NCBI GenBank assembly: GCA_012845835.1
Contig: JABAKD010000017.1
Span: 1,044,001-1,108,000, forward strand
DNA: 64,000 bases
Reading direction: 5' to 3'
DNA from: Undaria pinnatifida
Taxonomy: Eukaryota; Sar; Phaeophyceae; Laminariales; Alariaceae
The notes beneath the pieces are model-generated. The model had not been told where the DNA came from. It saw nothing but the letters and a program-made list of their open reading frames with translations, and searched no databases. Of this stretch, positions 1 to 64,000 are shown in pieces (within the stretch, counting starts at the first letter, position 1; each line of letters begins with the position of its first letter). The position numbers were made by a program, and so were the translations under genes.

Positions 1-116
1 CTAGACTCGTTTTTACCATAGACTACACACTGTTTGGAAATCTTACGTCGGCATCTTGATTTTTGAGCGGCGAAACGAATGTCAGGAACATCTGTGACCC
101 GGATCGGGGTACCATA

Positions 117-474
117 AACATATATAGCCGGTCGCCCCTGTGGCGTATATGTTATCCTCGAGCCTGGTATAGGTCAGTTTCGTGAGTTCAAATCTCTCCG
201 AGTGCATCTTGATAGACTACTCGTATAAATTCGTGGGGACCTTTTCTTGCGCACAAATTGACTTGCGGAAAACGCGAGAGCGTGAGTTAACAACAACACT
301 CGATGAAAAATCGACGAGCAGTGGGATTGCTGAACCCTATGCGCGATGAAAAATGAAAGCAAGAACCGGGGGGAAGAAGGGACGACACCTGTGACCACGG
401 CTTGTCCAGAAGCTGGAACGTAGAAGTGTGCGAAAAAAAAACGAAAACAGAACAAAACAAAACAAAACAAAATG
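117..474 (+). mobile_element. tRNA-derived SINE, copy 1
   Basis: The head has tRNA-like Pol III promoter boxes: an A-box-like TGGCGTATATG near 140 and a B-box-like GAGTTCAAATC near 184. The body carries GAGAGCGTGAGTTA, CGACGAGCAGTGGGATTGC and CCACGGCTTGTCCAGAAGC, and the 3' end is A-rich (aaaaaaaaacgaaaacagaacaaaac). The same head-body-tail order recurs at 34014-34325, so this is a dispersed retroposon and not a tRNA gene. The cloverleaf is degenerate. Confidence 0.7.
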
Positions 475-479
475 GCCTG

Positions 480-1380
480 AACGACCGATAGATTGAGTGA
501 TTGAAACTCAACTTTGCAAGCTGCGTGGTACATCTATATTTCATTTATGATATGGTGTCTGAGAACTAAACCTACGATAAGTTGCACAAGCTTTACGGAA
601 GGTCGTTCGCGCGTGTTCCATATTTTATCCTCAGAAAATATATTTAAAAGTATTGTGGAACTTTGAAAGATATTGTGGAAGTGGTCCAGGTAGAGTCCTT
701 CGGAATGCTGCACACACGCACGCACGCACGCATACACGACACGCATACAGAAGCGGCTGCTTTGAAGTGCGGATGCTGGTGTACCATGGCGGCCACAACG
801 TAGAGCTTGATGAACTATGTGTGATTCAGGAACACAACAGCAGGCGACGAACGATTTATTATGTTAGAGCTGAAACAGTGGACCATCTCGCCGACTCCGG
901 GGGGGGGGGGAGGGCATCCATGGCTTTCGCGGACCCCATGACCTCCGTGGGTCTTCACAGCCCCCCCGCACTCGCTTTGGTCTCGCAGACCCTGTTCAAC
1001 GGTGAGTGTGGCCCGGCTGGCAGTCAGACAAACAACCATATTGACAGGCAACCTCGAACGCGCGAAACACGGTTCGAGCAAACAGATGCACAATAGTTTC
1101 CCACAGACCCACAGGCACACAGATAGACACGTTGGTCGTTAGGCCAATACGCTGGCAAACGGGAGACGTGCTGACAGATCGAAAAAACAGAACCACCCCG
1201 TGTACAGGACCGCCGTGACGGCAACGCTAGGCGCCCTGTGATAGACAGGAAGGGTGCCAATGGCCCTGTTTCACCTTCCCGCGCGGAAGGAAACCCGTGC
1301 ACCACGGGGCGCGCGTATGGTAACTCAGCCGTCCCAGTTCCTCGAAACAATAAAGAAAGACAGGAGGCGAGGCGTAGCGG
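480..1380. other. No gene recognised
   Basis: The stretch holds a short CACG/CACA repeat near 706-745 and a G run near 900-910. Open frames on both strands are short, overlap each other and have no recognisable motif. It may be the degenerate left flank of the DIRS-like element. Confidence 0.4.
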
Positions 1381-1382
1381 AA

Positions 1383-1690
1383 AGGCCCGGTTATCCTTCC
1401 GAGTGGTGCGCTACCAGCGCATCCACGGTTGCACACCTCGCACGTAGCTGTTGCAGTTCCGTGAAAAGTCAGAAAGGAGACGGGCGTGGGTAAAGGTACG
1501 GTATATCTCCCGAGTGGTGCGAAACGCGCGCATCAACGGTTGCACGCCCCGTACACAGCGCGTAGCTGTCGCAGTTCACGGAAATTCAGAAAAGAGGCGG
1601 GCGTGGGCAAAGGAGCGGTATACCTCCCGAGTGGTGCGAAACGCGCGCACCAACGGTTCCTCGCCTCGCCCACGCAGCGAATATAGGCCT
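1383..1690. repeat. Three ~115-bp tandem repeats
   Basis: Three units each contain CCGAGTGGTGCG followed by a CGCGC-rich stretch and CAACGGTT; the motif starts near 1398, 1508 and 1627. They lie just upstream of the DIRS-like coding remnants and may be part of its left terminal or leader region. Unit length varies (about 110 and 119 bp). Confidence 0.65.
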
Positions 1691-2734
1691 CATGTTGAGG
1701 AGGGGGCAGAGCTTGGAGGCTCGTTTTGGAGGCCAGAGCCCTGGACCCAACGAAAGGTGTCACGCGATAGGCGGAGTTCGGGCACAGGCCCGGCTAACAA
1801 CGCACATCGCCCCCCCCCCTTACCCCCTTGGTCTCTGTTATGTTGTCGTTTGCGTTTCGGTTGTGCGTTTTGGTTTCTTCGTGTACTTGCAGCTGGTGTC
1901 GTTCTTTCTCGTCGTTGTTTTCCGGCGACCACGACGCGATAAAACAAACGAAGAAAAACACAGACACACAGACGCCAGAACCTCGGGTGTTAACCATAGA
2001 ACGGTACAGTAGCCAAACAAACACAGCCCTTGTTAGCAGCCACGCTTGCTATTTGTACGGGGAAACAATACCCCAACTACACAGCACATGCCCCCTCACT
2101 CCCCACGTACACACAGGACCGAATGCGCGGCCCAGGGATCACGGCGGCGAGAAACCGCCGAAAAACGAATTAGACGCGAACACGCGCGGTCGGGTCGAGT
2201 CGGGGGCGAGTAGCGGGTCAGCACGCGCGCGGCGTCCTAATGGGGCGTGGCTAGGTCGACCCCGGACCGACCCCGCGGTAGAGAATTGGCACCACAAACG
2301 AGAAAACCTGGAAAAGGACGACCTCTTGGCAGCAGGACGCGAGGATTTACTGTATCAGTTAGCCGACATCTATACCCTCCTGGTCGTTGCGAAAGGTAGC
2401 GCAGTGGGCGAAGTGGCCCGTTCGATGGGCGGCACGCTGACAGCCCCCTCCAGTAGGCCCCACACAGATCCGTCAGTACTTCGGTGACTCCAATGGTTTC
2501 CGAGACATAGACAAACTCATTACGATCCCTACGAAGGGGTTCCCGTCCCCGTAGCAGCCATCTAGAGCAGAGCTAGACCGTTCACTACGTTACGGCAACC
2601 ACGCAGCGCCATAGGACACCTCCCGGCTATCTGGGAAAAAATTGCAGACGACGTATGGCGCGAAAACTGCCTAGCAATTCGAAAGGCGGCCGTGTACGAA
2701 GTTCGGAGTGCGCTTGAGAACAAAGTTTCCTAAC

Positions 2735-3508
2735 AAAGGTATTCTTATGAGCAAGGCCGACGTTTCAGACGCCTTTCGGAACGTAGGTAGACCCCGACCA
2801 GGCACATAGTTTATGTTCTTAGTGGGGGACTTCATAGTAATCGATTTCAAATTAACTTGCGGGTGATCGGGATCCCCGGAGTACTGGGGGAGTCAAGCCT
2901 CGGCCGTCGACCACGCACACTGCAGCACCACGCTAGAGTCCACAAGGTTGCTTGACGAAGAAAAGAAAATGATGGCACATGTAAAGTTGGCGGAGGCGTG
3001 GGAGGAAGGAAACCCTACTCCGGAACCCCCGGAGGCCAAAATCAGACCGCATCCAGGAGGAGGAAAATCTGATCCCTTTTTGACCACAGTGTACGTAGAC
3101 GACTTCTTACTTGTAAGAGTGCAACGGGCAGATGCCGATCGTTCCCCCCTAGAGGCATCGGCCTCTCTAGCATCGGATTGCGTACGGCTGTTCGGACCGG
3201 GAAAGGACGGCGTGATCCCGATCCTCGCACCCAAAAAGAGCGCATATTGGAACACCACGATCGACGCCCTTGAGTTCACCGTCAATTCCCACACTCCGAC
3301 GATATCCTTTTCCCGTCAGAAAACCGAAGCAATAAAAACACCACTATACGAGCATTGGCCCGTCAGTAGACGCCGCGCAAAGGGGCGGGAGGTTCTTAAT
3401 ATGGCCGGCAAGCTGTGGGACCTTACGTATGTAGTGCGGGCAGGCAGGTATTTCGTATCGAGATTTTTGCGACTCACCGGGTTGTACGACTCAGAAGATG
3501 GAAAATAA
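2735..3508 (+). pseudogene. Reverse transcriptase domain, DIRS-like (broken)
   Basis: One frame reads through the RT core. The fingers/palm motif KADVSDAFRN lies near 2755-2785, and the catalytic motif YVDD near 3091-3102 is followed by a hydrophobic FLL. After this come the thumb-like region with LNMAGKLWDL and AGRYFVSRFL, typical of the DIRS RT to RNase H junction. In-frame stops occur near 2805 (TAG) and 2866 (TGA), so no intact protein can be made. The downstream RNase H needs a frame change. The catalytic aspartates are still present. Confidence 0.82.
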
Positions 3509-3870
3509 CAGAACCACGCCGTTCGCCTGGGCCGCAAGTTTCATGCCGACCTCCTCGCTTGGATGTGGACCTGCTTGGACTTTCGGGAATGGTGGTCACG
3601 GCCTGCGCGATGCTTGAATTAGTAGGCGACCACCCGTCGGTCGAAGAGAACCTCGTGTGATGCGCGTTAACACCGCGGCGGCAGTATCCTGGGTCTACAA
3701 GTGCGGCGGGGCCAGGGCCAAAAGGGCGGGCCTAACGATGAGAGTGTTTGGACGCCTCGAAATCAAAGGCGGGTGGAGTCACACCGCCAAGCACATCCCT
3801 TGCACGCAGAACGTACTGGCAGACGGCATATCGCGGTGGCCACGGCGCGACATAGGTCATAAGATCCGGA
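3509..3870 (+). pseudogene. RNase H domain of the DIRS-like element (broken)
   Basis: The region continues from the RT with FHADLLAWMW (about 3540-3570), then changes frame. It ends with a motif of the type HIPCTQNVLADGISRWPR (about 3793-3846), which matches the conserved RNase H/bridge ending HI(P)G..N..AD.LSR of DIRS and related pol proteins. Stops near 3617 and a frameshift near 3650 break it. Confidence 0.75.
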
Positions 3871-4026
3871 AACTAACTAACGCAGACGATTGCTCGGCGC
3901 GGCCCATCGGGGAAAAAGGAGAAGGAACATTTTCGTTAGTGCTAGAATCTTCGTGTATTGCCCATGGACACTACGAAATATTGTGGAATATCATGACGAA
4001 CGGACCGGGGGGCGCGTGACGGCCTC

Positions 4027-5150
4027 GTGATTTGCCGAACATGCGGAACGCCCCGTCGGACAACAACTTGCTGCCTGCTCTCGTGTATCGTGCGGTCTCG
4101 AGGATCAGGGAGCAAGGCAGAGATACCGCGTTTGGTGGAGACCCTCGCTGTAGCGTCGGTCGGGGAAAGCACCCAGAGAAACTACTTGGGAAAGTGGAAT
4201 ATCTGGGTGAAAGAGAGGGACGCGCAGGGAAAAGGGCCGTGGTTGCATACGCTAGCGAACCAGGACCTGGTCCTGGCAGAAGCGTTGGAGTTCATGACGT
4301 GTCGGTGTCTCGTGCACAACAACCAACAGTCCACGGTAAGGGGATATTAAGCCGCGATCAATTACCTTCCCAACATGTACGCGGGTGGGAGCTGCCGACC
4401 TCGCACTGTATGATCGTGGCTGTAGCAAAAGGTAGTGACAGAGCGCACGGATTGACCACGAAGAGGAAACCCTGTAGGTTGCCCTTGACGTGGTCCATGT
4501 TGTTTCAAGGGAAACGGGTAGTTACAGCCATAGCAGACGAGAGTCGAGTCATGTGCTTGGGCCTCGCGTTGGCATTGTGGTATTTTCCGCTGTGCAGAGC
4601 GTCAGAGTTGTGGGCCTACGCGAACTGGCAAGTACATCCCGAGTTTTGCCTGATCCGTAGCAGCGTGACTTTTTCCGGGGAGACGCATAGCTCGCGTTCG
4701 AACATCGTTCGTCCGCGGACGCGCGGTACAGGTGCGGTTTGTGGCCTCCAAGAATGACCAAAAGTCTAGAGTGGGCCATACGATCAGTCGCACGCGCGCT
4801 GCGGGCACAACGGCAAGGGGGGTCGGGTTGGAGGCGCGTTCGAAGCGGTGCTCGAGTTGATCGACGTGCACCCTCAGCTCCTCGGGGAAGCCCCTCTAAC
4901 CGCCGGGTTGGCGCCCGGCGGATGGAGGGTGTTAACGCGCCCAGAAGTGGTAGTAGCGTTGAGACTAATGGTGGGAAGCAGCGGTAAAGACCCCGCTAAG
5001 TACGCCCTGCACTCGGGAAGAATAGGGGGGGGCACGCGACTGGCCAACCAGGGGATCCCTGAGTTACAAATTCAAAGGGCAGGGAGGTAAAAATCGCGGG
5101 CTTTTATGACATACGTGCGAGCGGCGGGGGAAGGAGCAGAGCACGTACCC
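4027..5150 (+). pseudogene. Tyrosine recombinase of the DIRS-like element (broken)
   Basis: The N-terminal SAM-like core-binding part shows STQRNYLGKWNIWVKE (about 4168-4218). The catalytic half begins after a frameshift and has the first conserved arginine in PLCRASELWAY (about 4588-4620). After further frame changes comes the HxxR box in YALHSGRIGGGTRLA (about 5001-5045), then the GR-KS-AFMTYVRA block (about 5083-5120). In that block the expected tryptophan codon is a TAA stop at about 5089. At least three frames are needed, so the gene is inactive. Confidence 0.82.
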
Positions 5151-5455
5151 GCCGCCCTCGCGAATACAAGTCAAGATAGTGCTAAAGAGATGTGAAGCGC
5201 ACGGGGCTTGCGTCATGGTACCAGGCTTGCCTTGTGGAGTGAGAGTTACTTTGCCCCGCAGGGGGAGGAGCGGGGCATAAGCTGGTTTCGGGTTAGCCTG
5301 GTACTTTTAAGTTTTGCTTCGTAAGTTTTTTTTTGCGTGGGGGGTGAGAATATATCAGCGCCCCTCACGGTGGCGAGGGGATTTGCGGTTTGCCGCAGCA
5401 CCTCCACTTTCAATTGAAGCCCGGCACGGAATGTGCCGCCTTCGACAAATTGATG
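5150..5455. other. GC-rich hairpins after the recombinase; no gene
   Basis: Short inverted repeats are visible: GCCCCGC with GCGGGGC (about 5254-5277), CCCCTC with GAGGGG (about 5363-5381) and GGCAC with GTGCC (about 5422-5440). They probably form the 3' terminal region of the DIRS-like element. Confidence 0.35.
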
Positions 5456-6112
5456 ACCAGAATTCTTGAGCTATAACAAACTGGGAATAATTGAAGGTGC
5501 TTCTAGGTCTAGAGCGAGACTCTGGAGGTACGAGGGGGTAGGGCCAGGAGAGAGGTAGTCAGTGCAGCTGTAGACCAATCAACAGCAGCCTCTAGGTGAG
5601 GTCTAGGAAGATGCACCAGCTGCATTTGAGTAGGAGGATGTTTGAAATCGTATTGAAAACAGAGTGGAACAAGTTCAAAATTGAACGGGAAAACCGCCCG
5701 GTCTCTTTTGGTAGCACTGGTCTCTTGTAGCGGACATGGCCCAGGGTGGAGCTGAGGGATGGCTAGTAGGGCAAGGAGCCAGTGGATGGAGCGGCACAGG
5801 ATGGAGGTTAGGAGCTAAAGAGTACGAGATGGATGGTTGAAGCGAGTAGATTCATAGCAAGCTGTGAGGACGAGACGAGCAGGGAGCACGAGGACATGTT
5901 GTCAGTTGTGTGTCCTCCTCAACCTCTCGCACTGAGACAGTAATAAAGGACAATGAACCACTTCTTGAATCGAACTACTGCATCAGCATTGCGAACCAGC
6001 AGTCTCAGCACACCCAGCAATCTCAGCACAGCAGCACCCAGCAGCGTTCTGCACAGCTGACTTCCAGTACCCTATCAGTGGCGTTGTCAGCAGGACTGTT
6101 CTTCTCAGCTCG
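5455..6112 (+). other. Possible LTR or leader region of the gag-pro element
   Basis: This 650-bp non-coding stretch lies between the DIRS-like element and the gag remnant, with an AATAAAGGACAATG stretch near 5941 and AGTCTCAGCACACCCAGCAATCT-type short repeats near 6000-6050. No second copy of it exists in the window, so it cannot be proved to be an LTR. Confidence 0.3.
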
Positions 6113-6577
6113 TGCGAAGATGTCTTCGGTTAACGGTGAGGAGGGCGTTGTGGGGAGGGGGGGGAAGGGTGGGTTGTCGTCTCCGCCTCTTGCCGCGCGC
6201 ACTAGAGCCCAAGTGCATGCGGCACGCATAGATCAGGCCCCGTCCCCCGTCGCGTCCCGTCCCGCGATGAGCAACGGCTCATGTAGCTAGTTCGGAGCCG
6301 CGGGGGAATTGCCCCCGCAAACTGCCGGTGGTGAAAGTTGGGCCCGCGCATGTTGCGAGTTCACCGCAGGGGAGTCGTAAAGAGCGGAAGTCGGGTACGA
6401 GTAGCGTAGCCGGCTCTTCCGCATCTAGCCCCATTTGCCGTTCCCCGCCGATTATCGTATCCTCAGCCGATGACATCCCGAAACCGATCCCTACGTCGCC
6501 CCTCATTCCGCCCGCCGTGATGACTGTAACGAGCAAGCCATATGGTGATCGCCGTGATGCGCGGCCCCCGGCCTGAC

Positions 6578-8260
6578 ATCACCCCACCGAGCTGCCTACT
6601 CCTAAACGCTTGATTATACGTCCTAGACCGAGTAAACATCCCCCCCGCTAACCGTACAGACACAGTTGCTCTGGTCTGATTCAGCGCTAGGTCCTCCAAC
6701 GATTCCATCAAGTCATCGACACTACCGAAGGGTAACGCACGCATGTTCCTGCCCGCAAAAATTTGTGCACTCAGCCGCGCAAACTGATCATCCACCCCCG
6801 TTTTTATCACTGTCTGCATCGCCCCGTCCTCGGGAGCAACGTGACGACGCATCTAACGTTACCTACTAGTAATCTCATCTCCGACAAATAACTACTGAAC
6901 GGGGTGCCTACCGGCACCACCAAGTTCTGCAAAGCCTGCATCACAGCCGCAGGCGTGGCTCTGCTCAAAACCACGACAAAGACAACGAATAATATGCTGC
7001 AGGATATCTGGTCCATGCCGCTCCTCGTTCTGAAGGCGTCCTCCCTGGGAAAAGACTTCCACGACCATCGACTTGATCGCCCGTGCCTGGGGTGGGGCGG
7101 AACGAACAGCGCGCAACACATACCGCTCAAGTCATTTCTCCCACCTCTTGGCTCATAAGTACGGATGCGGATCATCACACGCTACTCGCAGACTCGACGC
7201 CGCATCACGCAAGGCGGACGTAAACTGTTACTATTTCGGAGACATTATGGTCTGGGGCTAAAGGCAAGTGGGGGATCGGCATGAGGACCCCCTGTATTCA
7301 AGCGTGCATAAGCTCTTTGGGTCGCGCCACGACGGCTTGTACTTAGGTCGTGGCCCTGCGCCCCTACTCTAATAGGCGAAGAGTTCGTAACGCCGGACAC
7401 GCTTGTTGCTCCCCCGTTTACTCCCGCCCCAGTACCAGGCCCCTCGCTAGTTACGAACCCTTCGCCTAGTAGGGGCGCAGGGCCACGACCTAAGTACAAG
7501 CCGTCGTGGCGCGACCCAAAGAGCTTATGCACGCTTGAATACAGGGGGTCCTCATGCCGATCCCCCACTTGCCTTTAGCCCCAGACCATAATGTCTCCGA
7601 AATAGTAACAGTTTACGTCCGCCTTGCGTGATGCGGCGTCGAGTCTGCGAGTAGCGTGTGATGATCCGCATCCGTACTTATGGACCAAGGGGTGGGAGAA
7701 ATGTCTTGAGCGGTATGTGTTGCACGCTGTCCGTTTCGCCCCACCCCAGGCACGGGCGATCAAGTCGATGGTCGTGGAAGTCTTTTCCCAGGGAGGACGC
7801 CTTCAGAACGAGGAGCGGCATGGACCAGATATCCTGCAGCATATTATTCGTTGTCTTTGTCGTGGTTTTGAGCAGAGCCACGCCTGCGGCTGTGATGCAG
7901 GCTTTGCAGAACTTGGTGGTGCCGGTAGGCACCCCGTTCAGTAGTTATTTGTCGGAGATGAGATTACTAGTAGGTAACGTTAGATACATCGGTCATGTTG
8001 CTCCCGAGGACGGGGCGATGCAGATAGTGATAAAAACGGGGGTGGATGATCAGTTTGCGCGGCTGAGTGCACAAATTTTTGCGGGCAGGAACATGCGTGC
8101 GTTACCCTTCGGTAGTGTCGATGACTTGATGGAATCGTTGGAGGACCTAGCGCTGAATCAGACCAGAGCAACTGTGTCTGTACGGTTAGCGGGGGGGCGT
8201 GGTTACTCGGTCTAGGACGTATAATCAAGCGTTTAGGAGTAGGCAGCTCGGTAGGGTGAT
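6578..8260. repeat. Large inverted repeat: 0.81-kb arms, 58-bp spacer
   Basis: The left arm is 6578-7391 and the right arm 7450-8260. They are near-identical reverse complements: the left arm begins ATCACCCCACCGAGCTGCC and the right arm ends GGCAGCTCGGTAGGGTGAT. The spacer is 7392-7449. The right arm carries capsid-like gag in sense orientation and the left arm the same in antisense. Only scattered differences and small indels separate the arms, so the inversion is recent or has been kept homogeneous. Confidence 0.93.
7624..8260 (+). pseudogene. Capsid-like gag segment (frameshifted)
   Basis: Two overlapping frames carry the sequence. The first (from 7624) has LRVACDDPHPYLWTKGWEK and a helical stretch RAIKSMVVEVFSQGG. 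The second (7658-8215) carries SSYLSEMRLLVGNVR and MESLEDLALNQTRATVS. The frame switch and a stop near 7942 show that it is broken. The helical, cysteine-poor composition and the zinc knuckle downstream fit a capsid. Its inverted twin is 6578-7391. Confidence 0.6.
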
Positions 8261-8289
8261 TTCAGTCGAGGTCCACCATTTTGAGGACG

Positions 8290-8619
8290 AAGCTGAGGAA
8301 TTAATGAAAGTGTACGCCATTATGCGTGAGAAAGGGCTTCGGCAGGAATAATAAAGATCCACCATTCTATGTCTCTTTCAATTCCCGCGAGGAACGCGAC
8401 GCAGCTCGCAGGGCGTTTGGGCCCAACTGTCTGAACTGCGGTGACGGCGTTCATTTCGCTCGTGAATGCCCCGCCAAATTTATCAACCGCTCCGCTTTAA
8501 GTCACCCTGCCGTCGGGAATGATACCCCCGACGAGGCAGAAAAGCGCTGGCGCCGGTGGCAATACAGGTTGTGTCAGTGGGCGCAGGTCCGTGCCAACCG
8601 TAACAATAGCAACACATGA
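8290..8619 (+). pseudogene. Gag zinc-knuckle (nucleocapsid) region
   Basis: The frame contains CLNCGDGVHFARECP, a CX2CX4HX4C zinc knuckle, preceded by SFNSREERDAARRAFGPN and followed by a Trp-rich basic stretch (KRWRRWQYRLCQW). Such knuckles bind RNA in retroelement nucleocapsids. The frame is open from 8326 to the stop at 8617-8619. Its link to the capsid segment crosses stops, so it is treated as a remnant. Confidence 0.72.
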
Positions 8620-9282
8620 GAAAAATGTCGGCGATAAGTTGGCCACCTTGTCGGCAGCACCGCGGCCGTTCCTCTCACCCCTTTCCACTCCTCGCGATGC
8701 AGGTGGAGTTTGTACGAGAGTAGCCGTGGGGCCAAGCGGACCCGCGGCTACGAGCCCACTTAGTTCGGTGGGCTCCGTACTGCACTATGCGGCGCCGGGC
8801 CAAGAGGTAAGATGCAATCTGTCTATGAATGGTAAGAGTCGCAACACAAATAATCGCTTTCTAGCTGGAAATGAGAGTAATTAGCCCGGATCGCCGTCGA
8901 GCGTTCATTCTGTATCACCCCTTTGCACACGTCCCGTCGTTAATAGCGATACGGCGCGACCTGGCCGTCCGAGCGGCGCTATTAATCGGATTAGGCCCCC
9001 GGTTGCGACGCAGGTTCAAAGCGGCATAGAAGAGCCAGGTGTAGCAGCGAGTAGTCATACCTTATCCATTCAATGTCTGCTACTTACTGCAGTAGGGGAA
9101 CAGAGGGCGCCCCCTTCGGCTGATCAACCGAAGTTATTGTCAACCCCCTGTTCCAGGATACGAATGCCCGGCGAGTTGCAGGAGAAGGAACTAGGAACCG
9201 TGAGCAAGTTTGGTGTTGCCCAGGTCGTGGTACACCTAGTGCCCCTCGCGCGGGACGAGCCCTGCCAACGCCAGTTGGAGTT

Positions 9283-10098
9283 GTGCTTGTTGGTAGAAAT
9301 AAAGTGATGAGTCTTCGAACACGACAACGCGTGCGTGTGCCAATTGAACGGAAATTGATTAATACAATCGAAAAAAAGAGTAGGGACGACTTTGACCCAG
9401 AGGTGGTCGGCACTGCCCATGCATCGAGCATAAACTTGCCTGCTTTGAACGCTGGGGAACAGTGGGCGAAGATTGTTAGTAGCTTGAAAATCGGCGTGGG
9501 TGACGACTTTCCCGACCCCAAGGGCAACGATACCATATACGCCCTTGATGCGCCTGTGAGAAAAGCGTCTGATACCCCTCGCTCCGTATTTCCCTCTGCC
9601 CGCGTGTTACTCTCGAACAGGGAACTTGCTGCCTACCTGTCAGAATTTTCGCGAGCAGTAGGCGGAGAAGTGAGATTGAATAGGAAACACCATACAGCTG
9701 GCTTGCAGCTGTTCGCGGGCAGCAGGGTCCCGAGGACCCACGCATGTACAGCTCTGTTGGACACGGGAGCCTAGCATCCTTCATCCAAGCGAAGGCATGG
9801 CTGCGTGTTGTGCTGCGTCGGAAGATGGGTTAACACAGTAGCTCAGAAAACTTGGGGAGGTTTCCATGGTGTGCCTTTAGTCACCTCCAGTCGTGTGCGG
9901 TTGGATATTCACCTAGCAAGTAGCGGAAAAAATGGGCGCCAGCCTACGCCGCCCTCAAATGTATGTATGGTAGCGCACGCCCACGTTGTGCTCGATACCG
10001 CGATGTCGACAGCAATATTGCTCGGTCGGGATAGCTGGTCACATTTTCCCTTGCGGAAGAGATATCAGCGACAACGAAACGATTTTAACCTTTGTTGA
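9283..10098 (+). pseudogene. Retropepsin-like aspartic protease (frameshifted)
   Basis: The frame 9283-9774 ends in ALLDTGA followed by a stop. Shifting frame there continues as a SLASFIQAK-type sequence, which is the usual (L)LDTGAS..SF(I) active-site loop. About 230 bp further on, the flap-side motif with ILLGRDSW (about 10015-10040) matches the conserved hydrophobic-GRD(W) block of retroviral-type proteases. One frameshift splits the active-site loop from its downstream half, so this copy is inactive. Confidence 0.7.
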
Positions 10099-10368
10099 AC
10101 CCGACCGGGATCTTGAGGTAACTAATCAACGTTACACTCAGTGGGTGAACAGTGCAGTAGGCATGATTGAGACAGGTAGTGAACGAAGCGGAGAGGGTCC
10201 GAGAAGAAGCGACAGATTATTGCCAAGGGGTACGGTGTGGTATCAAACCAGTGCATAGCATTGCACGTATGGGGTGGAGCGAGTGTGGAGGGGGGTGGCA
10301 TATAGACTATACTGACGGGAGAAAGCAAAAGGGTCGGGAGGACGAGGCATGAATGATTATCGTATCGT

Positions 10369-11070
10369 ATGCCAGGTACATACGAGTACCGGCGGGAAGT
10401 ATGGCAGGACTTACCTGGTATACTTTTGCAACAGCAGCTGCAACAGCAATCGCCAAATCACCTCGTACCTCGAACGTACAACTGCTGTATCATCATCTAT
10501 AGCAGTCCAATCATAGACTATGTACCTGGACCTCTTTCCTCTCCTGTATGCGAGGGCTCCTATGATATGTATGTATCGGCCACGAAACTCATGAATCACG
10601 CAGCTTTCAACGTTAAATCTAGACCGGTCAACAATTGGAACTCAGTATCGACCGCTCAACTGGTCGAACTCACATCTGACGTCCTTGCTTCTCTCCTTTC
10701 CCTGGTGGCCAGACTCCGTCCAAACCCACGCCCAACGGCCATCTACGATGCCGAGCGACCCTTGAAATTTCCTCGCCCCCCTAATTTCCAATTGACCACT
10801 TCTTCAGAACAAGGAGCTCGCCTTCAAGGGAACCAGAGGCGCCGACGTGTGGTACACTCTCGTGGCGCACCACGTAGTTGCCCAAACCCAGGACTCCTAA
10901 CCCAGGACGACGCGGTGTACATGAAAGAACACGGCCACGACATCGACCGTCGGTTCGGACGGAGTGAGATGACACACCTCCGTGTCTGGTGGCAGGGCAA
11001 ACGGAAGCAAGAGACTGCGACAGTCAACAAGCTAAGGGGATGGGCACTACGGGAGCTGGCGGAGGCTTAG
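10369..11070 (+). CDS. Hypothetical protein, weak KilA-N-like segment
   Basis: This is an open frame of 233 codons between the protease remnant and a tandem repeat. It has Gln-rich (QQQLQQQ) and low-complexity parts. The segment MYVSATKLMNHAAF followed by NNWNS (about residues 65-90) resembles the YINATKL...W core of KilA-N DNA-binding domains found in large DNA viruses and their hosts, but the match is short and could be chance. The C-terminal part is basic (RLQGNQRRRR). No splice sites or expression signals were identified. It may instead be a non-conserved segment of the retroelement; the last 45 bp lie inside a tandem repeat. Confidence 0.3.
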   Translation: MPGTYEYRREVWQDLPGILLQQQLQQQSPNHLVPRTYNCCIIIYSSPIIDYVPGPLSSPVCEGSYDMYVSATKLMNHAAFNVKSRPVNNWNSVSTAQLVELTSDVLASLLSLVARLRPNPRPTAIYDAERPLKFPRPPNFQLTTSSEQGARLQGNQRRRRVVHSRGAPRSCPNPGLLTQDDAVYMKEHGHDIDRRFGRSEMTHLRVWWQGKRKQETATVNKLRGWALRELAEA

Positions 11071-11393
11071 CTTTGTCAACGCTAGTGAAACGTCGGGCAC
11101 TGGCCTTCGCTACCAATGGTGCGGCGAGCAAGGAGAACATGGTCGAGGTGGTTCGGGACAGCGACGATACCACTCTATGTAGAGACTGCGAGGCTCAACA
11201 AAGCTGGAGGGTTGGGCACTACGGGAGCTGGCGGAGGCCTGGCGTTGTCAACGCTAGTGGAGCTTCGGGCAGAGGCTTTCGCTACCACCGGTGCGAACAA
11301 GGAGAACATGGTCGAGGTGGTTCGGGACAACGACGGCACTACTTTATGTAGCCTACATAGAGTGGTGCCGTCGTCGTCCCGAACCACCTCGAC
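11026..11393. repeat. Two ~170-bp tandem repeats ending in a palindrome
   Basis: Both units contain GGGCACTACGGGAGCTGGCGGAGGC, then TTGTCAACGCTAGTG and GGAGAACATGGTCGAGGTGG; the first starts near 11026 and the second near 11197. The end of unit 2 (11311-11350) is followed at once by its near-perfect reverse complement (11353-11393), giving a 40-bp-arm palindrome with almost no loop. Confidence 0.85.
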
Positions 11394-11419
11394 AAGCTAC
11401 ATATGTACCTGGTAGCATA

Positions 11420-11665
11420 TAAAATTTGCACTTCTTTTTTCGCCAGGTAGATCCCTACCTTTTCTTCGTACGTCAGGTCCGGGGTCACATAGCAGTCCCC
11501 CCACCCCACCCCCACTATGGTGCCACGATCACTCTTGCCCTCCGACAACATGGCGTAGACGCCGTCCCGATGGAAATCGAATCCGTAAAGCAGTACCTGG
11601 TACTGTACTACCTCATCGATATCGCGAGAAGGTCTCAACATTATTTTCTTCCCTGGTCGACTCGC
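11420..11665 (-). mobile_element. SINE-like fragment, reverse orientation
   Basis: On the minus strand this contains GTGACCCCGGACCTGA, the 3' block shared with the SINE at 29465-29828 and the copy at 49250-49610. The tRNA-like head is not evident here, so this is a 5'-truncated or diverged copy. Confidence 0.5.
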
Positions 11666-12376
11666 GTCGATTTTTTTGGGACGTCTTAGACTTCACAACT
11701 TCTCACGTACAAGTAGCACTGACAACACTAAAAATTAGCGATCTATTACACCTCGGACAAACCCTGCAATCCTGCAACAGAGGACATGCACCCCCCGTAA
11801 CACGCGATCGAACTGCCGCACACAGCTTGCAAAGATGAGCTCCCACGGCATCTTCGACCTCACAGCCACACTGTATTCTAATTTTAGATTATAAAAACGT
11901 CGCCCCCGTCCGCGTCACGCCTCTTTCCCAACAAAACAACAGAGCCAACCTCTCCAACTAAATCGACTGGACAGCCTGCCGGATGCAAGCGATGCTACAT
12001 GCTGCATTGGACGTTTTTCCTAGTGTAGGATTATCCAAGCCCAATTTCAATTATCAATAGCTTTACCCCCACCAACTGAAAATATCCCGCACTACCTCCA
12101 AGTAGTTTCGTCCTCGAAACTTCTGTTTCACCCGCACAACGTGACAAAACACGTGTTCGTCCCCGAAACGCATGACCGGGGCTTATTGTACGTCCCTTTC
12201 CATTGAGCTACTTGCGCACGTTTGCGGCGCGGCGGGGGAGAGCATCATCATGCAGAGCCATCGCTTCCTGTAGTGGAGGCTGACCCGTGTACTGTATGGA
12301 TCTGGTTTTGCTGTTTTGCTTGCAGCTTCAACGCGAAGCTGGTCGACGCGGGAGGGAAGAGGAGGAGGCGGCGTAC
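11666..12376. other. No gene recognised
   Basis: Nothing recognisable is seen apart from a G-rich purine tract leading into the homopolymer at 12377. A minus-strand open frame across 12183-12554 is driven by poly-proline from the G run and is not supported. Confidence 0.4.

Positions 12377-12405
<29 letters not shown>
12377..12405. repeat. 29-bp poly-G run
   Basis: The sequence has 29 consecutive G residues. Length in the real genome is uncertain because such runs slip both in vivo and in sequencing. Confidence 0.9.
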
Positions 12406-12408
<3 letters not shown>

Positions 12409-12552
12409 GCGAGGGAGGAGGGGGTTATTAGGCACAGGTCTGGAAAGAAAAACAGGCTAAAATTGAGGACGCTAGTCGTACAGAGACAGCAGTGTAACGT
12501 ACATTCTGTTTTGCGCAATACAGCATAACCTTTACCGGACAACCTTATACCC

Positions 12553-12905
12553 AATTATACAGGTTTGACTTTCAGGATAACCGTACAAGGGAGCCTTGCA
12601 GAACACTCTAGCAGGATAACTTTACAGGATAAGAATAACCTCACAGGATAACCTTACAGGATAACCAAACAGGAAACCATGCACGATAACGTGAAAGGAT
12701 AACCTCGTGTAGAGGAATAATCTTAAACCGTAAACCCACAGCATGATCTCACACGATAACCTCACCGTGTAAACCTTACAGCTCAACCTTACAACGCCAC
12801 CACGGATGATCTTACGTGATAACCTTACGATATAACCCAACAGGATACCTGGTAATACTTACAAGATAACCGTACAGGATAACCTTACAGGATACCCTTG
12901 GAGGA
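12553..12905. repeat. Minisatellite, ~12-13-bp unit (ACAGGATAACCTT)
   Basis: Degenerate repeats of AGGATAACCTTAC-like units run through the interval, more regular at both ends and diverged in the middle. No coding sequence is seen. Confidence 0.85.
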
Positions 12906-13124
12906 TACGTGGGGGAAAATACACAATCATGACTCTGCGTCGAGTTGCAGTATTATTGGTTGAGCCACGTAACGCACAACCTGACGCGTGCGACGATAGG
13001 GATAACATTTTTTTCAAGCAGAGTGTTGACATACGTGATCACGGTCTGTTTCGGAAGGCCGCTGCGGGCTGGGGGTGAATGAAACCTCCCACGAGTTGAG
13101 CCGGAAATCAAAAGGGAGGAATTA

Positions 13125-13290
13125 CAGTAGGGATCCCCCAGTACGGCGTTGGTGTGCTATAGAGAGCAATGTTACCGCCTTATTGGGGGAAGCCGCCTTA
13201 TTCATTCCAGTGTATGAGGACAGTTCCCCAGGCGTGCCAAGCGATTTTGACCGCCTTATATCCGGATATCGCCTTATCAGTTATTCAGAC
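13125..13290 (+). mobile_element. TA-flanked MITE (GGGGTCCCCCAGTAAGGCGGT family), copy 1
   Basis: It begins TA-CAGTAGGGATCCCCCAGTACGGCG and carries the family core GGTGTGCTATAGAGAGCAATG, GACCGCCTTAT and TATATCCGGATA. The TIR sequence starting with CAG next to TA resembles Tc1/mariner-type elements. The right end is not clear in this copy. Confidence 0.6.
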
Positions 13291-13379
13291 CTGGAGCTAT
13301 ACTGCAACAGAAAACGGAGGTGGAGGTAGGGGTTGACGGCACATGTGGTCACGGCTTTTTTCCCAGAAGGCCGTTGAGC

Positions 13380-13645
13380 GCAATCAAAAATTCCCACGAG
13401 GTAAAGCGGAAAATAAAAACGATGGACAACACAAAAAATAAATCTCAAGAGTCAAGCCAGAAAACAAAATGATAAAAAGACAAAAAACAAAACTCTCGCG
13501 AGTTGAGCGGCGGGACAATAAACGATTAACCAAAAATAAAAACAAAAAGTTCTCGCGAGTTGAGCCAGAAACAAAAACGATGGATAAAATAATAACAAAA
13601 CTCACATGTTGAGCTGGCAATTCAAAACGACGAACAGATCAATCA
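13380..13645. repeat. Degenerate ~55-60-bp tandem repeat
   Basis: Units of the form CTCGCGAGTTGAGCCRGAAAACAAAAACGATGGACAA recur about four times. It follows the MITE at 13125 and a related unit near 13085 (CACGAGTTGAGCCGGAAA), so the repeat may have spread with it. Confidence 0.65.
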
Positions 13646-13737
13646 AAACCTTTATTACCAATTAAGCAGGAAAATAAAGCAGGGATGTGGACCAACAAAA
13701 ACATACTGGAAGTTCGTAGAAGGAGGTAGGTACTCAC

Positions 13738-13925
13738 TGGGGGTTGACGAGTGATGCGAAAAACGCCTTAATCGTGGCCATTAGAGTCGGCTTCTTCCCC
13801 TTTGCGGACTTCTTGGATTTTTTCGACGTCTTGCCCTTCGATGAACCAGATTTACTCCCCGACTGCACCGACAGCAAAAAAACACAAGCGATGCGCAAAA
13901 CAGCGATAACACTCTTGTAAACCAT
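13738..13925 (-). CDS. Small Lys/Ser-rich exon, possibly secreted
   Basis: On the minus strand an open frame from ATG 13925 starts with a hydrophobic segment (MVYKSVIAVLRIACVFLLSV), which could be a signal peptide. A Ser/Lys-rich stretch (SKGKTSKKSKKSAKGKK) follows, then a short amphipathic helix, and the frame runs into a good donor (CCA|GTGAGT) at 13737. A possible acceptor (GTGCAG) at 13863 would instead make 13738-13862 an internal exon. Two decayed copies of this edge lie upstream at about 14030-14110 and 14360-14430, as in other loci of this window. The function is unknown and the remaining exons were not found. Confidence 0.35.
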
Positions 13926-14029
13926 GCCCTTTGCACATATTATGGCCGTTCGACTGAAAGACCAAACAAGTCACACGATTCCCGGACAGCACGGTATGCG
14001 ATATCGTACAGAGCACACGAAATTAAAAA

Positions 14030-14450
14030 CGTCTTGCTCTATGAAGACGAAGATTCGCTTCCGTCCCGACTGCGGATGCCAACAGCAGAATATCAACGGC
14101 GCGAAACAGCAGCAACAGCAAACAACGATACAAACATAAACGCCAACACCAACACCAACGACCGCGACGACGACGATGACACCAACCAACACGAACACCG
14201 ACGCCAACAACACCGACGAACGACAACAACGACGAGATATGAGTGAAGCATGTACAGTCACAGGTACGAAAAAATACGGTAAAAACGCAAAATACCTCTT
14301 GTGTGTATTCTTACAAACCATGCACAATAAAGTGCAGAAAAGCCAAAACACTTCGATCTCTTGCCCTGCACGACGAAAATTCGCTCCCCGCCTGTGCCGA
14401 CAGCGGAAAACCCAAGACAGGCGAAACAAAAACACGCCAAGGGAGTAACG
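14030..14450 (-). pseudogene. Two decayed copies of the 13.8-kb exon edge
   Basis: On the minus strand, blocks GCATCCGCAG-TCGGGACGGAAGCGAAT (about 14050-14090) and GTCGGCACAG-GCGGGGAGCGAAT (about 14375-14410) align with the acceptor-exon edge GTCGGTGCAG-TCGGGGAGTAAAT at 13850-13870. Downstream AGCAAGACG/GGCAAGA is also shared. They carry no open frame as long as the 13.8-kb copy. Confidence 0.5.
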
Positions 14451-15030
14451 AGTCGCCCATGGGCGAGGCAGATGAAAATGCTCAAACAGCAAAAGGATAG
14501 AAAACGCGATAGAGTGGGACGCGTGTGGTCCCGGTACAGTATCACAATACAGTAGGACCGGCCATCTCGTAAAAAACACAAAGGCCGGCCAAAGCTGGAG
14601 TTCGTACGTTGGAAAGAGTGTGCTCTACCCAAAATTTGAGGTAAAAGCGTCGAAAACGATTTTTTTGTCGTGTAAACATCAGCCAACATTTTCCTAATGC
14701 TTTGTCTTCTTACTAATAATATCATCGGTGCCCCGTGCAAAGTAAGGAGGTAAACTATTTTTATTTCCGCGCGTTTTTACGTTTCTCATCTGGTATGCTT
14801 GGGGGATTACAACCACCGAATATGCTACCGCGGTGAAATGTAGTGCAGGGCCTCAAACGAAGCTGTCCACGCACCTTTTTCGCACCGACTGTCTTCCCCC
14901 CCCGCAGGTCTATCAACCTTGACCCTGCGAGCTGATCCCGCGTTGCGTCCATCGCGCTCCCCCGGCCGGTTGTTGCGCCGAGAGCCCTGTAGCGGGAAGC
15001 ACAGGAGATAATGACGTTGCACAGATATAA
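14451..15030. other. No gene recognised
   Basis: Nothing recognisable is seen on either strand. The minus-strand frames here extend only because of the downstream GTA repeat. Confidence 0.35.
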
Positions 15031-15034
15031 ATAG

Positions 15035-15190
15035 TAGCAGTAGTAGTAGTAGTAGTAGTGGTGGTAGTAGTAGTAGTGGTAGTAGTAGTAGTAGTAATGG
15101 TAGCAGCAGTAGTAGTAGTAGTAGTAGTAGTAGCAGCAGTAGCAGCAGTAGCAGTAGTAATGGTAGCAGCAGTAGCAGTAATAATACCAA
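15035..15190. repeat. GTA/GTG/GCA trinucleotide microsatellite
   Basis: Interrupted (AGT)n with GGT and AGC variants. The long Leu, Tyr and Val frames in this stretch are artefacts of the repeat. Confidence 0.95.
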
Positions 15191-15340
15191 GGTTTTACCC
15201 GACAAGTACCCGTCTTAAACGGGTAGCTGCTAAAATTTGAAAAAAAAATACCCGGGTACTCGCGATTATTCACGGTTATTGGGCGGGTACCTGGGTACCC
15301 GTTTAACAGTCGGGTACCCGGGAAATTTTGTGTTCGTCAT
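15190..15340. repeat. Inverted repeat of ACCCG/CGGGT blocks
   Basis: The left part (GTACCCGTCTTAAACGGGTAGC...AAATTTG) is mirrored by CGGGTACCCGTTTAACAGTCGGGTACCC...AAATTTT. Related CGGGTACC blocks occur near 21505-21610. Confidence 0.7.
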
Positions 15341-15537
15341 GTTTGATCCTTAACGTTGCAAATAATATATTCAAAGGGAGTGGGTATATCGCAATGGGTA
15401 CAACATTCGGCATGACAACTTTGCGACGATGATTTCCGTACATCATACTAGCACAGTAGACTACGCGCCGCAAAAGCACGGTATGATATACTGACTGCTG
15501 TAGGTTATAGCAGCAATCGCATTCGTTTACTATTTTT

Positions 15538-15690
15538 GAGGTTTTCCCACTGGGTTTTCCCTCTGTTGGTTTGCATTCTTTAGGTTTTAGCAGGTGTTAC
15601 AAATCGCAGTCGTTTATTGTGCTCTGCTTTCCCACTGGGTGTTCCCTCTGCTTTTTGCATGTTTCAGGTTTTCGCAGGTGCACCTCGTAC
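15538..15690. repeat. Two ~90-bp tandem units
   Basis: TTTCCCACTGGGTTTTCCCTCTG...TTTGCATTCTTTAGGTTTTAGCAGGTG is repeated as TTTCCCACTGGGTGTTCCCTCTG...TTTGCATGTTTCAGGTTTTCGCAGGTG. A third diverged block (TTTCCCGCTGGGG) lies near 16945. Confidence 0.7.
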
Positions 15691-15742
15691 AGGTGTTGTT
15701 TAACGTGTATGTATTTTTTCATTAAGTGAAAGCGGTCGCATT

Positions 15743-16920
15743 AGAGTGTTTGCGAAAATACGTTTCTAAAAATTTACTTGCCTTCCGCTAAAAAAAGTGA
15801 ATTGCCTTCCCACCGAGTTTTTGGTGTGTTTGCGCTAGCGGTAAACAAAATCCTGCAGGCGACGCCTCCGAAATTTAGTAGGGAAACGGGGATGTGCGCG
15901 ATTGTAATATACGTACGAGTACAGCAGCAGCAGTACGAGTACTCGTAGTATTATACGATATAATTATACGATATACGAGTACTCGTTGTACGTACTCCAG
16001 TCTCGAGCCTCTCGTTTCAGGTGCAGCAGTACCTGGAACACGGTACATGCAAGCACCCAACAGACTACAAATCAGAGGTATGGCGGTCTGTCTCGCGCGT
16101 AAAAAACTCCTTGTGAGCAGGGACTACCTCATTACACGTGCTACAAGCAGAGCAACGCCTTCCTCATGCGACGGAAGGGAAGGCGAAGCGCAGTTTCCCC
16201 ATGGAACGTGGACCTGTTATTGCGAAGCACCACCCTGCGAAGAATCCGCAGTGAACGCAGCGGTTTAGGGCAGAGGAGTTTCCGCTCCTCTGCCCTAAAC
16301 CGAAAGTCATGCCACGCTTCAGTCGCGGTGATGTTGGAGAAGCGCGGTGGCTGCTGTCGCACAGATGGACCGATACGAGTCCTATCTTGCCAGATGCGGC
16401 ACACGATAGCCGCAATCAAGGCGCGTGGTGTCGCTCTCTGCGTTGAGGCTCCTCTCCTCGTGCGTGCGTTCGACCCCGCCAGCTGCGAGAAGTTCACCAC
16501 AGCTTGCAGCAAGCGCTGAACCCTTGGTCACGGACGCAGAGGGCAGCAACAGACGGTTCATCACCGGCCTGCTGCATATCTCTGATGTTACGCCTGCGCG
16601 TCGTGCTCAGGGTACTACCCTCTCAATCCTCCGTGCGTTCGTATTAGTAGCTTGTGTTGTGTCGTGACAACAGCGTGGTGCTTCAAACTGGTCCTGCTTA
16701 GGGCGCTATAGACCCTTGCAGAGGCGTTCTGCCTCGGACAAATGCTCGGTGTGTTGTAGGCCAATGAAACAGAGAGACAAAATTTACCGTAACTTTTGAT
16801 CAAAACCTACCTTCGACAAAGTACATTTTTGCCTTATTTTCAAAAATTTACCGCAAATATTGCCTTCGGGACAATTTTTGAAGAAGTAAATTTCTAAAAA
16901 CGTACTTTCGCAAACACTCT
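15743..16920. mobile_element. 1.18-kb TIR element with ATT target duplication
   Basis: The left end AGAGTGTTTGCGAAAATACGTTTCTAAAAATTTACTT is the reverse complement, with few mismatches, of the right end at about 16884-16920. Both sides are flanked by ATT (15740-15742 and 16921-16923), a 3-bp target duplication of the kind left by PIF/Harbinger or CACTA elements. No transposase is visible, so this is a non-autonomous element. A minus-strand open frame (16512-16141) lies inside, without a recognised domain. Confidence 0.75.
16261..16302. repeat. Perfect hairpin, 18-bp arms, 6-nt loop
   Basis: CGGTTTAGGGCAGAGGAG, loop TTTCCG, then the exact reverse complement. It sits in the middle of the 15743-16920 TIR element. 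Confidence 0.95.
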
Positions 16921-16923
16921 ATT

Positions 16924-17477
16924 ATTATATTATTTACCTGCGAATTTCCCGCTGGGGTTCTTTGTTTTCTGTATGCTTTATGTGTATCCTTGTAGGAAGT
17001 TTCCTTGGGAAGCAGCAATTTCCGCCCTTTTCATCTTCTCCGGTACTTTAACGTGTTTTTATCTTTAGGTAAAACCTACTAGTAGCGAGAGTACTGGGTA
17101 GTTTAGTGAGGCTACAGAGTGATCGTATACATTATCAAAATAAGCATACACTCCAGCTGTGAGATCGAAGATTTTGTCGAAACTCATCTTTGCAAGTTGT
17201 GTGTGATACTCCGATCGCGCGTATTACGGGTTGGGTGACCTCATTAAAGATATAGGTCGGCGACTCCCCTTGCAACTACAGTGGAGCTATCAGGATCAAC
17301 AGGGTGATGCTAGTCAGTCTGTGCGCGGAAACTACTTCGTCCACATCAATGTATTCAATAAGCAGTCTAATTATATATAAAACTTTCTTGTAAACGTTCA
17401 CGTCAAGGCTTCAACTCTAGCCTCGCTCAGTATTTGTATTCAACCCACACTGTTTAGCAAAAAAATGAATACTGTAG
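16924..17477. other. No gene recognised
   Basis: Unique AT-rich sequence apart from the TTTCCCGCTGGGG block noted above. No frame, RNA gene or repeat of note. Confidence 0.4.
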
Positions 17478-17790
17478 TTGTGCGACTCATCGCACCCCCG
17501 TGCGATCAATTTTTAAATGATTCCTAACTTTGACTTTTATCACACAGGGGTGCGATAACTCCGGTATGTGCGATGACTCCGGCCTCTGTGCGGAAAATGA
17601 ATTAAATGATTTGGTTTCCCGTTCTGACGCACACCCTTGTGCGGTAACTCCGACATGTGCGACTCTGAACAAATCACACACCCTGCCATGCTGTGATGTG
17701 AACGCACACCCCTGTGCGGTAACTCCGACATGTGCGATTCCGAGCAAATCAAACACCCTGCCGTGCTGTGATGTGAACGCACACCCCTGT
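17478..17790. repeat. Palindromic element plus three 75-bp tandem units
   Basis: 17478-17600 is an imperfect palindrome of the form ACTCATCGCACCCCCGTGCGAT...ATCACACAGGGGTGCGATAAC. Next, GCACACCCCTGTGCGGTAACTCCGACATGTGCGA units start near 17627, 17702 and 17777. The same GTGCGATGACTCCGG motif recurs at 18300-18440. Confidence 0.75.
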
Positions 17791-18299
17791 GCGGCCGACA
17801 TGTATGTGCGATACGGAGGAAACCACACCCCCCACTGCTGTACTGGTGGCGCACCTTCTGAACGTCCTCCCTGTGCGATACCTAACTCTACCATGTGCTA
17901 CACGGAACACACCTCTAGGGTGGAAACTGATAGGCACTGTTGCCTGTGTGCCTGCCTTCCTGCGGTTCGTCCGTACCGCACCCACAGCACACACAGCACA
18001 AAAACACAAAAAACCCAACTGAGTTGTCGGCTGCCGTCGTTCCGTCGCATGAGGTACAGCAGTACTAGGTAGGTCAGTACTGCATCGTGGCAGGGCCGGT
18101 GGTGCATTTTTTTTTTTTTTTCTTTGGTGCGGTCGCCGAATAAAAAATAACAAAAGCGAGAGTTTTTTATGTATGATATGCACCTGCTACAAACAGCGGT
18201 GAGCCCCGGTTACAAACCGCTAGAAAAACGGATCGTGGCACAATTTTTACCCTGAGGCCACACGCCACAGCATGCAACCTCACGCTCGAAGGTGGCACC

Positions 18300-18440
18300 A
18301 ATATCGGAGTCATCGCACCCCTGTGCGATGATTCCGACCCCTGTGCGGAAAATGAATTAAAGGATTCCAAACTTGAAAAATTAACGCACAGGGGTGCGAT
18401 GACTCCGGCATGTGCGATAACTCCGGCCTGTGCGATGACT
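18300..18440. repeat. Second copy of the GTGCGATGACTCC palindrome
   Basis: TCATCGCACCCCTGTGCGATGATTCCG on the left is mirrored by GCACAGGGGTGCGATGACTCCGGC on the right, with ATGAATTAAA.GATT in the middle as in the 17.5-kb copy. This is a small dispersed fold-back family. Confidence 0.75.
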
Positions 18441-18668
18441 CGCACAATTACGGTACACACATAGCCAAACTATGAACCGTAACGGTACTATAAGTGTATT
18501 ATGATACCGCTATAACCCATAGTTGTCAAGGTTGTTTATTGCATGTTTATCTTCAGGGATAAATATACATTTAACCATACTTTACAAAAGCCGCGAGGGG
18601 GAACGTTGAAATTCCCAAACGTCCCTCGCAACTTCGCTCTTAGCCCCCCGAAGCAATTTTTTTCGGCG

Positions 18669-19226
18669 TACACAAATACGTTTTGCAGATATGCACAACA
18701 GCCCCCACCCCCAACCACTGTAAACCAATATGTCTTCGAAAACACCACTCTGAAACTACACGATAACGAAGTCTAGAACATCAACCAAAACATACACGTG
18801 TAGCAACAACCACGTGGACACAAAATTCTCAAATCTTAGGATGCCCGTACACTAAAACCACATATACGTTCACATACGAAACCCAGTCGAATGGAACCCA
18901 TATACCCTGGGTTCCAAATTGAGGTCCTTACGAGTCAGAAACACAAATACGTTTAGCAGATATGCATAGCAGACCCTCCCCCCAACCACTGTAAACCAAT
19001 ATGTATTCTAAAACACCACTCTGAAACAACACGATAACAAAGTCTAGAACATGAACCAAAACATGCACGTGCAGCAAAAACCACGCAGACACAAAATGCT
19101 CAAATCTTAAGGATGTCCGCACACTAAAACAACATATACGTTAACATACGAAACCCAGTCGAAAGATGGAACCCATATACCCTGGGTTCCAAATTGAGGT
19201 CCCTACGAGTCAGAAACATCACATAG
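18669..19226. repeat. Tandem duplication of a ~275-bp unit
   Basis: Both units run from ACAAATACGTTT(T/A)GCAGATATGCA through CCAATATGT and ACCCATATACCCTGGGTTCC to GAGGTCC.TACGAGTCAGAAAC; the second begins near 18945. They differ at scattered sites only. Confidence 0.88.
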
Positions 19227-19734
19227 TCTACATTTAGTCTTTACACAAACCTAAAATGCGTCAAAACCAGCTCGTTGCCAAATAACAGGTTCATCAAGAA
19301 CGCAAGAACAAACCGAACAAGAGACGGGGTAATCACAGCAGCGCAAATCATTAAAGCATTCGCCCACCACATCACCTCCTTTGCAATTGGTTTTGGGCAT
19401 CGGCGAACTGGGTCCAACGCATGCCCGTAGTGTCTTAGGTGGAGTGAGGAGCGGTAGTAAAAATCAAGTGCGCTGCTCAATGAACAGTTCTTGACCGTCG
19501 GTACACTGAACAATCTTCGGGCCGCGTCTCCTCTGTATCAGGTGTGTGAGGAATTTTATTTGTCGTTTTCAAGCAAGCGTTGACATATACTACCTGGCTT
19601 GATGTAAAGGACAGGAACACCACTCAGCGATCATCTGCTGCGCGCTAGGGCATGTTTTAATGAGCACCACTAACAAGAGCACCAGACATGGACGCGACAT
19701 CTACAGGACCACAACATCTTCGGCGAGAGTGGGG

Positions 19735-20350
19735 ACAAAACAGGGCGTATAATCGTACACTAGATAATACTAATGTGAAAAGGAAGTACAAACAGATATG
19801 TAAACACTGCGGTAGACCACACTACCAACCTATTTCGCATGGTATTTCGTGCCTACCTGCCGTCTGCATGATTACCTGACAACCTCTACCAAACGCAGTA
19901 GCATATGCCTAACGAAGTAAAGTCACCCACGTGTTCAATAGTGGTGACATGGCATGCCCACATCACCTCGCTTGTTGAATTTGTAAGATGTATCTCTGTC
20001 TTAGAATTGGCAACCTCAGAGCCCCACATCGGCACGGCGAAAATCATGGGCGCAAAATCGTACATTTGAGTCAATAATAATGGGAAAAGGGAGTACAGGC
20101 AGATATGTTAAAATTGCGGTAGACCACACTACCAACCTATTACGTAGGGTATTTCGTACACACCGTCTGCATGATCGCCTCCCAACCTATGCCGAACGAA
20201 GTATGACTAACGAAGTAACGTAATTGAGAGCGGGTACACCAAGCGTTCCTTTCTAAACACTGACGATTCGCACTTCTCCCTCTCGTGCTCAATGGTGGTG
20301 ACATTGTATGACCACATCACCTCGCCTGTTGTATTTTGCGATATGTATCT
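19735..20350. repeat. Tandem duplication of a ~300-bp unit
   Basis: GCGGTAGACCACACTACCAACCTATT...CGTCTGCATGAT...CAAT(A/G)GTGGTGACAT...CACATCACCTCGC(C/T)TGTTG occurs twice (from about 19740 and 20040). The first unit has a 63-codon frame with a CKHCGRPHY segment; the second has a stop in the same place, so coding is not supported. Confidence 0.8.
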
Positions 20351-20491
20351 AATTAGCGATGTCAGAAAGTAATGGTAACTACATGGTTGTGCCCATCGAT
20401 TGAAATATTTTGTCTTGCGATCCATGTACAACAACAAATTATGAAGCTTTAACACGTTGTTTACCACGCCCAAAGATTGTGTTACATACCA

Positions 20492-20985
20492 CATCTAACA
20501 TCAAATCTTCTAGAATAATAAACAATACCAGGCAGGTGATATAAAGGGAAGTCTTCCTGCTACAACCTTCAGATTTGTCTCCTTTAAGGAGCAATGCTTT
20601 CCGCGCACATATTGAAGTGTTCCGCCCGTCCCGTCCCCCACCCGATCCCTCTTGTTCAAACGCCCCACCTAAAATCAAAATCTGCTAGAGTAGTAAACAC
20701 TACCAGCCGGCTGATATCACCTCATTATCTTTTTGGCCATCTAACATCAAATCTTCTAGAATAATAAGCAATACCAGGCAGGTGATATAAAGGGAAGTCT
20801 TCTTGCGACAACCGTCAGATTTGCCCCCTTAAAGGGTTTATAGTTTCCGCGCACATATTGAAGTGTGTCCCCCCCCCCCCCCGATCCCTCTTGTTCAAAC
20901 GCCCCACCTAAAATCAACATTTGCAATTGTAGTGTACACTACCAGCCAGCTGATATCACCTCAGTATCTTTCTAGCCATCCATGC
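20492..20985. repeat. Tandem duplication of a ~248-bp unit
   Basis: CATCTAACATCAAATCTTCTAGAATAATAA.CAATACCAGGCAGGTGATATAAAGGGAAGTCTTC is followed by TTCAAACGCCCCACCTAAAATCAA and CAGC(C/T)GATATCACCTCA, twice in direct order (from about 20492 and 20740). Confidence 0.88.
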
Positions 20986-21899
20986 CGTAGCTCCATTACA
21001 TCATCTTATCCTCGTGTGTTTTTTCCCACAGTGATTCCCATCATCTGCTTCTTGTTGTTTTGGAACGAATCCGAATTGTTATCGTACATAGAATACGGTC
21101 GCTTGTATTCCAATCGAGGGGGCATATTAATATATATACCACGTGCCTGGTATATGAAAGGCCCGGCTAAGCGTGTCCGGCGAGGGGCACTCACCTTCTC
21201 CGCCCTCTCGCTTGTTATGTATCAGGACCGACCCGCCTGTGCTTTGAACACGCGACAACCATACTGCTACTGCTACTGCTACTGCTGCTGGACTGCTGTT
21301 ATTGCGTGCCGGGCGCGCTGTCGGCGCGGCACTGAGCACCCCGAAGCTGGTGGGGGGGGTATGGTGTGTGGTGGCCTGTATGATGTAAGGTGAGACATAA
21401 TTTTTAACTTGGAAAGGGTTTCCTGGAGAATATGTACGAAATGTTACTCATGGGGCGTAATTTGGGGGATGATACGTTGATATTCCTGGGGGTTCTAAGG
21501 TAAAACAACGGGTACCTGGGCCCCAAATACTCGGCGAGTATGAAGTGTTACGCGTACGCGTCACGGGTATTAGCAAGCCGGGTAATACTCGCGAGTGCCC
21601 GGGTAATTGGCAAAAGGGTAACACCTCTAGTAGCAGCAGTGGTAGCAGTAAGTTTGTTGTATTACGCCGCTGTCCAAGATCCACATTACGTGGTAATCAT
21701 AGTACAGCGGTAGCCGCGCTTTCAGCTCTTCCCGTTGTGGCTGCCAAGAGCGGTGTTTTCGTGCATGTGCATATCATAGGCTGTGTGCGTACGAGTAGTA
21801 TAGTTCTGCGTGTGAATGTGCGCGTAAGATGAACTTACGGTCTCCAGAGCAAAACGGAGATTATGTGCCCGCAGACAAAAAAAAGGGGGAAATAAGTCG

Positions 21900-22480
21900 C
21901 TCAGCGTCAGTGCAGCCGGCCAGGTGCACAAACAAACGATCGGATTTGCGTACTTGGGCGGGGCTGTCAGTGCAGATAGAGAGCTCAGCGTCGAGAAAAC
22001 GCGGCGCTCTGAGAGCCTGGGCGTGCATCCGCGGTACAAGACGGAAATATATGACAGTCTGGATGTGCGCTTGCGGCTGAAGGTGCGGGTGCTGAACGTC
22101 GATGTGGTCGAGCCGCTACTCTACGGGTGCGTGACGTGGAGCCCGAACAAGCCTGACTACGACAGGCCACGGCAGGTTCACCACTCCATGCTCCGCCGAT
22201 GCCTCGGCTGGCGGAAGCGCGACGACTACACCCTCTCGTACGCCAACGCGCTCGCCAAGACAGACTCCGAGGGTGCGGAGACGGAGGATATCGTTCGCGG
22301 GGTTCGTGAATCGTGCGGGGGGGGAGTGTCTGCCGCGGGGGGTGATGTGTGGGGAGCTGGTTGAGGGTAAGGGTTATTCTGGGTGGCAAGAGAAGGGTTC
22401 GGATGGTGCGCCTCAAGGAAAGGTATGACGGAATTTGGCATTAAGTTCGAAGGGTGGAGAAAGGCTGCACACAAGGTCGG
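21900..22480 (+). pseudogene. LINE (non-LTR retrotransposon) 3' end, frameshifted
   Basis: The frame 21924-22364 has FAYLGGAVSAD, a spaced basic/tyrosine region, LRLKVRVLNVDVVEPLLYGCVTWS and HHSMLRRCLGW. This is the conserved region after the RT domain in many LINEs, where YLGG and LLYGC-TW blocks precede the C-terminus. A further block EFGIKFEGWRKAA (about 22430-22468) lies in another frame. The upstream endonuclease and RT domains are missing, so this is a 5'-truncated, broken copy, as is usual for LINE insertions. Confidence 0.8.
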
Positions 22481-22484
22481 CGTC

Positions 22485-22590
22485 GAGTCGAAAAGGCTCT
22501 TTTTCGACTGTGTACGACAGCCCGACTTGGGCTTCAGTCGAAATAGGCCCTTTTGGACTGACAATTCCGACTGCATAATAATTGGTATTT
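22485..22590. repeat. Fragment related to the 43.8-44.6 kb TIR element
   Basis: AGTCGAAAAGGCTCTTTTTCGACTG...GGGCTTCAGTCGAAATAGGCCCTTTT resembles the subterminal GTCGAAAACGGCC and TTTCGGCTGAAGCCC blocks at 43830-43870. Confidence 0.5.
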
Positions 22591-22599
22591 CTACTGGGC

Positions 22600-24190
22600 A
22601 TGTCTTAACCCGTTCTTAGCGTGTCTTACTGGCAGCTGCTAGGGCTTAGTGTTGGGGAGGTCACCCGGGAAACACGAACATATGAAAACATGCCCAGGCT
22701 ACGGTACCTATGTACTACCAGGTGCACAACCAGGTAGCTACGTAGATACACAGATACCAGCCCCATGGTCATAATCTGCTCGTATGATATGATGTGATAC
22801 CATCGAACACGGCCTCGCGCTACGCGTACATACGTAGGCATTGGTTGTGCTCGGGGCCGAGTTACCATACCAACTTGCTTGCCCATGGCAAAAGCGTACC
22901 TGGTATGTCGATGCAGAGTTTATCAGCATGATCCTGCGCACTTGCTGTTGTTGCTGAGTGTCGTCGCTGTGTTGCAGGCAATTGAAGCTTGTGAACATTG
23001 CAGGTTACTTCGTATCTCCGCGCACCAAAGAGACATGCATGGACAGCAACATACTCGGCCGTCGCTCGACACATGCGAAAACTGTTTGAACTGCGAAAAA
23101 CACTGCATTCCTCGATAAAATCGTTGTCTCATCACGGCAGTGTCTATGTGGCCGCATACGTCTGCATATCTCTCAACAATAAGACAAATGATCAGGAGGG
23201 ACACTGATTGTGTTGATGCCGTTGGGTAGAAAATACGGAAGACAACCAACAGCGAAAGAGAGGTTTCTGCGCTGTGCTCAAGCCGCGTGTCGTGCATACA
23301 CGGCGGTGTGGCTCACCTGCTGTTGGGGATATCACACGTGATAAAACCACTGGCTGCAGCCAATACGTGCCAGCAAACAAAAATATGAGCGGCCCCACCC
23401 AGCTTCATGATTACGCCCGAGCTCAAGCCTGTCTTTGTTCTTTGTGATATCTTCTCCTCTGCTCAGTGCCCAGTCCTCAAGACTGCTGCTGCGCTTCCAG
23501 CTCGTTTGCATGTCTCCGGTAGTCCCCAGGTCCCGCCCAAAACCGCCAATATTTTTTCTCGAAACCCTCCCTGCGCCCAAGGCCGGAGTACCGAGAGATG
23601 AAATCCATCTCTATGACAGGAATCACGATACGCTTCTCGCCCGCTCTGGTTTCAAGAGGCCTCCGCAAGACCATCAGGTACGTTGTGTCTCCTCAATCAC
23701 GGGTGCACCCCTCTCGAATGGTTCCGCTGCGCCCTCGCCCAGTTGCGTTGGCGTACGGCAGTGCCACGCCGACCTGCTATGCGAACTGTTAGCTGGAAGC
23801 TCCTACGAAGATCAACTACAAGCCAAGAATGAGTGCACTATAGCCGTGTGGCAGGGCCGATGCTTTGTAGGTCCAGCGCTACGAGCATCGTATTTGCCTC
23901 ACGTGGACCTGACTTTCTAGTCGGCATATGATACGGCATATGATACAGTCAAGCAATGCTAGCTGTTGTTCCAGCAAGCACGTTTCGGAAGTTTATCTAC
24001 CTGGTATGTTCCAAAGTAAAAAGCGGTGCGTGCTTCCGAACGATTTTTCTTACAGGTTTTAGCAGCACTATAAGGAAACGGCCACGTACCAGGTCAGGTA
24101 AGGTCACTGCACTATCATGCTCGCACTTCCACCTGTGCATGTCGTCGATATACGCCAATGTTGTCACGGTTACACCGCAGTTCTATTATA
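22600..24190. other. No gene recognised
   Basis: Frames of 60-160 codons exist on both strands but overlap one another, have mixed composition and no recognised motif. Small local palindromes around TACCTGGTA and CATATGATACGG are present. A diverged or single-exon gene here cannot be excluded. Confidence 0.35.
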
Positions 24191-24191
24191 T

Positions 24192-25100
24192 CAGGGCTTT
24201 TCGTTGGTCATGACCCAACTCGCGGACCGAATCAGGACGTTTTCAAAACCTCGGGTCGGGTCGGGTCAAAAAGGTCGAGGTTTCGAAATATCACGGGTCG
24301 GGTCGGATCGGGTCGGGTCGGGTCAAGAGGCTTTGACATGTCACGGGTCCGGTCGGATTGGGCCAAGAGGTTTTGAAATATCGCGGGTCGGGTCGGTTGA
24401 GGTCAGGTCAAAAGGTTTTGAAAACACGCGGGTTGGATCTGGACATGAGCCGCGAGATACGAGTCATGTCACGGGTCGGGCCACTTTGACCCGAGAGTTG
24501 TTTTTTCTGACCCGCGGATAGGCCCGGTACATCTGACCCGCGGGTCCAACACATTCAAACCTTGCCAGTTCCTCTCCCGAGGACCTCTGTGGTGCTGATA
24601 CTCCTTGCCGGGTTTGGATCATCTTCGTGCGTTAAAACACCGCCAAATGTGCACATTCACATCCAGATCTATTCGTACCCGTTACATCCAGTTTGCATTA
24701 CGACGGGGTGCACAAACACAGATTTAACGTTTTCGCAGTCAACCCGTGGGTGGGATCCACGGTTCGAACCCGTGGGTTGGGAGAAAAAACCTCGCGGGTG
24801 AAGGTGACCCGAACCGCGTTTTAGCCTGCTCTCACGGGTCATTCGGAGCCTGGCGGGTCGGGTCGGGCCGGGTCAGGAGGTGTTCATACTCTCACGGGTC
24901 GGGTCTGGTCGGATTGTGAGGGCTTGAAATATGACGGGTCGAGGCGGATCGGGTCAGGAGATGTTGGAAACCTCACGGGTCGGTTCGAGTTGGATCAGGT
25001 TCTTGAAATGTCACGGGTCGGGTCGGGTCACCTGACCCAGCCCAACCCAACCCAACCCGACTCGACCCACGAGGTTTGACCTCACCTGTGCAATGCCCTG
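24192..25100. mobile_element. hAT-like element with GGGTC-repeat interior, long copy
   Basis: It starts CAGGGCTTTTCG and ends AATGCCCTG, the family termini. The flanking octamers TATTATAT (24184-24191) and GATTTTAT (25101-25108) match at 6 of 8 positions, consistent with a decayed 8-bp target duplication. The interior is made of degenerate units like CACGGGTCGGGTCGGGTCAGGAGGTTTTGAAAT. No transposase is present. Confidence 0.65.
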
Positions 25101-25209
25101 GATTTTATCTCCTTGCATACTGGTTCCGGTACTGTAATACGACGGATCGTTCGGATCTTGTCACTCCAAAATCCTACTTCTCAGTTCGGCTCGGGCCGCC
25201 CAGATCCAT

Positions 25210-25370
25210 TATCGATCGATTCGGTTCGGTTCGGTTCGGTTCGGTTCGGTTCGGTTCGGTTCGGTTCGGTTCGGTTCGGTTCGGTTCGGTTCGGTTCGGT
25301 TCGGTTCGGTTCGGTTCGGTTCGATTCGGTTCGGTTTGGCTCGGCTCGGTTCGGTTCGGTCCGGTTCTTT
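25210..25370. repeat. TTCGG pentanucleotide microsatellite
   Basis: (GGTTC)n, nearly perfect for about 110 bp, then with interruptions. Open frames on both strands (FGSVR, NRTEP) are artefacts. It lies about 110 bp beyond the hAT-like element's GGGTC interior and may have grown from a related pentamer. Confidence 0.97.
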
Positions 25371-25488
25371 CGTAGTTCCTTGAATTTAGAATTAAGTAAC
25401 AATTGGCCATGAACGGCTTTTCACTGTTGGGAATCGCGGTTCTTCAGGACCGGGAAGCCCCCCGTCCTCCGTCTCCGTACCCCCCCCA

Positions 25489-25588
25489 ATGCCGCGTATC
25501 CCCCATTTGCCCCTCCCCGGTCGATATTCCTCACCGCCCTCCGCTTCTATCACCATCAGCGGCGGCGGCAGCAGCAGCATCAGCAACC

Positions 25589-25621
<33 letters not shown>

Positions 25622-25960
25622 GCGGCGGCAGCACCACCACCAACAACAACAGTGGCACCAGCGCCAGCCGAACCGGCAGCAGCACCGGCAGGATGAGGCT
25701 GTTCAGCAGGGCCGGCTTCGGAATCAAAGTAGGGACGTTCCTAGCGCTGGGCGGACCCGCGCGGAGCTTCCACGTCAACTATGCCAGACCTAACCATGCC
25801 AGAATCAACTATTTCAGATCCAACCATTCAACATTCAACCATGCTAGGTTAGCTTCCTCGATCGCGGCGCACCAGGCGAGAACGCAAGCATTTCAGGGGG
25901 CTGTAGCGCCCGTTCTGGCAGCAACGCGGCCTCAAAGAGGAATGGAGGCCTACCATGGGG
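25489..25960 (+). CDS. Probable first exon of the 5'-nucleotidase gene
   Basis: The open frame has a Ser-rich tract coded by an AGC/GGC repeat (about 25560-25640) and then, from ATG 25693, an Arg-rich, acid-poor segment (MRLFSRAGFGIKVGTFLAL...) that looks like a mitochondrial presequence. The frame meets a GTAGGG donor at 25961 in phase 1, which fits the phase of the next exon at 27120. Either ATG 25489 or ATG 25693 could be the start; 25693 gives the better targeting signal. Assignment to the gene rests on strand, distance and phase only. Confidence 0.42.
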
Positions 25961-27119
25961 GTAGGGAGGGGAGCGCGGATGGCGGGAGAAGTTGGGCGCG
26001 GACGAAGCGATTTTCTCAGAGGCAAGGTCGTGTGGTGTGCGTTGGTCTCGGCCTGGTATGGATGGTTTGGGTTGGGTCGGGTTGGTTTGGTTTGCGCTTT
26101 GATTTTATTTGGTTTTATTTGTGGTTTGGTTTGGTAGGGCGGAGGGCGGCGAGGGCCAGCGGCGGCGAGAGTTGTTAGGTGTGGACGCGGCGCTTTCCTG
26201 GGAGCTGCAGTTATTTATTTGGGTTGGTTTGAGTTAGTTCGGGTTGGCTGTGGTTGATCTTAGGTTTGCTTGGCTTGGCCAGGTGGGGTGCTCCCTCCCC
26301 CCCCCCCCTTTGTGGTGCATTGGGCCACACGTACTACTTTTGTGGGTGACCAATGATGGCGCCCTCCACTACCTACCTTCGCAGTATTTTCTCTTATTTG
26401 CTATATTAATAGTACTCCGGAGTAATAAATTAACTATACATTATGTCCGGGAGTATTATCATCCTTTGGACATTAGTATTGTAATACAATGTTGCTTATA
26501 TTTCCGGACCAAGTGGTACAGGCTTCTCAATCTACGCTGCTACTCCAAATTTGTGTCGGAAACCATCCACGTTGTATTTCGAACAATTTTAGAAAAAGTA
26601 ACACAAACAAATCATGAAAAAAAATGCTCACACTAGGAGACGTGAGTGCTGGGTAGGATAGATTGAGGGGGAAGCATCGCTTGCTCGACTTGGCAAGGCA
26701 GGGGTCGAAATTGTGCTGCCTGTCCACGTCGGGTCTGTGATGTGTTGCCCCAGCTATTTTCTGTTCAAGGGGAAGAAACTTGATTGTCGACGCTGAGGGA
26801 GCGAGATGTAAAGGACCCTCGGCTAGCCGAAACTATCCCTGGTTGACTTTGGTGGGGGGGCGAAGCTTTTGTTGAAGCCAATTTCTTACCGGTCGGCTGT
26901 TGATTTTCTCGTGACAGTCTTCTCGTATCCGATGCCGCCTCTCTTAGTCCCCCCCCACTTTTTGGTATCGCCCCCCCCCCCCCCCCCGCCCTAAGCTTCC
27001 AGTGCAATTTTCGTTATCATCCCCCCAACCCTCCCGACACCCCCTTCCCCCGCCCCCACCCCTTCCCACCCCCTCCCCGCCTCGCCCCACCCTCCTCACC
27101 CGGTGCACCAGGCCGATAG

Positions 27120-28816
27120 GGTCAGCTGCTACTGGGAACGCGAAAACGAGATTGGCGTCGACAGGGACTGGCGTGGGTGGGGGCGACGGCTCGGAGATTT
27201 TTTGCAATCGGGAGCTCAACATGAAGCAAGTGAGTTTTTTGTTTGTGAGCTCGCCGCGCTTCGCTCCCCTCCTGACTTCCAGGACACTTAGTAGGTTTTA
27301 CGACATGGCCTTGCTTTGACAGGCTACCTGATACTTCACACTACGGTAGAGGTCCCTTTATTGCGCCGGTTGAGTAGGGCGGGTTGCCCGGTGTAGTGCG
27401 TGTGTTTTCTTTTGGCACAGATGGGTACAACCAGTGGTAGCAGTATGCGGAGTAGTGCCGGTTGCCTCTTTAGTGCCGGTAGCTCCGGGTAGCAGACAAA
27501 CTGGCTCCCTTGTTTCATCTTCGTTTTGATATAATGCCCAGGCTATCGGGCTATCGGGGTTGACAGTTGACAGTTTATTACAACTCCTCGTTACGTCTTG
27601 CACTCCGACAAATTTCCACGATTTTTTACGGGTCACGCACGATCCGGCCCACGAACCTTTAAACAAACTCGCGGGTCGAGTCGGGTCGGGTCAGGAAATG
27701 TTGGAAATGTCACGGGACGGGTCGGGTTGGGTCGGGTCAGGAGGTTATCAAACATTGCGGGTCGGGTCGGGTGACCCTGGCCCGACCCGACCCCCGAGTA
27801 ACTATCCGACCCATGAAAAGCCCTGCAAATTTCGCAATCGGTCTGGGTTGGGAGGTTTTTTTTTTTTTAGATCGTCTCGCTTCGCTCCCTCGCGAGTTTC
27901 CAGTACATAGCAGCGTTTACGTCTTGGCCCAGCTTCGACAAAGTGGTTCGGCGTCCACGCTACGGTAGTGTCTCCCTATAATGCTGGGATGTGCCAACCG
28001 GAAAAATTGCGGCACTGTAGTGGCAACCGGCACTACTCCGCATGCTGCCACTATCGGTTGTTCTCATATGTGCCACGCTGTTTCGCAGGCACTATAGCAG
28101 GCAACGGGCGCTACTTCACCGTCACTATAGAGGGATCACTGCTGTATAGCTAACTCCTCGTTTTACGTCTTCACCCGCCCTGTCTGTACGGGTTCGCGCG
28201 GTGTGAATTTGGGACGTGCTTCCCAGATCAAGGCGGTTGGATTCGATATGGATTACACCCTCGCGCAATATTTCACCGCGTTTGATCAGCTAGCGTTTGA
28301 TGGGGCGAAGGAAAAGCTTATCCAGAATCTGGGCTACCCTATGGAGGTGCACGCTTTCAAATACGACCCGGAGTTTTTTGCGAGGGGTCTGGTCATCGAC
28401 CTTGAGAGGGGTGAGCGTGTGATGGTGGTGGTGGTGGTGGGCCGGCAGGTTGGGCGGGGTGGGCTGGTGGCTGAGGTCCTAGTGGTGGTTGTGGTGGCGG
28501 TGGTGACGGTGATGGTGATTGATGATGGTGGTGATAGTGGTGTTGGTTGTGGCGGGGGTGGTGGTGATGGTCGTGATGACGATAGCGGTGGTGTTGGTGT
28601 TGGTGTTGGCGGTGACGTTGGTATTGATGGTGGTGCTGTTGATGGTATTGGTGGTATTGGGGGAGGTGGTGATGGTGACGGTGGTGTTGATGGCGTTGAT
28701 GTTGGTGCCGGTGGTAGTGTTGGTGGTGGTGTTGGTGGTGTTGGTGGTGTTGGTGGTGTTGGTGGTGTTGTTGTTGGTGGTGCTATTAGTGATGGTGGTG
28801 TTAGTCATGGTGGTTG

Positions 28817-28856
<40 letters not shown>

Positions 28857-31800
28857 GGTGTTGCTGTTGCTGTTGCTGTTGCTGTTCGTGCTCGTGTTCG
28901 TGTTTGCGTTCGTGTTCGTTGCAACGGGTAACAGTGGTGGTGGTTACGGTCGCGGCGATGGAGGTGGTGATATGTAAGCATCGTAGCTCTCTCACTCCTT
29001 TTGACTGGTTGGTTGGTCGCCAACTCAAACATTGCTCTTCCTGCCTACAGTCGGCGGCGTCGGCGATTGCCACCTCTCGACCCTATACTGTGTCTGGTAG
29101 ATTGACAACTAGCTCAGTCCTTTATCCTTCTCCAACTCCCGTCACATGCAGGCAACATCATCGATTGCCCACTCCACCACTGCTTTTTGATTGGTGGATT
29201 GATAACCAACTCGGCAATCATTGTCCTGCTCCTGCCACCGCTACATGCAGGCAACATTCTGAAGATGGACCGACATAGATACATCCGAGTGGCATTTCAC
29301 GGCTTCAGGAAGCTCGAGAGCGACGAACGGAAACGCGTTTACTTGGACGGAGCAAAGGTTCGCCCTCGCTGCGCACGAGGTTTACATATATAGTTGCTTC
29401 AGTGCTATTACGGAAGAAGCCATTGTAATCGCAACCTACGATAAAGACCAAAACCTACATTTTTTCCCTTTTTTTTTATTACCTATCTTTGGTTTGTCCA
29501 TATCCATTCTATTGCCTTCGCACTTGCGCGACTCTCCTTCCCTATGTAGACGTAACTCAGGTCCGGGGTCACCAAACAGGCCCTACCCCCCCTCCCCACC
29601 ACGGGAAATGCCTTCATGTTTATCGCGGGAAGATTCCAGCTATTTTCTTCCCTCTCGCATCGAATTGTGCCTGCCCACACTGCTAGCGCTCTCAGCTGTT
29701 GACTGCTTGTTTTTTCAGTTTTGCAAATAAACTCAGAAGTCCGACCCACGTGGAAATCAAACCCCAGAACCAACTCTAGTGCGTAACGTTCGAGGTTAAC
29801 CACTAGACCACCGGGGCGACCGACCATAATTGGTTCCGATTACTAGGTGCTCCTTTGATAGCAATCATTTTTTCGTAGCTGGGCGTGTGGAGTTTTCCGC
29901 CGAAAACCGGCCTTGTTCCCGGGTTTGTTTTTTGTGAAAGATGGATTTACGATCTTTCGTCGGGTGTGAGTTCGAGTAGTTGTTACCAGGCAATGTCTGT
30001 TTTAGGTAATGCCCGATTGTTCTGTTTTGCGACTTTTGATACTCACGTTTCGCTTTTAATTTTCGCGCTCAATCTTCAAGTTGCAGTTTTCAATTTTCAG
30101 TGTTCAGTTTGCACGTTGCGATTCCAACCTTTTGTGTTGAGTCTTCATTTTCCATTTTTTTTTGCAGATGCGCACGTTCACCGGGTCGAAATACGTTTCG
30201 ATGGACACGTTGTTTTCTTTGGTGGACGCCATGCTCTACGCGCACCTCGTGGAGTTGAAGGACAGCAACAGCGGGCTCGTCATGGACAAGGTGAGGATCG
30301 GAAAGTGGTGGGAACGCTTTGGTTATACCAGGTAGTTTTTTGTTTGTTTTTGTTGTTGTTATTGTTGTTGTAGTAGTAGTTGTGGTTTCTTGTTCCTTCG
30401 TTATTCTTCGTGTTTTGTATTTGTTCCTTGGTCCTGTTATTCTTCTTGCTTTCAATATTTGAATCTATCGGAGGGTTTTACACCTACTCCGGGCTCGTCA
30501 TGGATACGGCGAGGAACAAATATGGAGTCCGAAGTCTTTAGATAGTGTTGATGTGCAGCCACTACTGCTGTGCGCACGAGTACGAGAGTACGAGTATCTT
30601 AGTTTAAATAATTGTTCCGCCGAAAGTGATGTGCCGCGAGACAACGCGTTCAAGAGTTTCCCGTTGGTTGCTCACTTTGCTATATACGTTCAACTCACCC
30701 CTTGTCGGCTCATGGATAGCAGTAGTTTTGTAGAGGTAACAGAAAAAAATCCTCAGCTGCGAGATAAAATACTAATGTCAAAAGCCATATTTTCAAGCTG
30801 CATGTGAGGCGATGACCGCGCGTGCTAATGACGGAGATCCATTGTTAACAGGGGTAAATGCCTTATTATCATGTTGCAAAAATTGACCGGAAATTTCTCA
30901 TGATTTTCGCAACATCTCGGCCAGAACATCCTATATTATTATTTTTTTTAATTTTTGCGCCGTGACCGTAAGGCCTATGCGAACAATCCAAGCTATCGTT
31001 TACCGTTTTCGACGAAGAATTGACAGAGTTATGACCCCATAGACTAGGCATTAAATGACCCCTGTTAGCAATGGACCTCCGTCAATAAGCAGGTTAACGA
31101 CCTCAATGTTGGAAGATGGCTGGCTTTCCACGACAGGCATCAGGGACTGCTGCTGTAGAAGGGACAATCGGTCTGCGTTCTGCTTACCGTTGCGGTTGTA
31201 CGCTACTTCGCTAAAAGCGAAGGCCCGCTGCGCATAATACGATCAGCATACATGTCACGTACCAGGAAGAGTAATCTTGGGATGCCAAAACTCGGGGACG
31301 CAAGAAGGATGTCCCCGGGGTTGAATAAAGTCTCGTGGGAGACCTTGCAATGATCCCATAGTATAGATCCGATATGAATTTAAGCGACGACGGAATGTCA
31401 CGGCCTTTGACCTGCTTGATCGATCAAGAAACGGCAGTCTCTGCTTCTGCCCTGTATTTTTTTTGCACGTGGTATCCATCCGTGAGTCTTTTCGACACTA
31501 TGCCCAGCGTGCTATCGTAGTTATCATCCCCAATGAAAAATCGGGGATGATAACTACGATAGAGGTGTTACTGCCTTAAGGTATACCATTTTTTGGCGAA
31601 AACGTTTTCTGAATGTCGGGGCTCTTGTAACCTCTGATCGCCGGAACTTTTTTTTTTTTGCAATATTATTGATGCTTTTTCATCGCGGCTTTTCACGGCC
31701 CGGATCATTGCTCGCGGGTCGGACCGGGTCAGGGTAACCCGACCCGACCCGTGAGATTTCGAGCACCTCCTGACCCGACCCGATCCGATCCGATCTGATC

Positions 31801-34800
31801 CGATCCGATCCGATCCGATCCGATCCGATCCGATCCAATCCGATCCGATCCGATCCGATCCGATCCGTGAGAAGTCTACCACCTCCTGACCCGACCCGAC
31901 CCGACCTGACGGATTTTGAAAACCTCCTGACCCAACCCGTGGGTCGGGTCGTGCCCCATGAAAAACCCTGGTTTTATGCATTGGCGACCAAAATGTGGGT
32001 TGACAGCACTCTTGCCCCTTGACGGACAGCAGCCGTCAAGACGGACAGCCGTCAAGGAACTCCACACACTAAAACTAGTATGATAAGTCCAAAGACCCCT
32101 TGACGAGTCGAAACTAGGCCGTCAACCGACATCTTTGTAGGCGATGAGTCTGTCCATCATGTTGCACGTTAAGTTAGTCTACTCAAGATTCGGTTTCTGG
32201 GGGAGACACACACGGTAGAGCACATCAGGTGAAGAACCTCAGAAAAACATTAGAGGGTAGCAGGTAGCTTTGTCTGCAATACTCAAGAAAACAAGGCAAC
32301 AGACTGAGCGGTGTATGGTGTGTTTGATAGAGAGAATGAAGCATGTCTGTGTCGGGAATCGCGGTCGCAGGGGAATGTAGAAATAGGTAAACGAGTCCCC
32401 CAGGACCAGTCTCGGATGCAGCTCGTTGCATGCAGGCTAGCAAGGGCACGCCGAGCGCAAGCGAGTTGGTGCCCTTGCTGATAACGTGGGCAGACACGAT
32501 GTAGTCCCTAGATTGGCCAGCCAAGCCGGGCGTTTGGGTATTTTATTATTGCCAAGCCAGGCGTTTGAGTCTCGGAGGAGCCTGAGGAAAACAATAGATG
32601 CGCCGCTATCGTGGTATGGTTCCTTGGTAACCTCTTCAAACCTCATCCCTCCAATGCTCCCGTTTGTTGGTGAAGGCGTCGGGATCTTGCCCTTACGACA
32701 TAACCATTTACTAGAGCTGTGAATCGGCACGACTTAATTCGCCAACTAGTTATTAGTCGCACTAATAGTTAGTCGTTCCCCGGGGGAGGTGCCGACTCTC
32801 GGGCTTATTGGATGTCCATACTTGTAGGAAGGAAAGTTGAATGCGGGATACGTGTCCCCGTTTTTAGGCGGGGTTCCCTCGTGCGGGGGGTGTGTGATTT
32901 GGCTCGCTTCGGACTTAAGTCGGCAATTCGGCTGAGCATCAGCTGATTTCGCCAGCCGACTTGCCGACTAAAGTCACTTACTTAGTTAACGGCACCTACC
33001 GATTGGCTATTTGTTGTGAAATCCTGCCGACTCACAGTTTTACTCTTTACCCGATTTTGCGTGTTCATCGTGCGCCTTAGTGTTCAGCGAGTGGAACGTC
33101 CAGCCCCCATTCGTTCTACACAACCTGTCCATTCGCTAGTTCGCCTTGTTTTGGGGTCGAGCCACAACAAGGCGAGATAGCGAATGGGACGGCTGCTGTG
33201 GATGAATGGGTGGAATGATACTCAAAGTCCACTCGCCAACGAAGGCGCATCATGAAAGCACAATTCTACATCTCCGTTCCGGTAGTTTCATTTCGTCCAA
33301 ACCTCAGGAACCCTTTCGAGTTGCCTGATGCGCCTGCCGACCACCAGCATAAACGAGTTGACGATAGCAACGTACGGAAGTCATAGCGGCAGCTGAGTTT
33401 TTTTTTCCGCGTACGATCCATTCTTGTGTAAATCCGCCTCTCTGTTCTTTGCTCTTTTTTTTCATTCCGCCTCGTCGCGTCCCGCTCTATTTCTTATTAC
33501 CCCGCGTCGTGCCCTGCTCTATTTTTCATTACCCCGCGTCGGGCCCCGCTTTCCAGTCGTACGAGCAGCTATTCCGGGACGTTCGGAAGTGCGTTGACCT
33601 TTGTCATCGCGACGGTGTCATCAAGGACAGGGTGGCAGAAGATCCGGCCAGGTAGAATAGCACCGCTGTAGACAGTTTCAGTGTACCAATAGGCCAGACC
33701 AGGCAACAACAAACTCCTTTTGATAGTCTGAACAGGGCTTTCTGTGACACCAACCTTCAGCAATCTTGAGCAACCTTGAGCATAGGCGGGTGCATAGGCG
33801 ATAGTGCAGCGCTCACCGCCGAGCACGATTCCTTATTCCCTGTTCCTTAGCATACCCCCCATGTTGGATGTTTTGTACCACCCACTGAGCGTCTGAATCA
33901 CGTGACTCAGTAGCTCAGTGGGTAGTACGATATAACCAACACCCCAGCAAATAAGGCGTTTTTGCCACCGTGATGGCGTCATCAAGGGCAGGGTGGAAGA
34001 CGACATCGCCAGGTACATATAGACTCGCCCCTGTGGCGTATCAGGTTATCCTCGAGCCTGGTATGGATCAGTTTCGTGAGTTCGAGCCCCACCGAGTGCA
34101 TATTCGTATAAATTCGATGGGACTTTTTCTTGTGCACAAATTGACTGGCGGAAAGCGCGAGAGCGTGAGTTAGCAACACTCGATGAAGAATCGACGAGCA
34201 GTGGGATTGCTGAACCCTATGCGCGATAAAAATTGAAGGCAAGAACCAGGGGGGAGAAGGGACGACACCTGTGACCACGGCTTGTCCAGAAGCTGGAAAG
34301 TAAAAGTGTGAGAAAAAAAAAAAGACTAAATCATGAGCTCGCTGGGGCTGGTCGGCGTTACTTGACCGATTATTTGCCCGGAGATTAGTTTCTTGCGTCG
34401 TACCTGGTTATTGCTTGTAGGAACGCCTGTGTTTCCCCTTATTAACTTTCGATACCCGTGTTCCAGCTAGCGTTGGGTTGCGAAAGCAACTGAGTTAAAT
34501 CGACACACGACGCGTATAAAAAAACGTGAAAGTGTGGTGAGCTTGAGCTTTTTTTTTCGACCCCATCCGCCGGAGGATGAAAAAAAAAAAGACACCCGCG
34601 GGATTTGAGGCGAAGCATATCCCGAAGGGGAACCTTGTAGATTCATGGTGAAGATTGTTAGAGGTCGGAAACCCGACCAGATAATAATGTGTATTTTGTT
34701 GCGAGAGAGAACTACGTAGGCGTTTTGGTTCGTATGATGCGGTTGCATAATTGACATTGATTGCTGCAGCATGGCAGTGTTTGATTGGTCGCGTCAGTGG

Positions 34801-37800
34801 CAATACCAAGGGGATACAGCACGGGACGGTGCTGGCAGACTGATAGAACACGCGAACAAAATATGTGATGTTGCTGGAAGCTGCCCAGCAGCTGCTGGGC
34901 CAGGTATTCGTGATTTCACAATATTGTGGTACTGGTATGATGGGTCAAGAAAGGGCTCCAGACCAAACGTTCTACTTGTAGGAGACCGCAGTGTCGCCAT
35001 GTGACTGACCGTTCCTACAACACTACAATCAGTATATTGGACCCTTGAGAGCTGCCACCATTGTTGGGGGGCCAACAAGTTGGAATTTGAATGGCGTGAT
35101 TTTTGCAGAAACGGGGTTAGGGGCAAGTCAGATTTGCTCGATAGGAGCCGAGGTTTGACCCCTTGACGGACGGCCCCTTTCGCGCACACTAAAGTCAATG
35201 TGATACTCTACTGCAAGCGCTCGCTAGAAACTCGCCCTACTATAATAGATACTTTAAAACTGTTGCCAACCCGACCGAACCCAACCCAACCCAATCCAAC
35301 CCAACCCAACCCAACCCAACCCAACCCAACCCAACCCAACCCAACCCAACCCAACCCAACCCAACCCAACCCAACACAGCACAACACAACACAACACAAC
35401 ACAACACAACACAACGCAACGCAACACAACACAACACAACACACCACAATACAACACAACACAACACAACACAACACAACACAACACAACACAACACAAC
35501 ACAACACAACACAACACAACACAACACAACACAACACAACACAACACAACACAACACAACACAACACAACACAACACAACACAACACAACACAACACAAC
35601 ACAACACAACACAACACAACACAACACAACACAACACAACACAACACAACACAACACAACACAACACAACACAACACAACACAACACAACACAACACAAC
35701 ACAACACAACACAACACAACACAACACAACACAACACAACACAACACAACACAACACAACACAACACAACACAACACAACACGACACAACACAACACAAC
35801 ACAACACAACACAACACAACACAACACAACACAACACAATACAACACAACACAACACAACACAACACAACACAACAAAACACAACACAACACAACACAAC
35901 ACAACACAACACAACCCAACCCAACCCAACCCAACACAGCACAACACAACACAACACAACACAACACAACACAACGCAACGCAACACAACACAACACAAC
36001 ACACCACAATACAACACAACACAACACAACACAACACAACACAACACAACACAACACAACACAACACAACACAACACAACACAACACAACACAACACAAC
36101 ACAACACAACACAACACAACACAACACAACACAACACAACACAACGCAACAAAACACAACACAACACAACACAACACAACACAAAACAACGCAACACAAC
36201 ACAACACAACACAATACAACACAACACAACACAACACAACACAACACAACACAACAAAACACAACACAACACAACACAACACAACACAACACAACACAAC
36301 ACAACACAACACAACACAACACAACACAACACAACACAACACAACACAACACAACACAACACAACACAACACGACACAACACAACACAACACAACACAAC
36401 ACAACACAACACAACACAACACAACACAACACAACACCACACAACACAACACGATCCGATCCGATCCGACCCAATTGTGCGGCGCACTTGCGACCTCGAC
36501 GTGGATTGAGCAGGTACATTATTCCGGACCCAGAGATGGTGCCCATGCTCAAGCGTCTCCGTAGAGAAGGCGCGCAGGTGACGACAGCTGTGTTTGGGTA
36601 TGAGGCATAGCCAATGCGTCGGTTGCGTAGTTTGCAGCCGCCGTGGGGCTTGTTCGTGGTGGTGGTGGTGGTGGTGATGGTGATGGTCGTAGTATTGGTG
36701 GCTTTTTGTGTGGTGTTGGGTTTGGTCGACTGCTGCTGCTGGTGGTGTTGGTGCTTTTGCTGTTGCTTGTTGTTATTGTTGTTGTTGTTGTTGTTGTTGT
36801 CGTTGTTGTCGTTGTCGTCGGTGCTGGCATTGGTGTTGGGGTGTTTTTGTTGCTGTAGTTTAGTGTCGGTCGTGCTGGCATTGGTGCTAGTGGAGTTGGT
36901 GTTGATGTCTTGCTCATGTTGTTGCGATTTGTTTCGTCAGGCTCGGCCCCAACCGGTTGACTTTGTGGTCGATCTCGCTACGCAACCACTTAGTGAGCCC
37001 CTCTTCCCTTTGGCGTTTCTGCCGACGAACAGTGTGTGAGACTACGCGCACGTCGTGATGCCTTTTTTTGTCCGATAACGCATAAGATCTTTCGCGTCGG
37101 ACTAGATAGCAGTAGCACGCGCACTCAATACGTCCTTACGTGGCGATGAATGATTTGTGCAACAACGCTGGCATGATTCGCAACGGACTAGACAGCTGTA
37201 GGACACAATGTAACACGTTTCTTGCACGATGATTAAGCTTGCAAGCGGTAATACTTGAGATATTTGTGCCCTCTACTTTTAAGTGTTTCTGCTGACCAAC
37301 AGTTTGTGGCACGACGCGCACATCGTGGAGTTTTTTTTATGCGGTAACGCTAAAAAAGAGGACTGGACTCGACAGCAGCATCACATGCAATACGTTCTTG
37401 CGTGGCTATTAACTTTTTTTTCCCCGGTAACGCTACCGCTTTACCCTGAGGTGTTTCTGTTGGGTTGTGTAACCACACGCACGTAGTGTTGATTTGTCAT
37501 GCGGTAACGCTGTTGTCTTCCCCGGCGGACTAGACGGCAGCACGTGCGACACGTTCTTTTATGGCGATGGACTCTTTATTGGATAACGCTAGCATCTTTC
37601 GTAACGGATTAGACAGCAGCAGCACAACGTAATACGTTCTTGCGCGGTGATTCACTTTGTATGACTGAGATATTTTTTGTCCTCTACCCTTAGGTGTTTC
37701 TGCTGACCAACAGTTTATGGGACTACACGCACGTCGTGATGAACTTTTTATGCGGTAACGCTAAGAAGGAGGACCGGACGACGGAGTGGCTAGACCTCTT

Positions 37801-40800
37801 CGACGTCGCCATCACCGGAGCTTGCAAGGTAAGAAGGTTGAACGGGATTCTGAAACTTTGTTAGATTGACACTGCTAGCTTGCAAGGAAGGTAAGGTTCA
37901 GGTTGTCTAACTTTTTAGCCTCGCTTCCTCCCTCCTCCCCCCCCCTCCCCCTCCCTCCGTCCCCCTCTTCCCCCCTTCCCCTCACCCCCGCCCTCCCCTC
38001 CCCCTGTCCCTCCTTCTGTCCTTCTCTCCCTCTGATTTGCCAGCCAAGCTTCTTGATTGAACCGTACTTATCACTGTTCCGAGTCGAAACGGCAACAGGT
38101 AGCCTGAGCAATACGGATGGGATCATGGGACCGGTCAAGGATTTCCTCGCCGAGGGAAAGGTGCGTGTAATGATCACCAGAAGCAGAAACGCCGCACCTT
38201 GTTTTGCGTCTGTTTCGCTTTTGTGTTATTGGTGATAATCGTTTTGTGTTTTGTTGTGTCTTGTTTTTTGCATATTGCCTTTTTTGTGCATATTTTTTCG
38301 TTTAGTTTTTGGTAAGGGTGTATGCGTGCCTGCGTTTTGTTTTCGTGTGTTTTTGTACTAATGTTGTGCAGGCGTTTTCGATCGATGTCGGGTTTTCATA
38401 GCGTTAGGTAGGCGGTGTGCATATATCGGGGCCGGGGGCGCTTCTGTTAAAGCCCTGTTTACACAAGTAGTTGAAAATTTCTCGCACATTCTCTCTCGCG
38501 CTCGTTTTCTTTGTTCACCTTTTCTTTCCCGCTTTTCTGTTTTCATTCTTTGTTCTTCCGTTGATCGTCAATCTTGTTCATTTTTTCGTTTTTGGTTTTC
38601 CGTTCCTTCACTGGTCGGTTTTCGCTTTTCGTTTTCATTTTGTCTTTTTTCGTTTCCTCCAGGTATTCCAGGGAGGCAAGCTTTTCTATTTTCGTTCGTC
38701 GTTCTTCCGTTGATAGTCTATGTGTTCTTTTTTCCGTTTTTCGTTTTGCGTGCCTTCATTGGTCGGCTTCCGCTTTTCTTTTCGTTTTATTTTTCGTTTT
38801 TTCGTTTTTCCAGGTGTTCCAGGGAGGCAACTGGCTACACCTGCACGACCTACTTAGCCTGTCTTCGGGGGATCAGGTACTGCTAGAACAAAAACACAAA
38901 ATGTTTCCAACACCCGGTTTTTTAGCCCGTATCATAAACGGTATCGGTACATGGGGCGGGGACGCCCCCGTGCATGCGCTGATGAAAGCTTCAAAAGTTG
39001 ATCGGAAATTTCTGACAGGGTCTTGAGAGTTCCCTATATCTTCTAGTTGAGGGCTTTGCTTTTCGGGTGGGAAATGTCTAAGCGAGTCGCAAGTGTCTTG
39101 TCTGTCTGTCTGTCTGTCCACCACCACCATCACCACCGCCACCGCCGCCACCACCACTACCTCCTCCACCACCACCACCACCGCCGCCGTCGCCACCATC
39201 ACCACCATCACCACCACCACCACCACCACCACCACCACCACCACCTTTGCTTTTCGTACACGGTACGCTTTACATTGCATTGCCAATTCTTGTCTGTCTG
39301 TCTGTCTGCCTGTCTGTCTGTCTGTCTGCCTGCCTGCCTGTCTGTTTCTTTGTCGGTCTGTCTGCCTGTGTGCATATCGCCCAAAGCTTCTGTACGTGGG
39401 GGACCACATGTTCGCGGACATCTTGAGGTCGAAGAGAACGCTGGGGTGGCGAACATGCCTCATCGTTCCCGAATTGGAGGGCGAGATGAACGCTCATCGA
39501 CAGAACAAGGACCTAAGGTACGCATGTACCACGGTTTGATGATGATGCGGTACACGCTTGCTTCCATTTGATATCGAGGAAATTCACTAGTTTTGGGAGG
39601 GAAATGCGCTAAGATATACACACATATATCCGATTTCGCATGTTGTTTTGTTCAGTAGAAGCGCGTGAACGATCCGGGCGCTGTGCGCGTCACCGTGTCT
39701 GGTATCTCGTCGGCCCACGGACGCGAGCCAGCAATCACCGCATTCACCACAATAACAAGCACGAAACACCAACAGCTAAAAAGAAGATAGCACATCACCA
39801 GCAACAACACACGCCAACGGTACCATCAACACTACTCACATCAACAAACTCACAAACACAATCACAACAACAGCAACAACACCACCACCAACACCAACAA
39901 CAACCACGAGCACCACCGCCATCACAGCAACAACAACCACAGCCGAAATCACAACCACCACCACCACCACCACCACCACCACCGCCACCACCGCAACCAC
40001 CACCGCAGCCACCGCAACCACAACAACCACAACAACCACAACAACCACGGGGACCACCACCAGTATCATCACAACAAGGATGACAACAATCGTTGTTCGC
40101 CTTGCGCAGGGTCAAGGTGAACAAGCTGAGGACTCTGCAGTACAACCTGGACGCCCGGCTCGACCGCGTACGATTAGAAGCCATGGTAAGGGTAGAATGT
40201 TGTCCGTTTCGGCCCTGTTGACTCAAGACGCGTGCTACGATGGGGGTGCACCGCTTTTTTTCTAATACTACCCATCAATTTGGGAGCTTAAGAACTCTCC
40301 CAAAATCCCATTTTTTGGAGAAAAACATAACTGCTACCGGATGAGAAATCCCATGGTCTAGGTCCGTGCGCAAGGAGAATCATGCGAAATAAAGTGGCCT
40401 ATTATTTATTTTTTCCCGACGATTTTGGGTTAAGAAGCCCCCCCATTCAGAAACATTTCAGACGGAAAGTGGTACCTCTCTCGTAGCATGCGTCGGGGGG
40501 TGGGGGGGGGGGTGGCTCGGCATGGACGCATTTCCTCAAGGAGGCTATTCAGATTATCGTGAAGCTTGTTTTATCATCCTACGTGTTGTTGTGTTCATCA
40601 TGTGCGGTACGTAATACGACTTGGGTTTCGTTTTTTCGTCGTCCATTAGTTGTTTTTTCGTATGCTGCCCTAGTTTTTGTAAACCCTGTACTTGAAGATA
40701 GTTTCGGCCATTCCCTTTTCTGAAGTGTTTTGTGCCCTTAATTTTTTCTTGTTTCCTGTCCTTGGTCTTTCCTTTCTGTGAGTGCTCTTGTTTGCCAGTT

Positions 40801-43800
40801 ATTTTTTGTGCTTCTCGCTCGTTCCCTTCTTTTTTACTTCTGATTTGTGTATGCTTTCCCTTCTTATTTCCTTCTTTTTTCCTTGTGGGGCTTTGTTCCT
40901 CATTTTTTCCGGCGTACTTCCTTGTGGTTGCCTCCTGATTTCGTTGTGGTTGCCTCCTTCTCAGTGTGCTCCAACGCCAGCTCTCGCACTACCAGGCGCT
41001 TTTGTTCCTCCTCCTTGGTTACTTGGTGCGCACGAGTTTTTTTTTTTCGTTTCACTTGTAAGGATTTATTCATTCTGTTTCGCTCAACCTGGCAGGAGAA
41101 AACATTTATGTCTTGCGCAGGCAGCACCAGCGCCAGCGCCTTCAGTTTTTTTTGCTCTTTTTTTCCCCCCCGACAATGATCGCGTCGTTTTTTTTTTCCA
41201 TGCTCTTGTTTGCTCCTTGGTGATGTTTCATATTTTTTTTTGCGCGTTTCCTTCTGGTTCCCTTGTTAAGTTTGTTCCTTCCTACTTTGTTTTTTTCGAC
41301 CCGTGCAATGGTAGAAGTAGCACGTCCTCTTGTTTTTTTCTGAATGATAGGGCTCCTTAACCCCCCTTTAGAGCTCCCAAACCCCTCTCTATACCATTTC
41401 CAAGTAGTTTTGTCCCCAAAAGGGGGTATCCACTTGTCAAGGCGTTGACCCAAAATCGTCCGAATGACGTTTCATACCTAGGCCATGCGTTTGTTCATCG
41501 GGTTTGCACTTTTTCAATTAACTCAGGCCGCGTGCTACAATAGAGGAGCACCCCTTTTTTTTCCGAGGTGTTCTTAATTCGGGAGCTTAAGACATGATCC
41601 TCCCAATTTCAATTTGGAGAAAAATAAAACCGCTACAAGTACCGGATACGAGAATCCCGTGGCCTAGGCACAGAACGAGAATCATCATGCAAATAGAAAA
41701 AAACGCCTTACGAGTAACTTCCGACGATTGTGGATTAAGGAGCCCTCTCATTCACTCATTCACAAACCGTTCATTTCAGGCGAAAAGTGCTGGTACCTCT
41801 ATCGTAGCACGCGTCTTTTTCATACAGTCGCAGCCGACGTAATTTCTTCGTCCTTTTCTTTTTTTTTCCTTCATGTAGTCATGCTTGTCTCATTTTTTCT
41901 AATATCTTGTCTTTTGGACGCCTGTCAGGAGGAGGATTCTTCTCCCGCGGCGGCCTCGGACCTCTTGGCGTTAGAAGACGAGCAGGTTCGCTTGAAGACC
42001 GTCCTGAGAGATGACAGCCTCCTTTTCCACTCCAAATTCCACCCGGACTGGGGACAGCTGTTCAAGTCAGGCTACCAGGACTCTCGCTTTGCCATACAGG
42101 TGAGGTTGGTTTGGTTCCGTGATACAGCAGGGGGTCCCCCAGTTAGACGGTCGTGTGCCAGAGCAACATGACCGCCTTTTGGGGGGAAGCCGCCTTAGTC
42201 GTTCCGGGTTATGTGTGCAACTCCCCAGTCGCGCCAAGCGGTTTTGACCGCGTTATAAAGGGATACCACCTTACTCAGACCGCCTTATTGAGGGACCTCT
42301 ATGGGGTCACCAGGTCCTGTCCCCAAGATCGCACCGCCTCATTGTCACGATAACCTTTCAAGGTCATCCTGACTCCTCCGGGGCGCTCTTGAGGTTATCC
42401 GTGTTGCTGACCCCCGAAAGTCCGGTTACGCGTACAACCCACCTCGCCGTGTCTCCACACCCCCCTTCTGAAGAAGAGATTTACCTGCTGCGGTGCTACA
42501 GTCCCTCACCGGCTGTAACCAAAATAAGAGTGCCGCGAACTGTGCTGTGCAAGAGCAACTTATCCCCTTTAGGAGCTATACGCACGTTTCAGGGACAAGA
42601 CACTTGGAATTTGTGTCATGTGTTTTTTGCAGCAGTGAAAAGGGCTGTACGGTGATGTTGTCGGGACCCTGGGCTATTAATAGGATCTACCGATGACGCA
42701 AGCGAGAAGTGCGGTTTTATCCAGGGCGTTTCATGACCCGTCGGGTCAGGCAAGAGCTTCCCATGTTCTCGCTGGTCAACTCGGTCCGTGGGTCAGGAGG
42801 TAGTTGGGACTCACACGGGTGGGAACAGGTCGGACCACGAGGTTTTTTCAAACACCACGGGCCGCTTCGTGTCACCCTGACCCGACCCGACCCGACCCGA
42901 CCCGACCCGACCCGACACGACCCGACCCGACCCGACCCGACCCGACCCGACCCAACCCAACCCAACCCAACCCGTCCCGACCCGTGAAAAGCCCTGGTTT
43001 TCTGAAGCGTCTATGTTGGAAGGGTATGCAGCAGGAGAAATATTGTGACGCTGCGCGCGTGTCGTGACGCATTCTGCGGTAAGGGTACACCTTTTTTTTT
43101 GTCAATCTTCGAGTCATCCCACGATAGGGGTTGCAGTTTTTTCGTCAAAAAGTCCCTGGCCAATTGAGCTCCTCGCATGTCATATGTAAGGAACTACCGG
43201 TTAGTAAAACAATTTCACGAGTACCTATTTTTTACAGGACTAAGGCATTGAAGCTTGGTCGGGATGTGCGAACGAATGCCTTCCAAGTAATTTTTCCGGT
43301 GGGATATTGAGTTCCTCATGTGAGGACCTCAGCGACTTTCCACGGCACCCCACCCCCCTACCGTGGGATGGTTCTGAGGCTCTTAAACATATGAGTAGCT
43401 CCATGCCTCAGAATGATGGTCAAACTCAAAGTGCAACCCGATGAACCATCCCCCATACCACACCCATAGCCTACGTACATATACACAAACCGTTTCACGT
43501 GACCAGAATGCCGTTCCAACGGTTTTGTTAATGGTATTTATAGTATCGATAACTATTAGTACTATTTTAGTGTTAATAGTGTTAATAGGTTCACGCCTTT
43601 ACCCCTGGAGGATAAACGCCTATACCCCTGGAAACCATGTTTGGGGACAAATTTACTTGAAGTTAGTATAGGGAGGGATTTGGGGGCTCTAAAGGGGTCA
43701 CGAAGCCCCGTCATTCGGAAAATGCCTCATTTTGAACGTAAACAGTGCGCCACCTCTATCGTAGACATTTTTTTTTTTTTCTAAACACCCCAAATAGGTT

Positions 43801-46800
43801 CCTAAGGCCATTTCTTATACAGTGAGATTTGTCAGTCGAAAACGGCCTTTTTCGGCTGAAGCCCAAATCGGTCTTTCTTACGCAGTCAAAAAAGGGCTTT
43901 TCCGACTCGACTTTTTTCGACTGAGAATTGCGACTGGCGGATCCAGTCGAAAAACTCAGTAGAAAAAGTTTTACACGTTTTTTTTGAACCGATCGCATCG
44001 CTCATCCCACTATCAAACACACACCCACACGGCCACACGGCCATACACCCATACCAGGTACCACACAGCAGTATCATCCAAGTGCTGACGCTGGCTTGGC
44101 TATCACTGCTGTTTATTGCTTCTCGCAGTAAGTCAGCGTGGCGCATTCCTAGTTCCGCTCGCCAGCGGCGTGTATCACATGACGGCGGCAGCGCGCGGTA
44201 TTGATCCCATGCTGCCAACAACGGCTGCGCCTGCTGTAGCTTTGGCGGCTCTCGGCTGAGTGCAACTCCACGAAAGTAGCTTTGGCGGCTTTCGGCGAAG
44301 CCCAAAGCCACCAACCCGCTGAGACGAGGGTTCGTCGAGCCGCTGCTCGCGGAGAAAGCGGAAGCGCAGAGCTGCCAACCGATTTCGACTGCCGTACAGC
44401 AGTACTTCCTCACACCAACCGCCTCAAGGAAGAGCACAAAAACTATAAACTCGACTCGACTGACGATGAGAAGGACGAGAAGAATCCAGTCGAAAAAAAG
44501 TCCAGTCGAAGAGGGCCGTTTTCGACTGGCGGAATCCGACTGTGTAAGAAATGGCCTCAGGTTAGTTGTGGTTTTCATGGTAGGAGGTAGGCCGATGACG
44601 TCCGCTTCTGTCACTCTCAGCGTTTTTAAGTTTCTCGGCTGTGTTGTGGCTGTCTGCGCCCAATCCCTTTTTTCTTCTGTTTTTGTGCGGTAACTGGGTC
44701 TACGCCTAACATGTTTTTCCTTCGCTTTTTCTTCTCTTTCGTATTTTTCGTTTTAACTGGCTATACAGCGCCCATTCCCTCTGTTCTTCTGTTTTATGCT
44801 GTAACTGTCCACACACCCTACAACCTCTCTTTTGTCTTCCTCATTTTGTGCTCTAACCCTAAGTCATACGCTGAATGCCTCAATAGGTGGCGACCTACGC
44901 TTGCATCTACACTTCGAAGGCTAGCAATCTCGCAAGGGTGAGTGGCTGTTAATGGGCGTTTTTTTTTTTTTTTTTTTTGGCGCATGGCATGAGTCTGGTC
45001 GTTTTCTCTTGAGCGTTTTTGTTGTTCTGGTCGTCGTCGTTGTTGTTGTTGTTGTGCTTTGTTGCGAAGATTTATGCTATACCGCGCTCTTGTATCTTGT
45101 TTTTTCAGTCCCTGTTTTCTAGCGTAGCGGTCGCTCCATTGGGTTCAGCATCCATCTGGCTGGGTTGACCTAGCGCAACTGGTCGACGCCTGGTTGATCG
45201 GTTAATACTGGGAGTACGATTTTTTGTCATTGCGTCATTGCCTGTTTGTATGGTATGTTTGATCGTTTATTTGGTCATTTCAGGGTTTTTCATGGGTCGG
45301 ATCACTTCTCGCGTTAAGGATCGGGTTCAGGGTGACCCGGCCCGACCCGTGGTATTTGAAACCTCCGGACCCGACTTGACTCGACCCGACCCGACCCGAA
45401 CCGAGCCGAGCCGAGCCGAGCCGAGCCGAGCCGACCCGTGAGATTTCGAACACCTCCTGATCCGACCCGACTCGAGCCGCGACTTTTTGACAACCTCCTG
45501 ACCCGTGAAAAGCCGTGGTTACTGTGATCGTCTGATTGACTTACCGGTTGCCCGTGCAGGTAAGCACCCAGCGATCTTTCCGGCCTGTCCGAGACGTGTC
45601 CGCCCATGACCTCATCATCGAAGCAGCGGACGACCCAGATGTAAGCCGTCAGCGGGTGCTTAACCCTTTTGGTAACCCTCTGGCCCCATGTACTATATTA
45701 TACTATAGACTATAATACTATATAATACTATATCATACTATACTTCTATATTATAGTATATCTTACTGTATCATACAGCGACAGAACATTTTTCAAGCGC
45801 GGTCTTATCATGGTGCGAGCTTGCAGCACACGGCAGTGCAAGCTATGCATGTGTCTCTCCGGCACTTACGTTGGAGTTCGACGGTAGAACTGTCGCCAAC
45901 TAATCTAGCCACCCGGGTCGCTTCGTGTGAACGATGCTGCGATCGTCAGGTTCTCTTCGTCATTTTTTCCCCTCTGAAGCTCCAAAAGGGTTCGCAGCCA
46001 CCCATGCGATGCAGTCTGTGGCTCTCGCCCAGTTTTTTTTCCTTTTTTTTCTCAATTGGATACAGTGTTAACGCTAGCCGTGAGGTGGTCCTCGTACTGT
46101 AACTTCAACTTGCACGTGCACGTGCACTTGAATTTGGACTTGAACCTCAGGTTGAACTGGGAGCGTTAAGACAGCGTCTTCTTCAGCCCAAGACTCAGCC
46201 ACACCTTCCGATTCTAACTTCAACCTTACAACAGGATCTGTATTTCAAAATTCATACGTCGATTGGATAGCAACCTAAACAACACTGAGAAGGTCATTGG
46301 TACTGACCATCGATACAATACATCACTGAGTATCTATTGCTGGCACTCCAGAATCCCTTAGCTGCAACATCGTACTGCAACTTCAACTTCAACTTGAACT
46401 CGCATCTCAGGGCGAACTGGAGGCGTTGCGGTGGCATCTTCTGAACCCCAAGGCTCAGCCCAACTTTACAACTCCAAGTTAAACGTTGTAACGTACTCTG
46501 TGTTTCGAAAGTTCCACGTAATTTCAACTTCAACCTAGTTTCAACCTCAACTTGAACTTCGAGGTGAAATTGCACCTCAGGGCGAACTGGGGGCATTGCG
46601 GCAGCCTTGTTATACCCGAAGACACGGCCTAACATCGAAGCTCTTACCTTCAATCTTGCAGCAACTATAGACTATAGTCTATATGTAAATCGAATTTCAC
46701 GGGAATTTCAACTTCAATGTCGTACTGCAGCTGCTTGTAACGTGCAAATGAACTCCAACGTGAATTTTAACCTCGGGGAGAAATGGCGGCGCTGCTACAG

Positions 46801-47042
46801 CGTCTTCTGCAGCCCAAGACACAGTCCAACCTTACGAATCTAACTTCAACCTGAAAAATCATCTGTACCTCAAACTTGCGCCGGGATTTCATGCCGTACT
46901 GCATGTCTAACTTGAACGTGACAGTCGTACTGCAACGTCAATCTAATCCTTGTACTGCAACTTGAAACTGGTACGTTGATTATAACCTCAGGGCGAACTG
47001 GAGGCGTTGCGGCAGCGTCTGCTGCAACCCAAGACCCAGTGA
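27120..47042 (+). CDS. HAD-superfamily 5'-nucleotidase (NT5DC-type), 14 exons mapped
   Basis: Likely a cytosolic purine-type 5'-nucleotidase (5_nucleotid family) that removes phosphate from nucleoside monophosphates. Exons: 27120-27229, 28227-28410, 29251-29357, 30168-30290, 33557-33651, 36514-36577, 37694-37828, 38044-38160, 38814-38876, 39387-39517, 40110-40185, 41929-42099, 44887-44937, 45560-45640, 46992-47042. That is 15 blocks, of which 27120-27229 is exon 2 if 25489-25960 is exon 1; the last ends in TGA. All junctions agree in phase and nearly all are GT-AG with normal consensus; exon 39387 uses a CCAAAG acceptor. Motifs in order: [12 protein letters not shown], catalytic [11 protein letters not shown] (DxDxT), LIDTLF-like [11 protein letters not shown] motif [12 protein letters not shown], motif III lysine before PSF, motif [16 protein letters not shown], then GWRT and VPELEGE. 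The mapped part codes for about 485 residues, normal for the family. Introns are 0.2-3.3 kb and full of mobile elements. The terminal exon could instead be the copy at 46151. Confidence 0.88.
27342..27520. repeat. CTACGGTAGAGG-bounded repeat
   Basis: It begins CACTACGGTAGAGGTCCCTTTATTGCGCCGGTT and holds several GTGCCGGT and GTAGTGCCGGTTGCC blocks in both orientations. Related sequence lies at 27959-28149. The end is not clear. Confidence 0.4.
27617..27825. mobile_element. hAT-like MITE with perfect 8-bp target duplication
   Basis: The element runs from CACGATTTTTTACGGGTCACGC to ATGAAAAGCCCTG and is flanked on both sides by CAAATTTC (27609-27616 and 27826-27833). The interior is GGGTCGGGTCGGGTCAGG-type repeats on the left and the complementary ACCCGACCCG on the right. 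This copy identifies the whole family as TIR elements with 8-bp duplications, the hAT hallmark. It lies inside the intron before the GFDMDYTLA exon. Confidence 0.85.
27959..28149. mobile_element. Small TIR-like element (CTACGGTAGTG...)
   Basis: The left end CTACGGTAGTGTCTCCCTATA is matched by the reverse complement of TATAGAGGGATCACTGCTGTATAG on the right. The interior has AACCGGCACTACTCCGCATGCTGCCACTATCGGTT, itself a partial palindrome. No coding sequence. Confidence 0.5.
28420..28945. repeat. GGT/GTT trinucleotide array in nucleotidase intron
   Basis: An imperfect (GGT)n/(GTT)n array starts just after the donor at 28411. The long Gly/Val, Leu/Val, Cys and Thr/Asn frames on both strands come from the repeat. 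Confidence 0.95.
28985..29250 (+). repeat. ~100-bp tandem units repeating the exon-3 acceptor
   Basis: Three units each have a TTGATTGGTTGGT..CCAACTC region, then a pyrimidine stretch and an acceptor: CTACAG at 29050, CATGCAG at 29151 and CATGCAG at 29250. Unit 2 also repeats the first bases of the exon (GCAACAT). Only the last is followed by the open exon ILKMDRHRY, so the first two are decayed duplicates of the 3' splice site and exon edge. Confidence 0.75.
29465..29828 (-). mobile_element. tRNA-derived SINE, minus strand, best-preserved promoter
   Basis: On the minus strand the 5' end (about 29820) reads GCCCCGGTGGTCTAGTGGTTAAC, a clear A box (TGGTCTAGTGG). About 40 nt on comes GGTTCTGGGGTTTGATTTCC with a B-box-like GGTTTGATTTC. 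The body has AATTCGATGCGAGAGGGAAGAAA and CGCGATAAACATGAAGGCA; the 3' block is GTGACCCCGGACCTGAGTTACG, and the end is A-rich (AATAAAAAAAAAGGGAAAAAA). It is inserted in the intron before the 30168 exon. Confidence 0.78.
30480..30530 (+). pseudogene. Decayed copy of the 3' edge of exon 30168-30290
   Basis: CTCCGGGCTCGTCATGGATACGGCGAGGA matches the end of the upstream exon and its donor, CAGCGGGCTCGTCATGGACAAGGTGAGGA. The copy lies about 200 bp into the following intron and has lost the GT donor. Confidence 0.7.
30829..31084. mobile_element. 256-bp MITE with ~36-bp TIRs
   Basis: The left TIR TGACGGAGATCCATTGTTAACAGGGGTAAATGCC pairs with the right end GGCATTAAATGACCCCTGTTAGCAATGGACCTCCGTCA. The interior is AT-rich and non-coding. 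The target duplication is not certain (TAA on the left, ATAA on the right). Confidence 0.8.
31512..31562. repeat. Perfect hairpin, 20-bp arms
   Basis: CTATCGTAGTTATCATCCCC (31512-31531), 11-nt loop, exact reverse complement 31543-31562. The outer CTATCGTAG equals the TIR core of the 270-bp MITE family at 40227 and 41528, so it may be a collapsed fold-back copy. Confidence 0.95.
31684..31970. mobile_element. hAT-like GGGTC/CCGATC repeat element
   Basis: The termini CGCGGCTTTTCACGG and CATGAAAAACCCTG match the family. The interior has a (CCGAT)n/(GGATC)n expansion near 31775-31868 instead of pure CCCGA. The flanks (TTTTTCAT and GTTTTATG) agree only partly. Confidence 0.65.
31995..32131. mobile_element. 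MITE, GGTTGACGGC family, copy 1
   Basis: The left end GGGTTGACAGCACTCTTGCCCCTTGACGG is mirrored by CCTTGACGAGTCGAAACTAGGCCGTCAACCGAC on the right, with an internal CCGTCAAG minisatellite and ACTCCACACACTAAAACTAGTATGATAAGTCCAAAGAC. The fuller copy is at 52289-52500; a fragment is near 35155-35210. Confidence 0.7.
32132..33094. other. Intron sequence; nothing recognised
   Basis: Intron between nucleotidase exons at 30290 and 33557. Frames up to 99 codons on both strands overlap and have no motif. The segment 32740-33000 has repeated AGTCGGC/GCCGACT and TTAGTTAG motifs but no clear unit. Confidence 0.4.
33095..33225. repeat. Inverted repeat with 22-bp near-perfect inner arms
   Basis: CCATTCGCTAGTTCGCCTTGTT (about 33131-33152) pairs with AACAAGGCGAGATAGCGAATGG (about 33167-33188). 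Weaker pairing extends outward (CCCCCATTCGTTCTACACAACC with GCTGTGGATGAATGGGTGG). Confidence 0.8.
33876..33927. repeat. 15-bp-arm hairpin containing a tRNA A-box-like sequence
   Basis: TACCACCCACTGAGC pairs with GCTCAGTGGGTAGTA. The right arm reads TAGCTCAGTGGGTAG, which matches a tRNA A box, but no B box or cloverleaf follows, so it is not called a tRNA. Confidence 0.7.
33960..34013 (+). pseudogene. Decayed copy of the 3' edge of exon 33557-33651
   Basis: CACCGTGATGGCGTCATCAAGGGCAGGGTGG...GCCAG|GTAC matches CATCGCGACGGTGTCATCAAGGACAGGGTGG...GCCAG|GTAG at the end of the exon, about 360 bp further into the intron. The donor GT is retained, and a SINE starts directly at it. Confidence 0.8.
34014..34325 (+). 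mobile_element. tRNA-derived SINE, copy 2
   Basis: It has the same head, body and A-rich end as 117-474: CGCCCCTGTGGCGTATCAGGTTATCCTCGAGCCTGGTAT, B-box-like GAGTTCGAGCCC, then GCGAGAGCGTGAGTTAGCAACACTCGATGAAGAATCGACG and CCACGGCTTGTCCAGAAGCTGG. It ends in an A12 tract. Confidence 0.8.
35275..36475. repeat. 1.2-kb CCAAC/ACAAC satellite inside an intron
   Basis: (CCAAC)n for about 100 bp, then (ACAAC)n to about 36450 with rare variants, ending in (GATCC)n. A variant block ...CCAACACAGCACAAC...AACGCAACGCAAC...ACACCACAATAC occurs at 35370-35455 and again at 35930-36015, showing an internal ~560-bp duplication. The 400-plus-codon frames on both strands (NTTQH; VVLCC) are artefacts. The array sits between nucleotidase exons 33651 and 36514. 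Confidence 0.98.
36650..36910. repeat. GGT/GTT microsatellite in nucleotidase intron
   Basis: Imperfect trinucleotide array starting about 75 bp after the donor at 36578. Confidence 0.9.
37005..37690 (+). pseudogene. Three tandem decayed copies of the motif-II exon (37694)
   Basis: Copies start near 37012, 37283 and 37450. Each aligns with GTGTTTCTGCTGACCAACAGTTTATGGGACTACACGCACGTCGTGATG and with TGCGGTAACGCTAAGAAGGAGGAC of the working exon, and each is followed by GACTAGACAGCAG...AATACGTTCTTGCG. Copy 1 has a frame-changing difference and TGA. Copy 2 (37283-37430) still reads FLLTNSLW...[11 protein letters not shown] in frame but has TTAAG instead of TTAG at its acceptor. Copy 3 is strongly diverged. 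Spacing is about 270, 167 and 244 bp. Confidence 0.88.
38570..38700 (+). pseudogene. Decayed copy of acceptor and start of exon 38814
   Basis: CCTCCAG|GTATTCCAGGGAGGCAAGC matches TTTCCAG|GTGTTCCAGGGAGGCAACT at 38805-38832. The upstream 100 bp (CATTTTTTCGTTTTTGGTTTTCCGTTCC...ACTGGTCGG) is also repeated, so the unit of about 150 bp includes the pyrimidine tract. Confidence 0.85.
39100..39375. repeat. CTGT and CAC microsatellites in nucleotidase intron
   Basis: (CTGT)n near 39098-39118 and 39292-39365 flank a (CACCAC)n array at 39119-39243, close to the acceptor of the GDHMFADIL exon. Confidence 0.95.
39840..40075. repeat. CAA/CCA/CCG microsatellite in nucleotidase intron
   Basis: Imperfect CAACAA-CCACCA array ending about 35 bp before the acceptor at 40109. 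Confidence 0.93.
40227..40494. mobile_element. ~270-bp MITE (GCGTGCTACGATAGAGGTGCACC TIR), copy 1
   Basis: The left end GACGCGTGCTACGATGGGGGTGCACC pairs with the right end GGTACCTCTCTCGTAGCATGCGTC. The interior has GGGAGCTTAAGA, TTTTTTGGAGAAAAA and CCGACGATTTTGGGTTAAG, shared with copy 2. Non-coding; lies in the intron after exon 40110-40185. Confidence 0.82.
41336..41490 (-). mobile_element. MITE fragment, inverted relative to 43600-43775
   Basis: The reverse complement contains CCCCTTTTGGGGACAAAACTACTTGGAAATGGTATAGAGAGGGGTTTGGGAGCTCTAAAGG, aligning with 43630-43700. It appears to be an arm of the same TIR family as 40227. Confidence 0.55.
41528..41815. mobile_element. ~285-bp MITE, same family, copy 2
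   Basis: The left end GCCGCGTGCTACAATAGAGGAGCACC and the right end GGTACCTCTATCGTAGCACGCGTC are inverted repeats. The internal order is as in copy 1 (GGGAGCTTAAGACATG, TTTGGAGAAAAATAA, TTCCGACGATTGTGGATTAAGG). It ends about 110 bp before the acceptor at 41928. Confidence 0.85.
42123..42370 (+). mobile_element. TA-flanked MITE (GGGGTCCCCCAGTAAGGCGGT family), copy 2
   Basis: It starts TA-CAGCAGGGGGTCCCCCAGTTAGACGGT about 25 bp after the donor at 42100. It contains GACCGCCTTTTGGGGGGAAGCCGCCTTA and ACCGCCTTATTGAGGGACCTCTA, the inverted counterpart of the left end. Confidence 0.68.
42722..42996. mobile_element. hAT-like CCCGA-repeat element in nucleotidase intron
   Basis: CAGGGCGTTTCATGACCCG to CCCGTGAAAAGCCCTG. 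The flanking octamers GTTTTATC and GTTTTCTG match at 6 of 8. The right half is a pure (CCCGA)n/(CCCAA)n array. Confidence 0.72.
43110..43440. repeat. Dispersed repeat with GAGCTCCTCAyGTxAGGAGCTCAG hairpin, copy 1
   Basis: GCTTGGTCGGGATGTGCGAACGAATGCCTTCCAAGTAA, TTGAGTTCCTCATGTGAGGACCTCAG and CACCCC...CTACCGTGGGATGGTTCTGAGG match the copies at 50390-50790 and 60930-61130. The central hairpin is kept although its sequence differs. Confidence 0.72.
43600..43775 (+). mobile_element. MITE fragment ending CCACCTCTATCGTAGAC
   Basis: It carries TTTGGGGGCTCTAAAGGGGTCACGAAGCCCCGTCATTCGG and ends GCGCCACCTCTATCGTAGAC, the right TIR of the 270-bp family. The left part (43530-43600) is AT-rich. Confidence 0.6.
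43802..44560. mobile_element. 759-bp TIR element (CTAAGGCCATTTCTTATACAGT)
   Basis: The left end CTAAGGCCATTTCTTATACAGTGAGATTTGTCAGTCGAAAACGGCC is matched by the reverse complement of the right end GGCCGTTTTCGACTGGCGGAATCCGACTGTGTAAGAAATGGCCTCAG. Repeated AGTCGAAAA subterminal blocks occur at both ends. A minus-strand frame runs across the middle but has no known domain. A fragment is at 22485-22590. Confidence 0.8.
45281..45517. mobile_element. hAT-like CCCGA/CCGAG-repeat element
   Basis: CAGGGTTTTTCATGGGTCGG to CCCGTGAAAAGCCGTG; the interior has GACCCG and (CCGAG)n blocks. It ends 42 bp before the acceptor of exon 45560-45640. The flanking octamers do not match well. Confidence 0.62.
45690..45780. 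repeat. AT-rich TACTATA microsatellite
   Basis: (ATACTATA)n-like repeats in the intron before the terminal exon. Confidence 0.85.
46141..46830 (+). pseudogene. Four tandem copies of the nucleotidase terminal exon
   Basis: Exon-like copies start at 46151, 46411, 46581 and about 46776; the intact terminal exon is 46992-47042. Each has CCTCAG|GGCGAACTGGAGGCGTTGCGGCAGCGTCTTCTGCAGCCCAAGACTCAG-type sequence, preceded by AACTTCAACTTCAACTTGAAC. The 46151 copy has a good acceptor and an open frame (start [16 protein letters not shown]) that runs on 23 codons past the normal end, so it could be used instead. The 46411 and 46581 copies are diverged but open; the fourth has lost its AG. Confidence 0.85.
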
Positions 47043-47680
47043 GAGGCTTGAGTGTGCCGGGGCGAAGTTCAGCATGGATTGTGCTGACTGATTGCCCAGC
47101 ACTAGACGAGTTAGTTGCTGTTGGTTGTGCGTAGGTCTGCGCAACGCTGACATGCGGACGATTCGTCTGCCGAACCTGCGACACTGTTGTTGTTTTTGTT
47201 ATGCGTTGGGGTGGGGCGGAGCGGGGCGGGGTGGCGATAATACCGCCTCCCAAGGCATGGCTGAAGTTCTCACCCTAAAGTTGAAGTTGAAGTTGGGGTT
47301 GAACTTGGAGCAAGTTGAAGACGACGCTGGGGTTGAATTTCGAGTTGAAGCTCGACTTTGTTATGGAGTTGAATTTGAAATGAGTTGAAGAGAACTCGCG
47401 GTCTATTTTGGAGATGACCATGAATTTTATTGTAGAGCTTGGGGCAAGTTGAAAATGAACTTGGGGTTTAATTTGGAGTTCAAGTTGAAGCTGGAGTTGG
47501 AGAGCGAAAAACTGCGTAGTAGGTACTTCACTGGAATACGGAGTGACTTGCGTTTTGTTGTATATTATTAATGGCATGCTAGTAATACTTGTACTTCGGG
47601 GAGGCGAGCTCGGCCTTATTTATTTCCACCCGTTCTCGCCAGCGTGAAACTACTGGTGCTGGACACTTACCAGGCAACCA
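47043..47680. other. 3' flank of the nucleotidase gene with GAAGTT repeats
   Basis: 47260-47520 holds AAGTTGAAGTTGGGGTTGAACTTGGAG repeats, the reverse complement of the AACTTCAACTTCAAC blocks in the preceding intron. No other gene is seen. No clear polyadenylation signal was picked out. Confidence 0.5.
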
Positions 47681-49010
47681 ATTGTATTGGCCGTAGGGTG
47701 CTAAACAGCTGATTAATTAGCGCTTTTAAGAACAGCATGCAATACCCCACACTTAACTCCACGCAGTATCCTCCATTTTTTTTTTTTAGGCGCAGTTAGT
47801 TCTGAAGGGGTTCATTAATTTGGCCGTGGGGCACCAAAGAGCTAGCCACTCAGATCGGACGTGGGGCATCCAATAGCCGACCGATCATCATGGCCGTGTG
47901 GCACCAAACAGTCGACTGGTCAATGGTATTGGCCGTAGGGTATACCAACCGACTACAACTCACGCTTTTAAAAACGGCGTAAATTATGAATATCCCACAT
48001 CAAATCCAAGTATTTTCCCCAAAAATTGAGGGCGCAGCTAGTTCTAAAGGAGGTAGTAAACTTGGCCGTGTGGCATCAAACAGCCGACCAATCGTATAGG
48101 CCATAGGGCATTAAACAGCCGACAAATCAGTGCTATCGAGCACAGCATAATGTATCCAACACAAAATCCAAGTACTTTCCCCCCCAAAAATGAGGGCGCG
48201 TAGTTAGAGCAGGGGTCCGCCAGAAAGGCGGTCAGAATCGCTTGGCGGTCAAAATCGCTTGGCGCGCCTGGGGAAAATCACTCACAGTGCCTGGAATGAC
48301 TAAATGGCGGCTTCCCATATTAAGGCGGTCAAGTCGGGGGACCTGTAGTTTTCAAGGGGATACTTAACTTGGCCTTGGGCATAACACAGCTGAGAGCTGG
48401 CCAATAATCTTGTAGTCGCCTTGTCACATTCCCTCTCGAACAGAGACAGAAACCGCAGCTGCGCTCACACGGCAAGGTACTGGGAGAGAACAACCGTAAA
48501 TATACACTAATTCCAACTAGTTTTTAAAGAAAAAACGAGGGTGCAGGTCAAGAGGGGGTCAAACGCATTTTCATTGTACCAGGTACTTGTTTATTTGTTT
48601 ATTTTGTTTATTTTTATATCGCTTTTTGGCACCAAACAACCGACCACTCATCTTGGCCGTCGAGGCATTAAAAAAAAACCCAAACAACTTAATCATCTTG
48701 GCTGTGGGGCATCACACATTCGACCAATCATCTTGGCCGTGGGGCATCAAACAGCCAATCAACCATCTCAGCCGCCTTGGCACACTCCGTCTCGAGCAAC
48801 GACAGTTGCACTGACTGAAAGCCACGAAGAGAGAACAACAGTACCAGTACCCCTGCCGGCTGCAGCCTAGGCAGCCGTGGGGCATCAATAACAGCCGCCG
48901 ACCATTTATCTTGGCCGTTGGGATTCAAAACAGCCAACCAGTCATGTTGGCCGGGGGGAATCAAACAGGCGACCAACCATCTTAGCCGCCTTGTCACACT
49001 CTCTCTCGAA
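47681..49010. repeat. Array of ~35-45-bp units (TTGGCCGTGGGGCATCAAACAGCCGACCAATCATC)
   Basis: About fifteen degenerate units recur, interrupted by AT-rich blocks and by the MITE at 48207-48345. At three places (about 48430-48475, 48775-48830, 48985-49025) minus-strand sequence reads LFERECDKAA or LLETECAKAAEMV, as if an exon edge had been copied along with the array. Confidence 0.78.
48207..48345 (-). mobile_element. TA-flanked MITE, minus copy
   Basis: It runs TA|GAGCAGGGGTCCGCCAGAAAGGCGGTC ... AAGGCGGTCAAGTCGGGGGACCTG|TA, with TA on both sides. This is the most compact copy, with no expanded minisatellite. Confidence 0.72.
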
Positions 49011-49030
49011 CAAAGACGCCCCGACCACCC
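48430..49030 (-). pseudogene. Repeated exon-like edge (LFERECDKAA...)
   Basis: On the minus strand three copies of a short coding-like stretch are seen near 49000, 48800 and 48450. The last is preceded by a good acceptor (GTGAGCGCAG) and reads LRFLSLFERECDKAT. The rest of the gene was not found; it could belong to the minus-strand gene at 51.5-55.6 kb. Confidence 0.4.
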
Positions 49031-49249
49031 CATCCGTCCACCATCCCCCCCCCGCTTCCCCCCGTGGAAACGCCTCGCAGGGACCCTCGAAACCCCCTGT
49101 TTTTGCTTCGTTGTCGTCGCGTCCTGGAAGGCGATTAATCCACGCCTCGCCCTCCGACCCTTGCGCGAGCAGCATCGCTGAACAACAGGGGGGGGGAGGG
49201 TAAACCGGTAAAAGGACGGGGAAATACGCCATTACTAAAACACGTTTTT

Positions 49250-49610
49250 AGTGTATTTCAGGAGAAGACAAGCGCTGCAAAGGGAAAGGATGTCATGCAA
49301 TAGAAGACCCGTTAACCCTATCGTGGACACAGTTCCCCGAAACAAGGGTGCATGCAAGGCACGACGCATGCCGCGATTTGTTTCTTTTTTCTTTGTTTCG
49401 TTTTGTTTTGTTTCGTTTTTCCCATCCCATTTATTATCCTCGCGCTACTCTCGCGCTCCCTCCCCCAGCAGAGCAACTCAGATCCGGGGTCACATAGCGG
49501 GCCCTCCTCTCCCCCCCCGACTACGGAACGTGCCTTCATTTTTTATCGCGAGAAGAATTCAGCAGTTTCTTCCCTCGCCGACTGGCGCCGCGATACAGAG
49601 GTAACACTTT
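49250..49610 (-). mobile_element. SINE-like copy, minus strand
   Basis: On the minus strand: CGGCGAGGGAAGAAACTGCTGAATTCTTCTCGCGATAAAAAATGAAGGCACG, then GTGACCCCGGATCTGAGTTGC and an A-rich end (AAAACGAAACAAAACAAAACGAAAC). Body and 3' block are shared with 29465-29828; the tRNA-like head is unclear. Confidence 0.6.
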
Positions 49611-49934
49611 TTTACGTGGGGAGCTGTTTTTTTTTTTTTTTTTTTTGATGACGGGGCGTCCCCTTATCCCAAAGCTCGTCGGATTTTCACGTTTAAAAAC
49701 AAACACAATAATTCATTGTTTGCTTGCAGTAGACCATTCCTTTGCTCCTCGGGTACATAGCACTTTCAGTTCCCCCCAAAAACAAGCTTTGGGAGAGGTG
49801 TGGAACTCCCTTCTCAAGCGAGGAAGTAACCCCAGAAAAAAAAATGGCACATCTCTTGTGCACCGAGTCATCCCACGATATAGGGTTTATACATTTTTTT
49901 TGTATTTATATTTTTTATATTTTTCTGGCGGAGG

Positions 49935-50330
49935 CATGGATTGCTCTAGCTATGATATATGCGTGTACCACTTTTGCTTTGCTTGTGTGCATTTTTCCTG
50001 GGGTATTCCTCCACTCCAGACTGACTAGAGGCTGTCCGGTGACCACGGGCTTGGTTATGCGACTTACTGTGAGAACAACAACAACAACAACAACAACCAC
50101 AACAGTAACAACAACAACAACAGCACCAACAACAACCGCAACAACATCAGCAGCAACAACATCAGCAACAACATAAACCACAACAACAGCAACAATAACA
50201 ACAACAACCACGACAACAACGAAAGCACCAAAAACAACAAAAGCACCAAAAACAACAACAACAACAACCAAAGCACCAAAAACAACAACAACAGCAACAA
50301 CAACCACAACAACAAAAAACAGGGGTTGCA
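49935..50330 (+). mobile_element. AAC-tailed retroposon-like repeat, copy 1
   Basis: ATGATATATGCGTGTACCACTTTTGCTTTGCTTGTG, TTTTTCCTGGGGTATTCCTCCA and GTGACCACGGGCTTGGTTATGCGACTTACTGTGAGAACAACAAC are shared in the same order with 59350-59530. Both end in an (AAC)n array, here about 240 bp long. GTGACCACGG-CTTG is also a block of the SINE 3' end. Confidence 0.7.
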
Positions 50331-50389
50331 TTTTTGGGGGCAAACGTTTCTGACCTTCTTAGCTTAGGAGTGTATTTGGTTTGAGACTA

Positions 50390-50790
50390 CATACTGTAGC
50401 GCATAGCACTATCGGTTGGGATGCACGAACGAACGTATTCGAGGTCACGTTCCGGGTGCTTGAAATATTGAGCTCCTCACGTCAGGAGCTCAGAAATTTC
50501 TTAGAATCTGATGCACCCCCCTAGCGCGGGGCTCAGGAATTTCTTAGAATCTGCTGCATCCCCCTAGCGCGGGGCTCAGAAACTTCTTAGAATCTGCTGC
50601 ACCCTCCTAAGCGTGGGGCTCAGAAATGTCTTAGAATCTGCTGCACCGGGCTCAGAAACTTCTTAGAACCTGCTGCACCCCCCTAAGCGTGGGGCTCAGA
50701 AATGTCTTAGAATATGCTGCACCCCCCTAGCAAGGGTCTCAGCAACTTCTTGGTATCTGCTGCACCGCCCTAGCGTGGGATGGCTCGAGG
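50390..50790. repeat. Dispersed hairpin repeat, copy 2, with ~46-bp tandem array
   Basis: It begins like the 43.1-kb copy (GGTTGGGATGCACGAACGAACGTATTCGAGGTCACG) with hairpin GAGCTCCTCACGTCAGGAGCTC. The tail unit GGGGCTCAGAAAYTTCTTAGAATCTGCTGCACCCCCCTAGCG is then amplified about six times before the end TAGCGTGGGATGGCTCG. Confidence 0.85.
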
Positions 50791-51520
50791 AGCCTTATAA
50801 GAGGAAAGGAAACCCTTTTGACGTAGTGCGGCTAAGCTTCAACCATCTTGAGACCATGATGGTTTAAACCATGTTGCGACTCACCCATGGCTTGAGACAA
50901 GTCGGCCAGACAGGCTCCCGCCTCTGGATGGGGGCCGTCTCCGAGATACAGCAGTTGAGTCTGGTCACAACAGAAACAACGAAACAAAGAGTACATAAAA
51001 ACGAAAACAGCGGATTAAGATGAGTGGGTATTGCAGCTGTAAAACAAGCACAAGAAGAAAATGTACAACAAAAACTCGGCAAAAGAGAGGAGTGAGCCGA
51101 AGGATAAAAAAACACAAGCACTTGGAAAAAGGAGGGAAGGAGAAAACCCCGAAGCCAAAAAAAAAAAGAAAAAGGCAGCTGACACGAAAAATAAAATATC
51201 AGCAGACACACGAACAAATGAACAAAACGAAAACAAGAGATACTAGCAAAAACAACACATCTACACCACGACGAACACAGCAAAAACTCAAACACGATAA
51301 AAGTCGCCGCGGGGGTGCCTAGCGTGGTGAGGGTAGAGCAGGGCGATACAAGTATACTGCTGTTGTGCACTGTTGAGCCAACGGGCAGGCAAAATACCAT
51401 AAGAAAACAAACCGTTGCCGCTCAAACAAAAAAACTGCCCCAAACATATAGCAGCCCAGCGGCAGAGAGCTACAAAACACTCCGAGTTATACCTAAAACC
51501 GGCTGTTTCGCCACTCAATC

Positions 51521-54500
51521 TCAAGCACGCACTGGATATATGATACCCACAAACACAACATGTGTTTCCCAATCGAAACCAGCTGATCTTGCGCCTCGAA
51601 AGAAGCGCTCCTAGAACACGACATTGCACTATTTTGAGGAGAAGAGAAGACCAGCGACAACAACAGCAGCAACACCACCACCAACCACAACACCACCATC
51701 AACACCACCACCACCAACACTACGCCCCCCCATTCCCGATCTGAATCAGCTGACATTGCAGAAGCGCTCCTAGAATATCAAATCGCGCTGGTATGACGAG
51801 AAGACCAGCGACAACAGCAGTAACACCAACACCAACACCAACACCAACACCAACACTACCCCCCCCCTCACAGCCACACCAATACCAACAACGCCACCAT
51901 TGCCAACACTATCACCACCACCACCAACACAAACGCGAACAACAACACTGCACCCCCCGCTCCCCACATAAATCAGCTGACCTTGCGTCTCGAAAGCAGC
52001 GACCCCAGGAACACCGCGACCAGCCGAGTCTTGAAACTGCCTTCCATCGGCCTCAGCGGTCCCACGGTGCCCCCCCCTTCACCCCCGAAAGATGCTGGCA
52101 GCTCGTCGGAGGCTTGCCTTACCATTTCCGCGCACTCGGTATCCGATCCCGCCTCCTCCGTGGATCCTGATGCGGCAAAGTGGTTAAATGGTGGTTGCAA
52201 CAATTAGCTTCCGTTATCGTGCCGTGTAAACTCTAGACACAACCCTACCCTCGACCACAAAAGTGACCCAAGCGATCAAAAACGTCGGGGTTGACGGCAC
52301 TCTTGTCCCTTGACGGACATCCGTCAAAGGAAGCCGTCAAAGAAAGCCGTCAAGGAAAGCTGTCAAGGACACCCGCCAAGGAATTCCGTCAAGGGCATCC
52401 GTCAATGACAGCCGTCAAGGAACTCCACACACTAAAACACGTATGATAAGTCCAAAGACGCCTTGACGGGTCAAAACTAGACAGTCAACCGACATATTTG
52501 TAGACGGATGCTACGGTAGAGGTGCACCGTTTTTTTGCTGAGGCTCCTCGCTTGGGGGAGCTCTATACTATTAATAGTATTATACTATCAATAGGGTTAC
52601 GGTTAGGATCAGGTAGTATATTAGTATAATAGTATAATACCCAAAACCTATCATTGGTATTCAACGAAAACAATGGCAAAAATAAAATAAAGGAAACTCA
52701 GACGATTTTCGAGTTTTAAGGAGCGGCGTCGTTCTGAAATCGCTGCAAGCTAGAACTGCTACGGTATGGGTCCTTCAGTACGGCCGGTGGTGTGCTATAG
52801 AGAGCAATGTGACCGCCTTATTGGGGGAAGCCGCCTTATTCACGTTATTCGCCTTAGTCATTCAAGGACATGACTGCAAACTTCCCCAGACGCGCCACGC
52901 GATTTTGACCGCGTTTTTATGTCGGGATACCGCCTTACTCAGACCGCCTTATCGTGGGACCTCTACAGTACCTCCAAAGCGATGTTGACCGCCTTATATC
53001 GGGATACCGCCTTACTCAGACCGCCTTATCGGGGGACCTCCAAAGCGATTCTGACCGCCATATATCGGGATACCCCCTTACTCTGACCGCTTTATTGGGG
53101 GACCTCCAAAGCGATTTTGACTGCCTTATATCGGGATACCGCCTTACTAGCCCTTGCTCAGACCGCCTTATTGGCGGACGCCTGCTGCACCTGTATCGTG
53201 GCACGCGCCCTTGATCCGTAAGCCTAAAACCAATTCCTAGCCCTGCTGGGTTCTCTCTGACGCGTGAATCGAAACCCATGCACATGAAGGGCAGATCATG
53301 ATCTAGATCATGATCTAGATCGCATAGATCCTGTAGATGCTATAAATTATATAACTAATCTAGATAATCTAGATCGTATCGTCTAGATAATGCAGATCAT
53401 ATAGATCTTGTAGATCATGTAGATGATCAAATTACATCATACAGATGATATAGATCACATAGATCATATGTATATATCGTCTATATGATATAATATACCA
53501 TATAGATCATTTACATAATATATATCATATAGATCATATAGATTATGATACTAAATGTTGTGCAGGATCTGCGCGGTACACGTCTAAAACTCAAGAAACA
53601 TATGCTTCGTACATCGCCCAGATCATCATCCAGGTTTGTTTCGCAGATCATCCAGATCATCCGGGTTTGCTTCAAAGATCACCCAAATCATCCAAATTTT
53701 TGCTTTGTACATAATCCAGATCATCAGGGTTTTTGCTTTGGACGTCATCCATATCATCATCCAGACCATCCGGCAGCGTGATCTATAGGCCATGCAGCTC
53801 ATACAGACATCCAAGGCTACGGTAGTATCATACCCCATTCTCACTAAGAAATTTGAACCACTCGCACGACTGACTCTTTACCTCATGGTTAAAAGGACTT
53901 TCGACGGCTTTCTTGGCGCAGCGTAGCTAATGATTCCCTTGCGGATTCATGTCGCAAACATAAAACAGAACGCCGTACCGCCTTGGTCAGAGGGGGGATC
54001 TGTCTTTCCTGAAAGACAGATCATCATTAGATCATCTAAAGGGATCTGATATGTTCGGCGTGTGAGACTGCTCGCACATCATCCATAGGAGGCGTTCTTT
54101 TCGGTTTCACCTTGCAGGATCGCAACGCAAGCCTTGGCGATGAGCTTGTCGGCGCGCGCTAGGGCTATGTGCCGACACCCCAAGTATCGTTTGGCCTGGA
54201 GACGGTAGCTGAGCAGCTCCGACAGGACTCCGGCCCACCGTACCTGCACGAGCAATTCGTTACTTCATGGTTTAAATGGTAAAATCCCTTCTCAACTGCA
54301 CCCGAACTACTTGGGGTCGGAGTAAGATCATTTCTGTCGTGGGGTAAGGATTGTCACATCACATACAAAGTACACAAAAAATATACCAGGTGTACAACTC
54401 TGTCCGGGAGTGCAACGATTTGTTTTCCGAAATATTTTCATAGAAATTAACACAAGAAGGCTACCCCGTTCTGACCCGAAAGCCTTGAGAACCGTTTAGA

Positions 54501-55570
54501 TACGAAACATTAAGACTCAACCTAATGCTCAAAAACGGAAAATCAAAGAGGATACATTACACTAGCCCCCCCCCCCCCCAGCAAGGCGGTGGTGTTCTAT
54601 AGAGGGCAATATGACCGCCTTATTGAGGAAAGCCGCGTTATTCGTTCTAGGTTATGAGTGCAATTCCCCAGGCCCAGTCGTGTCAAGCGATTTAGACCAC
54701 CTTATATCGGGATACCGCCTTATATCGGGATGCCGCCTTGTATCGGGATACCGCCTTATATCGGGATACCACCTTTTATCGGGATACCGCCCTGTATCGG
54801 GATACCGCCTTATATCGGGATACTGCCTAATATCGGGATATCGTCTATATCGGGATACCGCCATATATCGGGATACCACCTTATATCGGGATACCACCTT
54901 ATATCGGGATACCGCCATATATCGGGATACCGCCTTACATCGGGATACCACCTTATATCGGGATACTGCATTATATCGGGATACCGCCTTATTTCGGGAT
55001 ACCGCCTTATATCGGGATACCGCCTTATGGGGGACCCCTTTCGTAGATTGGGTCGTGCTATAGGTGGCATGAAGCGGGGGGTGAGGAGGAGGAGAGGGGG
55101 AGAGGGGAAGCCGCACGGTAGAGTCTGACGTGCACCAACCATTGTATTTTCCTTCTGAGGGTGGTGGCTTGACTGTGAAAATACTGAGTGTGCTACCCGA
55201 TGAAAAAAGGCCAAGGCCTAGGTTATTAGGTATACGAAGCATTAATATTGCAAATTAAGAATGGCACTTGTATCCCGACGGTTTTATTACTGCGCGAAAG
55301 GAGCCTCACCTTTCGTAAAAACACTTTAGCCAAAATATGGTACACCTTAATACCTACATCGCAGCACACGTCTCAATACTGCTTATTTCAACACGTTAAC
55401 TGCGTTCGACGGAAAGTGGACTCGACACCGGCAGCGGCAGGCGTCAAGATCAGAGAGACTGTCTTCTTTTTTTGTTTGTTTGTTCACCCTTACCTCCTTT
55501 GCCTTTGAGAGCTCGACGACACTCTCCGTCGCCTCTAGCCTCCTCTCCAGGACGTTCATCGCCACGGCGC
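51521..55570 (-). CDS. Unrecognised helical protein, 3-4 minus-strand exons
   Basis: Minus-strand exons with agreeing phases: 55570-55494 (acceptor CCGATCAG, donor GAG|GTAAGG; AVAMNVLERRLEATESVVEL), 54243-54111 (acceptor TCGTGCAG, donor CAAG|GTGAAA; LSELLSYRLQAKRYLGC and ALARADKLIAKACVAILQ), 52166-52123 (acceptor GCATCAG, donor ATG|GTAAGG; STEEAGSDTECAEM). A possible terminal exon is 51610-51521 (acceptor TTCTAG, ERFFRGARSAGFDWE..., stop TGA). The middle exon has no ATG and was found only by splice sites and composition. It is strongly helical and basic, with no family recognised. The first exon needs an incoming phase-1 donor, so these may be 3' exons of the SET-domain gene upstream on the same strand. 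Confidence 0.5.
51740..52020 (-). pseudogene. Two decayed copies of the 51.6-kb exon edge
   Basis: On the minus strand, GGGTCGCTGCTTTCGAGACGCAAGGTCAGCTGAT (about 51968-52008) and CTAG|GAGCGCTTCTGCAATGTCAGCTGA (51746-51773) align with CTAG|GAGCGCTTCTTTCGAGGCGCAAGATCAGCTGG at 51580-51614. The copies are separated by CCA/CAA microsatellites. The first has lost the AG and the second soon meets a stop. Confidence 0.6.
52289..52500. mobile_element. MITE, GGTTGACGGC family, copy 2
   Basis: The left end GGGGTTGACGGCACTCTTGTCCCTTGACGG and right end CCTTGACGGGTCAAAACTAGACAGTCAACCGAC are inverted repeats. Between them is a CCGTCAAGGA minisatellite (about nine units) and the block ACTCCACACACTAAAACACGTATGATAAGTCCAAAGAC. 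Confidence 0.78.
52501..52765. mobile_element. ~265-bp MITE family member, AT-expanded
   Basis: It starts GACGGATGCTACGGTAGAGGTGCACCGTTTTTTTGCTGAGGC, the left TIR of the 40227/41528 family, and carries GGGGGAGCTC and CAGACGATTTTCGAGTTTTAAGGAGC. An AT-rich TAATAGTATTATAC palindromic stretch fills the middle. The right end is less clear. Confidence 0.6.
52770..53205 (+). mobile_element. MITE of the AAGGCGGT family with internal repeats, copy 3
   Basis: GGTCCTTCAGTACGGCCGGTGGTGTGCTATAGAGAGCAATGTGACCGCCTTATTGGGGGAAGCCGCC starts the element. GCGAT..TGACCGCCTTATATCGGGATACCGCCTTACTCAGACCGCCTTATCGGGGGACCTCCAAA then repeats about four times, each containing an inverted copy of the TIR. Confidence 0.72.
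53285..53560. repeat. AGATCATAT microsatellite
   Basis: Degenerate (ATAGATCAT)n with GATCTAGATC palindromes. Confidence 0.92.
54575..55060 (+). mobile_element. MITE of the AAGGCGGT family with 18-bp minisatellite, copy 4
   Basis: It begins CCCCCCAGCAAGGCGGTGGTGTTCTATAGAGGGCAATATGACCGCC. About 20 units of TATATCGGGATACCGCCT follow (54700-55028), and it ends GCCTTATGGGGGACCCC. The unit resembles the TIR itself (reverse complement AGGCGGTATCCC). The long RDTALY/GYRLIS frames are artefacts. Confidence 0.85.
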
Positions 55571-55663
55571 CTGATCGGAGGGGGGAGGGGGCATTTTCAA
55601 TCCAGCCATCGCGACAAAGGTTAGTCCAGAGGAACACACACGGCAAACAAAAAGGAGAAAAAT

Positions 55664-56030
55664 CAGGGATTTTTCACGGGCCATGACCCGTCCCGCGGGT
55701 CGGAACAGGAACTTTGCAAAATCTCGCGGGGCCGGTGGGGTCGGGTCAGGAGTTGCTCGAAATCACACGGGTCGGATCGGGCCTGGGGAACATGTGTTCT
55801 CACGGGTCGGGTCAGATCGCCCTGACTCGACCCGACCTGACCCGACCCGACCCGACCCGACCCGACCCGTAAAAAGCCCTGGAAACAGATATTTCACACT
55901 CGCCATCTGAATGTTTTTGAATCTCACGGGTCGGGTCAGATCGTCCTGACTCGACCCGACCTGACCCGACCCGACCCGACCCGTAAAAACAGCTGGAAAC
56001 AAATATTGCACACTCGCCATCTGATGAGAG
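55664..56030. mobile_element. hAT-like CCCGA-repeat element with tandem duplication
   Basis: It starts CAGGGATTTTTCACGGGCCATGACCCG; a first end AAAAAGCCCTG is at 55881. The right half plus about 40 bp of flank (ACACTCGCCATCTGA) is then tandemly repeated to about 56025. Confidence 0.7.
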
Positions 56031-56529
56031 TGAGAAAGAATTCTAACGAATGAGAACCACAGCGGGGTTGAGGTTATTTTCTGCAAGAATTGAGAAGAAA
56101 TAAAAAAGAAATGTCTCATTTTACGAAAGGCCATACGTCGTCATCAGGGTCAAACACGGCTATTTATAGTAAAAGCTGTAGATTGTATAGGTTTTTGTGC
56201 ACATCGTGGGTTCTGATTACCGTGTTTCTCCGTAGCAGTTCGTTTTTTTCGTGGATTTTAGTACGTGCACCCCATGCGCGTCTGGGGCCTCGGAAACTAG
56301 AAGCGTCGTTCTCGCATCGTTTTTTTTCGTTTTCTGCGTGTAAACGTGGTTGATCGCGGATACAAGCAACGCCATTGGTGCTATGGTTGACCGCATTTTT
56401 TTGCGTCATTTTAGACGATACTTGGTTGGAGGAGGGAAAGGGAAAAGTGTGACCGTGCTCATAGGATAATACAGCCGCGCGCCGCACATTGTCAGACGAT
56501 TGGAGGCGTTTCGAGCGATCGTGGAACAC

Positions 56530-56832
56530 GTACATACGTGTCGCCACTGGGACACCACTTTTACATTCCAGCTTCTGGACAAGCCATGGCCACACAGGCG
56601 TCGCGCCTTCTCCTTCCCCCCGGCACGCGTCTTCGTTTCTATCGCGCAGAGGGTTTTTTCATGGAATTTATTTATAGCTGAGGCACGCTCTCGTGTTTTC
56701 CGGGAGTCATGTTCTTTGCACGAGAAAAAGTCCCTACGAGACCACGCTCGGGTATCGCGAAAAATCGACCTTAGCAGGTAGGCAAACATATCACTAGACC
56801 ACCGGGAACGCCGTGTGGCTGATGTTGCTTGG
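56530..56832 (-). mobile_element. tRNA-derived SINE, minus strand, diverged
   Basis: On the minus strand: GCGTTCCCGGTGGTCTAGTGATA (A-box-like), then GGGACTTTTTCTCGTGCA, GAGAGCGTG, CTGCGCGATAGAAACGAAG, CGACGCCTGTGTGGCCATGGCTTGTCCAGAAGCTGGAATGTAAAAGTG. The head matches the 29.8-kb copy, and the 3' block matches 117-474 and 34014-34325. Confidence 0.68.
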
Positions 56833-56917
56833 CGTTTGTTAGCCCAATGGTTGATTACACGCTGCCCATAACTATGACGTGTTTGGCGCGCCCCCACCCC
56901 TTCGCACGCAATCAAGG

Positions 56918-59496
56918 TTAAGGAAAACCACTATCACCTCTAGTGGAAGCGTCGTCAGCCCCATCCTCATCCTCTTCCTCCTCCCCCGCCCCACCCTCTC
57001 TCTCCCCCCCCTCCCCCCCCCGCGCTTCAGCGCGGCTATCCGCTGCCCCCCCCGCCTCCGCTCCCCACCCCCTCGCCCCTCCCACCCGTTGCGTCTCCCC
57101 ACCCCCCCCCCCGCCACCGCCACCCTGCCCCGGCTCGCCACGCCCCTCCGAGACGAACGCCTCCAAGGGAGTTGCACACCCGCTGGTAGCACTGCTGCTG
57201 TGACAGAGGCGGCAGTCGCAGTCAAACCCGAACTGGTCTTTGAGTCGGGTCTGCCGAGAGGCTAACGCTATCTCTCGGGGCTCCAAGTAGGAGATGCTGA
57301 CGACGACGACGGTGGGGTGGTCGGGTCGGTGGTTGAGTGAGGGGGTGAGGGTGGGTGGGTGGGTGGAGTGATGGATATGGGGGGGAGCGGGTTAGGAGGA
57401 GGAAGTGCGCCTGCTTTTCGTTTCAAGCTCTGTAGTTACTCTGGTTGAGTATTGCATACCCGGCATGTTTTTCGTGTTAAACGTTACCTGATACAATACC
57501 AGGCATATTCTTATTTAGGTTTTTGTTTACTTTCAGTGCTGCGGGGAGCATGCACACACTGGGTGGGGGTACGAGTAGAGCCTTCGGCTGTGCGACCAAG
57601 GGCAAGAGAAACACCCGCGCAAGCGCCACGCCAAAGCCAGACACTCGACCAAGCCGCTCGTGCAGCGTATAATTATGGCAAAACCGCAACCAGCGCTACC
57701 GCAGAGGCAACCAAGAGCTCTTCAAACGCAGCCCACCCGCTGCCCCCCCCTGTGGCCCATTCTCGAAACCTCACGTTATTTCTTCGCCGGCACGAATAAG
57801 CTCCGTAGCCCTGATTTCGCTAAGGTTGCTGTCGGCGGGACCCTTCGAATCTGCACCGCCTCTTTTCCCTCCTTCCCCTACCCCGCCCCCCTGCTCTTGA
57901 CCCAGCCGTCGGCTTAGCCGATGACCTTGGGAGGCAGGGGTATCGGACATGGACTTTCCCGCTTGCCACTTGATAGCATTAGCCCTGCCCCCGCATGAAG
58001 ATGTCGACCGAGGCCAGAGAAAATTAGGGGAGATGAGAGGAGGAGGGGGGGGGCGGGGGACGGTGGAGGGGGGAAGGGGGGGAGGGGGCGGGCCAGGGGT
58101 ATGCGCCGCATGTCAGGTTGTTCCATGGGAGGGGAGAGTAGGGCAGGGTAGGGTAGGGCAGGGCATGGTAGCGTAGGGCAGGGTCAGGTAGGGTAGGGTA
58201 GGGTAGGGTAGGGTAGGGGTAGCGCAGGGTGAGGTGAGATGGGCTGAGGAGGAAGTCAAGGCCGGGGGAACGGACAATACACCACTACAGCACGAAATGT
58301 TTTTTTCCATTCCCCGGACGAGCGTGGATACACGGTCTGCGAACAGAGCTGCCGCAAGCGAAAGTGGCAACACAGTATCGAAAATAGGAAACATAACCTC
58401 CATCGCGGAGTCTTGTTCGTTCCCATAATAAAAACAGCTACATCAGGTTTAATGCGGCAAAAAACATCCTGTCTTATTCCCACGCCCCCCCCCCCAAAAA
58501 AAAATGGGTGCAGCAACAAGAGGCACACAAACCAGCTCAAGAGGGGACACACAAAAGGTGCATGCACTCGATGCACGGTGCAAAAAAAAAGGTACACTCA
58601 CGGCAAAACAAAAATACAGCTACGGCCAAAGAAACACACGGCACTCGCTCAAACAGACAAAAGGCACAACAAGGGCAAAATTGGTCAAAACACACACACA
58701 CAACACAGAACTGGTGCAAGGTAACACGCGCAACAAAAAAGGTATACGCAAACGCAGACTGACGCACAATACATGCCGCACAACTCATACCATATACAAG
58801 CTTCCCCTTAGAGATGGGGTTGATTCGATATCCCGGGGGCGTCGCAAGCCCAAAATTAGGAGCGCGTTCCAATGATATGTGCAGGCATGAGCCACATCAT
58901 ACGGCAGCGGTAGTTATTATTTTTGCTGCCCAGCAGCTGCTGTATGCTTCGTATGCCTGGTATGAGGTCCGACGATGCGTGTTTGGCTACTCTTGCACGG
59001 GACGTGTTAACGTTGCCGTCGTGCGATCCCCTGCTGTTGTGCACCAGCCAACACACATACAGGCCTTACCTCGCTACACTCCCCCGTTGGCGAGTCTACG
59101 TAACTTATTACGCACGTATTATCTTCCTTGGTTCGTTTTCTACTTCTCTCGTTCTTTCTTTCACGTCTTCCTTGTCTTTCAGTTTCCTTTTTCTTCTTGG
59201 ATTTGTACATGGATTGAGTTCCCTGGGTGGCATGCGGTGTGGTCGCTTTTCAGATGCGAGTCTTGAGACGTATGTACCAGTATGGGCTTGGCACGCTGAT
59301 TCCCGGTTTCACTTGTTCACGCATATTTTTCGGCGGATGCATGAACTACTTCAGCTGCGAATGATATATGCGTGTACCACTTTTGGTTTGCTTGTGTTTT
59401 TTCCTGGGGTATTCCTCCACCCTAAATGTCCAGAGTGACTGGAGCTTGTCCTGTGACCACGGACTTGCTTATGCGAGTTACTGTGAGAACAACAGC

Positions 59497-59530
<34 letters not shown>

Positions 59531-62087
59531 TACACCGTGACTACTGACGCAAAGGCGAGAGCTTGGAGCACAGCTGCCGTTGTATCGCTGCTGCTGTACT
59601 ACTGTATACTGCTTTTGTGACTGCGAGGCTGAGCGGCTGCTTTCGCAAAAGAAAAACACGGCTCTTCTTGATCGTCTCGTGCACCTACGGCAGCCCACGC
59701 TAAACGAACAGAAGAATACATACATACAGATAAAAGCACCGTCTATCGATGTCACCAAAGAGTGCTGTTGCTGGGTAGCAGACAGCAGAGAAGGTAAAAA
59801 AAAAACGGGACTGATGATTTTGCGCAGAGGGCAGGAGAGCGGAGCGACAACAAACATGCTGTGGGAGGAGAGCGGGCTATTGACAAGCATCCAAAAAATG
59901 GTTGGGGTTTTCCATGAACCTGCTCGTCTCAGCGAAGTGGAGCACAACCCCTTGGCAAAAAGAGCCAGTTCAGCGACGCTGAATGCTCAGAGCACCACCA
60001 CGGGGCTCGGCTGGGATCCAGAAATGCCTCCTAATGTACCGACGGCCCTCTTTGCTTGCCCCTCAGTCGAAAGCGAAAGAAAAACTTCGGCCGCTGGAGA
60101 ACAGATTGCCAAAAAAAAAAAGGAGCGCATCTTCTACATGGACATACATATATATTTATCTTAATATCACACACATACCGGCAGCTGTGATTGGTCATGG
60201 CCGGGTGGAGGTAAATGCCGCTGGCAAAACCGTTACTCTGCAGGGCTCCGAACAGGCGGACAATGCCCCGCGCGTCCAAGCCCGCCTCCGTCGACCGCTC
60301 TCCCAGCTCCAAAATCATGGATTTCGCCACCTCCTCGTGTCTTCATACGGCAAAGAGAACAAAATAATCCCGTCCGGAGAGACCAAAAGCGCAGAGGCGG
60401 GCGCGGTGTTAACAAACACGCCGGAATAAAGACACTAGAAGGATAGGATTAAACAAATACTAGGTACCATCTAAGCACTGGTGGTCGACATAGCAGAACG
60501 TGGGCACAAGCCAGACCTCCTGAGAACACCTTCTGAAAGTTGGCTATGACCGGAAAAATGCACAGAGCGTCTTGGCAAACTCCAAACGGCAGCCTTTTGG
60601 AAACACCTTTTCGAACACCTCTAAAATCACGCCAACATCACAGATCGTGAGTGTCAACCCTCATATCTTGTGATGCTCGAAGTTCCAAAACGGTACAGTG
60701 CTCAGATGGCCGGCATTTTGCCCATCTTCCTCAACGGTGACGAAGCGGGGGGGCGGGTCCCGTCCACACGCAGGCCGGCGTGCCCGGTGGTTCAGTAGCA
60801 AAACACGTAACTATTGAGGTCGATGCGAATCGTCCCACGGTACACTTTGCGGGCCAAAGGTCCCTGACTACCGTAGTTGAACTCGAGTGTGGAACCATCG
60901 GTGCGCATGATAACATCACAAGTGCATTTGTTTCAGGACAAGCGCTTAGAAATTTTGGTATCTTGGTCGGTTTGGGCGAACGAATGTCTTCGAAGTAACG
61001 TGCTCGGGTGATGTTGATGATGTTGAGCCGCTCCTCGTGGTAGGAGCTCAGGAAATTCTTGGAATCTTCTGATGCACCCCTAGCGTGGGATGCCTCATGT
61101 CATGTCATAGCTTTGAATACCGCAAGGGACTCCTTGTTACAAAATTGGCAGGCCGGGAGTGCTAGAGCGCGAGTTGATAAAATTCGATGCAAAAATTAGT
61201 CGACGAGCATAAGAAGCTGAAAAGTGGGAATGCTGAACCACATGCGCGATACAAATGAGGGCACGCACTGGGGAGGAGAAGGGAGGACACCAGAGGGGAG
61301 GACACCTGTGGCCACGGCTTACCCAGAGTGGTCGCTCAGAGTAAAGCCCCTTGGGAACATAGTCAAGCCACGCCAAAAAATCAACACGATCGGCAAAGAT
61401 AAACCGCAGCAAGATCGGGTTATGATAGACCAAAATCAGAGGTGGGTGCGGCGTGGTGTGGTGCGGCATCGTGCGGTGCGGATCACTGCTGTCAACAGTT
61501 CACGTCAGGATGAAAAAGGTCAACACAAAGTTTCTCCGAAAAAAAAGCAGCAAAAAAACCGAACGACCAGCAAATACTGACAAAAAAAAACGAACGACAA
61601 GGAGCAAAACACATGTGTTAATAAAAAAGTAGAACAGAAGGGAACGGAAAAATAACTACGGCGACGAAGAGACTAAAAAACAGAACCACTACGCAATATG
61701 GTCAAGAAAAAATACAGCCCTCATCACCGACAATTCCCATACGTCAGCAAATCTACCGCTAAGATGTATTTCCCCCTCCATAACGTTCCACAAACGTTCT
61801 GGGAAAGTTCCAAGGTATTAACACGAATTTTCCAAGAAACATTAAGACGGAAAACGTGTTCTCCTCGAGCGATCCGCACCTGGTCATTAAGCTCTCGGAC
61901 TCTTCCGCAGGGAGGTCTTCAAGCTTCTGAGGGTGAAGCCATCGAAGCTCTCCGAGGACCTCTTTTAGCCTCGGTAGAGGTAGCGCCAGGATCCATTTCA
62001 GGCACAGCTCCTCCTGCGATGACGATTATGGCGACGATGACAGGACTTAAACAACGACAACGCAGCGACGACAAAAAAAACAACGGT

Positions 62088-62137
<50 letters not shown>

Positions 62138-63947
62138 AAACAACAGCAACAAAAACAACGCCTCTCCCCTGCAACCGGGGCAAGAAAATCCCACCTGTCC
62201 CACGCCTCCCGCCAGCCCACAGTCGATCGCCGTGGGCATAGGCAGATAACGCCTCTCTACCAGCAGCAGCGTCCCCGGGTCGATATCCTTCGATGCCATG
62301 AAACCCCTCCCCCCTCCCCGGTGAGGCAAGCACGCCTCGTAGCGCACGTAGGGGTGCTGAGGGTAGCATGACAGGCGGGGGGCGGGGGCGGGGGTATACT
62401 CATTTCATACATAGCCGTTGTCGTACGACCATAGACGATTGCATACCCACAATGCCGAGACGGAGCACGTCGGGTTTTCATCAACCGGGCAGGCATTGCG
62501 TGCACCAAGTGCACGAAGCGCCGTGGGAGAGATAAAACATAAATATTGAGAGATTAGGATAGAGATCGAGAGGAATACGCAGCATTAGCAGATTCCGACT
62601 GCCTTGCCGTAGGATAATCGCAGGCCTGTAAAAAAGATCACTGGAATAGAGGAAAGAACAAAAACGAACCAGGAATCAGGTATCCCACGACTGCAGGTTG
62701 CTGCACACAGGCGTTACCCATCACCTGGTACACCGGGGGAGCCGAAAACGGCGCCCGAGCAACCCCCGTCCCCTCTCCGAGGCATTCATCACCGGGGGCG
62801 TCACTATCCTTGGGCGATGCCGATGATATTTGTTGAAACCCCGCCCCACCTTCCGGTATTGCCACCTCGTGAAACTTCGGCAGAAGTGCTTCCCACAAAT
62901 GGCTCTTTTTTCGCGCCGAACGGTTGGGGTTTGCAGTTGCTACAGGCGGCGTTGGCAGTGGTCGCTTTGAAGGCTGCGAAAGAGGGTTTCCAAGAGGTGT
63001 ATCGGGAGAAAGGGGAAGGAGAGGGTATAGATGTGGTGTGCACGTGTGACGCATGCCGCGGCGTTTGGGAGCATGAGTGGCAAGGCTGTTACGTTCAGTT
63101 ACTGATTTTGCTGTCGGTATTCAGGCAAGCAGGCAAGCAGGCAAGTGCAGGCAAGTGCAGGCAAGTGCAGGCAATTGCAGGCAGGTGTAGGCAAGTGCAG
63201 GCAAGTGCAAGCAAGTGCAGGCAAGTGCGGGCACGTGCAGGCAGGTGCAGGCAGGTGCAGGCAAGCAGGCAAGCAGGCAAGCAGGCAAGCAGGCAAGCAG
63301 GCAAGCAGGCAAGCAGGCAAGCAGGCAAGCAGGCAAGCAGGCAAGCAGGCGAGCAGGCGAGCAGGCGAGCAGGCAAGCAGGCAAGCAGGCAAGCAGGCAA
63401 GCAGGCAAGCAGGCAAGCGGGCAAGCAGGCAAGCGGGCAAGCAGGCAAGCGGGCAAGCAGGCAAGCGGGCAAGCAGGCAAGCAGACAAGCAGGCAGCCAA
63501 ACAGCCCAACAGCAAATTGGCGGGACTGTCAGGTTTTTCGTGGCCTAGTCTCTACTATTAATAATATCAAGTCAACAAGTCAACAAGTCAACAATTATAC
63601 GGACAGGAAAGAGGCGCTGATAAAAGCAGCCAGAGCCGAAAGGTGTTCATGACCTCAGCCAAACAGCTCAGCATGAAGGAAGAGCATAGTCACCGCGAAT
63701 GCTAGCACTGGGAGCAGAGGCACAGTCATTGCTCTAACGGTCATGGTTGCTTGGTGGTGTTGGGGTGTGCATTGCACACGAATGGAGACTTGCAGATCCC
63801 TGATCCCGTCATGGGAGAGAGCTCGCTGTTTTCTGCAATCTGTAACATTTTTCGGACCCTGCGTGTTGCAGTTACTTCCCTTACCGTGGACTCAGCCTGG
63901 GCTTCATCGCTGTCCGAGCCAAACAGGGCCCAAGGATCTGCCGTCAT
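56918..63947 (-). CDS. SET-domain (SMYD-like) protein lysine methyltransferase, 7 exons
   Basis: Predicted AdoMet-dependent protein methyltransferase. Minus-strand exons: 63947-63885 (MTADPWALFGSDSDEAQAEST, donor GTAAGG; an upstream in-frame ATG at 63980 is possible), 62973-62725, 62356-62195, 62013-61880, 60340-60179, 57984-57775, and 57296 down to a stop at 56918. All junction phases agree (0,0,0,2,2,2). Motifs: SET-I region GGGRGFMASKDIDPGTLLLVE, an LP..LKEVLGELRWLHP insert helix, LFGALQSNGFASGIYLHPAM then NHSC (AdoMet/pseudoknot), IRATELIRAGEEIT-ISYLEPRE, and post-SET FGFDCDCRLC (zinc-binding Cys). NHSC is followed by R-A-N where P-N is usual. A MYND finger was not seen. The last exon runs into a Gly-rich and acidic tail; it may end earlier at a weak donor (57124) and join the exons at 51.5-55.6 kb. 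Length is about 450 residues. Confidence 0.83.
58136..58230. repeat. GTAGG/GCAGG pentamer array
   Basis: (GGGTA)n with GGGCA variants, G-rich on the plus strand, within the large intron of the SET gene (57985-60178). It resembles but is not a TTAGGG telomere repeat. Confidence 0.88.
58231..59345. other. SET-gene intron; no feature recognised
   Basis: 58500-58760 is rich in CACAAAA/CACGGCA repeats on the plus strand. Other frames overlap without motifs. It is treated as intron between exons 60179 and 57984. Confidence 0.45.
59350..59535 (+). mobile_element. AAC-tailed retroposon-like repeat, copy 2
   Basis: Same order of blocks as 49935-50330, ending in (AAC)n of about 40 bp. Orientation is opposite to the host SET gene. 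Confidence 0.7.
60930..61130. repeat. Dispersed hairpin repeat, copy 3
   Basis: AAGCGCTTAGAAATTTTGGTATCTTGGTCGGTTTGGGCGAACGAATGTCTTCGAAGTAACG, GAGCCGCTCCTCGTGGTAGGAGCTCAG and TTCTTGGAATCTTCTGATGCACCCCTAGCGTGGGATG match the copies at 43.1 and 50.4 kb. A single tail unit is present here. Confidence 0.75.
61141..61335 (+). mobile_element. SINE fragment lacking the head
   Basis: GAGCGCGAGTTGATAAAATTCGATGCAAAAATTAGTCGACGAGCA, GTGGGAATGCTGAACCACATGCGCGATACAAATGAGGGCA and GACACCTGTGGCCACGGCTT match the SINE body and 3' block. A 20-bp repeat GGGAGGACACC is duplicated inside. Confidence 0.7.
62088..62160. repeat. CAA microsatellite in SET-gene intron
   Basis: (AAC)n between the exons at 62195 and 62013, which are only 181 bp apart. 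Confidence 0.95.
63122..63490. repeat. AGGCAAGC minisatellite in first SET-gene intron
   Basis: 8-bp units (GCAGGCAA) at the right, with 10-bp GCAGGCAAGT variants at the left (63140-63260). The QAGKQASR and CLPACLLA frames are artefacts. It lies in the intron 62974-63884. Confidence 0.97.
63491..63884. other. Rest of first SET-gene intron
   Basis: No repeat or frame of note. The donor CG|GTAAGG (minus) is at 63884. Confidence 0.5.
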
Positions 63948-64000
63948 TGCCCTGCTGCGTGTGTGCCGGCGATTGGTCACTCTGCAGTGGATGCTCTCTG

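Follow-up and report, generated by a model that had tools for sequence, protein, structure and literature searches.

We found that several coding edges in a 64,000-nucleotide stretch of the Undaria pinnatifida nuclear genome (hereafter the window) are accompanied by decayed copies of themselves in the adjoining intron or downstream DNA, and that such copies are about as frequent at coding edges as in matched non-coding DNA of the same window. Most likely, local tandem duplication affects all DNA here alike, and the events that cross a coding edge survive while the spare copy decays. Under this explanation, duplication would act across the genome region regardless of gene structure; where a unit crosses one coding edge, one copy would stay on the exon and keep a working splice site or stop codon, and the other would fall in the intron or in downstream DNA, where, being unneeded, it would decay. 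Repeated rounds would produce arrays, and introns would lengthen while old exon edges and splice sites persist in them as fossils. The sequence of these steps is inferred, as is the molecular mechanism behind the duplications.

The copies lie in and around two genes (Table 1). The product of gene 1 matches PF05761 with an E-value of 1.1e-147 (Pfam) and is 79-82% identical to proteins from the brown algae Scytosiphon, Ectocarpus and Pylaiella, and 81% identical to one further protein. For gene 2, the spliced model of the first ten exons is 100% identical to P0133 (label Undpi1, read here as Undaria pinnatifida) over all 578 residues, which confirms these exons. Its last exon was placed by similarity to P0134, a relative of the gene 2 product for which PF00856 is listed. 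P0133 reads past 50885 (50885-50835) into a region treated as intron by other relatives, and appears to lack the terminal exon, which P0134 supports. Scanning the window against Rfam and for tRNAs returned no match, and none of ten other ORFs reached the Pfam cut-off.

Table 1. Gene models and exon-edge copies in the window (positions of the window; minus-strand exons are written in reading direction).
Feature	Position	Strand	Evidence or remark
Gene 1, 5'-nucleotidase family (PF05761)	28227-47042	+	Open joined frame, Pfam, ortholog alignment, tblastn
Gene 1, upstream coding pieces	27123-27230 and from 25693	+	ATG at 25693
Gene 1, earlier exons	28227-28410, 29251-29357, 30168-30290, 33557-33651, 36514-36577, 37694-37828, 38044-38160	+	
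Gene 1, later exons	38814-38876, 39387-39517, 40110-40185, 41929-42099, 44887-44937, 45560-45640, 46992-47042	+	
Repeat of intron end and 7 nt of exon 29251	29064-29158	+	About 97 bp; against 29162-29257, 68/93 identical
Donor-side copy, end of exon 30168-30290	30480-30544	+	45/64 identical; donor GT reads GC
Donor-side copy, end of exon 33557-33651	33961-34015	+	78% over 55 columns, tblastn; GT kept
Three decayed copies, intron end and head of exon 37694	36999-37511	+	175/217, 90/122 and 73/85 identical
Copy of intron end and 17 nt of exon 38814	38531-38679	+	Acceptor AG kept
Four decayed copies, head of terminal exon 46992 and upstream intron	46140-46877	+	
Gene 2, SET-domain protein	48942-63947	-	P0133 identity and P0134 similarity
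Gene 2, exons 1-6	63947-63885, 62973-62725, 62356-62195, 62013-61880, 60340-60179, 57984-57775	-	
Gene 2, exons 7-12	57296-56938, 55570-55494, 54243-54111, 52166-51982, 50960-50885, 49177-48942	-	
Donor-side copy, end of exon 52166-51982 and intron start	51567-51619	-	p 0.005; donor GT reads AT
Array 3' of gene 2 stop codon	47679-49017	-	Terminal-exon tail copies at 48802-48737 and 48446-48405

Taken together, a shuffle test, alignments and a list of local pairs place all six gene 1 sites described in an earlier note on this DNA at the positions given there, including the three copies before exon 37694, the single copy before 38814, the four before 46992 and the donor-side copies after 30290 and 33651. 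The shuffle test set only the exon bases of an edge (at most 60 nt) against the intron next to it (at most 1500 nt), with 200 dinucleotide shuffles for each edge. Adjacent copies holding exon sequence were detected at 5 of the 28 tested splice edges of gene 1 (p 0.005-0.010 against shuffled introns): edges 33651, 37694, 38814 and 46992 gave the lowest possible value of 0.005, and edge 30290 gave 0.010 with a score of 17, yet a non-adjacent intron scored 18. The sixth site, 29251, was said to hold two copies of about 100-bp period; the repeat is real, but it includes little of the exon (p 0.93 on exon bases alone), and the copy further upstream is weak (37/52 identical). The acceptor of exon 36514 (p 0.025) was left out of the count, its score of 10 being low. 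With ortholog proteins as queries, tblastn found not only the exons but also, as matches of their own, the decayed copies at 33963-34019 and 37283-37375 and a weak one at 37016-37066 (E 0.13).

Both the intron end and the exon edge of the unit could be aligned at 37694, 38814, 46992 and the gene 2 donor edge of 52166-51982, whereas the intron part of the copy is short or uncertain at 30290 and 33651. A far prolongation of the 33651 copy into the intron looked forced as an alignment and was not used. The copy joined to the body of the exon, which the earlier note described as the intact one, is the best match to orthologous proteins, and the proximal splice site is probably the one in use. Exon 37694 contains residues that are invariant across all 7 aligned proteins, those of Tribonema and Chrysoparadoxa among them, indicating that this exon is older than its array and was the source of it. 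Local duplication extending into an exon edge is extensive in two introns of gene 1, making up 62% of the intron 36578-37693 and 31% of the intron 45641-46991.

Among 19 tested splice edges of gene 2, one has an adjacent copy (p 0.005, shuffle test), the donor side of exon 52166-51982; it accounts for the minus-strand array previously reported at 51.5-52.0 kb. The array reported at 48.4-49.0 kb also contains real copies, found by tblastn with brown algal proteins at E 0.006 (the more gene-proximal tail copy) and E 0.11 (the other), but they follow the stop codon of the terminal exon and no splice site is involved. This one array at a stop-codon end shows that splicing is not required for edge copies to arise. 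A 26-base stretch of the coding tail recurs at 11 places in 47679-48967 with at most 8 mismatches, the exon itself counted. At the third minus-strand locus, 13.8 kb, a local pair of 73% identity (13822-13881 and 14352-14410) is present, but no exon was found there. As a separate candidate, a tblastn extension hinted that the intron separating gene 2 exons 54243-54111 and 52166-51982 had been gained, a reading set aside here; the AGGT-type comparison, made for this one intron (54111-52166), gave a weak DNA alignment (score 25).

Self-comparison of the masked window yielded 102 local pairs at a score of at least 30, in 31 clusters. In 62 of the 102 the two members are no more than 600 bp apart, and altogether the pairs span 7876 of the 60709 bases outside modelled exons. 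At scores of at least 36, the range for which the shuffle controls report (the cluster list begins at 30), there are 67 pairs in the window and 0 in 5 shuffles. When non-coding probes of 60 nt were searched for a copy within 1500 nt (score at least 15), a copy was found for 15.7% of 534 probes in gene 1 introns, 14.6% of 328 in gene 2 introns, 14.9% of 913 at 5-25.5 kb and 31.6% of 152 at 47.1-51.5 kb. Thus the earlier statement that copies at six junctions of a single gene are far more than chance stands against shuffled sequence, but not against the density of local duplication elsewhere in the window.

This comparison bears on the rival idea that tandem duplication strikes splice junctions by preference, so that introns grow chiefly from their ends. 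Six of the 11 local-repeat clusters of gene 1 share 7 nt or more with an exon, as such a preference would have it, but the edge rates equal the non-coding rates in every version of the test, each covering two genes in one window and dropping edges from scoring where the flank was too short or the masking too heavy. In the probe version 6 of 45 scored coding edges (out of 48) had a copy, against 12.5-15.3% of 1349 intronic probes at spans of 600-1500 nt, and 4 of 45 against 10.6% at a span of 300 nt (score 15 throughout); at two thresholds and for every span from 300 to 1500 nt, edges and introns had rates that simulation did not tell apart (one-sided values 0.42-0.78). Matched-length pseudo-exons gave 11.7% (score 15) and 14.4% (score 14), and coding edges 6/47 (out of 50). 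With the last two exons of gene 2 added, the count became 7/51 (out of 54) against 11.8% and 14.4%, the seventh match being the stop-codon end of gene 2, and at score 17 it was 6/51 against 8.8%. Coding edges in this window therefore showed no excess over matched non-coding DNA of the kind that junction-targeted duplication would leave, although a pair with one constrained copy should stay visible longer than a pair of two free copies, so that equal rates may mask some deficit or excess. The earlier note had named an equal occurrence of copies at random distances from exons as grounds for refuting its proposal, and within the window this is what we observe. Gene 2 adds little to a junction preference, with its single splice edge and its other case at a stop codon, and we regard such a preference as very unlikely. 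The proposal that introns grow by duplication across junctions holds in that crossing duplications have lengthened introns; it is not supported as something special to splice junctions or to gene 1. Two further explanations concern the spare copies themselves: that some are functional, as alternative acceptors or as decoy or regulatory exon pieces under selection, and that they are artefacts of assembly, with collapsed or stacked alleles or repeats.

A free fossil paired with a constrained exon is predicted to differ at codon positions 1, 2 and 3 in a ratio of about 1:1:2, whereas two functional copies would show few differences at positions 1 and 2. Across 11 exon-fossil pairs, a set without the repeat at 29251 and without the copies of gene 2's last exon, we observe 25/176, 18/181 and 46/176 differences, the third position differing about twice as frequently as the first or second. 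This excess is what a drifting fossil beside a constrained exon should produce; the pooled pattern thus fits free decay and agrees with the earlier description of the other copies as decaying, in that they look like neutral fossils. Single pairs scatter: the 30290 pair differs at 2, 2 and 0 sites, with no third-position excess, and copy 46140 at 1, 1 and 7, and the latter, with 8 synonymous changes and 1 other relative to the exon, is a point in favour of function. The dinucleotide AG is retained in eight fossil acceptors (in one shifted by a base) and GT in the 33651 copy, but eight of these nine splice sites would meet a stop, seven of the eight acceptors among them. The exception, the acceptor before 29152, lies 99 nt upstream, intact, in frame and stop-free, and would add 33 residues; the insert is absent from all 6 aligned orthologs. 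Exon-to-fossil distances (0.17-0.31 at 37694, 0.21-0.30 at 46992) are mostly smaller than fossil-to-fossil distances (0.31-0.40 and 0.30-0.48). Within the arrays the intron parts, which are hard to align and whose distances are used cautiously, have diverged by 0.35-1.10, far more than the exon parts, even when two fossils are compared (0.30-0.48). Lesser divergence of exon-derived parts could speak for function; the gap would fit stepwise copying from a constrained exon, and residual constraint or poor alignment would also produce it in the arrays. Overall, we judge functional copies unlikely. Assembly errors often fall in tandem arrays, but the copies here are about 70-95% identical with substitutions spread along them, too diverged for stacked alleles, which makes an artefact exceedingly improbable.

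The explanation by indiscriminate local duplication also bears on which events survive. The exon stays intact when a unit crosses only one of its coding edges, whereas a unit containing the whole exon would put a copy of the far edge on the opposite side. Only 1 of 51 edges had an opposite-side copy of this kind, in gene 1's terminal exon of 51 nt; the expectations were 9.7% (score 15, p 0.036), 12.0% (score 14, p 0.012) and 7.3% (score 17, p 0.10, where the deficit fades). With the far edge copied in this one case, we found no whole-exon tandem duplication, that is, no second full exon with both edges, at the edges scored. Direct comparison of right and wrong sides gave 0.06, 0.06 and 0.11 at scores 15, 14 and 17 (Fisher). 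In a smaller exon set the opposite-side count was 1/47 (p 0.02 at score 14, 0.05 at score 15), and in another version 2/50, both in exons of at most 63 nt. The scarcity of opposite-side copies suggests selection, without proving it.

Transposons are often held responsible for intron lengthening. In Ectocarpus, introns are long and tandem repeats relatively evenly spread (PMC12477816), and the mean intron of Saccharina is 1,057 bp (PMC4421812). The type of event described here is already published: in a potato RdRp gene, a tandem duplication unit likewise spans an intron-exon boundary, and the outcome there is different, with a partly exonic upstream copy and a new intron that has RNA support (PMC4974935). 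In Undaria, by contrast, the old intron appears to hold the whole of the upstream copy, often several times over, and no new intron is seen; the gene models require no extra intron, and gene 2 matches P0133 exactly. The Rogers model of intron gain through a duplicated exonic AGGT segment (PMC3443670, PMC2891723) is similar in that coding sequence is tandemly duplicated and part of it turns intronic, but its unit lies inside an exon and creates an intron, whereas here the unit spans an edge already present and extends the existing intron or downstream DNA. Exonize catalogues exon-like matches inside introns, and the accessible text neither compares edge with non-coding rates nor mentions brown algae (PMC12343006); tandem exon duplications are treated in PMC9013439. 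The available part of the Undaria genome paper (PMC7058681) contains nothing on edge-crossing duplication, and among the matches listed in our literature search, whose scope left out most subscription journals, none described lengthening of brown algal introns by this route.

These controls show that an apparently junction-specific pattern can arise from a general process viewed only at junctions. Because selection holds one copy still, fossils of exon edges could be used to date the growth of introns and reveal how unused splice sites decay. Tentatively, and with some doubt on our part, about one in eight coding edges genome-wide may carry a fossil copy, which would make edge-crossing duplication a regular way for introns to lengthen in those brown algae whose introns are large. 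Each fossil would then have its constrained counterpart in the exon, and such pairs would act as a built-in clock both for the growth of introns and for the decay of splice sites no longer used.

Repeats of other kinds were also observed in the window. The intron before exon 36514 contains a 1.2-kb array (35278-36452) of 235 copies of the 5-bp unit AACAC. At 6573-8265 lies a large near-perfect inverted repeat with arms of 524 nt (98%), 206 nt (99%) and 74 nt (93%), which jointly form one palindrome with a 99-nt centre. Finally, the coding start of gene 1 includes a 30-bp unit repeated 2.3 times (25775-25844), indicating that coding sequence there has also been touched by tandem duplication.
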